From Pontibacterium granulatum (GTDB lineage Bacteria; Pseudomonadota; Gammaproteobacteria; Pseudomonadales; Balneatricaceae), in NCBI RefSeq assembly GCF_029961155.1, contig NZ_JASBRH010000030.1, forward strand, positions 1 through 48,749: a stretch of 48,749 bases of DNA, in the 5' to 3' direction. How positions within the stretch are numbered: position 1 is the stretch's first letter; the number at the start of each line of letters is the position of its first letter. This document shows, in pieces, positions 1-48,749 of the stretch. Both the position numbers and the translations under genes were made by a program. Under the pieces are notes generated by a model. That model had not been told where the DNA came from, did not search any database, and saw only the letters and a program-made list of their open reading frames with translations.

Positions 1-69
1 GTTTGGTTATTCCAATTAAGTGACGAGTAACACCGAGGGGCGCTTTTATAGCCACAACCCTAGGGCTGG

Positions 70-158
70 GGCCATTTTTGCCTCCCGCTGCGTTGAAATT
101 CGTTCATTTAGAGCAACTAAACTTCTCTCATTTCGCCTGGCTGGATACAAAAATGGCC
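70..158. repeat. Inverted repeat, 11-bp arms, upstream of LysR gene
   Basis: GGCCATTTTTG at 70-80 is perfectly complementary to CAAAAATGGCC at 148-158, leaving a 67-base loop. The right arm lies 60 bases before the LysR start codon. It could be a folded leader or the edge of a small repeat element. I see no coding potential in bases 1-217. Confidence 0.35.
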
Positions 159-217
159 TCCAGCAGAAGCCACTCAATGAGTGTTAAAAGGCCTTATTTT
201 CAGGAGTAGGAGATCTT

Positions 218-1138
218 ATGGACGTATTGTCTGCAATGGGAATTTATGTGCGGGTCGTGGACCTGAAAAGCTTCTCGCTGGCGGCTGAAGAGATGGGTAT
301 CTCCAGTTCATCTGTGAGTAAGCAGATCTCCCAGCTTGAGCAGCACATCGGCGCTCGCTTGCTGCAGCGAACCACCCGTCGCCTGAGTGTGACCGAAGTG
401 GGTGCCGCCTACTACGAGAAGTGCCAGAAGATCATCAGTCAGGTGGAAGAGGCTGAAAGCCTGGTGTCCCAGTTGCAGGGGCAGCCACGTGGCGTCTTGC
501 GTATCTACTGCAACATGACATTCGGCCAGATGCAGTTGGCAAAGGCAATTCCCGAGTTTATGGAAGCTTATCCTGACATCCAGGTGGATGTGACCCTGGA
601 TGACCGGGCGCCTGATTTGGTGCGTGATGGTTTTGATCTGGCAATTCGTATCGCCGATCCACAACTGCCGGATTCCAGCTTGATCGCCCGCGAGATCTCC
701 AAAGTCCCCATGTTTATCTGCTCGACGCCGGAATATCTGGAAAAGAACGGTCATCCAGAGAGTGCAGAAGATCTGAAGAAGCACAACTGCCTGGTGTTTG
801 TGCATGCATCTAACGCCAACCAGTGGTCGCTCGAGCGGGAAGGGCGTCGCTGCACCGTTCAGGTAGATGGTGACGTTAAAGCCAACAACAGTTTGGTGGT
901 GCGTGAGTCCGTTCTGGCCCATCGTGGTATCGCTAACCTGGCCTATTTTGTGATTTCCCGGTTTGTGGAGTCTGGTGATCTTGTGCAGGTCTTCCCGCAA
1001 TACGAACCGGAAAAGCTGTCTATCTTTGCGGTGTACCCGGACCGTAAATATATCTCACCGAAAGTGAGCCACTTTATTGAATTTTTCCAGGCCTGGCTGG
1101 AGAACAACCTGCAACAGGAATGGCCCTCCGATTCCTGA
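218..1138 (+). CDS. LysR-family transcriptional regulator
   Basis: A 306-residue protein with the standard LysR layout. The N-terminal winged helix-turn-helix spans about residues 5-62, with the recognition-helix motif SSSSVSKQISQLEQ. A linker helix follows, then a periplasmic-binding-protein-like effector domain from about residue 90 to 295. The start is supported by a TAGGAGA ribosome site just before the ATG. It resembles the large CrgA/DhcR-type branch, whose ligands are diverse, so the effector cannot be named. It is transcribed toward the aromatic-acid genes starting at 1507, with palindromes carrying a T-N11-A LysR box between them. I infer that it controls that operon, but this is not shown by the sequence. 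Confidence 0.9.
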   Translation: MDVLSAMGIYVRVVDLKSFSLAAEEMGISSSSVSKQISQLEQHIGARLLQRTTRRLSVTEVGAAYYEKCQKIISQVEEAESLVSQLQGQPRGVLRIYCNMTFGQMQLAKAIPEFMEAYPDIQVDVTLDDRAPDLVRDGFDLAIRIADPQLPDSSLIAREISKVPMFICSTPEYLEKNGHPESAEDLKKHNCLVFVHASNANQWSLEREGRRCTVQVDGDVKANNSLVVRESVLAHRGIANLAYFVISRFVESGDLVQVFPQYEPEKLSIFAVYPDRKYISPKVSHFIEFFQAWLENNLQQEWPSDS

Positions 1139-1144
1139 AGATTT

Positions 1145-1234
1145 GGCAATAGATTGTTGAATCTATTGCCGTAGCGTTTATTGACGAAACCGCGCTGCTG
1201 ATACCGTATTTTCAGTTAATCTATTGAATAGATT
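1145..1234. promoter_or_regulatory. Two palindromes sharing an AATAGATT/AATCTATT core
   Basis: The 368-base gap 1139-1506 holds no gene. GGCAATAGATT (1145-1155) and AATCTATTGCC (1160-1170) form a perfect 11-bp stem with a 4-base loop. Further on, AATCTATT (1218-1225) and AATAGATT (1227-1234) flank a single G. The second palindrome contains T-N11-A, the generic LysR-type box. The first may also help end the LysR transcript, but no T-run follows directly. The rest of the gap, about 1235-1506, shows nothing I can name. Confidence 0.5.
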
Positions 1235-1506
1235 GAGAAAAAGGGTGTTTGGGTGCGGTTTTTTGTTTTCACTTTGTTTCTCTCAGGGAAATAATTTTGT
1301 GCACTCTGGAGGGATTATCACAACCCTCAAATCCGCTATCTTGGATACTGTTCGAAGCGCGATTCCAAACGCAGAAAAATGAAGGATCTGCCGAGGAGTT
1401 TGCGAACAGGTCTACGCGGACGTTGGCTTGTTCGCAGGTTCTTGAAGCCTGGTTAGGTCACAGGTGTTAGAGCAGATACCAAAACAATAATACGAGTGCC
1501 AAAGCG

Positions 1507-3183
1507 ATGCTTAACACATACACTTTTCCTGAGTTCGACTATATCCGCTCTGCAGACCAAGACGCTGCGCAGCCGGTTAAACACCCTGTCGTTGTGATCG
1601 GTGCGGGCCCGATGGGGCTGGCAGCTGCCATTGACCTGGCTATTCACGACATCCCTGTTGTTGTACTGGACGATAACAACACTGTAAGTGTTGGTTCTCG
1701 TGCGGTGTGCTACGCCAAACGTTTCCTGGATATTTCTGACCGTCTGGGCGTAGGCCAGCGCTGTGTAGATAAAGGCGTAACCTGGAACGTCGGTAAAGTA
1801 TTCTTCGAAAACGAGCAGATTTACAGCTTCAACATGCTGCCGGAAGAGCACCACCGTCGTCCGGGTTTCATTAACCTGCAGCAGTACTACCTGGAAGAGT
1901 ACTATGTTGACCGCGTAAATGAGCTGGAGAAAGCTGACCTGCGCTGGAAGAACAAAGTTACCGGTATCGAGCAGAACGACGATGAAGTCACCTTGACCGT
2001 AGAAACGCCAGACGGTGAGTACACCCTGAAGGCGGACTACGTTATTGCATGTGACGGTGCCGGTTCCAAAACCCGTGCGGCATGCGGACTGGAGTCCAAG
2101 GGTCAGATTTTCCACGATCGCTTCCTGATCGCCGATGTCGTGATGGATCCGAAGAAATTCCCGCCAGAGCGTTGGTTCTGGTTCAACCCGCCATTCCACG
2201 AAGGTCAGTCCACACTGCTGCACCGCCAGGCGGACAACGTATGGCGCATCGACTTTGACCTGGGTTGGGATGCTGATCCGGAAGAAGAGAAGAAGCCAGA
2301 AAACATCATCCCGCGTGTGAAAGCGTTCCTGGGTGAAGACGTTGAGTTCGAACTGGAATGGGCGTCTGTCTATACCTTCACTTGCCGTCGCATGGATGAC
2401 TTCCGTCACGGTCGTATCTTCTTCGCAGGCGACGCAGCGCACCAGGTATCTCCGTTTGGCGCACGTGGTGCGAACTCCGGTATCGAAGACATCGATAACC
2501 TGACCTGGAAACTGCAGATGGTGATGAACGGCAAGGCGGGCGATAACCTGCTGAACACCTACTCTGAAGAACGTACCTTCGCAGCGGACGAGAACATCCT
2601 GAATTCCACTCGCAGTACTGACTTCATCACGCCGAAGAACGGCGCGAACCGTGCGTTCCGTGATGCGGTGCTGTGGCTGGCGAAGGACTACACTTTTGCA
2701 CGTCCTCTGGTAAACAGTGGTCGTCTGTCTGTACCACCGTTCCTGACCGAGTCTTCCCTGAACACTGAAGACGACGGCAGCTTCGACTGCAAAGTGGTTG
2801 TGGGTGCGCCATGTACCGATGGTCCGGTTAAGCGTAATGGCGAAGACAGCTTCCTGCTGGGGGCGCTGGGCAACGTATTCAACGGCATGCTGTTCGTTGA
2901 TAGCCGCAACGACCTGACCGCAGAGATGGTTGATCAACTGGGTGAGCTGGCGGCGCAGGACGTTCCTGTTAAGTCCTACATCGTTGCAAGCCACGACATG
3001 GATATCGCGCTGCCGGAAGGCGTGGAGCTGCTGATCGACACCGTCGGTGTTGTGAAAGAGCGTCTGGATGCGAAGGGCGGTACCTTCTACCTGATGCGTC
3101 CTGACCAGTTGGTAACAGCACGTATGCGTAGCTTCGATAAAGCTGCAGTTGTAGCGGCCCAGAACAAGGCCCTGGGTAAGTAA
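1507..3183 (+). CDS. FAD-dependent aromatic-ring hydroxylase (class A, MhpA/PHBH fold)
   Basis: A 558-residue single-component flavoprotein monooxygenase. The three class A fingerprints are present: GAGPMG at residues 32-37 (FAD ADP-binding), the DG motif at about 183-184 in ACDGAGSKTR, and the GD motif at about 308-309 in FFAGDAAHQVSPFGARG. Residues from about 400 on form the thioredoxin-like tail typical of the longer MhpA-like members. These enzymes hydroxylate a phenolic ring using NAD(P)H and O2. The genes after it (DUF2783, fumarylacetoacetase, maleylacetoacetate isomerase) suggest a product such as homogentisate or gentisate, for example from 3-hydroxyphenylacetate or 3-hydroxybenzoate. 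That substrate is an inference. The protein lies 25 bases before the DUF2783 gene and is probably cotranscribed with it. Confidence 0.85.
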   Translation: MLNTYTFPEFDYIRSADQDAAQPVKHPVVVIGAGPMGLAAAIDLAIHDIPVVVLDDNNTVSVGSRAVCYAKRFLDISDRLGVGQRCVDKGVTWNVGKVFFENEQIYSFNMLPEEHHRRPGFINLQQYYLEEYYVDRVNELEKADLRWKNKVTGIEQNDDEVTLTVETPDGEYTLKADYVIACDGAGSKTRAACGLESKGQIFHDRFLIADVVMDPKKFPPERWFWFNPPFHEGQSTLLHRQADNVWRIDFDLGWDADPEEEKKPENIIPRVKAFLGEDVEFELEWASVYTFTCRRMDDFRHGRIFFAGDAAHQVSPFGARGANSGIEDIDNLTWKLQMVMNGKAGDNLLNTYSEERTFAADENILNSTRSTDFITPKNGANRAFRDAVLWLAKDYTFARPLVNSGRLSVPPFLTESSLNTEDDGSFDCKVVVGAPCTDGPVKRNGEDSFLLGALGNVFNGMLFVDSRNDLTAEMVDQLGELAAQDVPVKSYIVASHDMDIALPEGVELLIDTVGVVKERLDAKGGTFYLMRPDQLVTARMRSFDKAAVVAAQNKALGK

Positions 3184-3208
3184 CGGACAATAAGAAAGAG
3201 AGAAAACA

Positions 3209-3412
3209 ATGAGTAAACTTATTACCGAGCCAAATCTGCCGCGTCCGGATGATTTCTATCAGGAACTGACTGATCTGCACCGTGATCTGAGCGATGAGCA
3301 GAGCCTGGATGTAAATGCGCGTCTGATTCTGCTGCTGTGCAACCACATCGGTGATCAGGACGTGCTGTCTGAAGCGATGCAAACCGCACGCAAGCACATT
3401 CCTGCACAATAA
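3209..3412 (+). CDS. DUF2783 small protein
   Basis: A 67-residue acidic, mostly helical protein matching DUF2783, a family typically encoded just after FAD hydroxylases of this type. Its motif is a conserved LPRPDDFYQEL start followed by two helices. There is no signal peptide or membrane segment. A purine-rich AGAAAGAGAG ribosome site precedes the ATG. The biochemical role of the family is not established. Its tight linkage to the hydroxylase suggests an accessory or stabilising subunit, which is inference. Confidence 0.75.
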   Translation: MSKLITEPNLPRPDDFYQELTDLHRDLSDEQSLDVNARLILLLCNHIGDQDVLSEAMQTARKHIPAQ

Positions 3413-3519
3413 TAGATAACGCACGAACAGGCTCACCTGGAATGGTTCGGAACGGTGCTCAGGCAGTGTTTCCGTACGATTTAAAAGGTGGGCCTTTGCT
3501 GTTTTTATGCTAGGGTGAC

Positions 3520-3548
3520 CTGACAGTAACAAATGTTACCAATATAAT
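3520..3548 (+). promoter_or_regulatory. Sigma70 promoter with palindromic operator in the spacer
   Basis: A -35 box CTGACA (3520-3525) and a -10 box TATAAT (3543-3548) are separated by exactly 17 bases. The spacer holds a perfect palindrome, GTAACA-AA-TGTTAC (3526-3539). A bound regulator would block RNA polymerase directly. The promoter lies about 65 bases before the fumarylacetoacetase start, so the fah-maiA pair can be transcribed independently of the hydroxylase. Confidence 0.65.
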
Positions 3549-3612
3549 AGCGTTGTTAAGGTACATGCGAGTCGGGTTCGTCATCACGACGAGATTATAG
3601 GAGGAGGGCAGA

Positions 3613-4929
3613 ATGCCTGCACTGAACGAAACTCACGATCTAAACCTCACCAGCTGGGTAGCGTCCGCGAACGATGCACAGAGTGATTTCCCAATCCAGA
3701 ACCTGCCATTTGCAGTGTTCCGTCGCCAGGGTAGCGACGAAGCGTTCCGCGGTGGTGTAGCGATCGGCGATCAGATCGTGGACCTCGCAGCAGCGAAAGA
3801 TGTCGGCGTATTCTCCGGTTTGGCGCAGACTGCAGCGGAAGCTTGCGCAGCGCCAACGCTGAACGAATTTATGGGCATGGGTAGCGAAGCGTGGTCTGCA
3901 CTGCGTCTGGCACTGTCCCAGGCTTTGCGCAGCGGCTCCGACGCGGAAGCGAAGCTGAGCGCGTGTCTGGTCGCTCAGGCGGATGCCGAGTACGACCTGC
4001 CATGCACCATCGGTGATTACACCGACTTCTACACCTCTGTATTTCACGCAACTGCAGTCGGTTCCCTGTTCCGTCCAGATAACCCTCTGCTGCCGAACTA
4101 CAAATGGGTGCCAATCGGTTACCACGGCCGTTCTTCCTCTATCGACGTGTCCGGTCAGACCTTCCACCGTCCAAAGGGCCAGACCAAGGCACCGGATGCG
4201 ACCGAGCCAAGCTTCGGCCCTTGTAAGCGTCTGGACTACGAGCTGGAGATGGGTATCTACATCGGTAAAGGTACCGAGCTGGGTGATGTGATCGCACTGG
4301 ACGACGCTGACGATCACATATTTGGCATGTGTCTGTTCAATGACTGGTCTGCACGTGATATCCAGGCATGGGAATACCAGCCACTGGGTCCATTCCTGGC
4401 GAAAAACTTCGCATCCACCGTATCTCCATGGATTGTAACCACTGAAGCGCTGGCACCATACCGCACTGCTTGGAGCCGCGACGAAAACGATCCGCAGCCA
4501 CTGCCATACCTGGAGTCCGAGCAGAACCGCAACGAAGGTGCGTTCGACATCCAGCTGGAAGTGCTGCTGGAATCCGAGAAGATGCGCGCTGAAGGGCAGG
4601 CACCGGCGAAACTGTCTGAATCCAGCTTCGTACACTCCTACTGGACCGTTGCACAGATGGTGGCTCATCACACTGTAAACGGCTGTAACATGAAGCCGGG
4701 TGACTTCTTCGGTTCCGGTACGCAGTCTGGTCCTCAGCATGACGAAGCCGGTTCCCTGCTGGAGCTGACCCGTGGTGGTAAAGAGCCGCTGACCCTGGAA
4801 AACGGCGAAACCCGTACCTTCCTGGAAGACGGCGATGCTGTAATCATGCGTGGCTTCTGTGCGAAAGATGGTGCTGCACGCATCGGCTTCGGTGAAGTTG
4901 TAGGTACTGTGCTGCCGGCGAAAGCTTAA
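3613..4929 (+). CDS. fahA: Fumarylacetoacetase
   Basis: A 438-residue protein, the usual length for fumarylacetoacetate hydrolase. It hydrolyses fumarylacetoacetate to fumarate and acetoacetate, the last step of homogentisate breakdown. The N-terminal SH3-like domain occupies about residues 15-120. The catalytic FAH fold follows, with the YTDFYTSVFHATAVGSLFR segment carrying the conserved DFY and HA residues, the metal-binding EMGIYIG and NDWSARDIQAWEY motifs, and the C-terminal GDFFGSGTQSGP loop. A strong AGGAGGAG ribosome site supports the start. It has its own promoter at 3520-3548 and is followed by a REP doublet, then maiA. The N-terminal domain and the GSGT motif distinguish it from short FAH-fold hydrolases. 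Confidence 0.93.
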   Translation: MPALNETHDLNLTSWVASANDAQSDFPIQNLPFAVFRRQGSDEAFRGGVAIGDQIVDLAAAKDVGVFSGLAQTAAEACAAPTLNEFMGMGSEAWSALRLALSQALRSGSDAEAKLSACLVAQADAEYDLPCTIGDYTDFYTSVFHATAVGSLFRPDNPLLPNYKWVPIGYHGRSSSIDVSGQTFHRPKGQTKAPDATEPSFGPCKRLDYELEMGIYIGKGTELGDVIALDDADDHIFGMCLFNDWSARDIQAWEYQPLGPFLAKNFASTVSPWIVTTEALAPYRTAWSRDENDPQPLPYLESEQNRNEGAFDIQLEVLLESEKMRAEGQAPAKLSESSFVHSYWTVAQMVAHHTVNGCNMKPGDFFGSGTQSGPQHDEAGSLLELTRGGKEPLTLENGETRTFLEDGDAVIMRGFCAKDGAARIGFGEVVGTVLPAKA

Positions 4930-4953
4930 GCAATCGATCGAGTTAGCCGCCAT

Positions 4954-5011
4954 GTCGCGGTCGGAGACCGCTGCTACGGAGCACTTTGTAGCAGCCCTCT
5001 CCGAGGGCGAC
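4954..5011. repeat. REP-like inverted doublet (BIME-type)
   Basis: Two 24-base units lie in opposite orientation, 4954-4977 (minus) and 4988-5011 (plus). Both read GTAGCAGC, a stem-loop with a TCC loop, then GCGAC. They differ at only four positions, and these are paired changes (CC/GG versus GG/CC) that keep the stem intact. The element sits between fahA and maiA. Because of it, a longer in-frame reading of maiA from 4952 is spurious. Confidence 0.7.
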
Positions 5012-5038
5012 TGGCTCCGGTTTCAAAAGGAACTAAAA

Positions 5039-5677
5039 ATGATTCTTTACGATTACTGCCGTTCCTCTGCCGCGTACCGCGTGCGTATCGCGCTGAACCT
5101 GAAAGGCATGGATTACGAGCAGATCCCGGTAAACCTGCTGAAAGGCGAGCAGGGGGGCGACGAGAACCGTGCCCGCAATGCACAAGGTTTCGTACCGTCC
5201 ATGGAAGACAACGGTGAGATGTTCAATCAGTCGCTCAGCATCTGTGAGTACCTGGATGACGCATACCCTGAAACCGTTGCGCTGTTGCCAGCGGACGCGG
5301 CTGGGAAGGCACGTGTGCGTAGCCTGGCACAGCTGATCGCTTGCGATATTCACCCGGTGAACAACCTGCGTATCCTGAAATATCTGGTGGGTGAATTCGG
5401 CGTTTCGGAAGAGCAGAAGATTCAGTGGTATCAGCACTGGGTGATGGAAGGTTTCGCAGCACTGGAGAAGCGTCTTGCTGAGTCTGAGCAGACCGGTAAG
5501 TTCTGCCACGGTGACACCCCAACGCTGGCGGATGTATGCCTGGTGCCGCAGGTGTTTAACGCCAACCGCTTTAAAGTGGATATGAGCGTGTACCCAACCA
5601 TCTCCCGCATTGCTGAGGCGTGCAACGAGATCAAGGCATTTGCCGACGCGCATCCGGATTTACAGCCCGGTGCTTAA
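5039..5677 (+). CDS. maiA: Maleylacetoacetate isomerase (zeta-class GST)
   Basis: A 212-residue protein of the zeta glutathione-S-transferase class, which isomerises maleylacetoacetate to fumarylacetoacetate with glutathione as cofactor. The N-terminal thioredoxin fold begins with the glutathione-site motif YCRSSAAYRVRIALNLKG. The family's SSC-x-W form is replaced by SSAAY, as in many bacterial members, and the first serine is kept. NQSLSICEYLDD marks the glutathione gamma-glutamyl site. The all-helical C-terminal domain includes GDTPTLADVCLVPQ. I chose ATG 5039 because AAAGG lies 8 bases upstream and the sequence before it is a REP element. Together with fahA it completes the lower homogentisate (or, with maleylpyruvate, gentisate) route. 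Confidence 0.92.
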   Translation: MILYDYCRSSAAYRVRIALNLKGMDYEQIPVNLLKGEQGGDENRARNAQGFVPSMEDNGEMFNQSLSICEYLDDAYPETVALLPADAAGKARVRSLAQLIACDIHPVNNLRILKYLVGEFGVSEEQKIQWYQHWVMEGFAALEKRLAESEQTGKFCHGDTPTLADVCLVPQVFNANRFKVDMSVYPTISRIAEACNEIKAFADAHPDLQPGA

Positions 5678-5706
5678 CATCTAGTCCGACACTGTTTTGG
5701 AATTAG

Positions 5707-5741
5707 AAAAGCCGCAGAGGGAAACCCACTGCGGCTTTTTT
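5707..5741 (+). terminator. Rho-independent terminator after maiA
   Basis: AAAAGCCGCAG (5707-5717) pairs with CTGCGGCTTTT (5729-5739), and the stem is followed by further T residues. It ends the fahA-maiA unit, and the A-run before it could let it work in both directions. Confidence 0.85.
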
Positions 5742-5773
5742 ATGGTTCATCGAAACCGATAGCGCGATCCGAT

Positions 5774-5863
5774 TGTAGGTTGGCCATCGCGGAACGATGC
5801 CCAACACGCCTACTCAACGTTGCCTCTAACTGTTGGGCTTCGCGTTGCGAAGGCCAACCTACA
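5774..5863. repeat. 90-bp REP-like composite element, copy 1
   Basis: The ends are TGTAGGTTGGCC (5774-5785) and its exact complement GGCCAACCTACA (5852-5863). Inside, each half folds into its own hairpin ending in CCCAACA. A second copy lies at 43501-43591. Both sit just after an operon terminator. No reading frame is present, so this is a non-autonomous palindromic repeat. Confidence 0.75.
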
Positions 5864-5894
5864 CTTTTATGTGTGTTAAGAAGATTGAGTATAG

Positions 5895-7112
5895 TTAGTC
5901 GCGTATCGCCTGCATCGCTTCCTGTGTCCACTGCAGGCTGCTTCGATATGCACTCTCATACAGATCGATATCCATATCCAGCGGCAGTTCGTTCCAGTTA
6001 CCACTCTCGTAGGCGATGACCGCTTTCAGGGTTTCACCGATAGGACCCGCGTAGTCGCGTACCGCATCCTGAATGTCGTCAGCCAGTGGGACCTGCTCCA
6101 GCAGTGATGCCTGATCGATGCCCAGCAGGGCATGCAGGCCGGACATCATACCCGCCATAAAGTAACTACCCGCGTTGCGCTGATCGGTTGCGCGGGCCAG
6201 TGCCTCACACATGGCACCACGAATCAGCAACATGCGACAGAGCTCTTCCGGCTTGTCGTCGTGGCTGGTCATGGAGATCAGGGTTACCCAGCGGCGAATC
6301 TGCTCCATTCCCAGAAGAACCACTGCATCGGTGATCGACTCCACCTTACGTACCAGCGAGTAGGCGGCAGAGTTCACGATGCGCAGCATCTTAAAGGTGA
6401 GTACCGGGTCCTGGATGATCAGCTTTTCCAGGTCTTCTGGTGTGACATCCGGTCGGTTGATCGCTTGCATCAGCTGCATCAGTGTGGCGGCGTTAGATTC
6501 CAGCTTCTTGCCCTTAACCAGCTTAGGACGGCTTAGGAAATGGCCCTGAAAGAGCTTGAAACCCATCTGGCTGCAGCTGAGCAGTTTGTCGCCGCTCTCA
6601 ATTTTGATCGCGATAGGCGTGACCTTGAAGAAGCGCAGTCGGGATACGCATTCGTGCATCTCTTCATCGCTCAGCGCTGAGACGTCCACTTTCACCATGT
6701 GGACGATCTTAAGGATCGGATCAAAGCGAGGATCGTTGGTGTAGTTATCTAGTACCAAGCGGTAGCCATCGCGTGCCAGCGAAAAGATCGCTTTGACTAT
6801 CTCTGTGGTTGGTTTGACGGTGGCGGGTATCTCGATCACCACCTGCTTGCGCGGCAGCTCAGGAAAAGCGTCGTTGGTCAGCATGTCTTCGCTGATATTG
6901 ATAAACGCCGGCACGCGTTTCACAGAGCCTGCATCACTGATACTGGTGTAGGCGTTAAGCAGCACCTCGATGGTGGCGCTGGCGTCACGGAAAACTGCGT
7001 TTTCGGTGTCCTGATCGTTGCGGTACAGGAGTTCGTAAGCGATTACCTTCTGGCCGCTGTCGAAGATCGGTTGACGGGCCATCAATACCTGGCCGCGAGG
7101 GCTGGAATCCAT
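5895..7112 (-). CDS. EAL-HDOD signalling protein (degenerate EAL)
   Basis: A 405-residue protein of the YuxH/CdgJ type. Residues 10-195 form an EAL-like fold, starting with ARQPIFD and YELLYR. The loop that in active phosphodiesterases reads DDFGTG is here LDNYTND (from about residue 121), so c-di-GMP hydrolysis is unlikely. The HDOD domain covers about residues 203-390. Such proteins act as signalling scaffolds; CdgJ of Vibrio cholerae affects motility (family knowledge). The ligand here is unknown. The gene is convergent with maiA, with a terminator and a 90-bp repeat between them. A GGAG motif lies 12 bases before the ATG. Confidence 0.85.
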   Translation of the reverse strand: MDSSPRGQVLMARQPIFDSGQKVIAYELLYRNDQDTENAVFRDASATIEVLLNAYTSISDAGSVKRVPAFINISEDMLTNDAFPELPRKQVVIEIPATVKPTTEIVKAIFSLARDGYRLVLDNYTNDPRFDPILKIVHMVKVDVSALSDEEMHECVSRLRFFKVTPIAIKIESGDKLLSCSQMGFKLFQGHFLSRPKLVKGKKLESNAATLMQLMQAINRPDVTPEDLEKLIIQDPVLTFKMLRIVNSAAYSLVRKVESITDAVVLLGMEQIRRWVTLISMTSHDDKPEELCRMLLIRGAMCEALARATDQRNAGSYFMAGMMSGLHALLGIDQASLLEQVPLADDIQDAVRDYAGPIGETLKAVIAYESGNWNELPLDMDIDLYESAYRSSLQWTQEAMQAIRD

Positions 7113-7335
7113 TGTTTCTTATTTCTCCGTGCAGACCAGCTTCGGCAAGATTAATAAACCTAAGTAGAGTGGTTTCTAAGTGTAGCCTCGGATAGTGCTG
7201 GAAGATAGTTCTTCCGGAAAGATGATTGGATGTGACAGGTGATGTTACGTGTCTGTTTTAGGCTGTTGAAAGGCGTCGCAAAGGCCGCAGATGCCTAATC
7301 CAAGAATCGATCGGGTAAGTCCGGCCAATCATAGG

Positions 7336-7341
7336 TATAAT
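7336..7341 (+). promoter_or_regulatory. Candidate -10 box for ylqF
   Basis: TATAAT lies 37 bases before the ylqF start codon. I see no good -35 hexamer 16-18 bases upstream. The call rests on the -10 match and position only. Confidence 0.3.
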
Positions 7342-7378
7342 ACGCCCATTCAACTTTATCCTGATTAAGAACTATACG

Positions 7379-8302
7379 ATGAGTATCAACTGGTTTCCGG
7401 GCCACATGCATAAGGCGCGGAAAGAGATTGCCAAGGTGATGGACGAAATTGACGTCATCATCGAGGTACTGGACGCACGATTGCCGCAGTCCAGCGAAAA
7501 CCCGCTGGTGGACTCCCTGCGTAAAGGGAAACCGGCACTTAAACTCCTGAATAAAAGCGATTTGGCTGATCCAAAGCGCACCAAGGAGTGGCTCGATTAC
7601 TTCAACGCGCAGCCAGATACCATGGCTGTAGCGATCGACTACGAGCAGAAAAAACAGATCAACCGCATTCCGGATATGTGCAAAAAGCTGGCGCCGGCGC
7701 GTTCCAATGCAAGTCGTCCAGTGCGTGCCATGATCATGGGTATCCCAAACGTGGGTAAGTCCACCATGATCAATGCGTTGCTGGGTAAGCGTATCGCTAA
7801 GGTGGGTAATGAACCTGCTGTGACCAAGAGTCAGACCCGCTTCACCACCAAAAATGGCATGGCACTATCCGACACGCCGGGGATCCTGTGGCCGAAGATC
7901 GAAGACAAGGATTCCGGTTACCGCCTGGCCGCGAGTGGTGCGATCAAAGACACCGCAATCGATTACGAAGACGTGGCGCTGTTCGCGGCCGGTTTTATGC
8001 TGACCGACTATCCTGAACGCGCCATGGAGCGTTACAAACTAAAAGCACTGCCGGAAAGCGCCGACAAGCTGCTGGAAGAGATCGGCCGCAAACGCGGTGG
8101 TCTGCGCCCCGGTGGCGTGATCGATATTCATAAGGCATCTGAAGTGCTGCTGCACGAGATGCGTTCCGGCAAACTTGGCTGTCTTACGTTTGAGACAGTA
8201 GCCGAGTGGGAAGAGAAACACCGTCTGGCAGAGATTGCCCGACTTGAAGCAGAAGCCGAAGCAGCGGCACTGGCTGAAGCGGAGCAACAGGAGAAAAAAT
8301 GA
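7379..8302 (+). CDS. ylqF: Ribosome biogenesis GTPase YlqF/RbgA family
   Basis: A 307-residue circularly permuted GTPase. The G4 motif NKSD (58-61) precedes the G1 P-loop GIPNVGKS (121-128) and the G3 DTPG (165-168), the order that defines the YlqF/YawG group. The N-terminal MSINWFPGHMHKARKEI is the family signature. In Bacillus subtilis the orthologue RbgA helps the large ribosomal subunit mature; the same role is inferred here. The C-terminal 40 residues are an alanine- and glutamate-rich helix. Its stop overlaps the start of the next gene by 4 bases (ATGA), pointing to translational coupling. Confidence 0.92.
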   Translation: MSINWFPGHMHKARKEIAKVMDEIDVIIEVLDARLPQSSENPLVDSLRKGKPALKLLNKSDLADPKRTKEWLDYFNAQPDTMAVAIDYEQKKQINRIPDMCKKLAPARSNASRPVRAMIMGIPNVGKSTMINALLGKRIAKVGNEPAVTKSQTRFTTKNGMALSDTPGILWPKIEDKDSGYRLAASGAIKDTAIDYEDVALFAAGFMLTDYPERAMERYKLKALPESADKLLEEIGRKRGGLRPGGVIDIHKASEVLLHEMRSGKLGCLTFETVAEWEEKHRLAEIARLEAEAEAAALAEAEQQEKK

Positions 8303-8568
8303 GCCGTACCAAGAAAAAACGTCGCCACGTATCGCAATACATCCAGGAAGATGCGGGGCCAACCAAAGCTGAACGTCTGGCAAACCCGAACAGCTACGAA
8401 TCCCGCAAGCGTAAGGCGCAGAAGGACAGCAAAAAGCCTAAGTCTGTTTATCAGAAAGAGCTTGAAAAACAGGAAGCTGCGAAGAAGCAGGATTCCTCCG
8501 ACCAGCGTAAAGGCGGTCGTCTGGCGGATAAGATCCGTAAGCTGAACGCCGAAAAGAAAGACGATTAG
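8299..8568 (+). CDS. Small highly basic protein coupled to ylqF
   Basis: An 89-residue protein rich in lysine and arginine, with almost no hydrophobic core. It begins MSRTKKKRRH and alternates basic and glutamine/serine patches to the end. The start codon overlaps the ylqF stop (ATGA), and a GGAGAAAAA ribosome site lies just before it. I do not recognise a characterised family. The charge and coupling to a ribosome-assembly GTPase suggest an RNA- or ribosome-binding protein, probably disordered when free (inference). Confidence 0.65.
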   Translation: MSRTKKKRRHVSQYIQEDAGPTKAERLANPNSYESRKRKAQKDSKKPKSVYQKELEKQEAAKKQDSSDQRKGGRLADKIRKLNAEKKDD

Positions 8569-8576
8569 TGTTGTTG

Positions 8577-8640
8577 ATGGTTTGATCTCCTGTTAACCCT
8601 CTTCTATTTTTGGGGTACAGACAACCGGAGATCAAACCAT
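8577..8640 (+). promoter_or_regulatory. Inverted repeat that would sequester the CDGSH gene's ribosome site and start
   Basis: ATGGTTTGATCTCC (8577-8590) is a perfect 14-base complement of GGAGATCAAACCAT (8627-8640). The right arm contains the GGAG ribosome site and the first two bases of the ATG at 8639. The 36-base loop is pyrimidine-rich in its first half. Folding in the mRNA would hide the translation start, so this may be a translational switch. The arms start 8 bases after the preceding stop codon. Confidence 0.6.
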
Positions 8641-8893
8641 GTCTCACTCACCCGTTCATCGAGCCGGGCACTCGCCCATACAAGTCGATTTGGTGGAGGG
8701 AGAAACTTATACTTGGTGTGCCTGCGGGCGATCCAACTCCCAACCCTTCTGTGACGGTTCTCACCAGGGAACCGGTATCGATCCCATCGTATTCGTCGCT
8801 GAAAAAAGTGGCCCCGTCTGGCTCTGTATGTGTAAACAAACCGGCACACCGCCGCTCTGTGATGGCTCCCACAGCAAGAAAAAAGTAGAATAG
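8639..8893 (+). CDS. CDGSH iron-sulfur domain protein, two motifs
   Basis: An 84-residue protein with two CDGSH iron-sulfur sites. The first is CACGRSNSQPFCDGSH (about residues 28-43). The second is CMCKQTGTPPLCDGSH (about 64-79). Each offers three cysteines and one histidine for a [2Fe-2S] cluster, the arrangement of the mitoNEET-related CISD3/type 3 proteins. These proteins are thought to handle electrons or clusters, but bacterial functions remain poorly defined. The ribosome site is inside a 14-bp inverted repeat. A flavoprotein gene follows after 30 bases, and an electron-transfer link between the two is possible but unproven. Confidence 0.9.
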   Translation: MSHSPVHRAGHSPIQVDLVEGETYTWCACGRSNSQPFCDGSHQGTGIDPIVFVAEKSGPVWLCMCKQTGTPPLCDGSHSKKKVE

Positions 8894-8923
8894 CCGCCTT
8901 TCATCACCATCGAGGCAGCTCCC

Positions 8924-10105
8924 TTGCAGCAGTACGACGTTCTTATTGTGGGTGCCGGTGCATCCGGACTCATGTGTGCAGCCACCGCAGGCTATCGTGG
9001 CCGTTCGGTGCTGGTTATCGAACACACCAAAAAGATCGGTCGTAAGATCCTGATGTCTGGTGGTGGACGCTGCAACTTCACCAATATTCACAACGGCCCG
9101 GCCAACTTTATCTCGGCCAACCCGCATTTCTGTAAGTCTGCCCTCAGCCGATATTCCGCACAGGACTTTATCGAGCTGGTGGACCGCCACGGTATCGAAT
9201 ACCACGAAAAGACATTGGGCCAGCTGTTCTGCAATGAGTCCAGCAAAGAGATCCTGCAACTGCTGCTGACCGAGTGCGACTGGGCGGGTGTAACCCTACA
9301 GACCGAAACCGAAGTGAAGGGTATCGAGCAGGTCGAAGGTGGTTACCAAATCGAAACCTCCAAAGGTCCAATCCGCTGTGAATCGCTGGTAATAGCCACC
9401 GGTGGCCTGTCGATTCCGAATGGCGGTGCCACTGCATTTGCCTTTGACGTAGCAGAGCAGTTTGGCATGAAGGTGCTGGAACGCCGTGCTGCGCTGGTGC
9501 CGTTTACCCTGCAACCGCAGGAGCTGGAACACTTCAAACCGCTCTCGGGCATCTCCCACGATCCGGTTGAGATCAGCTACGGCAAAACCACCTTCAAAGA
9601 GAGTATGTTGTTCACTCACCGTGGCCTGAGTGGTCCCGCGGTACTGCAGATCTCCTCATACTGGGAGCCGGGTAAAGCGGTGACTGTCAACCTGTTCCCG
9701 GAACTGGACCTGCTTGAGTGGCTAAAAGAGCAGCGTGAAGCCCGGCCGAAGGCAGAGATCAAAACGGTACTTGCAACCCTGATGACCAAACGCCTGGTGC
9801 AGACCTTTTGCGAGATCTGGGCGATTGACGGCACGCTGGGCCAATGCAGTAACGAAAAACTGAATGCCATCGCCGATCAGTTTCACCACTGGCAGGTCAA
9901 ACCGAGTGGCACCGAAGGCTACCGTACTGCTGAAGTGACGCTGGGTGGGATCGACACCAATGAAGTCTCCCAGAAAACTTTCGAAGCCAAAAAAGCACCG
10001 GGTATCTACTTTATCGGGGAGTGCTTGGATGTAACCGGACACCTGGGGGGGCACAACTTCCAGTGGGCGTGGGCTTCAGGATTTTGTGCGGGGCAGGCGG
10101 TTTAA
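8924..10105 (+). CDS. HI0933/BaiN-family NAD(P)/FAD-dependent oxidoreductase
   Basis: A 393-residue flavoprotein. The FAD-binding Rossmann motif GAGASGLMCA lies at about residues 10-19. It is followed by the family hallmark KIGRKILMSGGGRCNFTN. The C-terminal FAD contact is GECLDVTGHLGGHNFQWAW. The start is TTG at 8924, with GAGG at 8912-8915; no ATG exists at the right place. Family members include YhiN and the bile-acid dehydroxylation enzyme BaiN, but for most, as here, the substrate is unknown. The last 145 or so codons are duplicated in decayed form at 10741-11174. Confidence 0.87.
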   Translation: MQQYDVLIVGAGASGLMCAATAGYRGRSVLVIEHTKKIGRKILMSGGGRCNFTNIHNGPANFISANPHFCKSALSRYSAQDFIELVDRHGIEYHEKTLGQLFCNESSKEILQLLLTECDWAGVTLQTETEVKGIEQVEGGYQIETSKGPIRCESLVIATGGLSIPNGGATAFAFDVAEQFGMKVLERRAALVPFTLQPQELEHFKPLSGISHDPVEISYGKTTFKESMLFTHRGLSGPAVLQISSYWEPGKAVTVNLFPELDLLEWLKEQREARPKAEIKTVLATLMTKRLVQTFCEIWAIDGTLGQCSNEKLNAIADQFHHWQVKPSGTEGYRTAEVTLGGIDTNEVSQKTFEAKKAPGIYFIGECLDVTGHLGGHNFQWAWASGFCAGQAV

Positions 10106-10314
10106 GTGTATCTACGTAATTATCACGAAGACAGCTGAGTCACGCATCTGATTAAGTGCAGGGCAAAGGTGTGTGTGGAGGGAGAATTGTCTTCGTTTCT
10201 GGCTTTTGTGCTAGGTTCGGGAGGCTTCCTGCTAGCCGAATTTGCTGTATAGGGGGGCGTCTGCAACACTGAGATAGAGTGCATTGCTTTATTCTCCAGG
10301 GTGAGGGCGTTTCT

Positions 10315-10731
10315 ATGTACACGAAAATTATGGTGCCGGTGGACTTAGCGCACATTGAAAGCCTAGAAAAAGCGCTTGTTACCGCCGCAGATTTGTCGAA
10401 GCATTACGGAACTGCGGTGTGTTATGTCGGTGTATCGGCATCGGCGCCAAGCGAGGTTGCCCATAACAGTGAAGAGTTTAGCGCCAAGCTTGAAGAGTTT
10501 GGGGCTGGTCAGGCGGAGAGGTTCGGCTTGCAAGCGGTCTCCACCGTTGCCCATATCAGCCCTGACCCGGCGGTTGACCTGGATAAGAACCTGATCAATA
10601 TCGCTAAAGAGGTCGGTGCGGATCTGATTGTAATGGCTTCACATATTCCCGGTTTTATCGAACATATCTTTGCCTCTAACGCGGGATATGTAGCGTCCTA
10701 TGCCAAGATCTCCGTCCTGGTTGTCCGCTAG
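10315..10731 (+). CDS. Universal stress protein (UspA family)
   Basis: A 138-residue cytoplasmic protein with the Usp fold. MYTKIMVPVDL forms the first strand and the aspartate position of the nucleotide site. DLIVMASHIPGFIEHIFASNAGYVASYAKISVLVV is the C-terminal part that in ATP-binding members carries G-x2-G-x9-G(S/T). Here that loop is altered (ASHIPG...SNAGYV), so ATP binding is uncertain. I chose ATG 10315 rather than an earlier in-frame start, as GGTGAGGG lies just upstream and the family begins with this strand. It is flanked by remnants of the flavoprotein gene on the right and possibly on the left, suggesting arrival or duplication with rearrangement. Confidence 0.85.
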   Translation: MYTKIMVPVDLAHIESLEKALVTAADLSKHYGTAVCYVGVSASAPSEVAHNSEEFSAKLEEFGAGQAERFGLQAVSTVAHISPDPAVDLDKNLINIAKEVGADLIVMASHIPGFIEHIFASNAGYVASYAKISVLVVR

Positions 10732-10740
10732 CTGCGTTGG

Positions 10741-11174
10741 TTGAAACGGCGACCATCAACCTGTTTCCGGAGCTGGACCTGTTTGAGTGGCTGAAAGACC
10801 AGAGTGAAGCCCGTCCGAAGGCAGAGATCAAAACTGTACTAATCTGCCCGGATGACCAAACGCCTGGTGCAGACCTTATGCTAGAGGCAGATAGACGGCA
10901 CGTTGGCCAGTGCAGTGACGACAAGCTACAAGCCATGCCGATCAGTTCCATAATTGGCAGGTAAAACCAAGCGGCACAGAAGGTTACCGTACTGCTGAGG
11001 TAATCCTGGGTGGTATCGATACCAACGAAGTGTCCTAAAAACTTCAAAGCCAAGAAAGCAACGGGTATCTACTTCATCTGAGAGTGTCTGGACGTAACCG
11101 AGTGTTTTCCATAATTTCCAGTGGGCTTAGGCTTAGGCTTGGGCTTCTGGCTTTTGTGCGGGCAGGAAGTTTAG
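10741..11174 (+). pseudogene. Decayed 3' fragment of the HI0933/BaiN-like gene
   Basis: This stretch aligns along its length with the last third of the intact gene (about 9675-10105). Shared parts include the regions for LFPELDL-EWLK, the segment starting EGYRTAEVTLGGIDTNEV, and the final ASGFCAGQ. It carries several frameshifts, in-frame stops (for example at EVS-stop near 11035) and a deletion in the glycine-rich FAD loop. A GGCTT-type hexamer near 11124-11147 has expanded to four copies. There is no 5' part. It begins 9 bases after the stress-protein stop. Many substitutions separate it from the intact copy, so the duplication is old or came from a related strain. Confidence 0.85.
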
Positions 11175-11412
11175 TTGCTTGCTTGAGAATAAAGGTGCTC
11201 GGTTTTAGGTGGGCGGGTAAAGAGTGTTTTCGTCTGCTGTATTTCTTTTTAGTGGGCGGTTGTCTTTTTGTTTGTTTTTTATATGTTAAGAATGTTTATT
11301 TTTTATTGATTTATAGGAGAAATGTCTTTTCTTGTTGCTGTAGCCTGATATGACTCCTGCTGCTTATTTATAAGTAGACCAAAATAATAAATATTACCTT
11401 TTGGAGGGTATC

Positions 11413-11610
11413 ATGGTAACAATTAAACAATCCCCGCAACCTAGCTCTCTAACCAGTATCCATGAGTCGACGCGTGTTGAGGTATCTCACATGAAGTCAG
11501 AAACAGATTGTGCACTGAATAAAGGAGATGAATCTGTTTCTCGGTCTGTAGCGCACAGTATATATTTTGATGAAAAAGAAGAAATTTTCTTCGTTCGTTC
11601 ATCAAACTAG
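11413..11610 (+). CDS. Hypothetical small protein
   Basis: A 65-residue frame beginning MVTIKQSPQ after a strong GGAGGG ribosome site 4 bases upstream. It is rich in serine, glutamate and threonine, with no membrane segment or signal peptide, and ends SIYFDEKEEIFFVRSSN. I do not recognise it. It sits after an AT-rich stretch (11175-11412) whose base use differs from the surroundings and in which I see no gene. The ribosome site is the main support, so the call is tentative. Confidence 0.4.
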   Translation: MVTIKQSPQPSSLTSIHESTRVEVSHMKSETDCALNKGDESVSRSVAHSIYFDEKEEIFFVRSSN

Positions 11611-11792
11611 GTTTTTCAGCGGTAGATTAGATGGATCCCGATAAATGGGCTCCACTGAGTACCGTTGTGAGAAAGCCCCCTTTCTTCAGCTCAATGTGTT
11701 CTAAATGTCTTATTGCTGTATCGACAGCAGCGTGCAGTCATGTTGGGCGCTGAGTGGTCTGCTGTAAGCTCTGCTACGGAAATCTTTTTGAA

Positions 11793-13058
11793 ATGTATGA
11801 TTATCAATTTCGACAGGCGATTAGAGCCGAGGCACATGCGCGTCCGCTACAAAGCCTTAATGCGCCTCTTTCCCTAGTACACATTGCCGTATTGTTCGAT
11901 GGCCTTGAGAGCACCGATATCGAACACGATGTTTTGTCGGTGATTCGTGCAGATGGGTATGAAGTGGATGATGATCATCCGGGATTTCTGTTTTATCGAA
12001 AGCCTTCCCACGCGCTACGTTATGAACTCCATAATGAGTTTTATACGCTGACTCTCTATAAATTCGGCACCCTGCAACCGTTATTATTGCCAGAGGAGTG
12101 GTCTGAATCGTTGCCTGGTGCGCTCTTAAGTGGCGTTGAGGTTTTGTTTAGAAAGAAAGCGCGAAACTTCATGCCAACGAGGCATGCTGAAAGTTTAGGC
12201 GAGTGGGGGGCGAGTCATTTCAATAGAAACCATAAGGTTTCTTCTCTTGTTATGGACAACACGGCGTCTATTGTCACTGATTTCGAGGCCCAGCCAGAGA
12301 GTGGCTTCATTCGGTTCCTCGTGGAGGATAAGGATATGCGCCCGAGCCAGTCAGGTCGACTCTTGCAGAGGATATGTGAAATTGAGACCTATCGCTGCAT
12401 GGCATTACTTTCTTTACCAGAGGCCCGTCTGTTGATGCCAAAAATCACGGAACTGGATCAAAGGCTGGCATCGCTGTCCCAGCGGTCATTTGATGAGAAT
12501 CTTTCAGAAATTCTGGCCCGCATGATGAATCTCGCTGCAGAGGTGGAGGCGCTTTCTGCAACCACAGCAAACAGATTTGCTGCCACTGAAGCATACTTTG
12601 CTTTAGTTGAGGGTTACATGAAGGAGCTGAATGAACAAAGGGTAGAGGGGCGGCAAACGATTAAGGAGTTTTTAGGCCGGCACCTGGCCCCTGCCAGGCG
12701 AACTACCAGAAGTGCAGCGACCCGAATCGAGTTGCTGTCCAAGAGGATTGCGCGAGCGACAGAATTAATACAGTCGCAAGTGAATCTGGCAATTGAACAG
12801 CAGAATAAAGAGCTGTTGGAAGCGTTAAATACCCGGGGACATCGTAAGATGCGTCTTCAGGCGAAGCTGGAAGGGCTGTCAGTCGTCGTCATCGCTTATT
12901 ATTTATATGACTTGGTTGATCTAGCGCTAAAAAACCTATTACTCGAAGGTGAATTGCTGGAATCGTTGTTGACAGCAATCACGTTATCACTGCCTTTTGT
13001 GATCGTTCTTATCTATCTCGCGGTAAGAAGGATGATGAAAATCGTGAGAGATGACTAA
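11793..13058 (+). CDS. DUF3422 family membrane-anchored protein
   Basis: A 421-residue protein (from ATG 11793) with the DUF3422 start RQAIRAEAHARPLQSL and the histidine motif that defines the family. The middle (about residues 190-370) is predicted helical with coiled-coil character. Two membrane segments close the protein: one near VVVIAYYLYDLVDLAL, another near ITLSLPFVIVLIYLAV. The function of the family is unknown. An upstream in-frame GTG at 11754 is possible, but the conserved homology starts after the chosen ATG. Bases 11611-11792 show nothing convincing. The gene is on the edge of the disturbed 10-13 kb patch. Confidence 0.8.
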   Translation: MYDYQFRQAIRAEAHARPLQSLNAPLSLVHIAVLFDGLESTDIEHDVLSVIRADGYEVDDDHPGFLFYRKPSHALRYELHNEFYTLTLYKFGTLQPLLLPEEWSESLPGALLSGVEVLFRKKARNFMPTRHAESLGEWGASHFNRNHKVSSLVMDNTASIVTDFEAQPESGFIRFLVEDKDMRPSQSGRLLQRICEIETYRCMALLSLPEARLLMPKITELDQRLASLSQRSFDENLSEILARMMNLAAEVEALSATTANRFAATEAYFALVEGYMKELNEQRVEGRQTIKEFLGRHLAPARRTTRSAATRIELLSKRIARATELIQSQVNLAIEQQNKELLEALNTRGHRKMRLQAKLEGLSVVVIAYYLYDLVDLALKNLLLEGELLESLLTAITLSLPFVIVLIYLAVRRMMKIVRDD

Positions 13059-13310
13059 GCTTCCGATGGAGGTGGTCCCGCTAAATCTTCCTGCCTGTTA
13101 CCAAGGGTTAAGGCGAATCTGGCTTTTCCCTGCATTCTGAACAACCTTGGGAATGAGAGCCGCTTTCCTGCGATAGAGGTGTTTCATTCGCAAGGAGGGG
13201 GAAGGGGTATTTTACGGTAATGCAGGTAGGGCAGATCTCCCTATGCCATCCGCGCAGGCATCGGGTCGTGTATAATCCACCACTCTTTCCAGATAGATCA
13301 GGTATAGCGA

Positions 13311-14585
13311 GTGGTGAATAGAACGTTGGTGGCTGTTGGTAACGGTCGTTTATTTAATCCCGTTCTGATCGCGGGATGTATCATCATCCTCGTCAGTTTC
13401 GCGGTCCGCTCCTCATTCGGGTTGTTTCAGATTCCGATCGCCCAGGAGTTCAACTGGTTGCGAGAGGACTTCTCATTTGCTATCGCGATCCAGAACCTGT
13501 TCTGGGGTATCGGCCAGCCGATGTTCAGTGCATTGGCTGAGAAGTATGGTGACAGAAAAGCGATCATCGCCGGTGCTGCATGTTATGTGATCGGTTTGGT
13601 GCTTTCTTCCTTTGCGATCACACCAGGTCAGCATCAGTTGCTTGAGATGCTGGTGGGCTTTGGCATTGCGGGTACCGGCTTCGGTGTCATCCTTGCTGTA
13701 GTGGGGCGCGCATCATCTGATAAACACCGTTCCTTGGCATTGGGTATTGCAACGGCGGCGGGCTCTGCAGGTCAGATTGTTGGGCCGCCGATTGCTCAAA
13801 CATTGTTGAACCAGATGCCTTGGCAGTCGGTGTTTATCGCCTTTGCCGGTTTTATCATCGTCTCGCTGGTGGCGTTGTTCTTTATGCGTGCACCACTGCC
13901 AGCCAAAGCGTCTCATCAGGACGAGAAGATGGGGGCGGTGTTGAAGAAAGCGCTTAAAGATCCATCCTTCGCCTTTATCTTTATCGGTTTCTTCTCCTGT
14001 GGTTACCAGCTGGCGTTTATTACCGCTCACTTTCCTGCGTTTATCGCTGAGATGTGCAGTGCTGTGGCGCCGGGCAGCATTATTCAGTCCCTCGGTATTA
14101 CATCTACCTCAACGTTGGGTGCTGTCGCGATTGCGCTGATTGGTGTTTCCAATATTGGGGGTACGGTGACCGCCGGTTGGTTGGGTAACAAGTACTCCCG
14201 TAAGTACCTGTTGGCGGGGATTTACCTCCTGCGCACGATTGTTGCCGCAGCATTTATTCTGAATCCGATCACACCGGAAACCGTGGTGTTGTTCTCAATT
14301 TCCATGGGCGCCCTTTGGCTGGCAACGGTGCCGCTCACATCCGGTCTGGTGGCCCAGATCTATGGCTTACGTTATATGGGCACGCTGTACGGATTGGTGT
14401 TCTTCTCCCACCAATTGGGAGGCTTCCTGGGTGTTTGGTTGGGCGGAATGATGTACGACCTGTATGGCAGCTACACCGTGGTGTGGTGGGTTGGCGTTGG
14501 TTTCGGCTTGCTGTCAGCCATCATCCATCTGCCGGTTGAAGAGAAGCCTTGGGCGGATCGGAAACCGGCTGTAGCGGTTGCCTGA
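13311..14585 (+). CDS. MFS transporter
   Basis: A 424-residue carrier with about 12 membrane segments. The loop between segments 2 and 3 has AEKYGDRKAIIAG, the MFS motif A. The layout (RSSFGLFQIPIAQEFNWLRE near the start, a long central loop around residues 200-215) resembles the monocarboxylate/OFA-like branch. The substrate cannot be read from the sequence. The start appears to be GTG 13311, or GTG 13314, with AGG about 8 bases before. A TATAAT sequence at 13271-13276 may be its -10 box. It is a single-gene unit between DUF3422 and the YcaO gene. Confidence 0.85.
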   Translation: MVNRTLVAVGNGRLFNPVLIAGCIIILVSFAVRSSFGLFQIPIAQEFNWLREDFSFAIAIQNLFWGIGQPMFSALAEKYGDRKAIIAGAACYVIGLVLSSFAITPGQHQLLEMLVGFGIAGTGFGVILAVVGRASSDKHRSLALGIATAAGSAGQIVGPPIAQTLLNQMPWQSVFIAFAGFIIVSLVALFFMRAPLPAKASHQDEKMGAVLKKALKDPSFAFIFIGFFSCGYQLAFITAHFPAFIAEMCSAVAPGSIIQSLGITSTSTLGAVAIALIGVSNIGGTVTAGWLGNKYSRKYLLAGIYLLRTIVAAAFILNPITPETVVLFSISMGALWLATVPLTSGLVAQIYGLRYMGTLYGLVFFSHQLGGFLGVWLGGMMYDLYGSYTVVWWVGVGFGLLSAIIHLPVEEKPWADRKPAVAVA

Positions 14586-14727
14586 TACAACCTTCCCGTA
14601 GTGGCTTTCTTTTGTAAGAGCAGCGAGGCTCTTGCGCTGTCAGCGAACACAGCCGCGCGGAACTGCTCGGTGCTCCTTCAAGCAGCGGGCAATCTAAATA
14701 ATGTTTTCGTTCCTATATGATCGATCG

Positions 14728-14736
14728 TGCTAGAAT
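14728..14736 (+). promoter_or_regulatory. Extended -10 promoter for the OsmC-YcaO gene
   Basis: TGC-TAGAAT is an extended -10 element about 112 bases before the start codon of the OsmC-YcaO gene. No clear -35 hexamer precedes it, as is common for extended -10 promoters. It implies a 5' leader of about 105 bases. Confidence 0.4.
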
Positions 14737-14848
14737 GCGCGCCATATCCATGTGTCTTCCGACACACTGTAGCTGCTGGATTTAAATCCCCTGACACGGC
14801 AGTTAGCGCTACCCGATTTGCTCCTAACGATTCCTAAAGAGTACTCAA

Positions 14849-17032
14849 ATGGAAATCAAAGTTAATTTTCTTGATAACCTCAGACTTGAAGCGAAGTTTG
14901 ATGATTACACCGTCATTGCCGACCAGCCTATTCGTTACAAAGGCGACGGCTCTGCGCCAAGTCCGTTTGATTACTTCCTGGCATCGTCTGCGATGTGTGC
15001 AGCGTACTTCGTAAAGGTTTACTGTAACGCCCGTGATATCCCAACCGACGATATCCGCATCTCGCAGAACAACATCGTTGATCCGGAAAACCGCTACAAC
15101 CAGGTTTTCCAGATCCATGTAGAGCTGCCGGAGCATATCTCCGATAAAGACCGCCAGGGCATTCTGCGTGCGATCGATCGCTGTACCGTGAAGAAGGTTG
15201 TGCAGACCGGACCTGAGTTCGTGATCGAACCGGTTGAAAACCTGGATGCCGACGCTTCCATCATGGCGATGGGTATGCCGGACGATGGCAACACCATGAT
15301 CCTGGGTAAAGACCTGCCGCTGGAGCAAACCATCGCTAATATGTCCGGCATGCTGGAAGCGCTGGGCATGAAGATCGAGATCTCGTCCTGGCGTAACATC
15401 GTGCCGAATGTATGGTCGCTGCATATCCGTGATGCTGCGTCTCCAATGTGCTTCACCAACGGTAAAGGTGCGACCAAAGAGAGCGCGCTGGCGTCTGCGC
15501 TGGGCGAGTTTATCGAGCGCCTGAGCTGTAACTTCTTCTACAACGACCAGTACTTCGGTGAAGAGCTGGCCAATGCCGATTTCGTTCACTACCCGAACGA
15601 GAAGTGGTTTGTGCTGAATCCGGATGACTCTATTCCGGAAGGTCTGCTGGATGATTACTGCCTAGAGATCTACGATCCGGAAGACGAGCTGTGTGGTTCC
15701 AACCTGATCGATACCAACTCCGGCAACATAGAGCGTGGTATCTGCGCGCTGCCGTTCGTACGTCAGTCTGACCAGGAAACGGTGTATTTCCCATCCAATC
15801 TGCTGGAAAACCTGTTCCTGAGTAACGGCATGAGTGCGGGTAACAACCTGTACGAAGCTAAGGTGCAGTGTCTGTCCGAGATCTTCGAACGTGCGGTAAA
15901 ACGCCAGATTATCGAAGAGGAGATTGTACTTCCAGACGTTCCGCAAGAGGTGTTGGAGAAATTCCCGGGCATCCTGGCAGGCATCAAAGAACTGGAAGAA
16001 CAGGGCTTCCCAGTTGTAGTGAAAGACGCCTCTCTGGGTGGTCAGTTCCCGGTGATGAGCGTGACGCTGATGAACCCGCGCACCGGCGGTGTATTCGCAT
16101 CCTTCGGTGCACACCCGAGTTTCGAGGTGGCGCTGGAACGAAGCCTCACCGAGCTGCTGCAAGGCCGCAGCTTCGAAGGTCTGAATGACGTGCCACGTCC
16201 AACCTTTAACAGCCTGGCAGTGCAGGAACCAAACAACTTCGTTGAGCACTTCATCGATTCAACCGGTGTGATCTCCTGGCGTTTCTTCAGCTCTAAGCAC
16301 GATTATGAGTTCTGTGAGTGGGACTTCTCCGGCACCAACGAAGAGGAATGTGATGGCCTGATGCAGATCCTCGAAGATATGGGCAAAGAGGTTTACGTTG
16401 CCACCTTCGACGACTTTGGTGCTTCCGCGTGTCGTATCGTCGTGCCGGGTTACTCCGAAGTGTATCCGGTGGAAGATCTGGTGTGGGACAACACCAACAA
16501 AGCGCTTCAGTTCCGCGAAAATATCCTCACCATCCACTCGCTGAATGATGAACAGCTGGCGGATCTGGTGGAGCGTCTGGAAGAGAGCGGTGAAGACAAC
16601 TACACCTTTATCCGCACCCTGATCGGCGTGGAGTTTGATGAAAATACCGTCTGGGGGCAGCTCACCGTACTGGAGCTGAAGATCCTGATCTACCTGGCGC
16701 TACAGCAGTTTGAAGAAGCGATCGAGCTGGTGGAAACCTTCCTGCAGTTCAATGACAACACCGTTGAGCGTGGCCTGTTCTACCAGGCGGTGAACGCGGT
16801 GCTGGAAATTGCGCTGGATGAAGATCTGGAACTGGACGATTACCTGCACAACCTGAGCCGCATGTTCGGTGAAGAGGTGATGGCAAACGTGGTTGATTCC
16901 CTCAACGGCGATGTGAAGTTCCACGGGCTGACACCAACCAATATGCAGTTGGAAGGTCTGGATAAGCATCTGCGACTGATCGAGAGTTACAAGAAGCTGC
17001 ATGCAGCGCGTGCGGCGAGGGCGGCGAAGTAA
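14849..17032 (+). CDS. ycaO: OsmC domain / YcaO domain fusion protein
   Basis: A 727-residue fusion. Residues 1-135 are OsmC-like, with GDGSAPSPFDYFLASSAMCAAYFVK containing the family cysteine. Residues about 195-560 form the YcaO ATP-binding domain, with GKGATKESALASALGEFIERLS, EAKVQCLSEIFERAVK and ALERSLTELLQGR carrying the conserved acidic and basic residues. The C-terminal 150 residues are a helical, repeat-like tail, as in E. coli YcaO. Stand-alone YcaO in E. coli aids RimO in methylthiolating ribosomal protein S12 (known); an added OsmC domain suggests thiol or peroxide chemistry nearby (inference). A terminator follows at once, so it is monocistronic. Two RidA genes come next. Confidence 0.9.
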   Translation: MEIKVNFLDNLRLEAKFDDYTVIADQPIRYKGDGSAPSPFDYFLASSAMCAAYFVKVYCNARDIPTDDIRISQNNIVDPENRYNQVFQIHVELPEHISDKDRQGILRAIDRCTVKKVVQTGPEFVIEPVENLDADASIMAMGMPDDGNTMILGKDLPLEQTIANMSGMLEALGMKIEISSWRNIVPNVWSLHIRDAASPMCFTNGKGATKESALASALGEFIERLSCNFFYNDQYFGEELANADFVHYPNEKWFVLNPDDSIPEGLLDDYCLEIYDPEDELCGSNLIDTNSGNIERGICALPFVRQSDQETVYFPSNLLENLFLSNGMSAGNNLYEAKVQCLSEIFERAVKRQIIEEEIVLPDVPQEVLEKFPGILAGIKELEEQGFPVVVKDASLGGQFPVMSVTLMNPRTGGVFASFGAHPSFEVALERSLTELLQGRSFEGLNDVPRPTFNSLAVQEPNNFVEHFIDSTGVISWRFFSSKHDYEFCEWDFSGTNEEECDGLMQILEDMGKEVYVATFDDFGASACRIVVPGYSEVYPVEDLVWDNTNKALQFRENILTIHSLNDEQLADLVERLEESGEDNYTFIRTLIGVEFDENTVWGQLTVLELKILIYLALQQFEEAIELVETFLQFNDNTVERGLFYQAVNAVLEIALDEDLELDDYLHNLSRMFGEEVMANVVDSLNGDVKFHGLTPTNMQLEGLDKHLRLIESYKKLHAARAARAAK

Positions 17033-17061
17033 ATTGCAACGCACCCGTTAGATCCCATGAA

Positions 17062-17090
17062 AACCCAGCTGATTCAGGCTGGGTTTTTTT
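17062..17090 (+). terminator. Rho-independent terminator after OsmC-YcaO gene
   Basis: AACCCAGC (17062-17069) pairs with GCTGGGTT (17078-17085), followed by a T-run to 17090. It lies 30 bases after the stop codon. Confidence 0.88.
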
Positions 17091-17291
17091 ATGCCCGAAT
17101 GCCGAATGGCGTAACGGTATGAACAACGCTTTTACGATGTGAAAATGAATGAAATGCCCCAATTTCCAGGTCCGTGCTATGTTCGGCGGATATGTTATTG
17201 GGGACTGGGCATCACACCTGCGCTTATACAGAGCACCTGATCTTGTGATGTTCCGGCGCCCGCCGTCTTCTCTTTTCAAGGTAAAGCGCTT

Positions 17292-17639
17292 ATGAATCTA
17301 ACCCGCAAACGTATCGGTGCAAAACTTAGCCGTATCGTAATCCATAACGAAACTGTCTACCTGTGTGGTCAAATCCCAGTGGGCTTAAATGACGATATCG
17401 TTGGCCAGACTAAAGCGGTATTGGCGAGCATCGACAGCGATCTGGAAGAAGCCGGTACTGATAAGAGCAAGTTGCTGTCCGCTCTGATCCACGTTAAAGA
17501 CAACAAAGACGTAGCCACCTTCAATGAACTGTGGAACGCATGGTTGCCGGAAGGTTGTGCGCCTGCGCGTACCTGCGTGCAATCGACTATGGCCAATGAC
17601 GCGGTACTGGTTGAAGTAACTGTTATCGCCGCCCTCTAA
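17292..17639 (+). CDS. RidA family protein, first of a tandem pair
   Basis: A 115-residue RidA/YjgF/UK114-type protein. RidA hydrolyses reactive enamine/imine intermediates made by PLP enzymes. The conserved arginine is in CAPARTCVQ near the C-terminus and the family glutamate in VLVEVTV. The protein lacks the GPY loop common in the archetype and starts SRIVIHNETVYLCGQIP, as in the RidA-like subgroups. Deaminase activity is therefore likely but not certain. The neighbouring gene (17718) encodes a paralogue about three quarters identical. An AAGG lies a few bases before the ATG. Confidence 0.85.
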   Translation: MNLTRKRIGAKLSRIVIHNETVYLCGQIPVGLNDDIVGQTKAVLASIDSDLEEAGTDKSKLLSALIHVKDNKDVATFNELWNAWLPEGCAPARTCVQSTMANDAVLVEVTVIAAL

Positions 17640-17717
17640 AAATCGCCTATCCAGAATACCTATGTGTTAGCTGTACCCCAGTGCAGTTAAACGCACCAAG
17701 TTGATGAGAAACAGATC

Positions 17718-18065
17718 ATGGAAATCATCCGTAAACGAACTAGTGAAAAAGTGAGCCGTATCGTCATCCATAACGATACGGTGTACCTGTGTGGCCAGGT
17801 CGCGCTGGATGTGAACGAAGATATCGTGGGCCAAACCAAGTCGGTCCTGGCGCGTATCGACGACCACCTGGAAGAAGCGGGCACAGACAAAAGTAAGATC
17901 CTGTGTGCGCTGATTCATATTAAAGACAACAAGGACGTTGCTGTCTTCAATGACCTTTGGAATGCCTGGTTGCCGGAAGGCTGTGCACCTGCACGTACCT
18001 GTGTTCAGTCCGTCATGGCGCGTGATGTCGTATTGGTTGAAGTGACCGTGACCGCAAGCTTGTAA
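17718..18065 (+). CDS. RidA family protein, second of a tandem pair
   Basis: A 115-residue paralogue of the preceding protein, with 87 of 115 positions the same by eye. The arginine in CAPARTCVQ and the glutamate in VLVEVTV are kept; differences cluster at the N-terminus and around residues 28-34 (PVGLN versus ALDVN), a region that borders the subunit-interface pocket in RidA trimers. The gap to the first copy is 78 bases with no terminator, so both may share a transcript. RidA proteins are trimeric, so mixed trimers are conceivable (inference). Confidence 0.85.
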   Translation: MEIIRKRTSEKVSRIVIHNDTVYLCGQVALDVNEDIVGQTKSVLARIDDHLEEAGTDKSKILCALIHIKDNKDVAVFNDLWNAWLPEGCAPARTCVQSVMARDVVLVEVTVTASL

Positions 18066-18526
18066 GCAAATATCTATCCCTTTAAGCGTTGAAGAATCTC
18101 TGTAGGTGTTGTTTTCAATTACCCGTGCAGCGGTACTCAACGCTTCCTCTTTCCTTGATCGTTGCTCTCTCTATATCCATCGTGGTTTCTATCTGGATGG
18201 ACGCTTTGGCATGACTCGATTGGTATAACAGCCTATCGCGCACAAGTAAGCGGCTTGAGTTAAATAAATTGTTGCGGCCCTGTTTTAGCAGTACAAATTT
18301 TTGTATATGCTCTAACGTTCGTAGCGTTCATGGCGTGCTCTTTTCAGGGTATGTCGATCTTTATTAAGGCGTGTGAATAGCTATGTTTTTTCGACGCTGT
18401 CGACGGAAACGGCCCTTGTCACAAATGGATTTGTAGCTCTTCTTACACGTCTACCGTGTTCCCCATTTGTTACAACTACTTTCACGGATGATGGCGCCCT
18501 ATTGGCTGCACTACTAAGGAAGTAGT
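18066..18526. other. 461-base intergenic region with inverted repeats
   Basis: No gene seen. AAGCGTTGA (18084-18092) is complementary to TCAACGCTT (18137-18145) just after the RidA gene. TACAAA-TT-TTTGTA (18292-18305) is a small palindrome. Closer to the chemoreceptor, TTGTCACAAATGG (18416-18428) pairs with CCATTTGTTACAA (18463-18475), 12 of 13 positions, and ends about 50 bases before its start. The last is the best candidate for an operator or leader structure. I found no flagellar sigma-28 consensus. Confidence 0.4.
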
Positions 18527-20149
18527 ATGAAAAACTTATCCGTACGGTATCGTCTCGGCTTGCTGGTGGGCATTGCCGTCATGTCGTTGGTGGCAATGAA
18601 GTTCTACGCGCTCCTGGACTGGAGAACCGAACTGTACTCTGCGCGGGAGGCTGAAATTCAGTCTTTAGTTGATGTTGCCTACGGTGTTGTAAAGCAAGAA
18701 TCGGAAGAGAGTAAATCCGGCCAAATCAGCGTAGAACAAGCAAAAATCAACGCGACCCATTTGCTGGAATCTATGAAGTATCGTGGCGCTGAGTACTTTT
18801 TCGCCCTGAATAGTAAGGCCGTATTCGTTGCGCACGGTAGCAATCAGGCAGTCAAGGGAAAAAGCTTTTCACAAACACGAACCGACGATGGTAAAGCAAT
18901 TTTTAGCCAGATGGCCCGGATGGCGTCCAAGCGCGACGCGGCTGGATTCTTTTCCTATCGGTGGCCCAAGGCCGGTTCAAGTAAACCGGAACCCAAGTTG
19001 AGCTACGTGCGCTCTTTTGCTGAATGGGACTGGGTAATCGGTACGGGAATCTATGTGGATGATATCGAAGCGGCATTCATATCAAAACTGATCTCCTTTT
19101 CTTTGCAACTGTTGGTGGTATCACTGGTTTTGGTTGGGCTGTCCATACCTATCCTGCGCAGCGTGACCGGGCCTCTGAGCAAGATGGAAGCGGTTATGCT
19201 GAAAATTGCAGACCGGGACCTGACACAGCGAGTTAAGCTGGACACTAAAGATGAATTTGGGCGTTTGAGTGCCTCCATCGATAAGACTCTGGATGTATTC
19301 CAGGATGTGATCCAGAGTCTGGCCCGCTCCAGCCAACAGGTTCGAGAAAGCTCCCTGCAGCTGGCATCAAGTGCGGAGCAAACAAGCACCGGCGCGCGTC
19401 AGCAATCCGTTGAAACAGAAATGCTCGCTTCGGCAATGTCGGAGATGGTGGCAACGGTCCAGGAAATTTCCAAAAGTGCTACGCAGTCTGCGGCTGCCAC
19501 CGACGTGGCGGACCATGAAGCGGAGGAGGGAAATACGGATGTCGACGAAACTATTCAGAAAATAGAAACGCTTGCAGAAGAGATCGCAATGGCAGCAGAG
19601 GCCATCAAGGCGCTGGAATCGGATACGGAAGAGATTGGAACTGTGTTGGAGCAGATTCAGGGCATCTCAGAGCAAACCAACCTGTTGGCATTGAATGCCG
19701 CCATTGAGGCTGCGCGTGCCGGGGAAAGTGGGCGCGGGTTTGCCGTGGTTGCCGACGAGGTTCGCCAACTTGCCATGCGTACACAGAACTCCACTAACGA
19801 GATCAAGAGCATGAACGAGCGCTTACGTACCGGCGCTAAGGAAGCGGTTGCGTCGATGGAGCGCTCGACTGAGGGCGCGCGTGCCAGTGTGGATAGTGCC
19901 AATCATGCAGGTAACGAGCTGAGCCTGATTGTAGAAAAAGTAAATCAGGTGCGGGATATCGCGGTACAGGTTGCTGCGGCCACGGAAGAACAGACCCAGG
20001 TGGCTGAAGAGATGAGCAAAAATCTGGTTACGATTGCAAACGTCTCCGATGAAACCGCGTCTGCTTCTGAAATTGTGGCCAGGAGCAGTGAGGAGCTCTC
20101 AACCCTTTCAACGCATTTGGAAGAGAGTATCCAGCAGTTTAAGTACTGA
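18527..20149 (+). CDS. Methyl-accepting chemotaxis protein with single Cache sensor
   Basis: A 540-residue transmembrane chemoreceptor. The first membrane helix spans about residues 11-30. A periplasmic single-Cache (sCache_2) domain covers about 35-185, ending in the family motif [13 protein letters not shown]. The second helix is about 189-210, then HAMP at 211-265. The cytoplasmic signalling bundle has the invariant hairpin tip [19 protein letters not shown] and [15 protein letters not shown]. sCache_2 domains usually bind small carboxylates (family knowledge); the ligand is not readable here. A terminator follows at 20172. The gene lies alone, away from any che genes. Confidence 0.93.
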
Positions 20150-20171
20150 TCGATCTGCATTCTGAACGAAC

Positions 20172-20205
20172 CGGCCAGCAGTCGTTAGACCGTTGGCCGT
20201 TTTTT
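20172..20205 (+). terminator. Rho-independent terminator after chemoreceptor
   Basis: CGGCCA (20172-20177) pairs with TGGCCG (20194-20199), with further imperfect pairing inside, followed by TTTTTT (20200-20205). Confidence 0.8.
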
Positions 20206-20255
20206 ATGGGAGATCAAAATAAAGCGCTGGCTAATTGGCCGTACCCTATCCACGA

Positions 20256-21605
20256 TCAATACGGATAGTTCTCGATCTCTTCCCGTACCTTTTGCAACGC
20301 CCCATCCAACTGATCTATGCCTACAGAGCCTAGCGCCACTCTCAGGGCGTGAGGTATATATTCTCCGGTCGCAAACGGCTCGGCAGTTGATATGGAGATA
20401 TTGATGTTTAGTAGCGCTGTGGCGATTCTGTCTGCTCGAACCTCCTCCGGCAGGGGAAGCCAGAGAAAGTAGGAGCTTGGGTGGCAGATGTAATGCATCC
20501 CCCTAAAGACCTGTCTGGCGACAGCTTGTCTTTGTCGCGCGTCTTCGCGTTTCTCTAATTCCAGTTGGTTAACGGTGCCATCCTTGATCCAACGGCAGGC
20601 CAGCATGGTCATCAGGCCGGGGGTGTTCCAGGTTGTGGCGCGGATGGCGCGCTCAATCCTCGGGACCCACTCGGGCGGAGCGGTAATAAACCCAACGCGC
20701 AGTCCGGTGGCGATACTCTTGGAAATACCGGATACATACACAGTTCTTTCCGGTGCGAGAGCGGCGATCGGTGGCGGCGGATCTTCTGCATGGAAGGCGT
20801 AAGCGGCGTCCTCGATGATGATCAGGTCATGCTGTCGGGCGATCTCGATAAGTAGTTGCCGCTGTGCCAGACCCAGTACCCAGCCCATCGGGTTGTGCAG
20901 TGTAGGCATGGTGTATACGGCTCGGACGGATCGTGCTTGGCAGAGCTGTTCCAAGGCGATCAGGTCTGGGCCATGTTCGGAGAACGGTATTGGTGCTAAT
21001 TCCAGATGCTGGGCTTCGGCCACTGCTTTAAAGCCGGGATAGATCAGCGCATCCACGGCGACTACATCCCCCGGTTTCATCAGGCCCATCACGGTTGTTG
21101 CCAGACCGTGCTGGGCGCCACTCACAATCAGCACTTGCTCGGCATTGACTGACAGCTGCCTGTTTTTCAGGTGTTCCGCGATGATCGCGCGCTCGTGTTT
21201 GCGACCTGCGTGCGGTTGATAATGCAGCAGGGCTTCCAGGTCTCCGCTGGAGGCGAGTTTACGTAACGCGTTACGCAACAGGTCGGTTTGTCCCGGCAGT
21301 GAAGGGGAGTTGAAGTTCAGGTCCAGAACACCATCCGCCATCGCGGGTTGATCGATGCCGTGGTTGGGTGGCAGTCCGGTTTCACGCACAAAGGTGCCGC
21401 GCCCGGTTTCTCCACTGACCAAACCCATGCCTTCCAGCTCTGCGTATACGCGCGAAGCTGTAACCAGCGCGATACCGTGTTGTGCGGCGAGTCGCCTGTG
21501 CGTGGGTAACTGTGTGCCGGGTGGCAACTCACCCGAGCGGATATCGGCAGCGAATTGGTCCACTAACTGTTTGTAACGGGCGCGAGGCATGTGGATTGTA
21601 TCCAT
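20256..21605 (-). CDS. MocR-type GntR/aminotransferase transcriptional regulator
   Basis: A 449-residue fusion of a GntR winged helix (about residues 8-75, GELPPGTQLPTHRRLA) and a type I aminotransferase fold (about 95-449). The pyridoxal-phosphate site is intact: lysine 296 in SGISKSIATGLRVGF, aspartate 266 in IIEDAAYAFH and the NP pair in TLHNPMGW. MocR proteins bind PLP or PLP-amino acid adducts and regulate vitamin B6, GABA, taurine or other pathways. The gene is divergent from a DJ-1/PfpI protein, its probable target. The ATG at 21605 overlaps a palindrome; an internal ATG at 21590 is an alternative start. Confidence 0.9.
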   Translation of the reverse strand: MDTIHMPRARYKQLVDQFAADIRSGELPPGTQLPTHRRLAAQHGIALVTASRVYAELEGMGLVSGETGRGTFVRETGLPPNHGIDQPAMADGVLDLNFNSPSLPGQTDLLRNALRKLASSGDLEALLHYQPHAGRKHERAIIAEHLKNRQLSVNAEQVLIVSGAQHGLATTVMGLMKPGDVVAVDALIYPGFKAVAEAQHLELAPIPFSEHGPDLIALEQLCQARSVRAVYTMPTLHNPMGWVLGLAQRQLLIEIARQHDLIIIEDAAYAFHAEDPPPPIAALAPERTVYVSGISKSIATGLRVGFITAPPEWVPRIERAIRATTWNTPGLMTMLACRWIKDGTVNQLELEKREDARQRQAVARQVFRGMHYICHPSSYFLWLPLPEEVRADRIATALLNINISISTAEPFATGEYIPHALRVALGSVGIDQLDGALQKVREEIENYPY

Positions 21606-21626
21606 GACAATAATTTTATTGTCATG
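21603..21626. promoter_or_regulatory. Palindromic operator between MocR and DJ-1 genes
   Basis: CATGACAATAA (21603-21613) and TTATTGTCATG (21616-21626) are perfect complements around two bases. The palindrome covers the MocR start codon and lies 54 bases before the divergent DJ-1 gene. It is a likely MocR autoregulatory and target site. Confidence 0.6.
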
Positions 21627-21680
21627 ATGTTAGTGTGCACAATCGGATCTATCAACGGTAACAGATTCGAGGACAGTGTT

Positions 21681-22277
21681 ATGCATATCGCTATTTTGAC
21701 CTTTGATGGCTTCAATGAACTGGATTCCCTGATTGCACTGGGCATCCTCAATCGCATCAAGAAACCCGGTTGGCGGGTATCCATCGCCAGCCCTAGCGAA
21801 CGGGTGGAGTCCATGAACGGTGTGGTGATGGAGCGACATATTGATCTGCACGCAGCGAGTAGTGCAGATGTGGTGCTGGTAGGCAGCGGTATGAAAACTC
21901 GTGACGTGGTGGCTGATGGCTCGATTATGGCGCAACTGCGACTCGGTCCATCTCGCCAACTGATCGGCGCCCAGTGTTCCGGTGCGCTGGTATTGAGCAA
22001 ACTGGGTTTGTTGAAGGGTGTGCCCGCGTGTACCGATCTGACCACCAAACCTTGGATTGAGGCGACGGGTATAGAGGTGCTGGAGCAGGCGTTTTTCGCA
22101 CAGGGCAATGTTGCCACGGCGGGTGGCTGCCTGGCGTCTTCCTACTTGGCGTTATGGGTAATCGCACGTACCGAAGGCATCGATGCAGCGGCAAGTGCCA
22201 TGCACTATGTTGCGCCGGTTGGAGAGAAAGAGCGCTACGTGACATTGGCAATTAGCCATATTGAGCCATTTCTTTAA
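21681..22277 (+). CDS. DJ-1/PfpI family protein
   Basis: A 198-residue protein of the class I glutamine-amidotransferase-like (DJ-1/PfpI) fold, beginning MHIAILTFDGFNELD. The nucleophile elbow is IGAQCSGALVLSKLGLL, with cysteine in the expected position; the acidic partner is in the early DGFNELD strand. Members include chaperone/deglycase-like proteins, isonitrile hydratases and transcription-factor domains; I cannot choose between them. I selected ATG 21681 because the fold starts there; earlier in-frame codons lie within the operator region. It is divergent from the MocR regulator and probably controlled by it. Confidence 0.85.
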   Translation: MHIAILTFDGFNELDSLIALGILNRIKKPGWRVSIASPSERVESMNGVVMERHIDLHAASSADVVLVGSGMKTRDVVADGSIMAQLRLGPSRQLIGAQCSGALVLSKLGLLKGVPACTDLTTKPWIEATGIEVLEQAFFAQGNVATAGGCLASSYLALWVIARTEGIDAAASAMHYVAPVGEKERYVTLAISHIEPFL

Positions 22278-22440
22278 TCAAACGAGGCATGAACGAACAC
22301 GCGTAATCAGAGCGACTCTCCGAAAAACATGTCTTAAACGCGTTATGGTGGCGTAGTAGTGGAACATTCGATCACTAAAGCGTTCTCAGGATCATGGTTG
22401 GTTACGACAGCTCAACTGGTTCTGGAGAGGAGAGTCCCCC

Positions 22441-22698
22441 ATGAAGCTGCAAATCGGTGTGCTGCTACTGTTGTTCAGCGGTTCACTTTACAGCGCAGAA
22501 CTGGTGCTGAAGAACGGAAAGATCCTGAAAGTGGATGCCGAGTTTGGGCAGGCATCAGCATTGGTAGTGGATAACGGGCGGATTGTGGCAATAGGGGATG
22601 AGTCGGATGTGGCAAGCCACATCAACACAGGCACTCAAGTGGTTTACACAGCAGCTATACTGCCAACAGTGGTTGCCCAGGCTAATTGGCAACATTAG
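22441..22698 (+). pseudogene. Truncated amidohydrolase, N-terminal remnant
   Basis: An 85-codon frame with a good GGAGAGGAGAG ribosome region, a signal peptide (MKLQIGVLLLLFSGSLYSA) and then ELVLKNGKILKVDAEFGQASALVVDNGRIVAIGDESDV. This is the start of a YtcJ/imidazolonepropionase-like exported amidohydrolase. After about residue 65 homology ends, the family's metal-binding HxH strand is missing, and the frame stops. Nothing downstream supplies the 450 or so missing residues. It is probably a deletion remnant, perhaps left when the region to its right changed. Confidence 0.7.
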
Positions 22699-22786
22699 AC
22701 CTCCTGCAGTGTTTTCCGGCGGCTCAACGTCCAGTTCCACGGCTACCCAAACATAGGTTTTCTTTATCCATGGGGGCCGGTTCACA

Positions 22787-24436
22787 ATGGATTCCTCCAA
22801 CATTCGATCCTTGGTAATCGAGGACAATGCTGTCCACGCCAGATTGATCTTAAGTCTGCTCGCAAAAGCGGAAGCGGTTTCCTTCGATGTTGTACATGTT
22901 GATACCCTGACGGCCGGGCTGGCGCGCCTGGCACAGGGTGGAATCGACGTTGTCTTGTTGGATCTGGTTTTACCCGATAGTCAGGAGCTGGATACCTTTC
23001 TGCGCCTTCGCAAAGAAGCACCCGATATTCCGGTGGTCATTCTGTCGGGCCTGGAGGACATCAATCTCGCAGCCCGCGCGGTTGAGTCCGGCGCTCAGGC
23101 ATACCTGATTAAGGGGCAGATCAACAGCGCCCAGCTCGAACGATCCATTCGCTATGCCATTGAGCGGACCCGCGCTCAGAGCGGAGAGTGGGACTCGCCC
23201 ATGTTTCGATTGGCACAGCAGCAGTTCCTCAAAGCAGCGCAGATCATGGACCTTGACGACAATTTCCGCCAACGTCTGTTGTTTCCGCAGCGAACCCAGG
23301 TTGTGACCTTCCCCTTCCGTCGGGATAAACATGAGGAGGTGGAAACGGTCTTTGGTTACCGGGTGCAGCATGTTTTGACCATGGGGCCCACCAAGGGAGG
23401 CATTCGCTACCACCAGGAGGTTAACCTGGGTGAGGTTTCGGCACTGGCCATGTGGATGACCTGGAAGTGCGCCCTGATGCAGCTGCCCTTTGGTGGGGCG
23501 AAGGGCGGAGTGCGGGTCGATCCGACCGGCTTTTCACGTAAGGAACTACAGCGCCTGACCCGGCGTTTTACCTCGGAAATTATCGGTATGATCGGGCCCG
23601 ACAAGGATATCCCCGCGCCGGATATGGGCACCGATGAAAACGTGATGGCCTGGATTATGGATACCTACAGTCAGCAGGTGGGGTATTCCGTACCGGCGGT
23701 GGTGACTGGTAAGCCGGTAGTGCTTGGCGGATCTCTCGGCCGCAAAGAAGCCACCGGACGGGGTGTCGTTTATACCATCGAGGATGCGGCTAAGCACATG
23801 GGTATGACGCTGGATCAGTGCACGGCTGTGATTCAGGGCTTTGGTAATGTGGGGAGCAATACCGCCCGATTCCTCGCCGAGGATGGCGTCAAAATCGTAG
23901 CCGTCAGTGATGCCACCACCGGTATCTATAATCCCCGGGGTCTTTCCGTTGGCTCTCTGTTGGAGTACATCCGTGAACACCGTTTCCTGAAGGGTTATCC
24001 CGAAGGGGAGGAGATCAGCAACGCAGAGTTGCTGGAGTTGCCCTGTGACATCCTGGTACCCGCTGCGCTGCAGAATCAGATATCGGCAGAAAATGCGCCA
24101 CGTATCAATTGTAAGTTGCTGGCGGAAGGTGCCAACGGGCCGACGTCACTGGAAGCGGATGAAATTCTTAACAATAAGGGGATTTTTATCGTGCCGGATG
24201 TGCTGGCAAACGCCGGTGGGGTAACGGTTTCCTACTTTGAGTGGGTGCAGGGGACGCAGAACTATATGTGGTCGTTGGATGAGATTAATAGCCGGCTGCA
24301 CAAAATCATGACCACGGCGTTTCATGCCGCGCTTGAACGTTCGCAGCGGGATCATGTGGATATGCGGACCGCAGCATTGATCGAAGGCATCGACCGAATT
24401 ACCCAGGCGAAACTGTTACGGGGCCTTTTCCCCTGA
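22787..24436 (+). CDS. Response-regulator receiver fused to Glu/Leu/Phe/Val dehydrogenase
   Basis: A 549-residue fusion. Residues 5-125 are a receiver domain with the full active-site set: acidic pair E11-D12, phosphoacceptor D59 in DVVLLDLVLPD, S87 in VVILSG and K109 in AYLIKG. Residues about 138-549 form a complete glutamate-type dehydrogenase: K203 in MGPTKGGIRYH, K227 in MTWKCAL, K239 in PFGGAKGGV, catalytic D279 in PAPDMGT, Rossmann loop GFGNVGS at 351-357, and NAGGVTVSYFEWVQ. D375 at the end of the second Rossmann strand favours NAD+ (inference). Such an enzyme would deaminate glutamate, or make it from 2-oxoglutarate and ammonia. Two hybrid kinases ending in HPt domains follow on the same strand. 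I know no characterised protein with this architecture. Confidence 0.92.
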   Translation: MDSSNIRSLVIEDNAVHARLILSLLAKAEAVSFDVVHVDTLTAGLARLAQGGIDVVLLDLVLPDSQELDTFLRLRKEAPDIPVVILSGLEDINLAARAVESGAQAYLIKGQINSAQLERSIRYAIERTRAQSGEWDSPMFRLAQQQFLKAAQIMDLDDNFRQRLLFPQRTQVVTFPFRRDKHEEVETVFGYRVQHVLTMGPTKGGIRYHQEVNLGEVSALAMWMTWKCALMQLPFGGAKGGVRVDPTGFSRKELQRLTRRFTSEIIGMIGPDKDIPAPDMGTDENVMAWIMDTYSQQVGYSVPAVVTGKPVVLGGSLGRKEATGRGVVYTIEDAAKHMGMTLDQCTAVIQGFGNVGSNTARFLAEDGVKIVAVSDATTGIYNPRGLSVGSLLEYIREHRFLKGYPEGEEISNAELLELPCDILVPAALQNQISAENAPRINCKLLAEGANGPTSLEADEILNNKGIFIVPDVLANAGGVTVSYFEWVQGTQNYMWSLDEINSRLHKIMTTAFHAALERSQRDHVDMRTAALIEGIDRITQAKLLRGLFP

Positions 24437-24625
24437 TTTTTTAACCGCCTTACCAGCGACAATCCTGTTGCAAGGCAGTTGGAGCAAATCGTGCAGAGCG
24501 CCCGTATCTATGCCGTTGCAGGGCATTTGTCAGGGAAGGGCTGCGCGGGCGTCTGCTAAACATGTTGAATGTGTTAACAAAGAGCAGGGTGTCTGTGTGC
24601 GTGCACCCTGATTGCGAGAAATCAA

Positions 24626-27600
24626 ATGGGAGTTCGTGGTCGACTACTTTTAGCATTTTTTGCCATTAGTGCTTTTGCAGTGGGGGCTGCAGTGGCTGCA
24701 ATGGTTTCAATGCTGCAGGTTCGCGATAGCCTCTCTCTGATCACCCTCCATAAATTTCCCTCCGCCCTGGCGTCTCAGGAACTGGCACAACAGACGGCAA
24801 GGGTTGTTGCGGCAGCCCCTGCTCTGATCACGGTCAGCACACTCGATCAGTATGACGAAGAATCCAACAAGATCGGGAAAGAAGTTGAAAGGCTAAATGA
24901 GCTGCTCAGTGTCGTAGAACATACGTGGTCTGATACATCTGATTACCGGGCGATTTCAGAAGCGGTCGAAAGACTGACGAGCAATATTGATGCTGTTGAC
25001 GAACTGATTGTCCGACGCCTGCAGATTGCCGACCAAAAGCAAGAGGCGCTGAACAACGCAACCAGGGTTCATCAGAAGATCCAGCAGCTACTGGCACCAT
25101 GGATGACCGTTATGGAGCACGACTTGAAGCAGTGGAATGCAGTGATCAGTAGCACTGATCCATCTGCGCCGGAACAGGCCGATGTGATCGACCAAATGGT
25201 GACATTGTTGCCTTTATACCAGGCCCTCACTACCACTCAACTGGAAGCCTCCAAGGTCAGTGATTCTTTACATCAAATAACGACTACCAGCGATGAGCGT
25301 CAATTAACGATCTTGACGGTGCGAATGGGTACGTCGCTGCGCAAAATTGGTCGGCAACGGGATGCTTTCAGTTCCAAGCTGCAGGAACATCTCTGGCCAG
25401 CTCTTTTGGAGTTGGAGCTCTATGCCACAGGAGTTGATAACATTCCTGATCTGCGTGACCAGGAACTGGAGATCCTGGTTGAAGCCGAAGCGTTGTCGAT
25501 CGAAAACGGCAAACTGTCTCTGACGGTCACGGAAGTTGTGGACAGCTTGGTCGAGAGTGCAAAAAAAGTGGTTGCCAGTGCGGATCAGGATGTCGTTGCT
25601 GTTCAGAACCTAAGTACCGGTATTCTGATTGTCATTGTGGTGCTGAGCCTGATCAGTTCAAGCTTGATTGTATGGCTGTATGTCGGTCGTAACCTGATCG
25701 CCCGTTTAACGGCCTTAAGTAGCCGGATGTTACAGATCGTCGACGGTGACCTTAAGTCGCCGCTTCCGGCAGGCGGTCCTGATGAGATTGGTCGTATGGC
25801 GAACGCGCTTAGCGTGTTTCGTGATTCCGTTGAGGCTCGGGACCAGCTCATGGAGGCGTTGAAGAGCAAGAATGTTGAGCTGCAGGAGGCGTTCGAAGAC
25901 CTGAAACGAACCACGCTGGACCGGGACCGTTCGCTTGAGGAGACGAGCATGCTCCAAACAGTGATGGCCAGCATGGATCAGGGACTGGTAGCTTTCGATC
26001 AAAACTTAAGGCTCCTGATCTGGAACCAGCGATTCCTCGATATTTGTGAATATCCTGAAGAACTGATGGAGCCCGGCCGTCCACTGCAGGATTTTCTGAA
26101 CTACGATGTCCTCCGGCACGAGTTCGGCCCGGGTAACCCGCAAGAACAAATCAGGGTGCGCCTGGAGATGGCAAAACAGGGTGAGCAGCCGCATGAGGAG
26201 AGAACGCGACCCAACGGCACCATCGTGGAGATTCGCTATTCGCCGATTCCCGGCGGCGGCCATGTATCCACCTACACGGACATCACCAGGCGCAAGGAGA
26301 TGGAAGCGGAGATCGTGCACGCATTGCAGCAAGCGGACGCCGCCAACCAGGCGAAGAGCGAATTTCTCGCCAACATGAGCCACGAGATACGTACCCCGAT
26401 GAACGGCATCATCGGTATGTCGGAACTGCTCGGGAACACCAACCTGTCGCCGCAGCAGCGGGAAGACCTGAACATGATCCAGCAGTCGGCCGATACCTTG
26501 CTGCGGTTGCTGAACGACATTTTGGACTTTTCCAAGATCGAAGCCGGCAAGTTGGAGCTGGAGGCGATCGACTTCAATTTGCGGGATACCCTGGACGATA
26601 CCCTGCAGACCCTCGCTTTGCGGGCATCCGAGAAGGGCCTGGAACTGGTCGGCCATATTCCACCGGAGGTTCCCGATGCGTTGGTTGGTGATCCGGGACG
26701 CCTGCGGCAGATAATCGTCAACCTGGTTGGGAACGCCATCAAGTTCACCGAACAGGGGGAAATCCTGGTTGATGTCTGCCAACTGGCGGTGAAAGAAGAG
26801 GAGGTTTCACTCCAGTTTTCCGTCAGTGATACAGGCATTGGTATTCCGGCAGAACAGCAGGGATACATCTTCGAATCGTTCAGTCAGGTCGATAGCTCTA
26901 TCTCACGCCGCTTCGGTGGAACCGGTTTGGGACTAGCCATCTCTTCCCAGTTAGTGGGGATGATGGGGGGCGAGATGTCGCTGGAAAGTACCGTAGGTGA
27001 GGGCACCACTTTTACTTTTTCGCTGACGCTCAGGCGGCAACAGGGTTTGGTCACCATACAGCCGAGAGGGCTGTCTGCATTGCACCAGCTGCCGGTGCTG
27101 ATCGTTGACGATAACAGCACCAATCGGCGCATACTGAAGGAGATGTTGCTCAATTGGGCGATGCAGCCGGACAGCGTGGCCTCCGGTGCCGAGGCGCTGG
27201 ATGCACTTGAACAGGCCCACAAAGCCGGAACGCATTATCACCTGATGTTGCTGGATGCGATGATGCCAGGCATGGATGGTTTTGCAGTGGCGCGGCGCGT
27301 ACGTTCGGATCCCAAGTATGCGGCGATGGCGATCATCATGTTGTCCTCCATAGGACAATCCGAAAAAGCAGCAGACCTCCACGAGAAGGGGATCGCCCGT
27401 TTCCTGACCAAGCCGGTCAAACAATCTAACCTGCTCGATGCCATTCTCAGCGTGGAGGGAGGGGAGACCCAGCCGGAGGCTGTGCCAGAGTCGGAGGAAA
27501 TGATTGTGCAGGACACAGCTGCGTTGCATATTCTTCTTGCCGAAGACGGGCTGATAAACCAGAAGGTAGCAACCAAGTTGTTGGAACAGCGAGGGTACTT

Positions 27601-28351
27601 TGTTGATATAGCCAATAACGGCCAAGAAGCAGTCGAGAGGTACAAACAAAAGCACTTTGATCTGGTGCTGATGGATATACAGATGCCCGAGATGGATGGT
27701 TTTGAAGCGACTAAACATATTCGTAAATTGGAAGCCGCTGGTGCGTCGCACCTTCCGATCATCGCCATGACCGCCAATGCAATGAAGGGTGATCGGGAGC
27801 AATGCCTGAAGGCTGGCATGGATGGTTACATCCCGAAACCGATCCGTTCTGAGCAGCTTTACGAAACCATCGAGCAGGTGCTTAACGCGGCTCCCATAGA
27901 AGAACGCATGCGGGGAGTGGGTGACGTAGCGGGAGCTATCCAGCAAGAGCCTCTAGCGCAAGAAACTCAAACCCAGGAAGTAACTGCGGACACAGCGTCA
28001 GCGTCCCTTGAGGTGTTTGATCCAGATGGCGCCTTGGAGCGGGTTGGTGGTGATATGGAGGTCTTAGAGGATCTGGTCACACTGTTTTACGATGAGTGTC
28101 CTAAATTGATGACCGAGATCCAGACTACGCTGGCTACAGGAGACGCCGTAGCGTTAAGGCGAGCAGCGCATACGTTAAAAGGGAGTGCGGCCGTTTTTGC
28201 GGCGAAACGCACCGTTAACACCGCGCTTCAGCTGGAGCTTATGGCGCGAGACGGGAAGCTTGACACCGCCCCGGAAACATTGGTGACCCTTGAAATGGAG
28301 GTTGAGCGGTTGAAGCAGGCACTGGAATCTCGATTTCCACCCGCTGTCTGA
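24626..28351 (+). CDS. Membrane-bound hybrid histidine kinase (TorS-like sensor, PAS, REC-REC-HPt)
   Basis: A 1241-residue kinase. Membrane helix 1 is at about 5-30, and a 300-residue helical periplasmic sensor like that of TorS runs to helix 2 at about 331-353. HAMP follows (354-407), then a PAS domain (about 440-555). The HisKA histidine is H586 in [15 protein letters not shown]. The ATPase domain (about 690-803) has its N, G1 (DTGIGI) and G2 (GGTGLGL) boxes. Receiver 1 has D877, receiver 2 D1017, and the HPt domain H1182 in AAHTLKGSAA. All phosphotransfer residues are present. It lies 189 bases after the dehydrogenase fusion. From the HisKA domain on it is a close paralogue of the next gene; parts of the HATPase and HPt DNA are identical. 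Confidence 0.93.
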   Translation: MGVRGRLLLAFFAISAFAVGAAVAAMVSMLQVRDSLSLITLHKFPSALASQELAQQTARVVAAAPALITVSTLDQYDEESNKIGKEVERLNELLSVVEHTWSDTSDYRAISEAVERLTSNIDAVDELIVRRLQIADQKQEALNNATRVHQKIQQLLAPWMTVMEHDLKQWNAVISSTDPSAPEQADVIDQMVTLLPLYQALTTTQLEASKVSDSLHQITTTSDERQLTILTVRMGTSLRKIGRQRDAFSSKLQEHLWPALLELELYATGVDNIPDLRDQELEILVEAEALSIENGKLSLTVTEVVDSLVESAKKVVASADQDVVAVQNLSTGILIVIVVLSLISSSLIVWLYVGRNLIARLTALSSRMLQIVDGDLKSPLPAGGPDEIGRMANALSVFRDSVEARDQLMEALKSKNVELQEAFEDLKRTTLDRDRSLEETSMLQTVMASMDQGLVAFDQNLRLLIWNQRFLDICEYPEELMEPGRPLQDFLNYDVLRHEFGPGNPQEQIRVRLEMAKQGEQPHEERTRPNGTIVEIRYSPIPGGGHVSTYTDITRRKEMEAEIVHALQQADAANQAKSEFLANMSHEIRTPMNGIIGMSELLGNTNLSPQQREDLNMIQQSADTLLRLLNDILDFSKIEAGKLELEAIDFNLRDTLDDTLQTLALRASEKGLELVGHIPPEVPDALVGDPGRLRQIIVNLVGNAIKFTEQGEILVDVCQLAVKEEEVSLQFSVSDTGIGIPAEQQGYIFESFSQVDSSISRRFGGTGLGLAISSQLVGMMGGEMSLESTVGEGTTFTFSLTLRRQQGLVTIQPRGLSALHQLPVLIVDDNSTNRRILKEMLLNWAMQPDSVASGAEALDALEQAHKAGTHYHLMLLDAMMPGMDGFAVARRVRSDPKYAAMAIIMLSSIGQSEKAADLHEKGIARFLTKPVKQSNLLDAILSVEGGETQPEAVPESEEMIVQDTAALHILLAEDGLINQKVATKLLEQRGYFVDIANNGQEAVERYKQKHFDLVLMDIQMPEMDGFEATKHIRKLEAAGASHLPIIAMTANAMKGDREQCLKAGMDGYIPKPIRSEQLYETIEQVLNAAPIEERMRGVGDVAGAIQQEPLAQETQTQEVTADTASASLEVFDPDGALERVGGDMEVLEDLVTLFYDECPKLMTEIQTTLATGDAVALRRAAHTLKGSAAVFAAKRTVNTALQLELMARDGKLDTAPETLVTLEMEVERLKQALESRFPPAV

Positions 28352-28404
28352 TACCGCTTAACTGCTGTTTTGATGACGCTCTGGACCACGTTGTTCCAAG
28401 ATGT

Positions 28405-28427
28405 TTTCCCCTGATCAGAAGGGGAAA
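28405..28427 (+). terminator. Hairpin between the two kinase genes
   Basis: TTTCCCCT (28405-28412) pairs with AGGGGAAA (28420-28427) around a 7-base loop. Only a weak T-tract follows (TCAGTTTTAAC), so it is at best a leaky terminator that could lower expression of the second kinase. Confidence 0.4.
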
Positions 28428-28458
28428 TCAGTTTTAACAGAAAGATGGGGATATGCTC

Positions 28459-31400
28459 ATGAAGCAATCACCCTCAAGAGACCCTAACAATACCAGCCAG
28501 GCATTGGCAGAGAGTCAGCGTCGTCTTGCCAATCTGATGGCCAACCTGCCCGGGTTTGCCTATCGATGTCTCAATACCGAAGAGTGGCCGATGGAGTTTA
28601 TCAGCGAAGGCTGTCTAGGCTTGACCGGCTATTCACCTGAGGCGTTGGAAATCGGTGGGACTGTGACCTACGGTGAGCTGATCCATCCGGACGACAGGGA
28701 GCTGCTTTGGGAGCAGATTCAGCAGGCACTAGCAGATCGATATCCCTACCGTGTCGAGTACCGTATCCGAACGCGCGATGGGCAGGAAAAGTGGGTGTGG
28801 GAACAGGGCTGTGGTGTTTATGCTGCCGACGGAGAGCTCCAGGCGCTGGAAGGTTTTATTACCGATATCAGCGAGCAGAAGCAGGCCCAGGCGCAATGGG
28901 ATCTTACGTCCCAAGAGCTGGAAGAGAGCCGTCGTCGCCTTGCCACGCTGATAGCCAACCTACCGGGGGCAGCCTATCGGGTGCGTAACACTCCGGAGTG
29001 GCCTACCGAGTTTGTCAGTGAGGGTTGCCTGGAGCTGACTGGTTACTCACCCCAGGAGCTGGATCACTTTGGCCTCATCGTATACCCGGAAGACCAGGAG
29101 CGTATTTGGGAGACCATCCAGAAGTCGCTACGCGATCATTATCCCTATCAGTTTGAGCACCGAATTCCGACTAAGGACGGTAAAGAGAAGTGGGTGTGGA
29201 CCCAGGGCTGCGGTGTTTATAGCCCGGATGGCGAAGTACTGGCGTTGGAAGGTTTTGTTACTGATATCACCGAGCAGAAACGCCTCCAGGCGCAGAGAGA
29301 CAGTACGACTCGGGAGCTGGCGGAGAGTCAGCGTCGCTTGGCAACGTTAATTGCAAACCTCCCCGGTGTTGTCTACCGGGGGCTTGATATGCCGCAGTCG
29401 TACCTCGAGTTCGTTAGTGGTGGTTGTGAGGAGCTGACGGGATATACGCCGGAGGAGCTTGTCGCCGGTGAGATCGTTGATTTCACTGAATTGATCCATT
29501 CCGAAGACCGGGGTGGGGTGTACGAACAGATTCGGCAGGCATTGGATGAGCGGCGTCCCTATCGCGTGGAATACCGCATCCGTACGCGCACAGGTGAGGA
29601 AAAGTGGGTGTGGGAGCAGGGCTGTGGTGTGTTTGATTTCGATGGAGACATAGTGGCGCAAGAGGGATTTTTAACCGATATCACTGAACAGAAGCAGGCC
29701 CAGGCCCAAGCGCAAGCACTACAGGAGGAGTTGCTCACCATCAATGCCAAGCTCGAGAAACAGTTTGAAGCGCGCACTGCCGAATTAAAGGCCTCCCACG
29801 AGGAGCTGCGAAAAGCCAAAGTTGCTGCTGAACAAGCGTCAAAGGCGAAGAGTGAATTTCTGGCCAATATGAGCCATGAGATTCGTACCCCCATGAACGG
29901 CGTGATCGGTATGTCCGAACTGCTTGGTAATACCATGCTTTCAACTCAGCAACGGGAGTACCTGGGCATGATCCAGCAATCGGCGGACACCTTATTGAGG
30001 TTGTTGAACGATATCCTCGATTTCTCGAAGATCGAAGCCGGTAAGCTGGAGTTGGAGGAGATAGAGTTTAATCTAAGGGATACTCTGGGCGATACCCTAC
30101 AGGCGCTTGCGGTTAGAGCCTCTGAAAAGGGGCTGGAGCTGGTTGGGCATATTCCTCCGGAGGTTCCCGATGCGTTGGTTGGTGATCCGGGACGCCTGCG
30201 GCAGATAATCGTCAACCTGGTTGGGAATGCCATCAAGTTTACCGAGCAAGGGGAAATACTGGTTGAAGTAAGGACGCAAGCGGTCACAGCAGAAGAGGTT
30301 TCGCTGCTGTTTTCCGTCAGTGACACAGGCATTGGCATTCCGCCAGAACAGCAAAAACATATTTTTGATTCCTTCAGTCAGGTTGACAGTTCCATCTCCC
30401 GTCGCTTTGGCGGTACCGGCCTGGGATTGGCCATATCCACCCAACTGGTGGATATGATGGGCGGCGAGATGTCGTTGGACAGTACTGCAGGAGTGGGCAC
30501 AGCCTTTCACTTCACCTTGGTCCTGAAGCGCCAACAGGACGTTTCTGCCGAGCCGCCGAGGGATTTGTCCGCTCTACATGAACTGCCGGTACTGATTGTT
30601 GACGACAATAAGACCAACCGGCACATCCTGGAGGAGATCCTGCTTAATTGGGCCATGAAACCTGATACTGCTGCTTCAGGAGCTGAAGCACTGGATAAAC
30701 TGGAACAGGCCCGGACGGCTGGTAAACCTTATCACCTGATGCTGTTGGATATGATGATGCCCGGCATGGATGGTTTCGAGGTGGCGCGGCAGTTAAGGGC
30801 CGATCCTCGTTTCGCGGAGATGGCAATTATTATGCTGTCCTCCGTCGGGCAGTCTGAAAAAATGGTAAGCCTTCAGGATAGGGGAATCGCCCGTTGCCTG
30901 ACCAAGCCGGTGAAACAGTCCAATCTGTTGGATGTCATTCTTAGTCTGAAGGGATTGATTACCCAGCCAGAGCAGGTGGCGGCCACGGACGCGGTATCCA
31001 CGCCAGGCGCGGCGGCGCTGCATGTTCTGCTCGCCGAAGACGGGCTGATAAACCAGAAGGTTGCTACCAAGTTACTGGAGCAGCGCGGTTATACAGTCGT
31101 TATCGCCAGTAACGGCAAGGAAGCAGTTGAGCGGTATACGAGAGAAAATTTCGATTTGGTATTGATGGATGTACAGATGCCGGAGATGGATGGCTTCCAG
31201 GCCACCCAGCGTATTCGGGAAATGGAAGCCGATAGCGCATCGCACCTGCCGATCATCGCCATGACCGCCAATGCGATGAAGGGCGACCGCGAGCAATGCC
31301 TGAACGCCGGGATGGATGACTATATTCCGAAACCAATCCGTTCCCAGCAATTTTACGACACGATTGAGCAGGTGGTGAAAGCGGCGGCATCTGAAGCAAG

Positions 31401-31875
31401 CCAGCCTGCAACGGGCGCTACCCAGGTGGCTTCACTTCAGAAAACTTCAGTAGAAGAGGCACGCAGTAAAGGGATTGAGAGCAAAGAGACTCAGGCCAAA
31501 GAGAAGGTTGTGGAAACAGTACCTGCTCCCCTTGAGGTGTTTGATCCAGATGGCGCCTTGGAGCAGGTCGCAGGCGATATGGGGGTCTTAGAGGATCTGG
31601 TCACACTGTTTTACGACGAATGCCCTAAATTAATGACCGAGATCCAGACTACGCTGGCTGCAGGAGACGCCGTAGCGTTAAGGCGAGCAGCGCATACGTT
31701 AAAAGGGAGCGCTGCCGTTTTTGCGGCGAAACGCACCGTTAACACCGCGCTCCAGCTGGAGCTTATCGCGCGAGACGGGAAGCTTGAGTCAGCCTCTGAT
31801 ATCTTGGAGACCTTGGAAGCAGACGTCGAGCAGCTCAAACAGGCGCTGCAGTCTCATTTTCCTCCCGCAGACTGA
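28459..31875 (+). CDS. Soluble hybrid histidine kinase with three tandem PAS domains, REC-REC-HPt
   Basis: A 1138-residue cytoplasmic kinase; no membrane segment. Three PAS_3-type repeats start at about residues 22, 156 and 289, each with ANLPG-x-x-YR, a GC-x-x-LTGY-(S/T)P helix and an EKWVW-x-QGCGV strand. A coiled coil (about 415-460) links to HisKA H473, the ATPase domain, receiver 1 (D764), receiver 2 (D904) and HPt (H1079 in AHTLKGSAA). I chose ATG 28459 because GGGG lies 8 bases before it; ATG 28453 is too close. From the HisKA domain on it is paralogous to the preceding kinase. It probably senses a cytoplasmic ligand, redox state or light; no cofactor residue is obvious. It may share the same downstream target. 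Confidence 0.92.
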   Translation: MKQSPSRDPNNTSQALAESQRRLANLMANLPGFAYRCLNTEEWPMEFISEGCLGLTGYSPEALEIGGTVTYGELIHPDDRELLWEQIQQALADRYPYRVEYRIRTRDGQEKWVWEQGCGVYAADGELQALEGFITDISEQKQAQAQWDLTSQELEESRRRLATLIANLPGAAYRVRNTPEWPTEFVSEGCLELTGYSPQELDHFGLIVYPEDQERIWETIQKSLRDHYPYQFEHRIPTKDGKEKWVWTQGCGVYSPDGEVLALEGFVTDITEQKRLQAQRDSTTRELAESQRRLATLIANLPGVVYRGLDMPQSYLEFVSGGCEELTGYTPEELVAGEIVDFTELIHSEDRGGVYEQIRQALDERRPYRVEYRIRTRTGEEKWVWEQGCGVFDFDGDIVAQEGFLTDITEQKQAQAQAQALQEELLTINAKLEKQFEARTAELKASHEELRKAKVAAEQASKAKSEFLANMSHEIRTPMNGVIGMSELLGNTMLSTQQREYLGMIQQSADTLLRLLNDILDFSKIEAGKLELEEIEFNLRDTLGDTLQALAVRASEKGLELVGHIPPEVPDALVGDPGRLRQIIVNLVGNAIKFTEQGEILVEVRTQAVTAEEVSLLFSVSDTGIGIPPEQQKHIFDSFSQVDSSISRRFGGTGLGLAISTQLVDMMGGEMSLDSTAGVGTAFHFTLVLKRQQDVSAEPPRDLSALHELPVLIVDDNKTNRHILEEILLNWAMKPDTAASGAEALDKLEQARTAGKPYHLMLLDMMMPGMDGFEVARQLRADPRFAEMAIIMLSSVGQSEKMVSLQDRGIARCLTKPVKQSNLLDVILSLKGLITQPEQVAATDAVSTPGAAALHVLLAEDGLINQKVATKLLEQRGYTVVIASNGKEAVERYTRENFDLVLMDVQMPEMDGFQATQRIREMEADSASHLPIIAMTANAMKGDREQCLNAGMDDYIPKPIRSQQFYDTIEQVVKAAASEASQPATGATQVASLQKTSVEEARSKGIESKETQAKEKVVETVPAPLEVFDPDGALEQVAGDMGVLEDLVTLFYDECPKLMTEIQTTLAAGDAVALRRAAHTLKGSAAVFAAKRTVNTALQLELIARDGKLESASDILETLEADVEQLKQALQSHFPPAD
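28510..29722 (+). repeat. Three in-frame PAS repeats of about 400-414 bp
   Basis: The repeat units start at about 28510, 28924 and 29323 (138 and 133 codons apart). They share the framework ES-x-RRLA-x-L-x-ANLPG at the start and LTDI-(S/T)-EQK at the end. Their DNA has diverged widely at synonymous sites, so this is an old internal duplication, not a recent one. Confidence 0.8.
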
Positions 31876-31941
31876 AACGCCTTGTGCTCCGGTTGATTCA
31901 AAACTCATTTAAACCGGAACCGCGGCGATGTCGGGTAGAAT

Positions 31942-33237
31942 TCAACGTTTGTTGATCGGCAGATAGTCGCGTTGCGCCGCGCCGGTATACAGCTGGCGTG
32001 GGCGACCGATGACCTGGTCTTTATCCACGATCATCTCTTTCCACTGGGCGATCCAGCCCACGCAGCGGGCCAGGGCGAACATCACGGTAAACATGTTTGA
32101 TGGGATACCCATCGCGCTTTCGATAATGCCCGAGTAGAAATCCACATTCGGATACAGTTTTTTCTTGATGAAGTAGTCATCTTCCAGCGCTATCCGCTCC
32201 AGCTCCAATGCGAGTTTGAAGAGGGGATCATCATGACGCCCAAGTGCGGTTAATACTTTTTGTGCTTCTTCCCGCAGAACGCGTGCACGTGGATCGTGGT
32301 TACGATAAACCCGGTGACCAAAGCCCATCAGTCTGAACGGATCATCAGGATCGGTGGCGCGTTTGAGGTATTTTGGCAGGTGTTTAACGTCACCGATCTC
32401 GTGCAGCATATTCAGCACCGCTTCGTTGGCACCCCCGTGAAGAGGTCCCCAGAGGGCGCTGATACCCGCTGAGATTGCTGCAAACGGGTTGGCACCGGTG
32501 GAACCGGCCAGACGCACGGTTGAGGTCGATGCGTTCTGTTCATGATCAGCGTGAAGAATCAGAATCTTATCCAGCGCCTGAGCAATGACTGGATTGACCT
32601 CATATTCCTCGCTAGGCACTGCGAATAGCATTTTCAACAGATTGCTGGAGTAGTCGAGATGGTTATCCGGGTAGATAAACGGTTGGCCGATCGAATGCTT
32701 ATAAGAGGCAGCGGCAATGGTGGGGATCTTCGCCAGTAGCCGAATCGCCGAGATCTCGCGGTGCTGTGGATCATGGATATCCAGGGAATCGTGGTAGAAG
32801 GCCGAGAGGGCACCAACTACACCCACCATGATCGCCATTGGGTGTGCATCGCGTCTGAAACCCTGGTAGAAGTTCAGCAGCTGCTCGTGCACCATCGTGT
32901 GGTGCGTGAGTAGGTCGTTAAACTCATCAAGTTCCTGTTGGTTGGGCAGTTGCCCTTTCATCAATAGGAAGGCCGTCTCGCTAAAGCTGCTTTTCTCCGC
33001 CAGTTGTTCGATGGGGTAACCACGGTACAGCAGAATACCTTTTTCACCGTCGATAAAGGTGATCTGGCTGGTGCAGGATGCGGTTGATTTGAAACCCGGA
33101 TCCAACGTAAAGATCCCCATTTCCCCATAAAGACTCCGAATGTCCACTACAGGCGGACCGGCTACCCCTTGCTGGATCTCAAGGTCTAAGGTTTTACCGG
33201 TGCGATTGTCGCGGAGTGTGAGCGTGTTTTTTGACAT
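31942..33237 (-). CDS. gltA: Citrate synthase (hexameric, type II)
   Basis: A 431-residue protein close in length and sequence to E. coli GltA. It condenses oxaloacetate and acetyl-CoA to citrate. The active-site segments are clear: [22 protein letters not shown] with the first catalytic histidine, [14 protein letters not shown] with the second, and [15 protein letters not shown] with the catalytic aspartate. I chose the start [10 protein letters not shown] rather than ten codons upstream, matching the family. The gene is convergent with the soluble kinase; a short hairpin (TCCGGTT 31888-31894 with AACCGGA 31912-31918) lies between. Its product feeds 2-oxoglutarate, the substrate of the dehydrogenase fusion; this proximity may be chance. 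Confidence 0.96.
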
Positions 33238-33415
33238 GGGGCTGAACCTTGTGCGCCTTAGGAGCACTGTGTGAGGTGGCTACAAAGGATGCACTGAATG
33301 CAGCGTATCCCTTTGTATTGAAGCCCTCCAGAAGGATGTTTAGTCGGTCAGAGGGAAATACCTGCTTTCAGTATAGATCCATCATGTGTCGCTCTTGGTC
33401 GACGGAATTATTCCG

Positions 33416-33925
33416 TTACCAATACTTCGGATAGTTCGTTTTGCGTATCAGGTTGTTGTAGAGCACGGCAACCACCACCAGTAGAAGAGCACCGGTAAGC
33501 GTTGGGAATAGCAGAAAGTCCCAAGCCGGTTGCGTCAGAAATACAATCACCGGATTTGAGCCCGCGGGTGGATGAACGGTGCGGGTAGCGATCATCAGCG
33601 CGATTGCGGTGCCTGCTGCAAGTGCGACAGACCACCAGGTTGGGCCGCACAGTGTGAGGAAGAGCAACCCGACGAATGAACTCAGCAGGTGGCCAACAAC
33701 CACATTTCTAGGTTGTGAAAAAGGTGCTTCGGGAAAGCCGAAGACCAGGACGCATGAGGCGCCAAACGAGCCCAATACCAATACGGCCTCCAGGCTTTGG
33801 GCGAGGTAGGCCAGCACTGCGATCGCCACAAATCCGCCGATCCCGGCCAGTAGAATGTTGCTGACGGACTGCTTCGGCGGCAGCGCGGCGCCATCGCTTT
33901 TTAAGAGTGATTGAAGGGCTGACAT
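33416..33925 (-). CDS. HPP family integral membrane protein
   Basis: A 169-residue protein with four to five membrane helices and the family signature RTVHPPAGSNP at the fourth (about residues 116-126). HPP proteins are small membrane proteins, some implicated in nitrite transport into chloroplasts and cyanobacteria (family knowledge); the bacterial substrate is unsettled. It is divergent from a TetR regulator, with two operator-like sites in the gap, so it is the most likely target of that regulator. Confidence 0.85.
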   Translation of the reverse strand: MSALQSLLKSDGAALPPKQSVSNILLAGIGGFVAIAVLAYLAQSLEAVLVLGSFGASCVLVFGFPEAPFSQPRNVVVGHLLSSFVGLLFLTLCGPTWWSVALAAGTAIALMIATRTVHPPAGSNPVIVFLTQPAWDFLLFPTLTGALLLVVVAVLYNNLIRKTNYPKYW

Positions 33926-33966
33926 ATTGGTCTCCGGTTATGTGCGGTTTGGTGATTTGTCTGGTG

Positions 33967-34014
33967 GTAGACCGACCTGTCTACTTTTGTTGCATGGTAG
34001 ACAGCTTGGTCTAC
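33967..34014. promoter_or_regulatory. Two TetR-type operators between HPP and TetR genes
   Basis: GTAGACCGACCTGTCTAC (33967-33984) and GTAGACAGCTTGGTCTAC (33997-34014) are near-palindromes with centres 30 bases apart. Reversing the first gives a sequence matching the second in 16 of 18 positions. The TAGAC(C)...GGTCTA core resembles known TetR-family boxes such as that of NemR. The spacing is close to three helical turns. Confidence 0.7.
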
Positions 34015-34054
34015 CTGTGTCAACATCGTTTCTTTCAGCTCTCCTTTGATATTT

Positions 34055-34627
34055 ATGTCTCCAAAACGCCTTCACCTGATCACCACCGCCTTCGCACTTT
34101 TTTACCAAAAAGGCGTTCACGCCGTAGGGATCAACGAAATCCTTGCTGAATCAGGCGTGGCCAAGAAAACCCTCTACCATCACTTCGGCAGCAAAGACGA
34201 GCTGGTTTTAGCGGTGTTGGAATACCGCGATGTGTGTTTCCGTAACTGGCTGCAATCACGGCTGGAAGCGGCACCGGTTGGCATCGAAAAGATAGATGCA
34301 CTGTTTGATGCGCTTGATGACTGGTTTAACGACCGTGTTGACGTGTTGCTGCCATTCCACGGTTGTTTCTTTATCAACGTGAGTGGGGAGTACAGCGAGC
34401 TGGAGCATCCGTTGCATCAGCAGTGTGCCTGCCATAAGCAGCTCGTTGTCGAGTTGATCCGCAAACAGGTGGAGAGCTTTGTCGCGGACTGTGAAGCCGT
34501 GGCGCGGTTAACTAATGCTCTGAGCCTGCTTAAAGAGGGGGCGATCACAGTAGCCTATGTACAGGGAGATCGAACAGCTGCTGTTAAGGCAAAGGAAACC
34601 GCAAGAATGCTTGTGGCCGCACTTTAG
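34055..34627 (+). CDS. TetR/AcrR family transcriptional regulator
   Basis: A 190-residue repressor. The helix-turn-helix spans about residues 5-50, with GVHAVGINEILAESGVAKKTLYHHFGSKDELV, a close match to the TetR signature. The C-terminal ligand domain has several cysteines, including a HQQCACHKQ patch around residue 130 and a PFHGCFF segment, which could make it sensitive to thiol-reactive compounds (inference). ATG 34055 is chosen; a TTG three codons upstream is less likely. It is divergent from the HPP gene and converges closely with the XRE gene (29-base gap). Confidence 0.88.
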   Translation: MSPKRLHLITTAFALFYQKGVHAVGINEILAESGVAKKTLYHHFGSKDELVLAVLEYRDVCFRNWLQSRLEAAPVGIEKIDALFDALDDWFNDRVDVLLPFHGCFFINVSGEYSELEHPLHQQCACHKQLVVELIRKQVESFVADCEAVARLTNALSLLKEGAITVAYVQGDRTAAVKAKETARMLVAAL

Positions 34628-34656
34628 TTGTTGAATTGTAGGGTCGCTTTATACGT

Positions 34657-35469
34657 TCAGTGACGTGCCCGGAAATGCCATTCGCCTGGCGCGATATCGT
34701 TGGTGACCGCTTTCTTGATCGAGTCCTCGATCTCAGGTGAATCCAATTCGTACAAACCGCACAGCGCAAGTGCTCGACGCACATCCACGGATTGCCCCAG
34801 ATACTCGTACATCACCCGTGCAGCACATGGCATACGTTCGCCACTGCCGGATACACCGAGCTTAAGCCCGGTCAGGCGGGAGACGCGGTTTTTGAAGGTC
34901 GGGAAGAGGATGGTCTGGGTTATTTCGTGGCTAGTCAGCGACTCGTAGTCCACCATGAAAATACGGTCGGTGAGGAAGTTCGCCATGCCCAGATAAACAC
35001 CGTGATAGGTTTTTTCATGTGGGCTCTCTTTGAGGCGTTCGGTGCGCTGATAATAGATCTTGTCATCCTGCCGCTCCAGGCAAACCAGCATTCGAAGTAA
35101 TTTTCCGGGGCAGGCCATGGAGATGTGGTATTCGAAGTAGTAGCCCAGGTACTTATCGAGACCGGTATTGCCCAGCTTGCCGATATGCTCCATATGTTCG
35201 GTTTCCGGCCGGCCCGAATCTTTCGGTGTTGTGGCCGTTGGGCGTACCTGAATCAGGCGCTGGAATTGGCTATGGGGCATCAGGATCTCATGCTCTTCCA
35301 CACCAAAGAAGTCGCAAAAGCGGCGCATGGTGTTCGCAGAGGGCATAGAGCGACCGCTCAGGTAACGGTTAAACTGTGGGCGGTTGATGTTGAGACGACG
35401 GCACACCTCGGCAATGGATTTGTAGTAACTGCACAGCAGTCGGAGGTTGCGCGGAAAGTCTTGTGTCAT
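34657..35469 (-). CDS. XRE-type helix-turn-helix regulator
   Basis: A 270-residue protein. Residues about 5-62 form a Cro/CI-type helix-turn-helix (SIAEVCRRLNINRPQFNRYLSGR, SMPSANTMRRFCDFFGV). The remaining 200 residues are a separate alpha/beta domain rich in aromatic residues (YYFEYHISMACPGKLLRM), which I cannot assign to a named ligand-binding family. It lies downstream of a terminator that closes the symporter gene, so it is likely a separate unit. Such regulators often bind small ligands through the C-terminal half; the targets are unknown. Confidence 0.8.
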   Translation of the reverse strand: MTQDFPRNLRLLCSYYKSIAEVCRRLNINRPQFNRYLSGRSMPSANTMRRFCDFFGVEEHEILMPHSQFQRLIQVRPTATTPKDSGRPETEHMEHIGKLGNTGLDKYLGYYFEYHISMACPGKLLRMLVCLERQDDKIYYQRTERLKESPHEKTYHGVYLGMANFLTDRIFMVDYESLTSHEITQTILFPTFKNRVSRLTGLKLGVSGSGERMPCAARVMYEYLGQSVDVRRALALCGLYELDSPEIEDSIKKAVTNDIAPGEWHFRARH

Positions 35470-35600
35470 CCTGGGTCCCGATTATTAGCCATAAACAGCT
35501 CTGAACGCTGGATAGCCGCGTTCTGCGAGTGTTACGTAGTGGAAAGACGCTGGATCAGCAGCGATTTCGCGGCTATTTTAACGCCGGCTGCACACAAGAA

Positions 35601-35631
35601 AAAGCCCACCGCTGCCGGGCAGGGGTGGGCT
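35601..35631 (-). terminator. Rho-independent terminator after symporter gene
   Basis: AGCCCACC (35603-35610) and GGTGGGCT (35624-35631) form the stem. On the minus strand a TTTTTC tract follows. It sits just after the stop codon of the symporter. Confidence 0.8.
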
Positions 35632-35651
35632 GTGTTTTCAGAGGTTAGAAA

Positions 35652-37181
35652 TTACACCAGTTCGGCTTCTTTCTCGTCCTCTTTCTGGGAAGCGGTGGCT
35701 TTAACACCGCAACGTTTTTCCCAGAAGGTCGCGTTCTTGATACCCAGTTTTGCCGGGTTGAACTCGTATACTGCTACACCAGCTTTACGCTGAGTTTCGT
35801 AGTCCTTCAGAGCTTTCAGCGCTGGTTTGGACATGAAGAAGATGATCAGGATGCCGACGATGTTCAGCCATGCCATCAGGCCTACGCCTACGTCACCCAT
35901 CGCCCATGCCAGGTTGGCAGTTTTAACGGCACCGTAGAAAGTCGCAGCCATCAGAACCAGCTTCAGCAGACCGGTCAGGCCTGGGATGTCGAAGGAGCGT
36001 TTCAGGTAGGCAACGTTAGTTTCTGCGATGTAGTAGTACGCCAGAATGGTGGTGAAGGAGAAGAAGAACAGCGCGAATGCGATGAACGGATTACCTACAC
36101 CTGGCAATACGCTTTCGATTGCCATCTGTGTGAACATCGGGCCGTTAGCGGCGATATCAGTGGAGATGTTCTGTACCAGGAATGCATCACCTGCACCGTG
36201 TACGTTGTACGCGCCGGTGATCAGGATCATGAATGCAGTTGCAGAACATACGAACAGGGTGTCGATGTATACAGAGAATGCCTGTACCAGACCCTGCTGT
36301 GCCGGGTGCTCAACTTCCGCTGCTGCGGCAGCGTGAGGACCTGTACCCTGACCTGCTTCGTTGGAGTAGACGCCACGCTTAACACCCCAGCCAATTGCAG
36401 CGCCCAGGCCTGCCATTGGAGTAAATGCGTCTTCCAGGATCATTCCGACGATACCTGGCAGCATGTCGACGTTCAGCAGAACGATAACAGCGGCGATGAT
36501 GATGTACGCCAGTGCCATGAAAGGTACAACAACCTGGGTGAAGTTAGCGATACGCTTAACGCCACCGAAGATGATGAAGCCCAGGATCAGAACAACGATG
36601 GTACCGGTCATGATCTTAGCCATGCTCAGGGTGCCCATAGACGTCTCGATCATTGCGCCAGTACCGAATGCCTGCTCTACAGCGTTACCGATACTGTTAG
36701 CCTGCACGCCCGGCAGGAAAACACCACACGCCAGAATGGTGGAAATAGCGAAGACCCAAGCGAACCATTTCTGACCCATCGCTTTTTCGAAGTAGTAAGC
36801 CGGACCACCACGGTACTGACCTTCGTGTTCTTCTTTGTAAATCTGTGCCAGAGTCGATTCTGCGTATGCAGTAGCCGCGCCGAAGAACGCCACAACCCAC
36901 ATCCAGAATACTGCACCAGGACCGCCGAAGCCGATCGCTGCCGCAACACCTGCGATGTTACCGGTACCTACACGGCCAGACAGGGATACAGCCAGGGCCT
37001 GGAAGGAAGAGATACCGTGTTCGGAGCTTTTACCTGACAGCAGCAGGTTCCACATTTCACGGAACATGCGTACCTGTACGAAGCGGGTCATGATCGAGTA
37101 GAACAGACCAGCGCCCAGGCAGAGGTAAATCAGCGCCGGACTCCAGATTATGCCGTTCATAAAGTCGACAAATGCTTGCAT
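35652..37181 (-). CDS. Alanine/glycine:cation symporter (AGCS family)
   Basis: A 509-residue carrier with about 10-11 membrane helices. It has the AGCS hallmarks SLSGRVGTGNIAGVAAAIGFGGPGAVFWMW near residue 70, GGPAYYFEKAMGQ, and GWGVKRGVYSNEAGQGTGPHAAAAAE near residue 265. These carriers import alanine or glycine with sodium or protons; alanine/glycine with Na+ is the likely case in a marine cell (inference). The gene is on the same strand as the asparaginase gene, 121 bases after it, so both could be expressed together for amino-acid use. I looked for a glycine riboswitch in the 121-base leader and saw none. Confidence 0.93.
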   Translation of the reverse strand: MQAFVDFMNGIIWSPALIYLCLGAGLFYSIMTRFVQVRMFREMWNLLLSGKSSEHGISSFQALAVSLSGRVGTGNIAGVAAAIGFGGPGAVFWMWVVAFFGAATAYAESTLAQIYKEEHEGQYRGGPAYYFEKAMGQKWFAWVFAISTILACGVFLPGVQANSIGNAVEQAFGTGAMIETSMGTLSMAKIMTGTIVVLILGFIIFGGVKRIANFTQVVVPFMALAYIIIAAVIVLLNVDMLPGIVGMILEDAFTPMAGLGAAIGWGVKRGVYSNEAGQGTGPHAAAAAEVEHPAQQGLVQAFSVYIDTLFVCSATAFMILITGAYNVHGAGDAFLVQNISTDIAANGPMFTQMAIESVLPGVGNPFIAFALFFFSFTTILAYYYIAETNVAYLKRSFDIPGLTGLLKLVLMAATFYGAVKTANLAWAMGDVGVGLMAWLNIVGILIIFFMSKPALKALKDYETQRKAGVAVYEFNPAKLGIKNATFWEKRCGVKATASQKEDEKEAELV

Positions 37182-37302
37182 GAGAAAGTTCTCCTAAAAA
37201 TGTGCCTTGTGAGCACTCTGTTGGAATTATTGTTGTATTGTGTCTCACCCTCCCCAGTGGGTTAGGTTAGGGCGAGAAGGGTACAGCGTCCTGCTGTTGG
37301 GA

Positions 37303-38322
37303 TCACCTGCTCAGCTCGCCGCAGAGGGGAGTACGCAGTGCAGTACGTATCTCCTCTGCAGACCTGGATTGGCTGATCAGATAATGCATTTTGGTGAACG
37401 CGGCCTCGAGGGTCATATCGCCCCCTGGCACAACACCAATTCGGTTGAGGGTCGCCCCGGTAGCGTAGGCGCCCTGACTCACAGAGCCGTGTGGGCACTG
37501 TGTGATGTTCAGGATTGCAACGCCGCGCTCGGACGCACGCTGCAAACAATCAATAAATGCGGGATTGGCATCTGGCGGATTACCCGCACCGTAGGTTTGC
37601 AAGACCAGTCCTTTCAGCGATGAGTGATCCAGCACCGCTTCTACAATGCGTGCCGAGATGCCCGGATAGGTCTGGAGAATGCTGACTGCGTCCGGATCAA
37701 ACACCGGGATCTCGCCCATGCTGCCTGCGTGCTCCAGCAGGAGGCTTTGCTGCAGCTCGATGTTGATACCAACACTGGCAAGCCATGGAAAGTTAGGGGA
37801 GTTGAACGCATCGAATCCGGAGCTCTTTACTTTGGAGCTTCGGTTACCGCGCAGAAGACGGCCGTTGAAGTAGATACATACTTCAGGAATGTCGTAGTTG
37901 CCGGCCAGGAGCAGGGCGGTGGTCAGGTTGTCCGGTGCATCACTGCGCAGCTCAACCATCGGGATCTGAGAACCGGTCAGGATGACCGGTTTATCCATGC
38001 CCTGCAGCATGAAGGACAGCATGGACGCGGTGTACGCCATGGTGTCGGTGCCGTGCAACACCACAAAACCGTCGTAGTCGTTCCAGTTCTGCTGGAGGCG
38101 ATTGCCCAGGCGAGTCCAGTCATCCGGTACCAGGTTTGAGCTATCGATCAGTTGCTGACATTCGATCATGTCGAACTGGAAATCAGGCAGCCCGCTGATG
38201 CCACGAGAGTTGAGCTCGGTTGCTACCAACTCGTTAAAGCCCGTCATTGGCACGTAGCCCTGTTCGGAAGGCTGCATACCGATGGTGCCACCGGTGTAGA
38301 TGATCAATACACGACGTTTCAC
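37303..38322 (-). CDS. ansA: Cytoplasmic L-asparaginase I
   Basis: A 339-residue type I asparaginase, closely similar to E. coli AnsA. It hydrolyses asparagine to aspartate and ammonia in the cytoplasm. Thr13 in YTGGTIGM is the nucleophile, and Thr92-Asp93 in VLHGTDTMAYTAS complete the catalytic group. The middle carries the LRSDAPDNL and GNRSSKVKSSGFDAFNSPN segments of the family. No signal peptide is present, in line with the type I enzyme. The Na+:alanine/glycine symporter gene follows after 121 bases. A GC-rich hairpin with a T-tract lies about 140 bases upstream on this strand. Confidence 0.95.
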   Translation of the reverse strand: MKRRVLIIYTGGTIGMQPSEQGYVPMTGFNELVATELNSRGISGLPDFQFDMIECQQLIDSSNLVPDDWTRLGNRLQQNWNDYDGFVVLHGTDTMAYTASMLSFMLQGMDKPVILTGSQIPMVELRSDAPDNLTTALLLAGNYDIPEVCIYFNGRLLRGNRSSKVKSSGFDAFNSPNFPWLASVGINIELQQSLLLEHAGSMGEIPVFDPDAVSILQTYPGISARIVEAVLDHSSLKGLVLQTYGAGNPPDANPAFIDCLQRASERGVAILNITQCPHGSVSQGAYATGATLNRIGVVPGGDMTLEAAFTKMHYLISQSRSAEEIRTALRTPLCGELSR

Positions 38323-38459
38323 GTAGCTTTAACTCCAGGTGCAAACATAGGGTGCGACCACGGTATGAAACACCGATCAGCCTGCATGTTCTGGGACATG
38401 AGACGTTGGAGAGGTGTGCTCATAGACGGTCGCACCGCGAGAATTAAAAGGAGGGCTTG

Positions 38460-38487
38460 AGAAAACAAGCCCCCAAAGACAGGGGGG
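38460..38487 (-). terminator. Minus-strand hairpin with T-tract upstream of ansA
   Basis: CCCCC (38470-38474) and GGGGG (38482-38486) flank a 7-base loop. On the minus strand CTTGTTTTC follows. It could terminate read-through from the glxA-type gene or act as an attenuator for ansA. Confidence 0.5.
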
Positions 38488-38781
38488 AGTTATTGCAAGC
38501 TCGTTAGAGCAGTGAACAAATAGCCGCAAAAGCAGTACTGCATTACCGCCTGCGTGATGAGATCTGCTCAGAAAAAACTTGCCGTCCCGCTGTACCATTA
38601 CGCGGAGGCTATTTCACCAGAACGTCATAGCGGAAGAAATTTGACTAGCTGGTAACATTTGGTGCGCGGTAGTGCTTTTAAAGCGCCAAGTGGCGCTAGT
38701 GTGGGTTGATGCTGGTTGTGTGGTGAACAGAGTGGGTGTGCGAGCTATTAAAGGCTCGGAAGGGCAGCCATTACGGCTTCT

Positions 38782-38853
38782 GGCGCCTTAAAAGACGCCC
38801 TACAGTGTTCAGAGGGTATCGGATCATTGTAGGGCTAGCATTAGCTTGCCGAC
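38782..38853. repeat. REP-like inverted doublet, second type
   Basis: On the plus strand 38828-38853 reads TGTAGGGC, an imperfect stem (CTAGC/GCTTG) and CCGAC. On the minus strand 38804-38782 reads TGTAGGGCGTC, a loop, and GGCGCC. The TGTAG ends face each other, as in the doublet at 4954-5011. The arms are less perfect, so the call is weaker. Confidence 0.45.
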
Positions 38854-38911
38854 GCCCGCAGAGTGCCCATTTACTCGTGATAGGGTACCGAGTAGCGACA
38901 CTTAGCACCTT

Positions 38912-39964
38912 TTAATATTGTGACTTGTACTTCTCCCGCGCATGACTTGGCGACAGGCCAAAATAATCCTTAAAGCAGTTGCTGAAGTGGCTTGAGGTAA
39001 CGAATCCGCACGCCAAGGCGATGTTCAACACTGGCTCGTTGCTTTGTAACAGCAGGCGGCGGGCATGTGTCAGGCGCAGTTCCAGGTAGTAGCGGCTTGG
39101 CGAGGTATCCAGGTGGTTCTGAAACAGTCGCTCGATCTGACGGCGGGAAACGCCAACACAGCCGCTCAGCTCTTCCATACTCATCGGTTCTTCGATGTTT
39201 GCGGCCATCAGCTCCATCATATCGCGCAAATTTTGCGGTAGGCAGGGATCGTCGCTGAGGGTGCTTAGTGTTGTGTCGCTATGCTCGGAGATTTGATCAC
39301 AGCTAAGAATCTCACGGATGGCGCGTACCACCTCTTTGCCTTGGGTGTTTTCGATCATACCCAGCATCATCTCCAACGCGCTGGTAGGGCCCGCGCTGGT
39401 CAGGCGGTGCTCGTCGGTGATCACAACCTGGTTGGATATGCGTACTTGAGGGAAGTGCTCCTGCATCAGGGCATGGTTGTCCGGGTGAAGCGCACACTCA
39501 TGGCTATCGAGAATTCCAGCCTGGGCCAGCGCTATAGCACCGTTCCAGATCCCACCGAGGGTAATACCTTGGCGCTGTGCTTCCTTCAAAAGCTGAGTAA
39601 GGTGAGGATGTTTCTCGGTAGAGCAGCGATAACCACCGCATACCACCAGAATGTCTGGCAGTTTTTTGTGCTCGTTCAGAATCCCTCGAATTGTATCCTG
39701 TGCGGCGATACCAATGCCCAGATCACTGGTTACCGGGGATTGATCTACGGCGATGGTCTGATAACTGAACAAGGGGTGGTTTTTCACCAGATTGGCAGTG
39801 ACCAACGCATCAACAGCGGCTGTAAACGCCATCATTGAGAAGTGCTCCTGCAGGACAAATCCCACACTGATGGTTTTGGTCGATTGCTCTTCGGTCACGA
39901 GGAACGGACTGTTGGCATCACGTAGGGCTGAGCTGAAGTGGCGTGTGTCTTTTATACAGGTCAT
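38912..39964 (-). CDS. GlxA-type AraC family transcriptional regulator
   Basis: A 350-residue regulator. The N-terminal DJ-1/PfpI-like domain spans about residues 28-215 (VGFVLQEHFSMMAFTAAVDAL; ILVVCGGYR). The AraC helix-turn-helix pair covers about 245-345 (MSMEELSGCVGVSRRQIERLFQNHLDTSPSRYYLELRL and the FSNCFKDYFGLSPSHAREKY end). This is the GlxA branch that includes ArgR, CdhR, GbdR and related regulators, which respond to amino acids or quaternary amines (family knowledge). It is divergent from the TRAP operon starting at 40393, which is the most likely target. The ligand could therefore be the transported compound (inference). Confidence 0.9.
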   Translation of the reverse strand: MTCIKDTRHFSSALRDANSPFLVTEEQSTKTISVGFVLQEHFSMMAFTAAVDALVTANLVKNHPLFSYQTIAVDQSPVTSDLGIGIAAQDTIRGILNEHKKLPDILVVCGGYRCSTEKHPHLTQLLKEAQRQGITLGGIWNGAIALAQAGILDSHECALHPDNHALMQEHFPQVRISNQVVITDEHRLTSAGPTSALEMMLGMIENTQGKEVVRAIREILSCDQISEHSDTTLSTLSDDPCLPQNLRDMMELMAANIEEPMSMEELSGCVGVSRRQIERLFQNHLDTSPSRYYLELRLTHARRLLLQSNEPVLNIALACGFVTSSHFSNCFKDYFGLSPSHAREKYKSQY

Positions 39965-40063
39965 GGGCGGGACCTCTTGTGAAGGAAGTGAGTTATTGTT
40001 TTTCTTTTTATAGCAGGTTGTTTCTGTGATTAATAATCCCGTTTCTTAATCAGATGTCGGCTT

Positions 40064-40090
40064 TGTAAAAATATGTAAAATAATGTAAAT
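40064..40090. promoter_or_regulatory. Three tandem TGTAAA boxes, 10-bp period, between glxA-type gene and dctP
   Basis: TGTAAA occurs at 40064-40069, 40074-40079 and 40084-40089, exactly one helical turn apart. The 428-base AT-rich gap 39965-40392 also has TTTACA at 40129 and 40213 and TGTAAA at 40269. Evenly spaced direct repeats are typical of OmpR/TorR-type response regulators. The same core is found upstream of the TorR-like gene (48254-48280). Otherwise the gap shows no gene. Confidence 0.5.
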
Positions 40091-40392
40091 GAGTATTAAT
40101 TTAGTAAGGGGTTTGGGTTTGTATTTTGTTTACATAAGTTTCGTTTGTGTTGCGAAGAAAAGGTTTGGTGGGTGATTGTAGCCAGGTAATAGGCTTTAAA
40201 TGTAATAGGTGGTTTACAATCTGGGATATGAATTTTTTTCACAGAAGATTTTGCTGTTTTGAGGTGGCTGTAAATTAAATTTTCTCGGGTGTATAAGTTT
40301 AATGGACGTGAGCTGCAGGCCGTGAATTGGCTGCGGTTTAACCCATAAAAATAAAATTAGTTATCTTCAGTACGGAAGATCCGGAGAAAATA

Positions 40393-41403
40393 ATGAAAAC
40401 TACGAAAACCCGTTTCTGCCTCAAATCTATTGTTGCTTCGTCTCTTATGATGGGCGCGTTAGCGACCACTTCCGCAGAGGCGGCGACCGTTCTGCGTATC
40501 GCCAGTCAGCATGCCCCTGACCAGTACGCTTCCGAAGTACTGCGCGATGTAAAAAAAGAGCTGGAAAGTGCGGGTGTTGACCTGAAAATCAAGCTGTACC
40601 CGGCCGGTCAGCTGGGATCTGGTGAGCAGCTGTTGGGCGAAGCGGTGCGCGGCAGCATCGATATCGTTCACTCCTTTGTCTACAGCCACAAAGACCCGGT
40701 ACTGGAGATCAACTCTCTGCCATACCTGGTATCCAACTACGAAGAGATGGGCAAAGTATTCAGCCCGGGCTCTAACTTCTACAGCATCTTCGATCAGCGC
40801 ATGGATAAGCTGGGCCTGAAACTGCTGGGTGTAACCGCTGAAGGCTTCATCGGTGTAATGGCCTCTTCCGTGCCTGAAAACTACAAGAGCACCGGCGACA
40901 AAGGCCAGAACATCCGGGTATGGAGCGCACAGTCTGCCAAGTTGGGAACCGAGGATATGGGCTACAAAACCACCACCATCGATTGGGGTGATGCGTTTCC
41001 GGCACTGCAGCAGGGCGTGGTTGACGGCATGATCGGTGCGACTCCGGAAGCAACCTACACCACCTTCAAAGAAGCGATTAAAAACTACGTACCGTACAAC
41101 GCGTTCGTGGAAAACTACGCCTACTACGCGAGCAAGAAAACCTGGGAGAAAAAGCTGAACGATGAGCAGCGTAAAGTAATCTCCGACGTATTCGCAAAAG
41201 CCTCTGCACGTTTCGTAGAGTGGAGCCGTAAGAACGATGCGGCAAACCTTAAGAAACTGGAAGAGTTTGGTGTAGAAATCCTGCCTATTTCCGATGCCGA
41301 GCGTAGCGCAATTGCCAAAGAGATTCGTGAAAAGACTTGGCCAAAACTGGAAGGGCGTCTGGGTAAAGAAGTGCTTGACCAGATTGTTGCGGACCTGAAA
41401 TAA
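40393..41403 (+). CDS. dctP: TRAP transporter solute-binding protein (DctP family)
   Basis: A 336-residue periplasmic binding protein. A signal peptide with an ATTSAEAA cleavage region ends near residue 31. The mature part starts VLRIASQHAPDQYAS. The family arginine that clamps the ligand carboxylate appears in GQNIRVWSAQ, followed by the segment starting DWGDAFPALQQGVVDG. It ends in the usual long helix. The ribosome site CCGGAG lies 6 bases before the ATG. Its specificity cannot be read; most DctP proteins bind organic or sialic-type acids. A terminator follows before dctQ, so binding protein should be made in excess over the permease. Confidence 0.93.
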   Translation: MKTTKTRFCLKSIVASSLMMGALATTSAEAATVLRIASQHAPDQYASEVLRDVKKELESAGVDLKIKLYPAGQLGSGEQLLGEAVRGSIDIVHSFVYSHKDPVLEINSLPYLVSNYEEMGKVFSPGSNFYSIFDQRMDKLGLKLLGVTAEGFIGVMASSVPENYKSTGDKGQNIRVWSAQSAKLGTEDMGYKTTTIDWGDAFPALQQGVVDGMIGATPEATYTTFKEAIKNYVPYNAFVENYAYYASKKTWEKKLNDEQRKVISDVFAKASARFVEWSRKNDAANLKKLEEFGVEILPISDAERSAIAKEIREKTWPKLEGRLGKEVLDQIVADLK

Positions 41404-41410
41404 CCTGCTT

Positions 41411-41442
41411 GCTCTGCGGTCGGCCTGTCGCAGAGCTTTTTT
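41411..41442 (+). terminator. Rho-independent terminator between dctP and dctQ
   Basis: GCTCTGCG (41411-41418) pairs perfectly with CGCAGAGC (41429-41436), followed by TTTTTT. Inside the operon, it would cut permease expression relative to dctP or mark a separate promoter for dctQM. Confidence 0.85.
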
Positions 41443-41514
41443 ATTCAAGACGTGCTTGCTTTTCCATAGCTAGGGTGGAGGGGCAAGCTCGGTCTATAAA
41501 AAGAGTGTTGCTGT

Positions 41515-42063
41515 ATGCATTTAAATATACCGCGTCCGCTCCATCGTCTGGTCGATATTCTTTTGCGAACAAAAGAATATTTTCTGGCGGCAGCCAGTCT
41601 GATCATGGCGTTTGTGTTTTTCTTCGTTGTGATATTGCGTTACGGGTTTCAAGCCGATCTCTTCGCTTATGAAGAGTGGGTATTGATGCTGGCTTTCTGG
41701 GTTTATTTTCTCGGTGGTGCGATGGGTAGTTATGAAAATACCCATGTGAAAGCGGATTTTCTGTTGTCGGTGATCGATAACGTACGCACTAAATGGATTG
41801 TGGTGAACTGCACCCTGTTCCTCGAAATTCTGATTGGCGCCGTACTGAGTTATTGGGGCTGGTTGATGCTTAATGAAGAGATTGTCGCGTATCCGGACTG
41901 GCAGCGTACCACCGGTCTCGATCTGCCGTTCTTCATTCCGAAACTGGGTATTTTCCTCGGGTTCGTTCTGATGACGTTCTATACCTCTTTGCACTTATAC
42001 AGTGGCCTGCGTGATGGCCCGAGCGAAGAGTGGGAATCAGACGAAGCACCGCCTCATATCTAA
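41515..42063 (+). CDS. dctQ: TRAP transporter small permease (DctQ family)
   Basis: A 182-residue membrane protein with four helices, as expected for DctQ. Helix 1 starts near FLAASLIMAFVFFFVVILRYGF, and the family motif EEWVLMLAFWVYFLGGAMGSYENTHVKADF follows. It pairs with DctM to form the sodium-driven transporter. The dctM gene begins 12 bases after its stop. The ribosome site is weak; the first methionine was kept because the N-terminal amphipathic part matches the family. Confidence 0.9.
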   Translation: MHLNIPRPLHRLVDILLRTKEYFLAAASLIMAFVFFFVVILRYGFQADLFAYEEWVLMLAFWVYFLGGAMGSYENTHVKADFLLSVIDNVRTKWIVVNCTLFLEILIGAVLSYWGWLMLNEEIVAYPDWQRTTGLDLPFFIPKLGIFLGFVLMTFYTSLHLYSGLRDGPSEEWESDEAPPHI

Positions 42064-42075
42064 GAGTAATTCCCG

Positions 42076-43365
42076 ATGTTGATTTTATTGACCTTACTTG
42101 TGATCTGCGTCGCCTTGGTGATCGGTATTCCCGTACCGTTCGCCTTTGGTCTGGCGCTGGTCTATATGTACCTGACCGGTGACCATGACCCGGCGGGTTT
42201 CCTGACCTCCGGTCACTGGCGCATGAACGTGCTGGTACTGCTGGCGATTCCGCTGTTCATCATGGCGGGCACTATCATGGAGCGTGGCAAGATCGCGCAG
42301 CCGTTGGTGGAACTGGCCGAGTTATTTGTTGGCCGCTTTAAGGGCGGTATCGCGTATGCGGCGGTAGGTGCCAGTGCGGTATTTGGTTCCATTGCCGGTA
42401 GTGCGACGGCAACCCTGACTTGTATCGGCAGCATCATGATGCCGCAGCTGCGTCGCGCTAATTACCCGGAAGGCTTGTCTGCTGCGCTGATTACCAACGC
42501 AGCACCGCTGGGCCTGTTGATTCCGCCAAGTGCGATCCAGATTATCTACGCATGGGTAACCCGTCAGTCTGTACTGAAGTGTTTCCTCGCGACTATCGTG
42601 CCGGGTCTGATCCTGGTGGTGCTACTGTGCATTGTGAACTACATCATGTTGCGCAAGTACAACAACATTAAGATCCTGCCAAAATCGGAAAACTTTACCG
42701 GTGATGTGGCAAAGAAAAGTCGCTTTGCGCTGCCTGCGTTGCTGATGCCATTTATGATTCTGGGGGGGATCTATGGCGGCATCATGACACCAACCGAAGC
42801 GGCGGGTATCGCCGTGGTGTACGCAATTCCTGTGGGTTTCTTTATCTACAAAGGCCTGAACAAGGACAATTTCAAAGAAGCGCTGGTACAGTCTGCGACC
42901 ACCACCGGCGTGGTGATGGTGATGTTCTTTATGGTGATGATCGTCAGCCGTTTGCTGATCTTTGAAGATATCCCAACCCTGGCGAAAGACCTGATCTTCT
43001 CTGTATCCGACAACCCGATCGTCGTGCTGATCATGGTGAACGTGGTCATGATTCTAATCGGAATGCTGATGGACGATGTAAGTGGCGTCCTGCTGGCATC
43101 TCCGTTGCTGTTCCCGATCGTGGTTGAGTTGGGTGTTGATCCCATTCAGTTTGCAGCGATCGTTGGTGTAAACCTGGGTATGGGTAACATCACGCCGCCA
43201 ACGGCACCGCTGTTGTACCTGGGTTCACGAGTAACCGGTGTACGCGTAAGCGCAATGCTCAAGCCAACCCTGATTATGATCCTGTTCGCCTGGATTCCGA
43301 CGCTGATCATCACGACGTACGTGCCTCAGGTGTCACTGTTTCTGCCGAAGCTGTTCCTGGGCTAG
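42076..43365 (+). CDS. dctM: TRAP transporter large permease (DctM family)
   Basis: A 429-residue permease with about 12 membrane helices plus re-entrant hairpins. The hallmarks are PLFIMAGTIMERG in the first third, GSIAGSATATLTCIGSIMMP, AAPLGLLIPPSA, and the late motif GVNLGMGNITPPTAPLLYLGSR. It moves the substrate with Na+ together with DctQ and DctP. The end of the operon is marked by the terminator at 43422-43455. The start overlaps none of dctQ, with a 12-base gap. Confidence 0.94.
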   Translation: MLILLTLLVICVALVIGIPVPFAFGLALVYMYLTGDHDPAGFLTSGHWRMNVLVLLAIPLFIMAGTIMERGKIAQPLVELAELFVGRFKGGIAYAAVGASAVFGSIAGSATATLTCIGSIMMPQLRRANYPEGLSAALITNAAPLGLLIPPSAIQIIYAWVTRQSVLKCFLATIVPGLILVVLLCIVNYIMLRKYNNIKILPKSENFTGDVAKKSRFALPALLMPFMILGGIYGGIMTPTEAAGIAVVYAIPVGFFIYKGLNKDNFKEALVQSATTTGVVMVMFFMVMIVSRLLIFEDIPTLAKDLIFSVSDNPIVVLIMVNVVMILIGMLMDDVSGVLLASPLLFPIVVELGVDPIQFAAIVGVNLGMGNITPPTAPLLYLGSRVTGVRVSAMLKPTLIMILFAWIPTLIITTYVPQVSLFLPKLFLG

Positions 43366-43421
43366 TAGTCCGGGAGGCAGATCATAGGCGGAGATTGGGT
43401 CATAATCGGCTTTCCGCCATC

Positions 43422-43455
43422 AAAACCCCGCGGTTTGGGCTCTGCGGGGTTTTTT
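43422..43455 (+). terminator. Rho-independent terminator after TRAP operon
   Basis: AAAACCCCGC (43422-43431) pairs with GCGGGGTTTT (43444-43453), then more T. It may work both ways. Confidence 0.9.
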
Positions 43456-43500
43456 ATTGCCTCACTGTCCGATAACGTGAAACCGGTAGGTCGAATCCTT

Positions 43501-43591
43501 TGTAGGTTGGCCATCGCGAAGCGATGCCCAACACGTAGATTCAAACGTGCCCGTTAAATGTTGGGCTTCGCATTGCGAAGGCCAGCCTACG
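43501..43591. repeat. 90-bp REP-like composite element, copy 2
   Basis: The ends TGTAGGTTGGCC (43501-43512) and GGCCAGCCTACG (43580-43591) are complementary with two mismatches. Inner hairpins are CATCGC-GAA-GCGATG and CTTCGC-ATT-GCGAAG. Compared with copy 1, the middle has drifted while the stems are kept. Similarity to copy 1 extends about 20 bases further upstream. It sits just after the TRAP terminator. Confidence 0.75.
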
Positions 43592-43620
43592 CGTTTTTGA
43601 AATTGGAGGTCCGGAACTGA

Positions 43621-44295
43621 ATGGATAGATTGACGCCATCCTCGCCTCGGGTGCAGGCGATGCCTGTGAAAGAGTGTGATGAGCCGCTGGTGGATATCGC
43701 CCTGGCTTCCGGTCTGCAATTTGGCCCACCGCCCGAATGTCCTGAAACTGCGCCTCATTATCGTTTTGTGCGTCGCTCGATACTCGAACGTTTACAGCAC
43801 GCTCAGTCGTTATTGCCCGATGGGATCTGCCTGCGGTTGTATGAAGGATATCGCAGCCTTCAGGTGCAGCAGCTGTTGTTTGATCAGGAGTATGCACGGA
43901 TTAAACGACGCCAGCCTGAGCTGTCTGACGCGCAGGCATATCGGGAAACAACACGCTTGGTCTCTGCCGTTCAACGCCCTGATGGTTCTCTGAATATTCC
44001 TCCCCATGCAACCGGTGCGGCTGTGGATGTAGAGCTGGTGGATGCGAATGGGCAGGTTTTGGATTTCGGAATGGAGATCGCGGATTGGAGTCGGGTCGAC
44101 CCAGGTCTGTGTGTTACCGATGCTGGTGGATTGTCTGCCAGTGCCCGCTATCACCGGCAGATGCTACAGGATGTGATGGAGCGGGCGGGGTTTGTGAACT
44201 ACGTGGAGGAGTGGTGGCACTTTTCCTATGGTGATCAGCTCTGGGCTTATGTCACCGGAAATCCGGTTGCGATCTATGGTGTGATTGACCTTTAG
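43621..44295 (+). CDS. D-alanyl-D-alanine dipeptidase (VanX/DdpX-like, M15D)
   Basis: A 224-residue zinc peptidase. The zinc ligands are H129 and D136 in PPHATGAAVDVEL, and H200 in EEWWHFSYGD; E197 is the catalytic base and R78 in YEGYRS the transition-state arginine, all as in VanX. It cleaves D-Ala-D-Ala, either for peptidoglycan recycling as with DdpX or in glycopeptide resistance. No vanHA genes are near, so recycling or scavenging is likelier. GGAGG lies 11 bases before the start. It ends 3 bases from the stop of the convergent kinase gene, with no terminator between. Confidence 0.88.
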   Translation: MDRLTPSSPRVQAMPVKECDEPLVDIALASGLQFGPPPECPETAPHYRFVRRSILERLQHAQSLLPDGICLRLYEGYRSLQVQQLLFDQEYARIKRRQPELSDAQAYRETTRLVSAVQRPDGSLNIPPHATGAAVDVELVDANGQVLDFGMEIADWSRVDPGLCVTDAGGLSASARYHRQMLQDVMERAGFVNYVEEWWHFSYGDQLWAYVTGNPVAIYGVIDL

Positions 44296-44298
44296 GGA

Positions 44299-46632
44299 TT
44301 ATGGCTTCCAGTCGCGCGCCAATGTGATGGTTTGAGCCATGACCTGTTCCAGTTCTGTCAGCTGTTCTGAATTCATCGCCGTTCCAATTTCGGCCAGCTC
44401 TTCCAACTGACGCAGTCGGTGACTGGCTCGGGTAAAACCTAAGGTGTCACATGCACCCGCCAGTTTATGGGCTTGCTGGCTGATCTCATAATCATCTCCA
44501 GCGTCGATGCTTTGCTGTAGCTTTGGCCAAAGTTCATCGTGAACCTTGCAGTAGCCATTCATCAGCGTGGCCAGCTTTTCAGGCCCCAGCATCTGTTGAT
44601 GCACACCGATGATAGCCTGATCCAGTAACGGTACGTCGTTTTCTATAGCTGTGAGTTCCTTATCTGTAAGCTCCGGGGTTGTATCGACTGTCACTTTATC
44701 GCCACGTACGGCTGCAAACAGTTGCGCTTTCTGGACTGGTTTAGCAATGACGTTGCTGATTCCTGCTTCCAGATAATCGTGCACATCCTCCGGCCGTACA
44801 CTCGCGGTCAGGGCGATGATGCGGGTATGTTGGTTGATGCACTCCGGATCGTTGGTCAGGCGCCGGCTGATTTCGATCCCACTCAGGCCCGGCAGGTGCA
44901 TATCCATCAGGATCAGGTCAAAGGGTTGCTCCTGGCCCAGCTTCAGGGCCTCAAATCCATCGCTGGCAATGGTGACCTGATGCCGTTGTTCTGCCAGCAA
45001 ACCCAACACAACCTGCTGGTTTATCTCCACATCTTCCACCAGCAGGATGCTTTGAGGCTGGATGATTGAATCCGGTGGTGTGCTTGGTAGTGTATCTTGT
45101 TCAGTTAGCTGAGCGGCTTCCAGCGTAATCTCCACCCAGAAGGTGCTGCCCTGGCCAGGTTGACTGATGAGTCCAATCTGGCCGCCCAAGTGTTCTGCAA
45201 GCTCCTTACAGATAGCAAGGCCCAGGCCGGTACCTCCAAAGCGGCGGGTGATGGTTTCATCCGCTTGGGTAAAGCGGTCGAAGATATGTTCCTGCAGCTC
45301 AGGCGCAATACCGATGCCGGAGTCGATAATCTCAAAACGTAGATGATATTTACTGCCTTTCTGTTTTAGCGTGCGGACGTTCAGTTGCACAGTCCCCTGA
45401 TCGGTAAACTTGATGGCATTGGCGAGCAGGTTGGTGAGGATTTGACGCAGGCTGCTCTCTTCAGTGGAGCAGTGATCGATCACGTCCTCACCACGGTTGA
45501 GCACGAGATCGATCTTTTTACGGTCCGCTTCCGGGGCGAGTAGCGTAATCAGGTTGTGCAACAGGTTGTGCAAGGAGAAGCAGGTCGGCGTCACACTGTA
45601 CGCGCCCTCCACCAGACGACCGTATTCCAGTACGTTGTTGAAGGTGGCGAGTAGGGCGTTGGTGGCATCGTGCAGCACGTGGATATGATCGCGCTGTTTT
45701 GAAGTCAACTCACTGCTTTCCAAGAGCTGGATCATGCCCAGCATGCCGTTCATGGGTGTGCGGATCTCGTGGCTCATGGTGGAGAGGAAGCGGGATTTGG
45801 CATTGCTGGCTTCCTCGGCAGCCTCTTTGGCGCGCAGTAGGCTCTGGGTACGGCGCTCCACCATCTCTTGCAGTTGGTCACGGTTATAACGCAGGCGCTG
45901 CTCTTCCTGTTCGCGGCGGGCGATATCCATACGGATCGACTGGCGCATATCGTTCAGTGCCGTCACCAACTGATCCAGCTCGTCCCGTTTCTTCGGTGGT
46001 TGGCGGTTAAGGGTGAGGCTATGTTCAAGCTCACCGGCACCGATCTCCCTGCTGTAGTTAGCCATGGACTCCAGATGGCGGGTGATTTGACGTTGGAAGA
46101 TCACCAAAATGACCAGCACGATCAGCAAGACCAGCAGCGTCTGCGTCAGGAAGGTGTTAAAGCTGCGTTTGATGATGCGACTGTTGATCGCTTCGAGGTC
46201 AAAGCTGACATCGAGTCGGCCCAGCTTGCGTCCGGTCTGGTTGGTGACGTGAATCAGCTCAAAACTGTGGGTTTGTACCTTGTGATCCTCGGACGGCGGC
46301 GTCAGGTCTTCAATAGAGACATCGTTGCTGTCCAGTGTGAGGTACGCGACATCGGGTAGGTTTTGAATCCCTTTTAGCTGCAGTTCGATCTGCCCCTGAT
46401 CCAGGTCCCAGAGACTTTTGGCAAGGCTGGCCAGGTAGCTGCTGCGGATCAGGTCTACCTGCTGGTCGATTGCCTTGTGTTCACGACGGTAATCCAGGGT
46501 GAGTTGCAGAGCCGTGGAGAGCAGAATAAACAGGAAGCTGCAGGCACACACATACACCATAACCCGATAACCCAGCGGGTGTTGGCTGGAGTAGTTGGCA
46601 ATCTTGGATAACAGGCCTTTAGGGTGATTCAT
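44299..46632 (-). CDS. Hybrid histidine kinase with REC and HPt, third gene of sensor cassette
   Basis: A 777-residue kinase. Helix 1 is at about 22-44, a periplasmic domain of about 115 residues follows, and helix 2 is at about 160-180. Then come HAMP, a coiled coil, HisKA with H288 ([13 protein letters not shown]), an ATPase domain with N and G boxes (DSGIGI, GGTGLGL), a receiver with D577 ([11 protein letters not shown]) and an HPt domain with H722 ([14 protein letters not shown]). The start overlaps the stop of the solute-binding gene by 4 bases. In TorS-like systems the periplasmic domain contacts a binding protein; the coupling here suggests the same. Phosphate would pass to the response regulator at 47417. 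Confidence 0.93.
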
Positions 46633-47420
46633 GGTGAAGTCTGTGGCTCCGGTTTATCAGCGTTGTCGAGGTATTTCAGGCTGTAGTGGTTGGTCAGACG
46701 CTGAATGGTGCCATCCTGTTGCATCTCTTTCAGGCGGCGATCGATAAAAGGCATGTGCTCGTTCAATCCGCTCCGGTGGCCGACGGCCAGGTAGTAGAAC
46801 TCGGTGCTTACCCGGTAATCTAATGCGACAACCTTGTCGTGATACCTCATCTTACGGCTTTGCAGACGGCCACTCAGCAGGCCTATGGGCATGAAGTCGA
46901 TACGCTGGCGGGCGAGTTTTTCGAAGTTCTGACGGTTGCGGGACACATGCTCGATTCGGGTATTCTGCGCCAGGAACTGGTCGAAACGCTCGCCAAAACT
47001 GTCGCCCAAAAGCAGCCCGGCAGTCTTGCCGCGCAGGTCGTCCAAGTAAGTGAAGCTGATTGGCTTCTCTCGGTTCACAAACAGCGCGACAGGATCGGCG
47101 ATCACCGGTTGCTGACTGAACCAGAGGTAGGTTTCCCGGCTGGGGATACGGTATGCCGCGACTACGATATCTGCGTTACCTAACTGCACTTCCCGCAAAC
47201 AGCGTTTCCAGTTGTAGTCAGCGCTGAGTTCAACCGTGTAGCCAAGCTCTGCAAACAGCTGAAGGGTGACGGAAGGAGCCAGCCCTGTGAGCTGATCTCC
47301 CTGCACCCAGGACACCGGTGGGTAAAACGGGTGCCCACAGGCTTTTAAAACGCGTGCGTGGCTGGTGGAGATGCTCAGCATAAGGCTGAGCAGTGTGCAT
47401 CCCAGCCAGCGGATGGTCAT
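46629..47420 (-). CDS. Periplasmic solute-binding protein, family 3-like, sensory partner
   Basis: A 263-residue protein with a signal peptide ending at about STSHA (residue 22). It has the SBP_bac_3-type fold: VLKACGHPFYPPVSW at the start, LTGLAPSVTLQLFAELGYTVE, NADIVVAAYRIPSRETYLWFSQQPV, LDDLRGKTAGLLLGDS. No transporter permease of that class is adjacent, but response regulator and kinase overlap it by 4 bases on each side. I infer that it binds a ligand in the periplasm and passes the signal to the kinase, as TorT does for TorS. Its ligand may be the TRAP substrate. Confidence 0.88.
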   Translation of the reverse strand: MTIRWLGCTLLSLMLSISTSHARVLKACGHPFYPPVSWVQGDQLTGLAPSVTLQLFAELGYTVELSADYNWKRCLREVQLGNADIVVAAYRIPSRETYLWFSQQPVIADPVALFVNREKPISFTYLDDLRGKTAGLLLGDSFGERFDQFLAQNTRIEHVSRNRQNFEKLARQRIDFMPIGLLSGRLQSRKMRYHDKVVALDYRVSTEFYYLAVGHRSGLNEHMPFIDRRLKEMQQDGTIQRLTNHYSLKYLDNADKPEPQTSP

Positions 47421-48145
47421 GCCATGTCCACGGGCTTGGGGGTGAACAGGTAACCGGCGCCGTGAACGGTTAGAATGGTTTTGGGATTTGCCGGATCGTC
47501 GCCCAACTTGCGGCGCAGACGACCGATCAGCACATCCACGGTGCGGTCACTGGGTACCCACTCGCGGTTACGGATCTGTTCCAGAATCTGTTCACGGCTC
47601 ATCACCCGACCGGAGTGTGTCATCAGGGTATTGAGGAGCTGAAATTCACCTTCGGTCAGCTGCACGACCTGTTGCAGCTCATCGATCAACTGACGGCGAT
47701 CCAGATTCAGCTTCCAGCGCTCGAACTGCTTAAAGCTGTGGGGCAGGGAGTCGGTCGGTTTGGCGTCGGTACAGTGGCGCACGCGGCGTACCAGATTTTT
47801 GGTACGGGCCAGTATTTCTCGTGGGTTAAAGGGTTTGGTGACATATTCATCGGCACCGCATTCCAGGCCGATCAGGCGATCCACTTCATCTTGGCGACCG
47901 GTGACCAGGATGATGCCCACTTCGGTATGCACGCGGAGTTCGCGGGTGAGTGTCAGGCCATCCTTGCCCGGTAAACGGATGTCGAGCAGGATCACATCGA
48001 TTGGCTCGCTGCTGAGAATCGCTTCGGCTTGCTCAGCCGTTTCAGCACTGTAAACGGTGTAACCTTCCTCTTCGAAGTAGCTGCGCAAACAATCGCGCGT
48101 TAGCTCTTCGTCATCGACCACGAGGATTCTGGAATCTGTATTCAT
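47417..48145 (-). CDS. OmpR/TorR-type response regulator
   Basis: A 242-residue regulator. The receiver covers about residues 5-120: acidic pair in VVDDEE, phosphoacceptor near residue 55 in DVILLDIRLPGKDG, TG in ILVTGRQD and KPF. The winged-helix DNA-binding domain spans about 140-240 (LTEGEFQLLNTLMTHSGRVMSREQIL; SDRTVDVLIGRLRRKLGDDP; VHGAGYLF). It is first in a three-gene set with the binding protein and the hybrid kinase. Tandem TGTAAA boxes about 110 bases upstream suggest autoregulation. It resembles TorR, but the neighbouring target is a TRAP transporter rather than a TMAO reductase. Confidence 0.93.
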   Translation of the reverse strand: MNTDSRILVVDDEELTRDCLRSYFEEEGYTVYSAETAEQAEAILSSEPIDVILLDIRLPGKDGLTLTRELRVHTEVGIILVTGRQDEVDRLIGLECGADEYVTKPFNPREILARTKNLVRRVRHCTDAKPTDSLPHSFKQFERWKLNLDRRQLIDELQQVVQLTEGEFQLLNTLMTHSGRVMSREQILEQIRNREWVPSDRTVDVLIGRLRRKLGDDPANPKTILTVHGAGYLFTPKPVDMA

Positions 48146-48253
48146 CGGACCTTTTATCCGTACAACGTACGTTATTTTTATTATATGCAGTGATCTGCAG
48201 GGATTTACCTGCCTCTAAACCTAGAGGGTTACCTGTAGAGTTGGCAAGCTCTG

Positions 48254-48280
48254 TTTACATATCGTTTACAACGTTTTACA
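48254..48280. promoter_or_regulatory. Three tandem TTTACA boxes upstream of the response regulator
   Basis: TTTACA at 48254-48259, 48265-48270 and 48275-48280, with periods of 11 and 10 bases. Read toward the regulator gene they are TGTAAA. The first copy sits in CTGTTTACATAT, close to the TorR box consensus CTGTTCATAT. The hairpin GAGGCGC (48345-48351)/GCGCCTC (48370-48376) to the right may end the TRAP permease transcript. Confidence 0.5.
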
Positions 48281-48410
48281 GGTTTAAACGTATTTGGAAT
48301 CGACGGGGACGTCTGTAAGGTGTCTGGAAGGTTGTATGTTATGCGAGGCGCCCGAACATGTATGCATGAGCGCCTCGTGATGGCGTTTGATGAGTTTGAG
48401 ATGTTTTGCC

Positions 48411-48749
48411 TTAGCCGTACGCTAAAGACGGGAGAACGAGTACAAGCTGTGGCCAGAACACCAGAATGAGCAGGCCAAGTAACTGCAGCAAGATGAACGG
48501 GATCACCCCTTTGTAGATGTCGGACAGCTTGACGTTCGGTGGGCATACACCCTTCAGGTAGAACAACGCGAATCCGACCGGTGGTGTAAGGAACGATGTC
48601 TGCAAAGCCATCGCCACCAACATCACGAACCACACCAGCTCAGGGTTATCCACGACACCGTAGCCGTTGATATCCAGGCCCAGGGCGGAGACTACCGGTG
48701 CCAGCAGCGGCAGGATAATCAGCGTGATCTCGATCCAGTCCAGGAAGAA
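48411..48749 (-). CDS. TRAP transporter large permease, C-terminal end (partial)
   Basis: The last 112 codons of a second DctM-type permease, open to the window edge. The visible part begins FFLDWIEITLIILPLLAPVV, a strong family motif, followed by NPELVWFVMLVAMALQTSFLTPPVGFALFYLKG. The ending has two further helices. It is on the same strand as the three-gene sensor cassette, 265 bases upstream of it. This supports the view that the cassette controls a TRAP transporter. The rest of the locus lies outside the window. Confidence 0.9.
   Translation of the reverse strand, partial: FFLDWIEITLIILPLLAPVVSALGLDINGYGVVDNPELVWFVMLVAMALQTSFLTPPVGFALFYLKGVCPPNVKLSDIYKGVIPFILLQLLGLLILVFWPQLVLVLPSLAYG

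Follow-up and report, generated by a model that had tools for sequence, protein, structure and literature searches.

The gene at 22787-24436 on the forward strand of the window, the 48,749-nucleotide stretch of Pontibacterium granulatum DNA that was analyzed, encodes a receiver domain (REC) fused to a complete glutamate dehydrogenase (GDH) of the Thermotoga type. The fusion is best understood as the output protein of a multistep phosphorelay in which phosphorylation of D59 sets GDH activity, a reading that is given a probability of roughly two in three. As far as has been seen, a receiver with a GDH output is a real, conserved, and unstudied kind of response regulator.

Domain organization of the fusion protein

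The fusion gene is one unbroken open reading frame of 549 codons plus a stop, with an ATG start. Its features and those of the two genes that follow it are given below.

22787..24436, + strand: REC-GDH fusion gene, 549 aa plus stop (ORF scan, Pfam, 41 relatives with the same architecture)
22811..23140, + strand: receiver domain, aa. 9-118 (Pfam PF00072 Response_reg, E = 1e-14; residue counts)
22961-22963, + strand: D59 codon, the receiver phospho-acceptor position
23111-23113, + strand: K109 codon, receiver active site
23126..23197, + strand: receiver helix α5 (aa. 114-133) and a four-residue hinge (aa. 134-137) before GDH helix 1 (AlphaFold2 secondary structure; spacing)
23285..23671, + strand: GDH domain I, ELFV_dehydrog_N, aa. 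167-295, with K203, K227, K239, and D279 (Pfam PF02812, E = 2e-52)
23726..24424, + strand: GDH nucleotide-binding domain, ELFV_dehydrog, aa. 314-546, with a GFGNVG loop (Pfam PF00208, E = 9e-82)
24626..28351, + strand: hybrid histidine kinase 1, 1241 aa, with a sensor region, HAMP, PAS_7, HisKA, HATPase, REC, REC, and Hpt (Pfam/NCBIfam)
28453..31875, + strand: hybrid histidine kinase 2, 1140 aa, with three PAS_3, HisKA, HATPase, REC, REC, and Hpt (Pfam/NCBIfam)

All three Pfam matches of the fusion protein exceed their curated cut-offs. The receiver is CheY-like, scoring 54.6 bits against a cut-off of 30.2 for PF00072, and has the active-site residues E12, D13, D59, S87, Y106, and K109. Both ELFV domains are complete (PF02812 positions 1-128 of 129, PF00208 positions 1-241 of 241), and aa. 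138-549 align with Thermotoga maritima GDH over its whole length (PDB: 1b3b residues 4-415, E = 2e-142). The best NCBIfam models are GDH equivalogs that score below their cut-offs (GdhA_Arch 490.5 vs. 750 bits, GdhB_Halo 481.7 vs. 620); since these models represent archaeal proteins, the scores only mean that the fusion is not one of those equivalogs. The residues K203, K227, K239, D279, and S482 presumably correspond to K89, K113, K125, D165, and S380 in clostridial numbering, which serve catalysis or glutamate binding. A specificity for leucine, phenylalanine, or valine is not favored as K203 and S482, which we take to be residues typical of GDHs, are present and the nearest solved structures are GDHs.

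An AlphaFold2 model of the monomer, calculated from a 50-sequence alignment, had a mean pLDDT of 88.9 and a pTM of 0.77; this model leaves the position of the receiver on a hexamer unfixed. In the model, the receiver ends in a long α5 helix (aa. 114-133) that is followed by the four-residue hinge and the first GDH helix (aa. 138-153). The top Foldseek matches of the model were GDHs, with PDB: 1b26 at a TM-score of 0.93 (target length) and 55% identity. On the features that are testable for the window protein, the fusion would be classed as an enzymatic-output response regulator.

Distribution and origin

A scan of genome contigs identified at least 12 full-length relatives with 63-72% identity. 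Among the matches listed were gammaproteobacterial proteins from Zobellella, Aestuariicella, Halomonas stenophila, and one metagenome-assembled genome (MAG), planctomycete proteins from Rhodopirellula and a Planctomycetaceae MAG, a protein from a further MAG (locus L016), and others from two Gemmatimonadota MAGs, a MAG labelled Latescibacterota, a Myxococcales MAG, and Lujinxingia (Bradymonadales). The Latescibacterota protein is 96% identical to a Gemmatimonadetes protein, so this MAG may be mislabelled. Plasmid records added nine fusions with 69-70% identity in Sinorhizobium and Ensifer, where the fusion and its kinase sit as a pair on large plasmids, one of which is pNGR234b of Sinorhizobium fredii NGR234. 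Three of the rhizobial records annotate the fusion as a single CDS under the product name "Glu/Leu/Phe/Val dehydrogenase dimerization domain-containing protein". The fusions thus span Gamma- and Alphaproteobacteria, Gemmatimonadota, Myxococcota, Bradymonadales, and Planctomycetota, a distribution that is a lower bound as the rhizobial fusions were not among the contig-scan matches listed. A chance fusion confined to one strain is ruled out by the relatives in other genomes and plasmids.

Counting the window genome itself each time, full fusions occur in 2 of 57 near-relative genomes and 2 of 5 in the genus, and in 2 of 390 genomes of the order, 1 of 369 of the class, and 2 of 398 of the phylum. 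The family of the Rhodopirellula genome had matches in 24 of 241 genomes; 19 of these have a full fusion, four have a standalone enzyme, and in one the sequence is cut by a contig end. Being rare yet widely scattered, REC-GDH fits a history of horizontal transfer.

We built a GDH-domain tree of 63 rows, comprising the 33 fusions identified by that stage and 30 standalone enzymes of our choosing. The 33 fusions and seven standalone enzymes form one clade (99/98). The fusion label changes three times on the tree compared to a mean of 21.3 upon shuffling, and none of 500 shuffles was as low. Independent, repeated fusions are disfavored by this result. The three changes are compatible with one gain and two losses, and a single origin is not proven by them.

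Conservation of the receiver, the junction, and the enzyme

Conservation was assessed from 42 fusions, a set that includes the window and near copies (8 and 6 from two genome groups in the Rhodopirellula family, 9 from rhizobial plasmids). Rows dropped from the counts were L001 (the window itself), L096 (the L140 gene), L101 (the L021 gene), and L120, which is cut by its contig and whose receiver residues appear intact by eye. Loci L121-L139 were used for neighborhoods. In the receiver, D59 and K109 are present in 42/42 fusions, E12 in 41, D13 in 40, and S/T87 in 39, with S in the window and T in 35 of the 42. The aromatic switch residue (Y/F106) is also present in every fusion, as is each of the GDH residues K203, K227, K239, D279, and S482. 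The three eroded receivers are all planctomycete: L113 is without S/T87, L114 is without E12, D13, and S/T87, and L115 is without D13 and S/T87. These three sequences came from the planctomycete family search and, together with the intact L098, form one weakly supported branch of the tree.

The span from K109 to Q146, which covers α5, the junction, and the start of the first GDH helix, is 38 residues long in 42/42 fusions. Such a constant length would better suit rigid mechanical coupling than a loose tether. An EWxSPM-like motif at the junction is present also in the nested standalone enzymes; thus, the motif is a property of the enzyme clade, and the fusion placed the receiver straight ahead of it. 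For the closest pair, the window and L009, dN was 0.082 for the receiver and 0.056 for the GDH, with dS near saturation at about 2. Across ten pairs, dN was lower than dS wherever dS could be computed (one receiver value could not), and the receiver had the higher dN in nine. From these values, both halves look to be under purifying selection. The sequences lend good support to the view that the protein is a bona fide response regulator whose output is an intact GDH.

An earlier note, made from the window sequence alone, had described a receiver and a complete glutamate-type dehydrogenase in one frame, and the single reading frame, the Pfam matches, and the end-to-end GDH alignment bear this out. 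Its residue list was right for D59, K109, and D279, and for S87 as far as the window is concerned; the acidic pair is E12/D13, not E11/D12. The impression that both halves look active agrees with the conserved pocket, the five invariant GDH residues, and the fixed length from K109 to Q146. Loss of the D59 pocket in relatives had been named as evidence that would count against the proposal. D59 itself is never lost, and the pocket is damaged in the three fusions without S/T87, two of which also lack D13. The relatives and gene neighborhoods to which the note had pointed as a check yielded 41 relatives with the receiver-ELFV architecture and the kinase linkage that is described next.

Linked hybrid kinases

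The span covered by the earlier note leaves out the two hybrid kinase genes that come next on the same strand (24626-28351 and 28453-31875). Kinase 1 starts 189 bases past the stop codon of the fusion, and its core is 77% identical to that of kinase 2. Its sensor region is TorS-like and HBM-like, both matches being below the Pfam cut-off. With two hybrid kinases beside the fusion, the window supplies candidate cognate kinases by linkage. A weak terminator-like stem (24419-24435) lies after the fusion gene and another (28405-28427) lies between the two kinases, in scans for promoters and terminators whose totals were near chance level. Given these stems, co-transcription of the fusion and the kinases is not certain.

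A hybrid kinase with the same kinase-REC-REC-Hpt core adjoins the fusion gene in 20 of 41 evaluable fusions (the window, L009, L017-L019, L023-L026, L029, L140, and the nine plasmid loci L141-L149). The division follows a planctomycete-type group of fusions: an adjoining kinase is found in 20/20 outside this group and in 0/21 inside it. The kinase gene is upstream in L024 and convergent in L026; it is cut by the contig in L009 and deposited in two ORFs in L144 and L145. The fusion in L020, which is not evaluable because its contig ends, is followed by a gene that opens with a CHASE sensor like that of its tree sister L029. When only loci with 5 kb on both sides were counted, 11 of 29 fusion loci (10/10 outside the planctomycete-type group, 1/19 within) had a kinase no more than 5 kb away, compared to 1 of 37 standalone GDH loci. 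The standalone GDH of L015, which is outside the clade, has a kinase gene with 34% identity 70 bases away; this locus was left out of the control count of 37 on account of its short flanks.

All of the complete linked kinases scanned by Pfam (two from the window and sets of eight, one, and three) terminate in the series HisKA-HATPase-REC-REC-Hpt. By eye, the H-box His, both receiver Asp residues, and the Hpt His are present in 11 of 11 aligned kinases. Departures in the first kinase receiver, also noted by eye, are VDN for the usual VDD in L018 and an Arg at the usual Lys in L019. The sensors vary among TorS-like with PAS, PAS only, CHASE, GAF with PAS, YfiR-like, and none recognized. Since the sensors differ between loci, though PAS_7 recurs, a common signal cannot be read off from them.

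The planctomycete-type group (n = 21) consists of L021, L022, 18 further loci from the family of genome G418, and L016, which was assigned to it on the basis of gene families common to its flanks and those of L021. On the tree, L016 does not group with planctomycetes alone and the planctomycete-type group is not a clade. The linkage outside the group becomes 20/21 if L016 is counted there. No adjoining kinase of this core was found in the 21 fusions. Two kinase genes lie 1.3 and 3.4 kb from the L121 fusion, the nearer one with 36% identity over 395 core residues, and L129 has a different kinase at 3.6 kb. Strong unlinked relatives of the kinase were found in three planctomycete-type genomes, the best scores being 627 bits (G418), 621 (G419), and 586 (G413). 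These fusions may use unlinked kinases; alternatively, their receivers may be subject to drift, a possibility to which L113-L115 point. A conserved gene context in planctomycetes was considered and rejected as neighbors recur within close relatives; no group-wide shared partner was found beyond scattered recurrent families such as sulfatase-like genes.

Co-inheritance and probable mobility

When the kinase 2 core was used as a query, the linked kinase was the top match in 9/9 other genomes with a complete linked kinase. It led the next kinase by 150-322 bits in six of these genomes, and in the remaining three nothing else matched at E = 1e-60. In the window genome, the two linked kinases scored 1477 (self) and 1071 bits and the next scored 315. 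G003 was left out of this comparison because its linked kinase is cut by a contig. The comparison scored 77 of 105 candidates in G000 and 77 of 87 in G424, where a stronger unscored kinase is unlikely.

Pairwise distances of the kinase cores correlate with those of the fusions (r = 0.95, P = 1e-4, 12 pairs), and the values for REC alone (0.94) and GDH alone (0.93) are similar; near copies were left out and the window was represented by kinase 2. The correlation indicates that the kinase and REC-GDH travel together, not that they touch, as joint descent alone would yield it. The neighbors of the pair differ between Ensifer, S. chiapasense, and S. fredii NXT3, so the pair seems to move as a two-gene unit. 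The Ensifer neighbors include methylaspartate mutase and methylaspartate ammonia-lyase, enzymes of glutamate catabolism. REC-GDH and its hybrid kinase probably make up a self-contained, horizontally mobile two-gene module, that is, a phosphorelay with an oxidoreductase of core metabolism as its direct output, in which the sensor is variable and the kinase core, junction, and enzyme are fixed.

Metabolic context

Of the 15 fusion genomes, four (G414, G415, G416, and G419) contain no ELFV-family match besides the fusion and yielded no large GDH-180, the completeness of these genomes being unstated. Thus, REC-GDH may be the only GDH there. GDH-180 is present in 7 of the 15 fusion genomes. Besides two GDH-180 genes, the window genome has three further ELFV relatives; since these relatives are weaker, the fusion is its only strong match to a classical small GDH. 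Roughly 4-6 kb past the kinases, on the opposite strand, are genes for an asparaginase/glutaminase and a sodium:alanine-type symporter. Outside of the rhizobia, most of the named hosts are presumably marine or saline. As glutamate is an osmolyte, shifts in osmolarity or nitrogen are candidate signals.

Proposed mechanism and alternatives

The sequences show an intact receiver, an intact GDH, and a junction of constant length; the linked, co-inherited kinase is a feature of the fusions outside the planctomycete-type group. From these features we infer phosphotransfer from the linked kinase, an effect on the enzyme, the sign of that effect, the involvement of the hexamer, and the signal. The hybrid kinase would sense a signal, either periplasmic or through PAS, and autophosphorylate on its His. 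The phosphoryl group would then pass to a kinase receiver Asp, to the Hpt His, and finally to D59 of REC-GDH. The ensuing rearrangement of the receiver would act through α5 and the hinge on GDH helix 1, next to domain I, which would be the hexamer-building domain of the enzyme. Since α5 leads into helix 1 beside domain I, phosphorylation would most likely alter REC-REC contacts on the hexamer and thereby GDH activity, with a slight lean toward activation. Flux among glutamate, 2-oxoglutarate, and ammonium could then be set quickly and without transcription.

Counting against the phosphorelay are the 21 of 42 fusions without an adjoining kinase, the three eroded pockets, and the higher dN of the receiver relative to the GDH. 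The seven standalone GDHs nested in the fusion clade also indicate that the enzyme can do without a receiver. Eroded pockets, a planctomycete-type half with no adjoining kinase of this type, and nested enzymes that lost or never had a receiver would all be expected if the receiver were a structural or localizing module, docking the GDH to a membrane kinase or other partner or stabilizing the hexamer while catalysis is unaltered by phosphorylation. A role of this kind is unlikely: D59 and K109 are invariant, and a pure scaffold need not keep them or a linked relay kinase.

It is less probable still that information flows in the reverse direction, with the GDH as a sensor (a trigger enzyme) in which binding of glutamate, 2-oxoglutarate, or NAD(P)H alters receiver phosphorylation or kinase contact, so that REC-GDH would inform the relay about nitrogen status or serve as a sink for phosphate. 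Reverse flow predicts the same gene linkage and conserved pocket, the fixed junction could serve both directions, and the linked kinases have two receivers and an Hpt of their own so that outputs elsewhere in the genome are possible. However, the five GDH residues are invariant as expected of a working enzyme, and three annotated plasmid loci list no second response regulator by the pair, only LysR, MurR/RpiR, and GntR regulators. An assembly or frameshift artefact joining a receiver gene to a gdh gene, which the earlier note had listed as a possible refutation, can be set aside: 41 relatives have the same architecture, nine rhizobial plasmid records among them, three plasmid records annotate a single CDS, and the junction length is fixed.

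In REC-GDH, the receiver shares one polypeptide with an enzyme that connects carbon and nitrogen metabolism, and a co-inherited relay kinase is often linked to the gene. Two-component systems are usually taken as acting on transcription, second messengers, or motility. If the two-gene module operates as proposed, we know of no earlier case in which a two-component system governs the flux between glutamate and 2-oxoglutarate through a phospho-Asp in the enzyme's own chain. The pools of these two metabolites matter to PII, NtrC, and osmotic balance, and bacteria would have a fast route from an outside signal to both pools if the GDH is tuned by phosphorylation. With the module on a plasmid of S. 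fredii NGR234, a strain that is amenable to genetic manipulation, the question is directly testable. The natural receiver-enzyme junction, being of fixed length, also offers a template for synthetic phospho-control of oligomeric enzymes.

Comparison with known systems

The earlier note knew of no characterized protein like this one. Full-text searches of the freely available literature agree with this, as no description of a REC-GDH protein was found among the listed titles and abstract openings. The combination had been anticipated in one respect, as Table 1 of the paper on the P2CS database listed EC 1.4.1.3 glutamate dehydrogenase as "Probable" among the enzymes of two-component proteins in 2009; in the part of that source consulted, the entry names no protein, organism, partner, or mechanism for GDH (PMC2716373). 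Of the other sources, each represented by an excerpt, the GrtKR paper concerns a DNA-binding regulator (PMC12918730), another has only a gdhB-pleD neighborhood in Wolbachia relatives (PMC4426382), and a third does not consider other enzymatic outputs in the portion seen (PMC1183210).

The closest known enzymes are the hexameric GDH of T. maritima (PDB: 1b3b, 1b26), with which the fusion aligns from aa. 138 to 549, and the bacterial GDHs of the RocG/GudB type. The chains in the T. maritima structures are about 415-424 aa and have no N-terminal receiver, whereas the fusion has one. To our knowledge, neither Thermotoga GDH nor the RocG/GudB-type enzymes are phosphorelay outputs. The window kinases share the HisKA-HATPase-REC-(REC)-Hpt core of BarA-, TorS-, and ArcB-type kinases, and TIGR02956 and PRK11107 were their top NCBIfam matches. 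Both kinases are below the curated cut-offs, with kinase 1 scoring 598.8 vs. 676.5 for TorS and 516.1 vs. 890 for BarA, and kinase 2 scoring 523.9 vs. 890 for BarA and 512.3 vs. 676.5 for TorS. They also differ in being linked to an enzyme and not to a DNA-binding regulator.

An N-terminal receiver with a C-terminal enzyme is found in CheB (methylesterase), PleD (diguanylate cyclase), and PorX (PglZ domain). REC-GDH has the same order, and control by phospho-Asp is proposed for it as well. The outputs of CheB, PleD, and PorX serve signaling or modification, whereas that of REC-GDH is an oxidoreductase of central metabolism. GarA/OdhI is an FHA protein with GDH-180 among its targets. The actinobacterial GarA/OdhI-PknG system relies on a separate regulator protein and a Ser/Thr kinase (PMC5448819, PMC12321487). 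Unlike in that system, the phospho-acceptor of REC-GDH lies within the enzyme's own chain.

Standalone relatives and the linked kinase

Within the clade of the glutamate dehydrogenase (GDH) tree that holds the receiver–dehydrogenase (REC–GDH) fusions, there are seven nested standalone GDHs (L116–L119, L027, L028 and L030) that keep an EWxSPM-like amino terminus while the receiver is absent. In the vicinity of L027, L028, L030 and L116 (the last with its neighbourhood read as L139), no kinase of the linked type was detected; for the other three (L117–L119), the available flank was only about 1.5 kb. Outside the fusion clade, a standalone GDH (L015, 1–2850) is separated by 70 bases from an ORF on the opposite strand that resembles a kinase (34% identity), an arrangement that may reflect either chance or a separate link.

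Possible receiver decay and rhizobial plasmid loci

The receiver pockets are altered in three of the planctomycete-type fusions obtained from the Rhodopirellula-family search (L113, L114 and L115). S/T87 is missing from all three, D13 from L114 and L115, and E12 from L114. Despite these alterations, the phospho-acceptor D59 and K109 are retained in each, and the three proteins are natural test cases for receiver decay.

On an Ensifer adhaerens plasmid (L142, 1–7275), the REC–GDH fusion and kinase pair is adjoined by genes for methylaspartate mutase, methylaspartate ammonia-lyase and fumarate hydratase, which suggests a context of glutamate catabolism. In two Sinorhizobium fredii plasmids, the linked kinase is split into two ORFs as deposited (L144, 9796–12643; L145, 9673–12656), representing either a sequence error or a real break.

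Other genes in the window

14849–17032: OsmC–YcaO fusion protein (TIGR03549)
20256–22277: MocR-type regulator, close to EhuR, with an overlapping DJ-1/PfpI gene
22441–22695: HUTI-like short ORF (85 aa), just upstream of the fusion, weak Pfam match
34657–35466: HTH regulator, near the next two genes
35655–37181 (−): sodium:alanine-type symporter
37306–38322 (−): asparaginase/glutaminase
40393–47420: TRAP transporter genes DctP and DctM, then a CHASE5 hybrid kinase and a family 3 solute-binding protein

The symporter and asparaginase/glutaminase are amino-acid use genes close to the REC–GDH module. The CHASE5 hybrid kinase, which carries REC and Hpt domains, and the solute-binding protein gene are on the strand opposite to DctP and DctM; this region holds a second relay in the window, different from that of REC–GDH.

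Immediately 5′ of the fusion, the short ORF matches the amino terminus of a HUTI-like amidohydrolase at 22.8 bits (Pfam cut-off 25.5) with the remainder of the enzyme absent, and looks like a gene remnant. The MocR-type regulator scored 389.8 bits against the EhuR model, below the cut-off of 480, and its gene is slightly overlapped by a DJ-1/PfpI gene on the opposite strand. The OsmC–YcaO protein far exceeded its model cut-off (1458 bits versus 900) and, by this match, is assigned to a known family.
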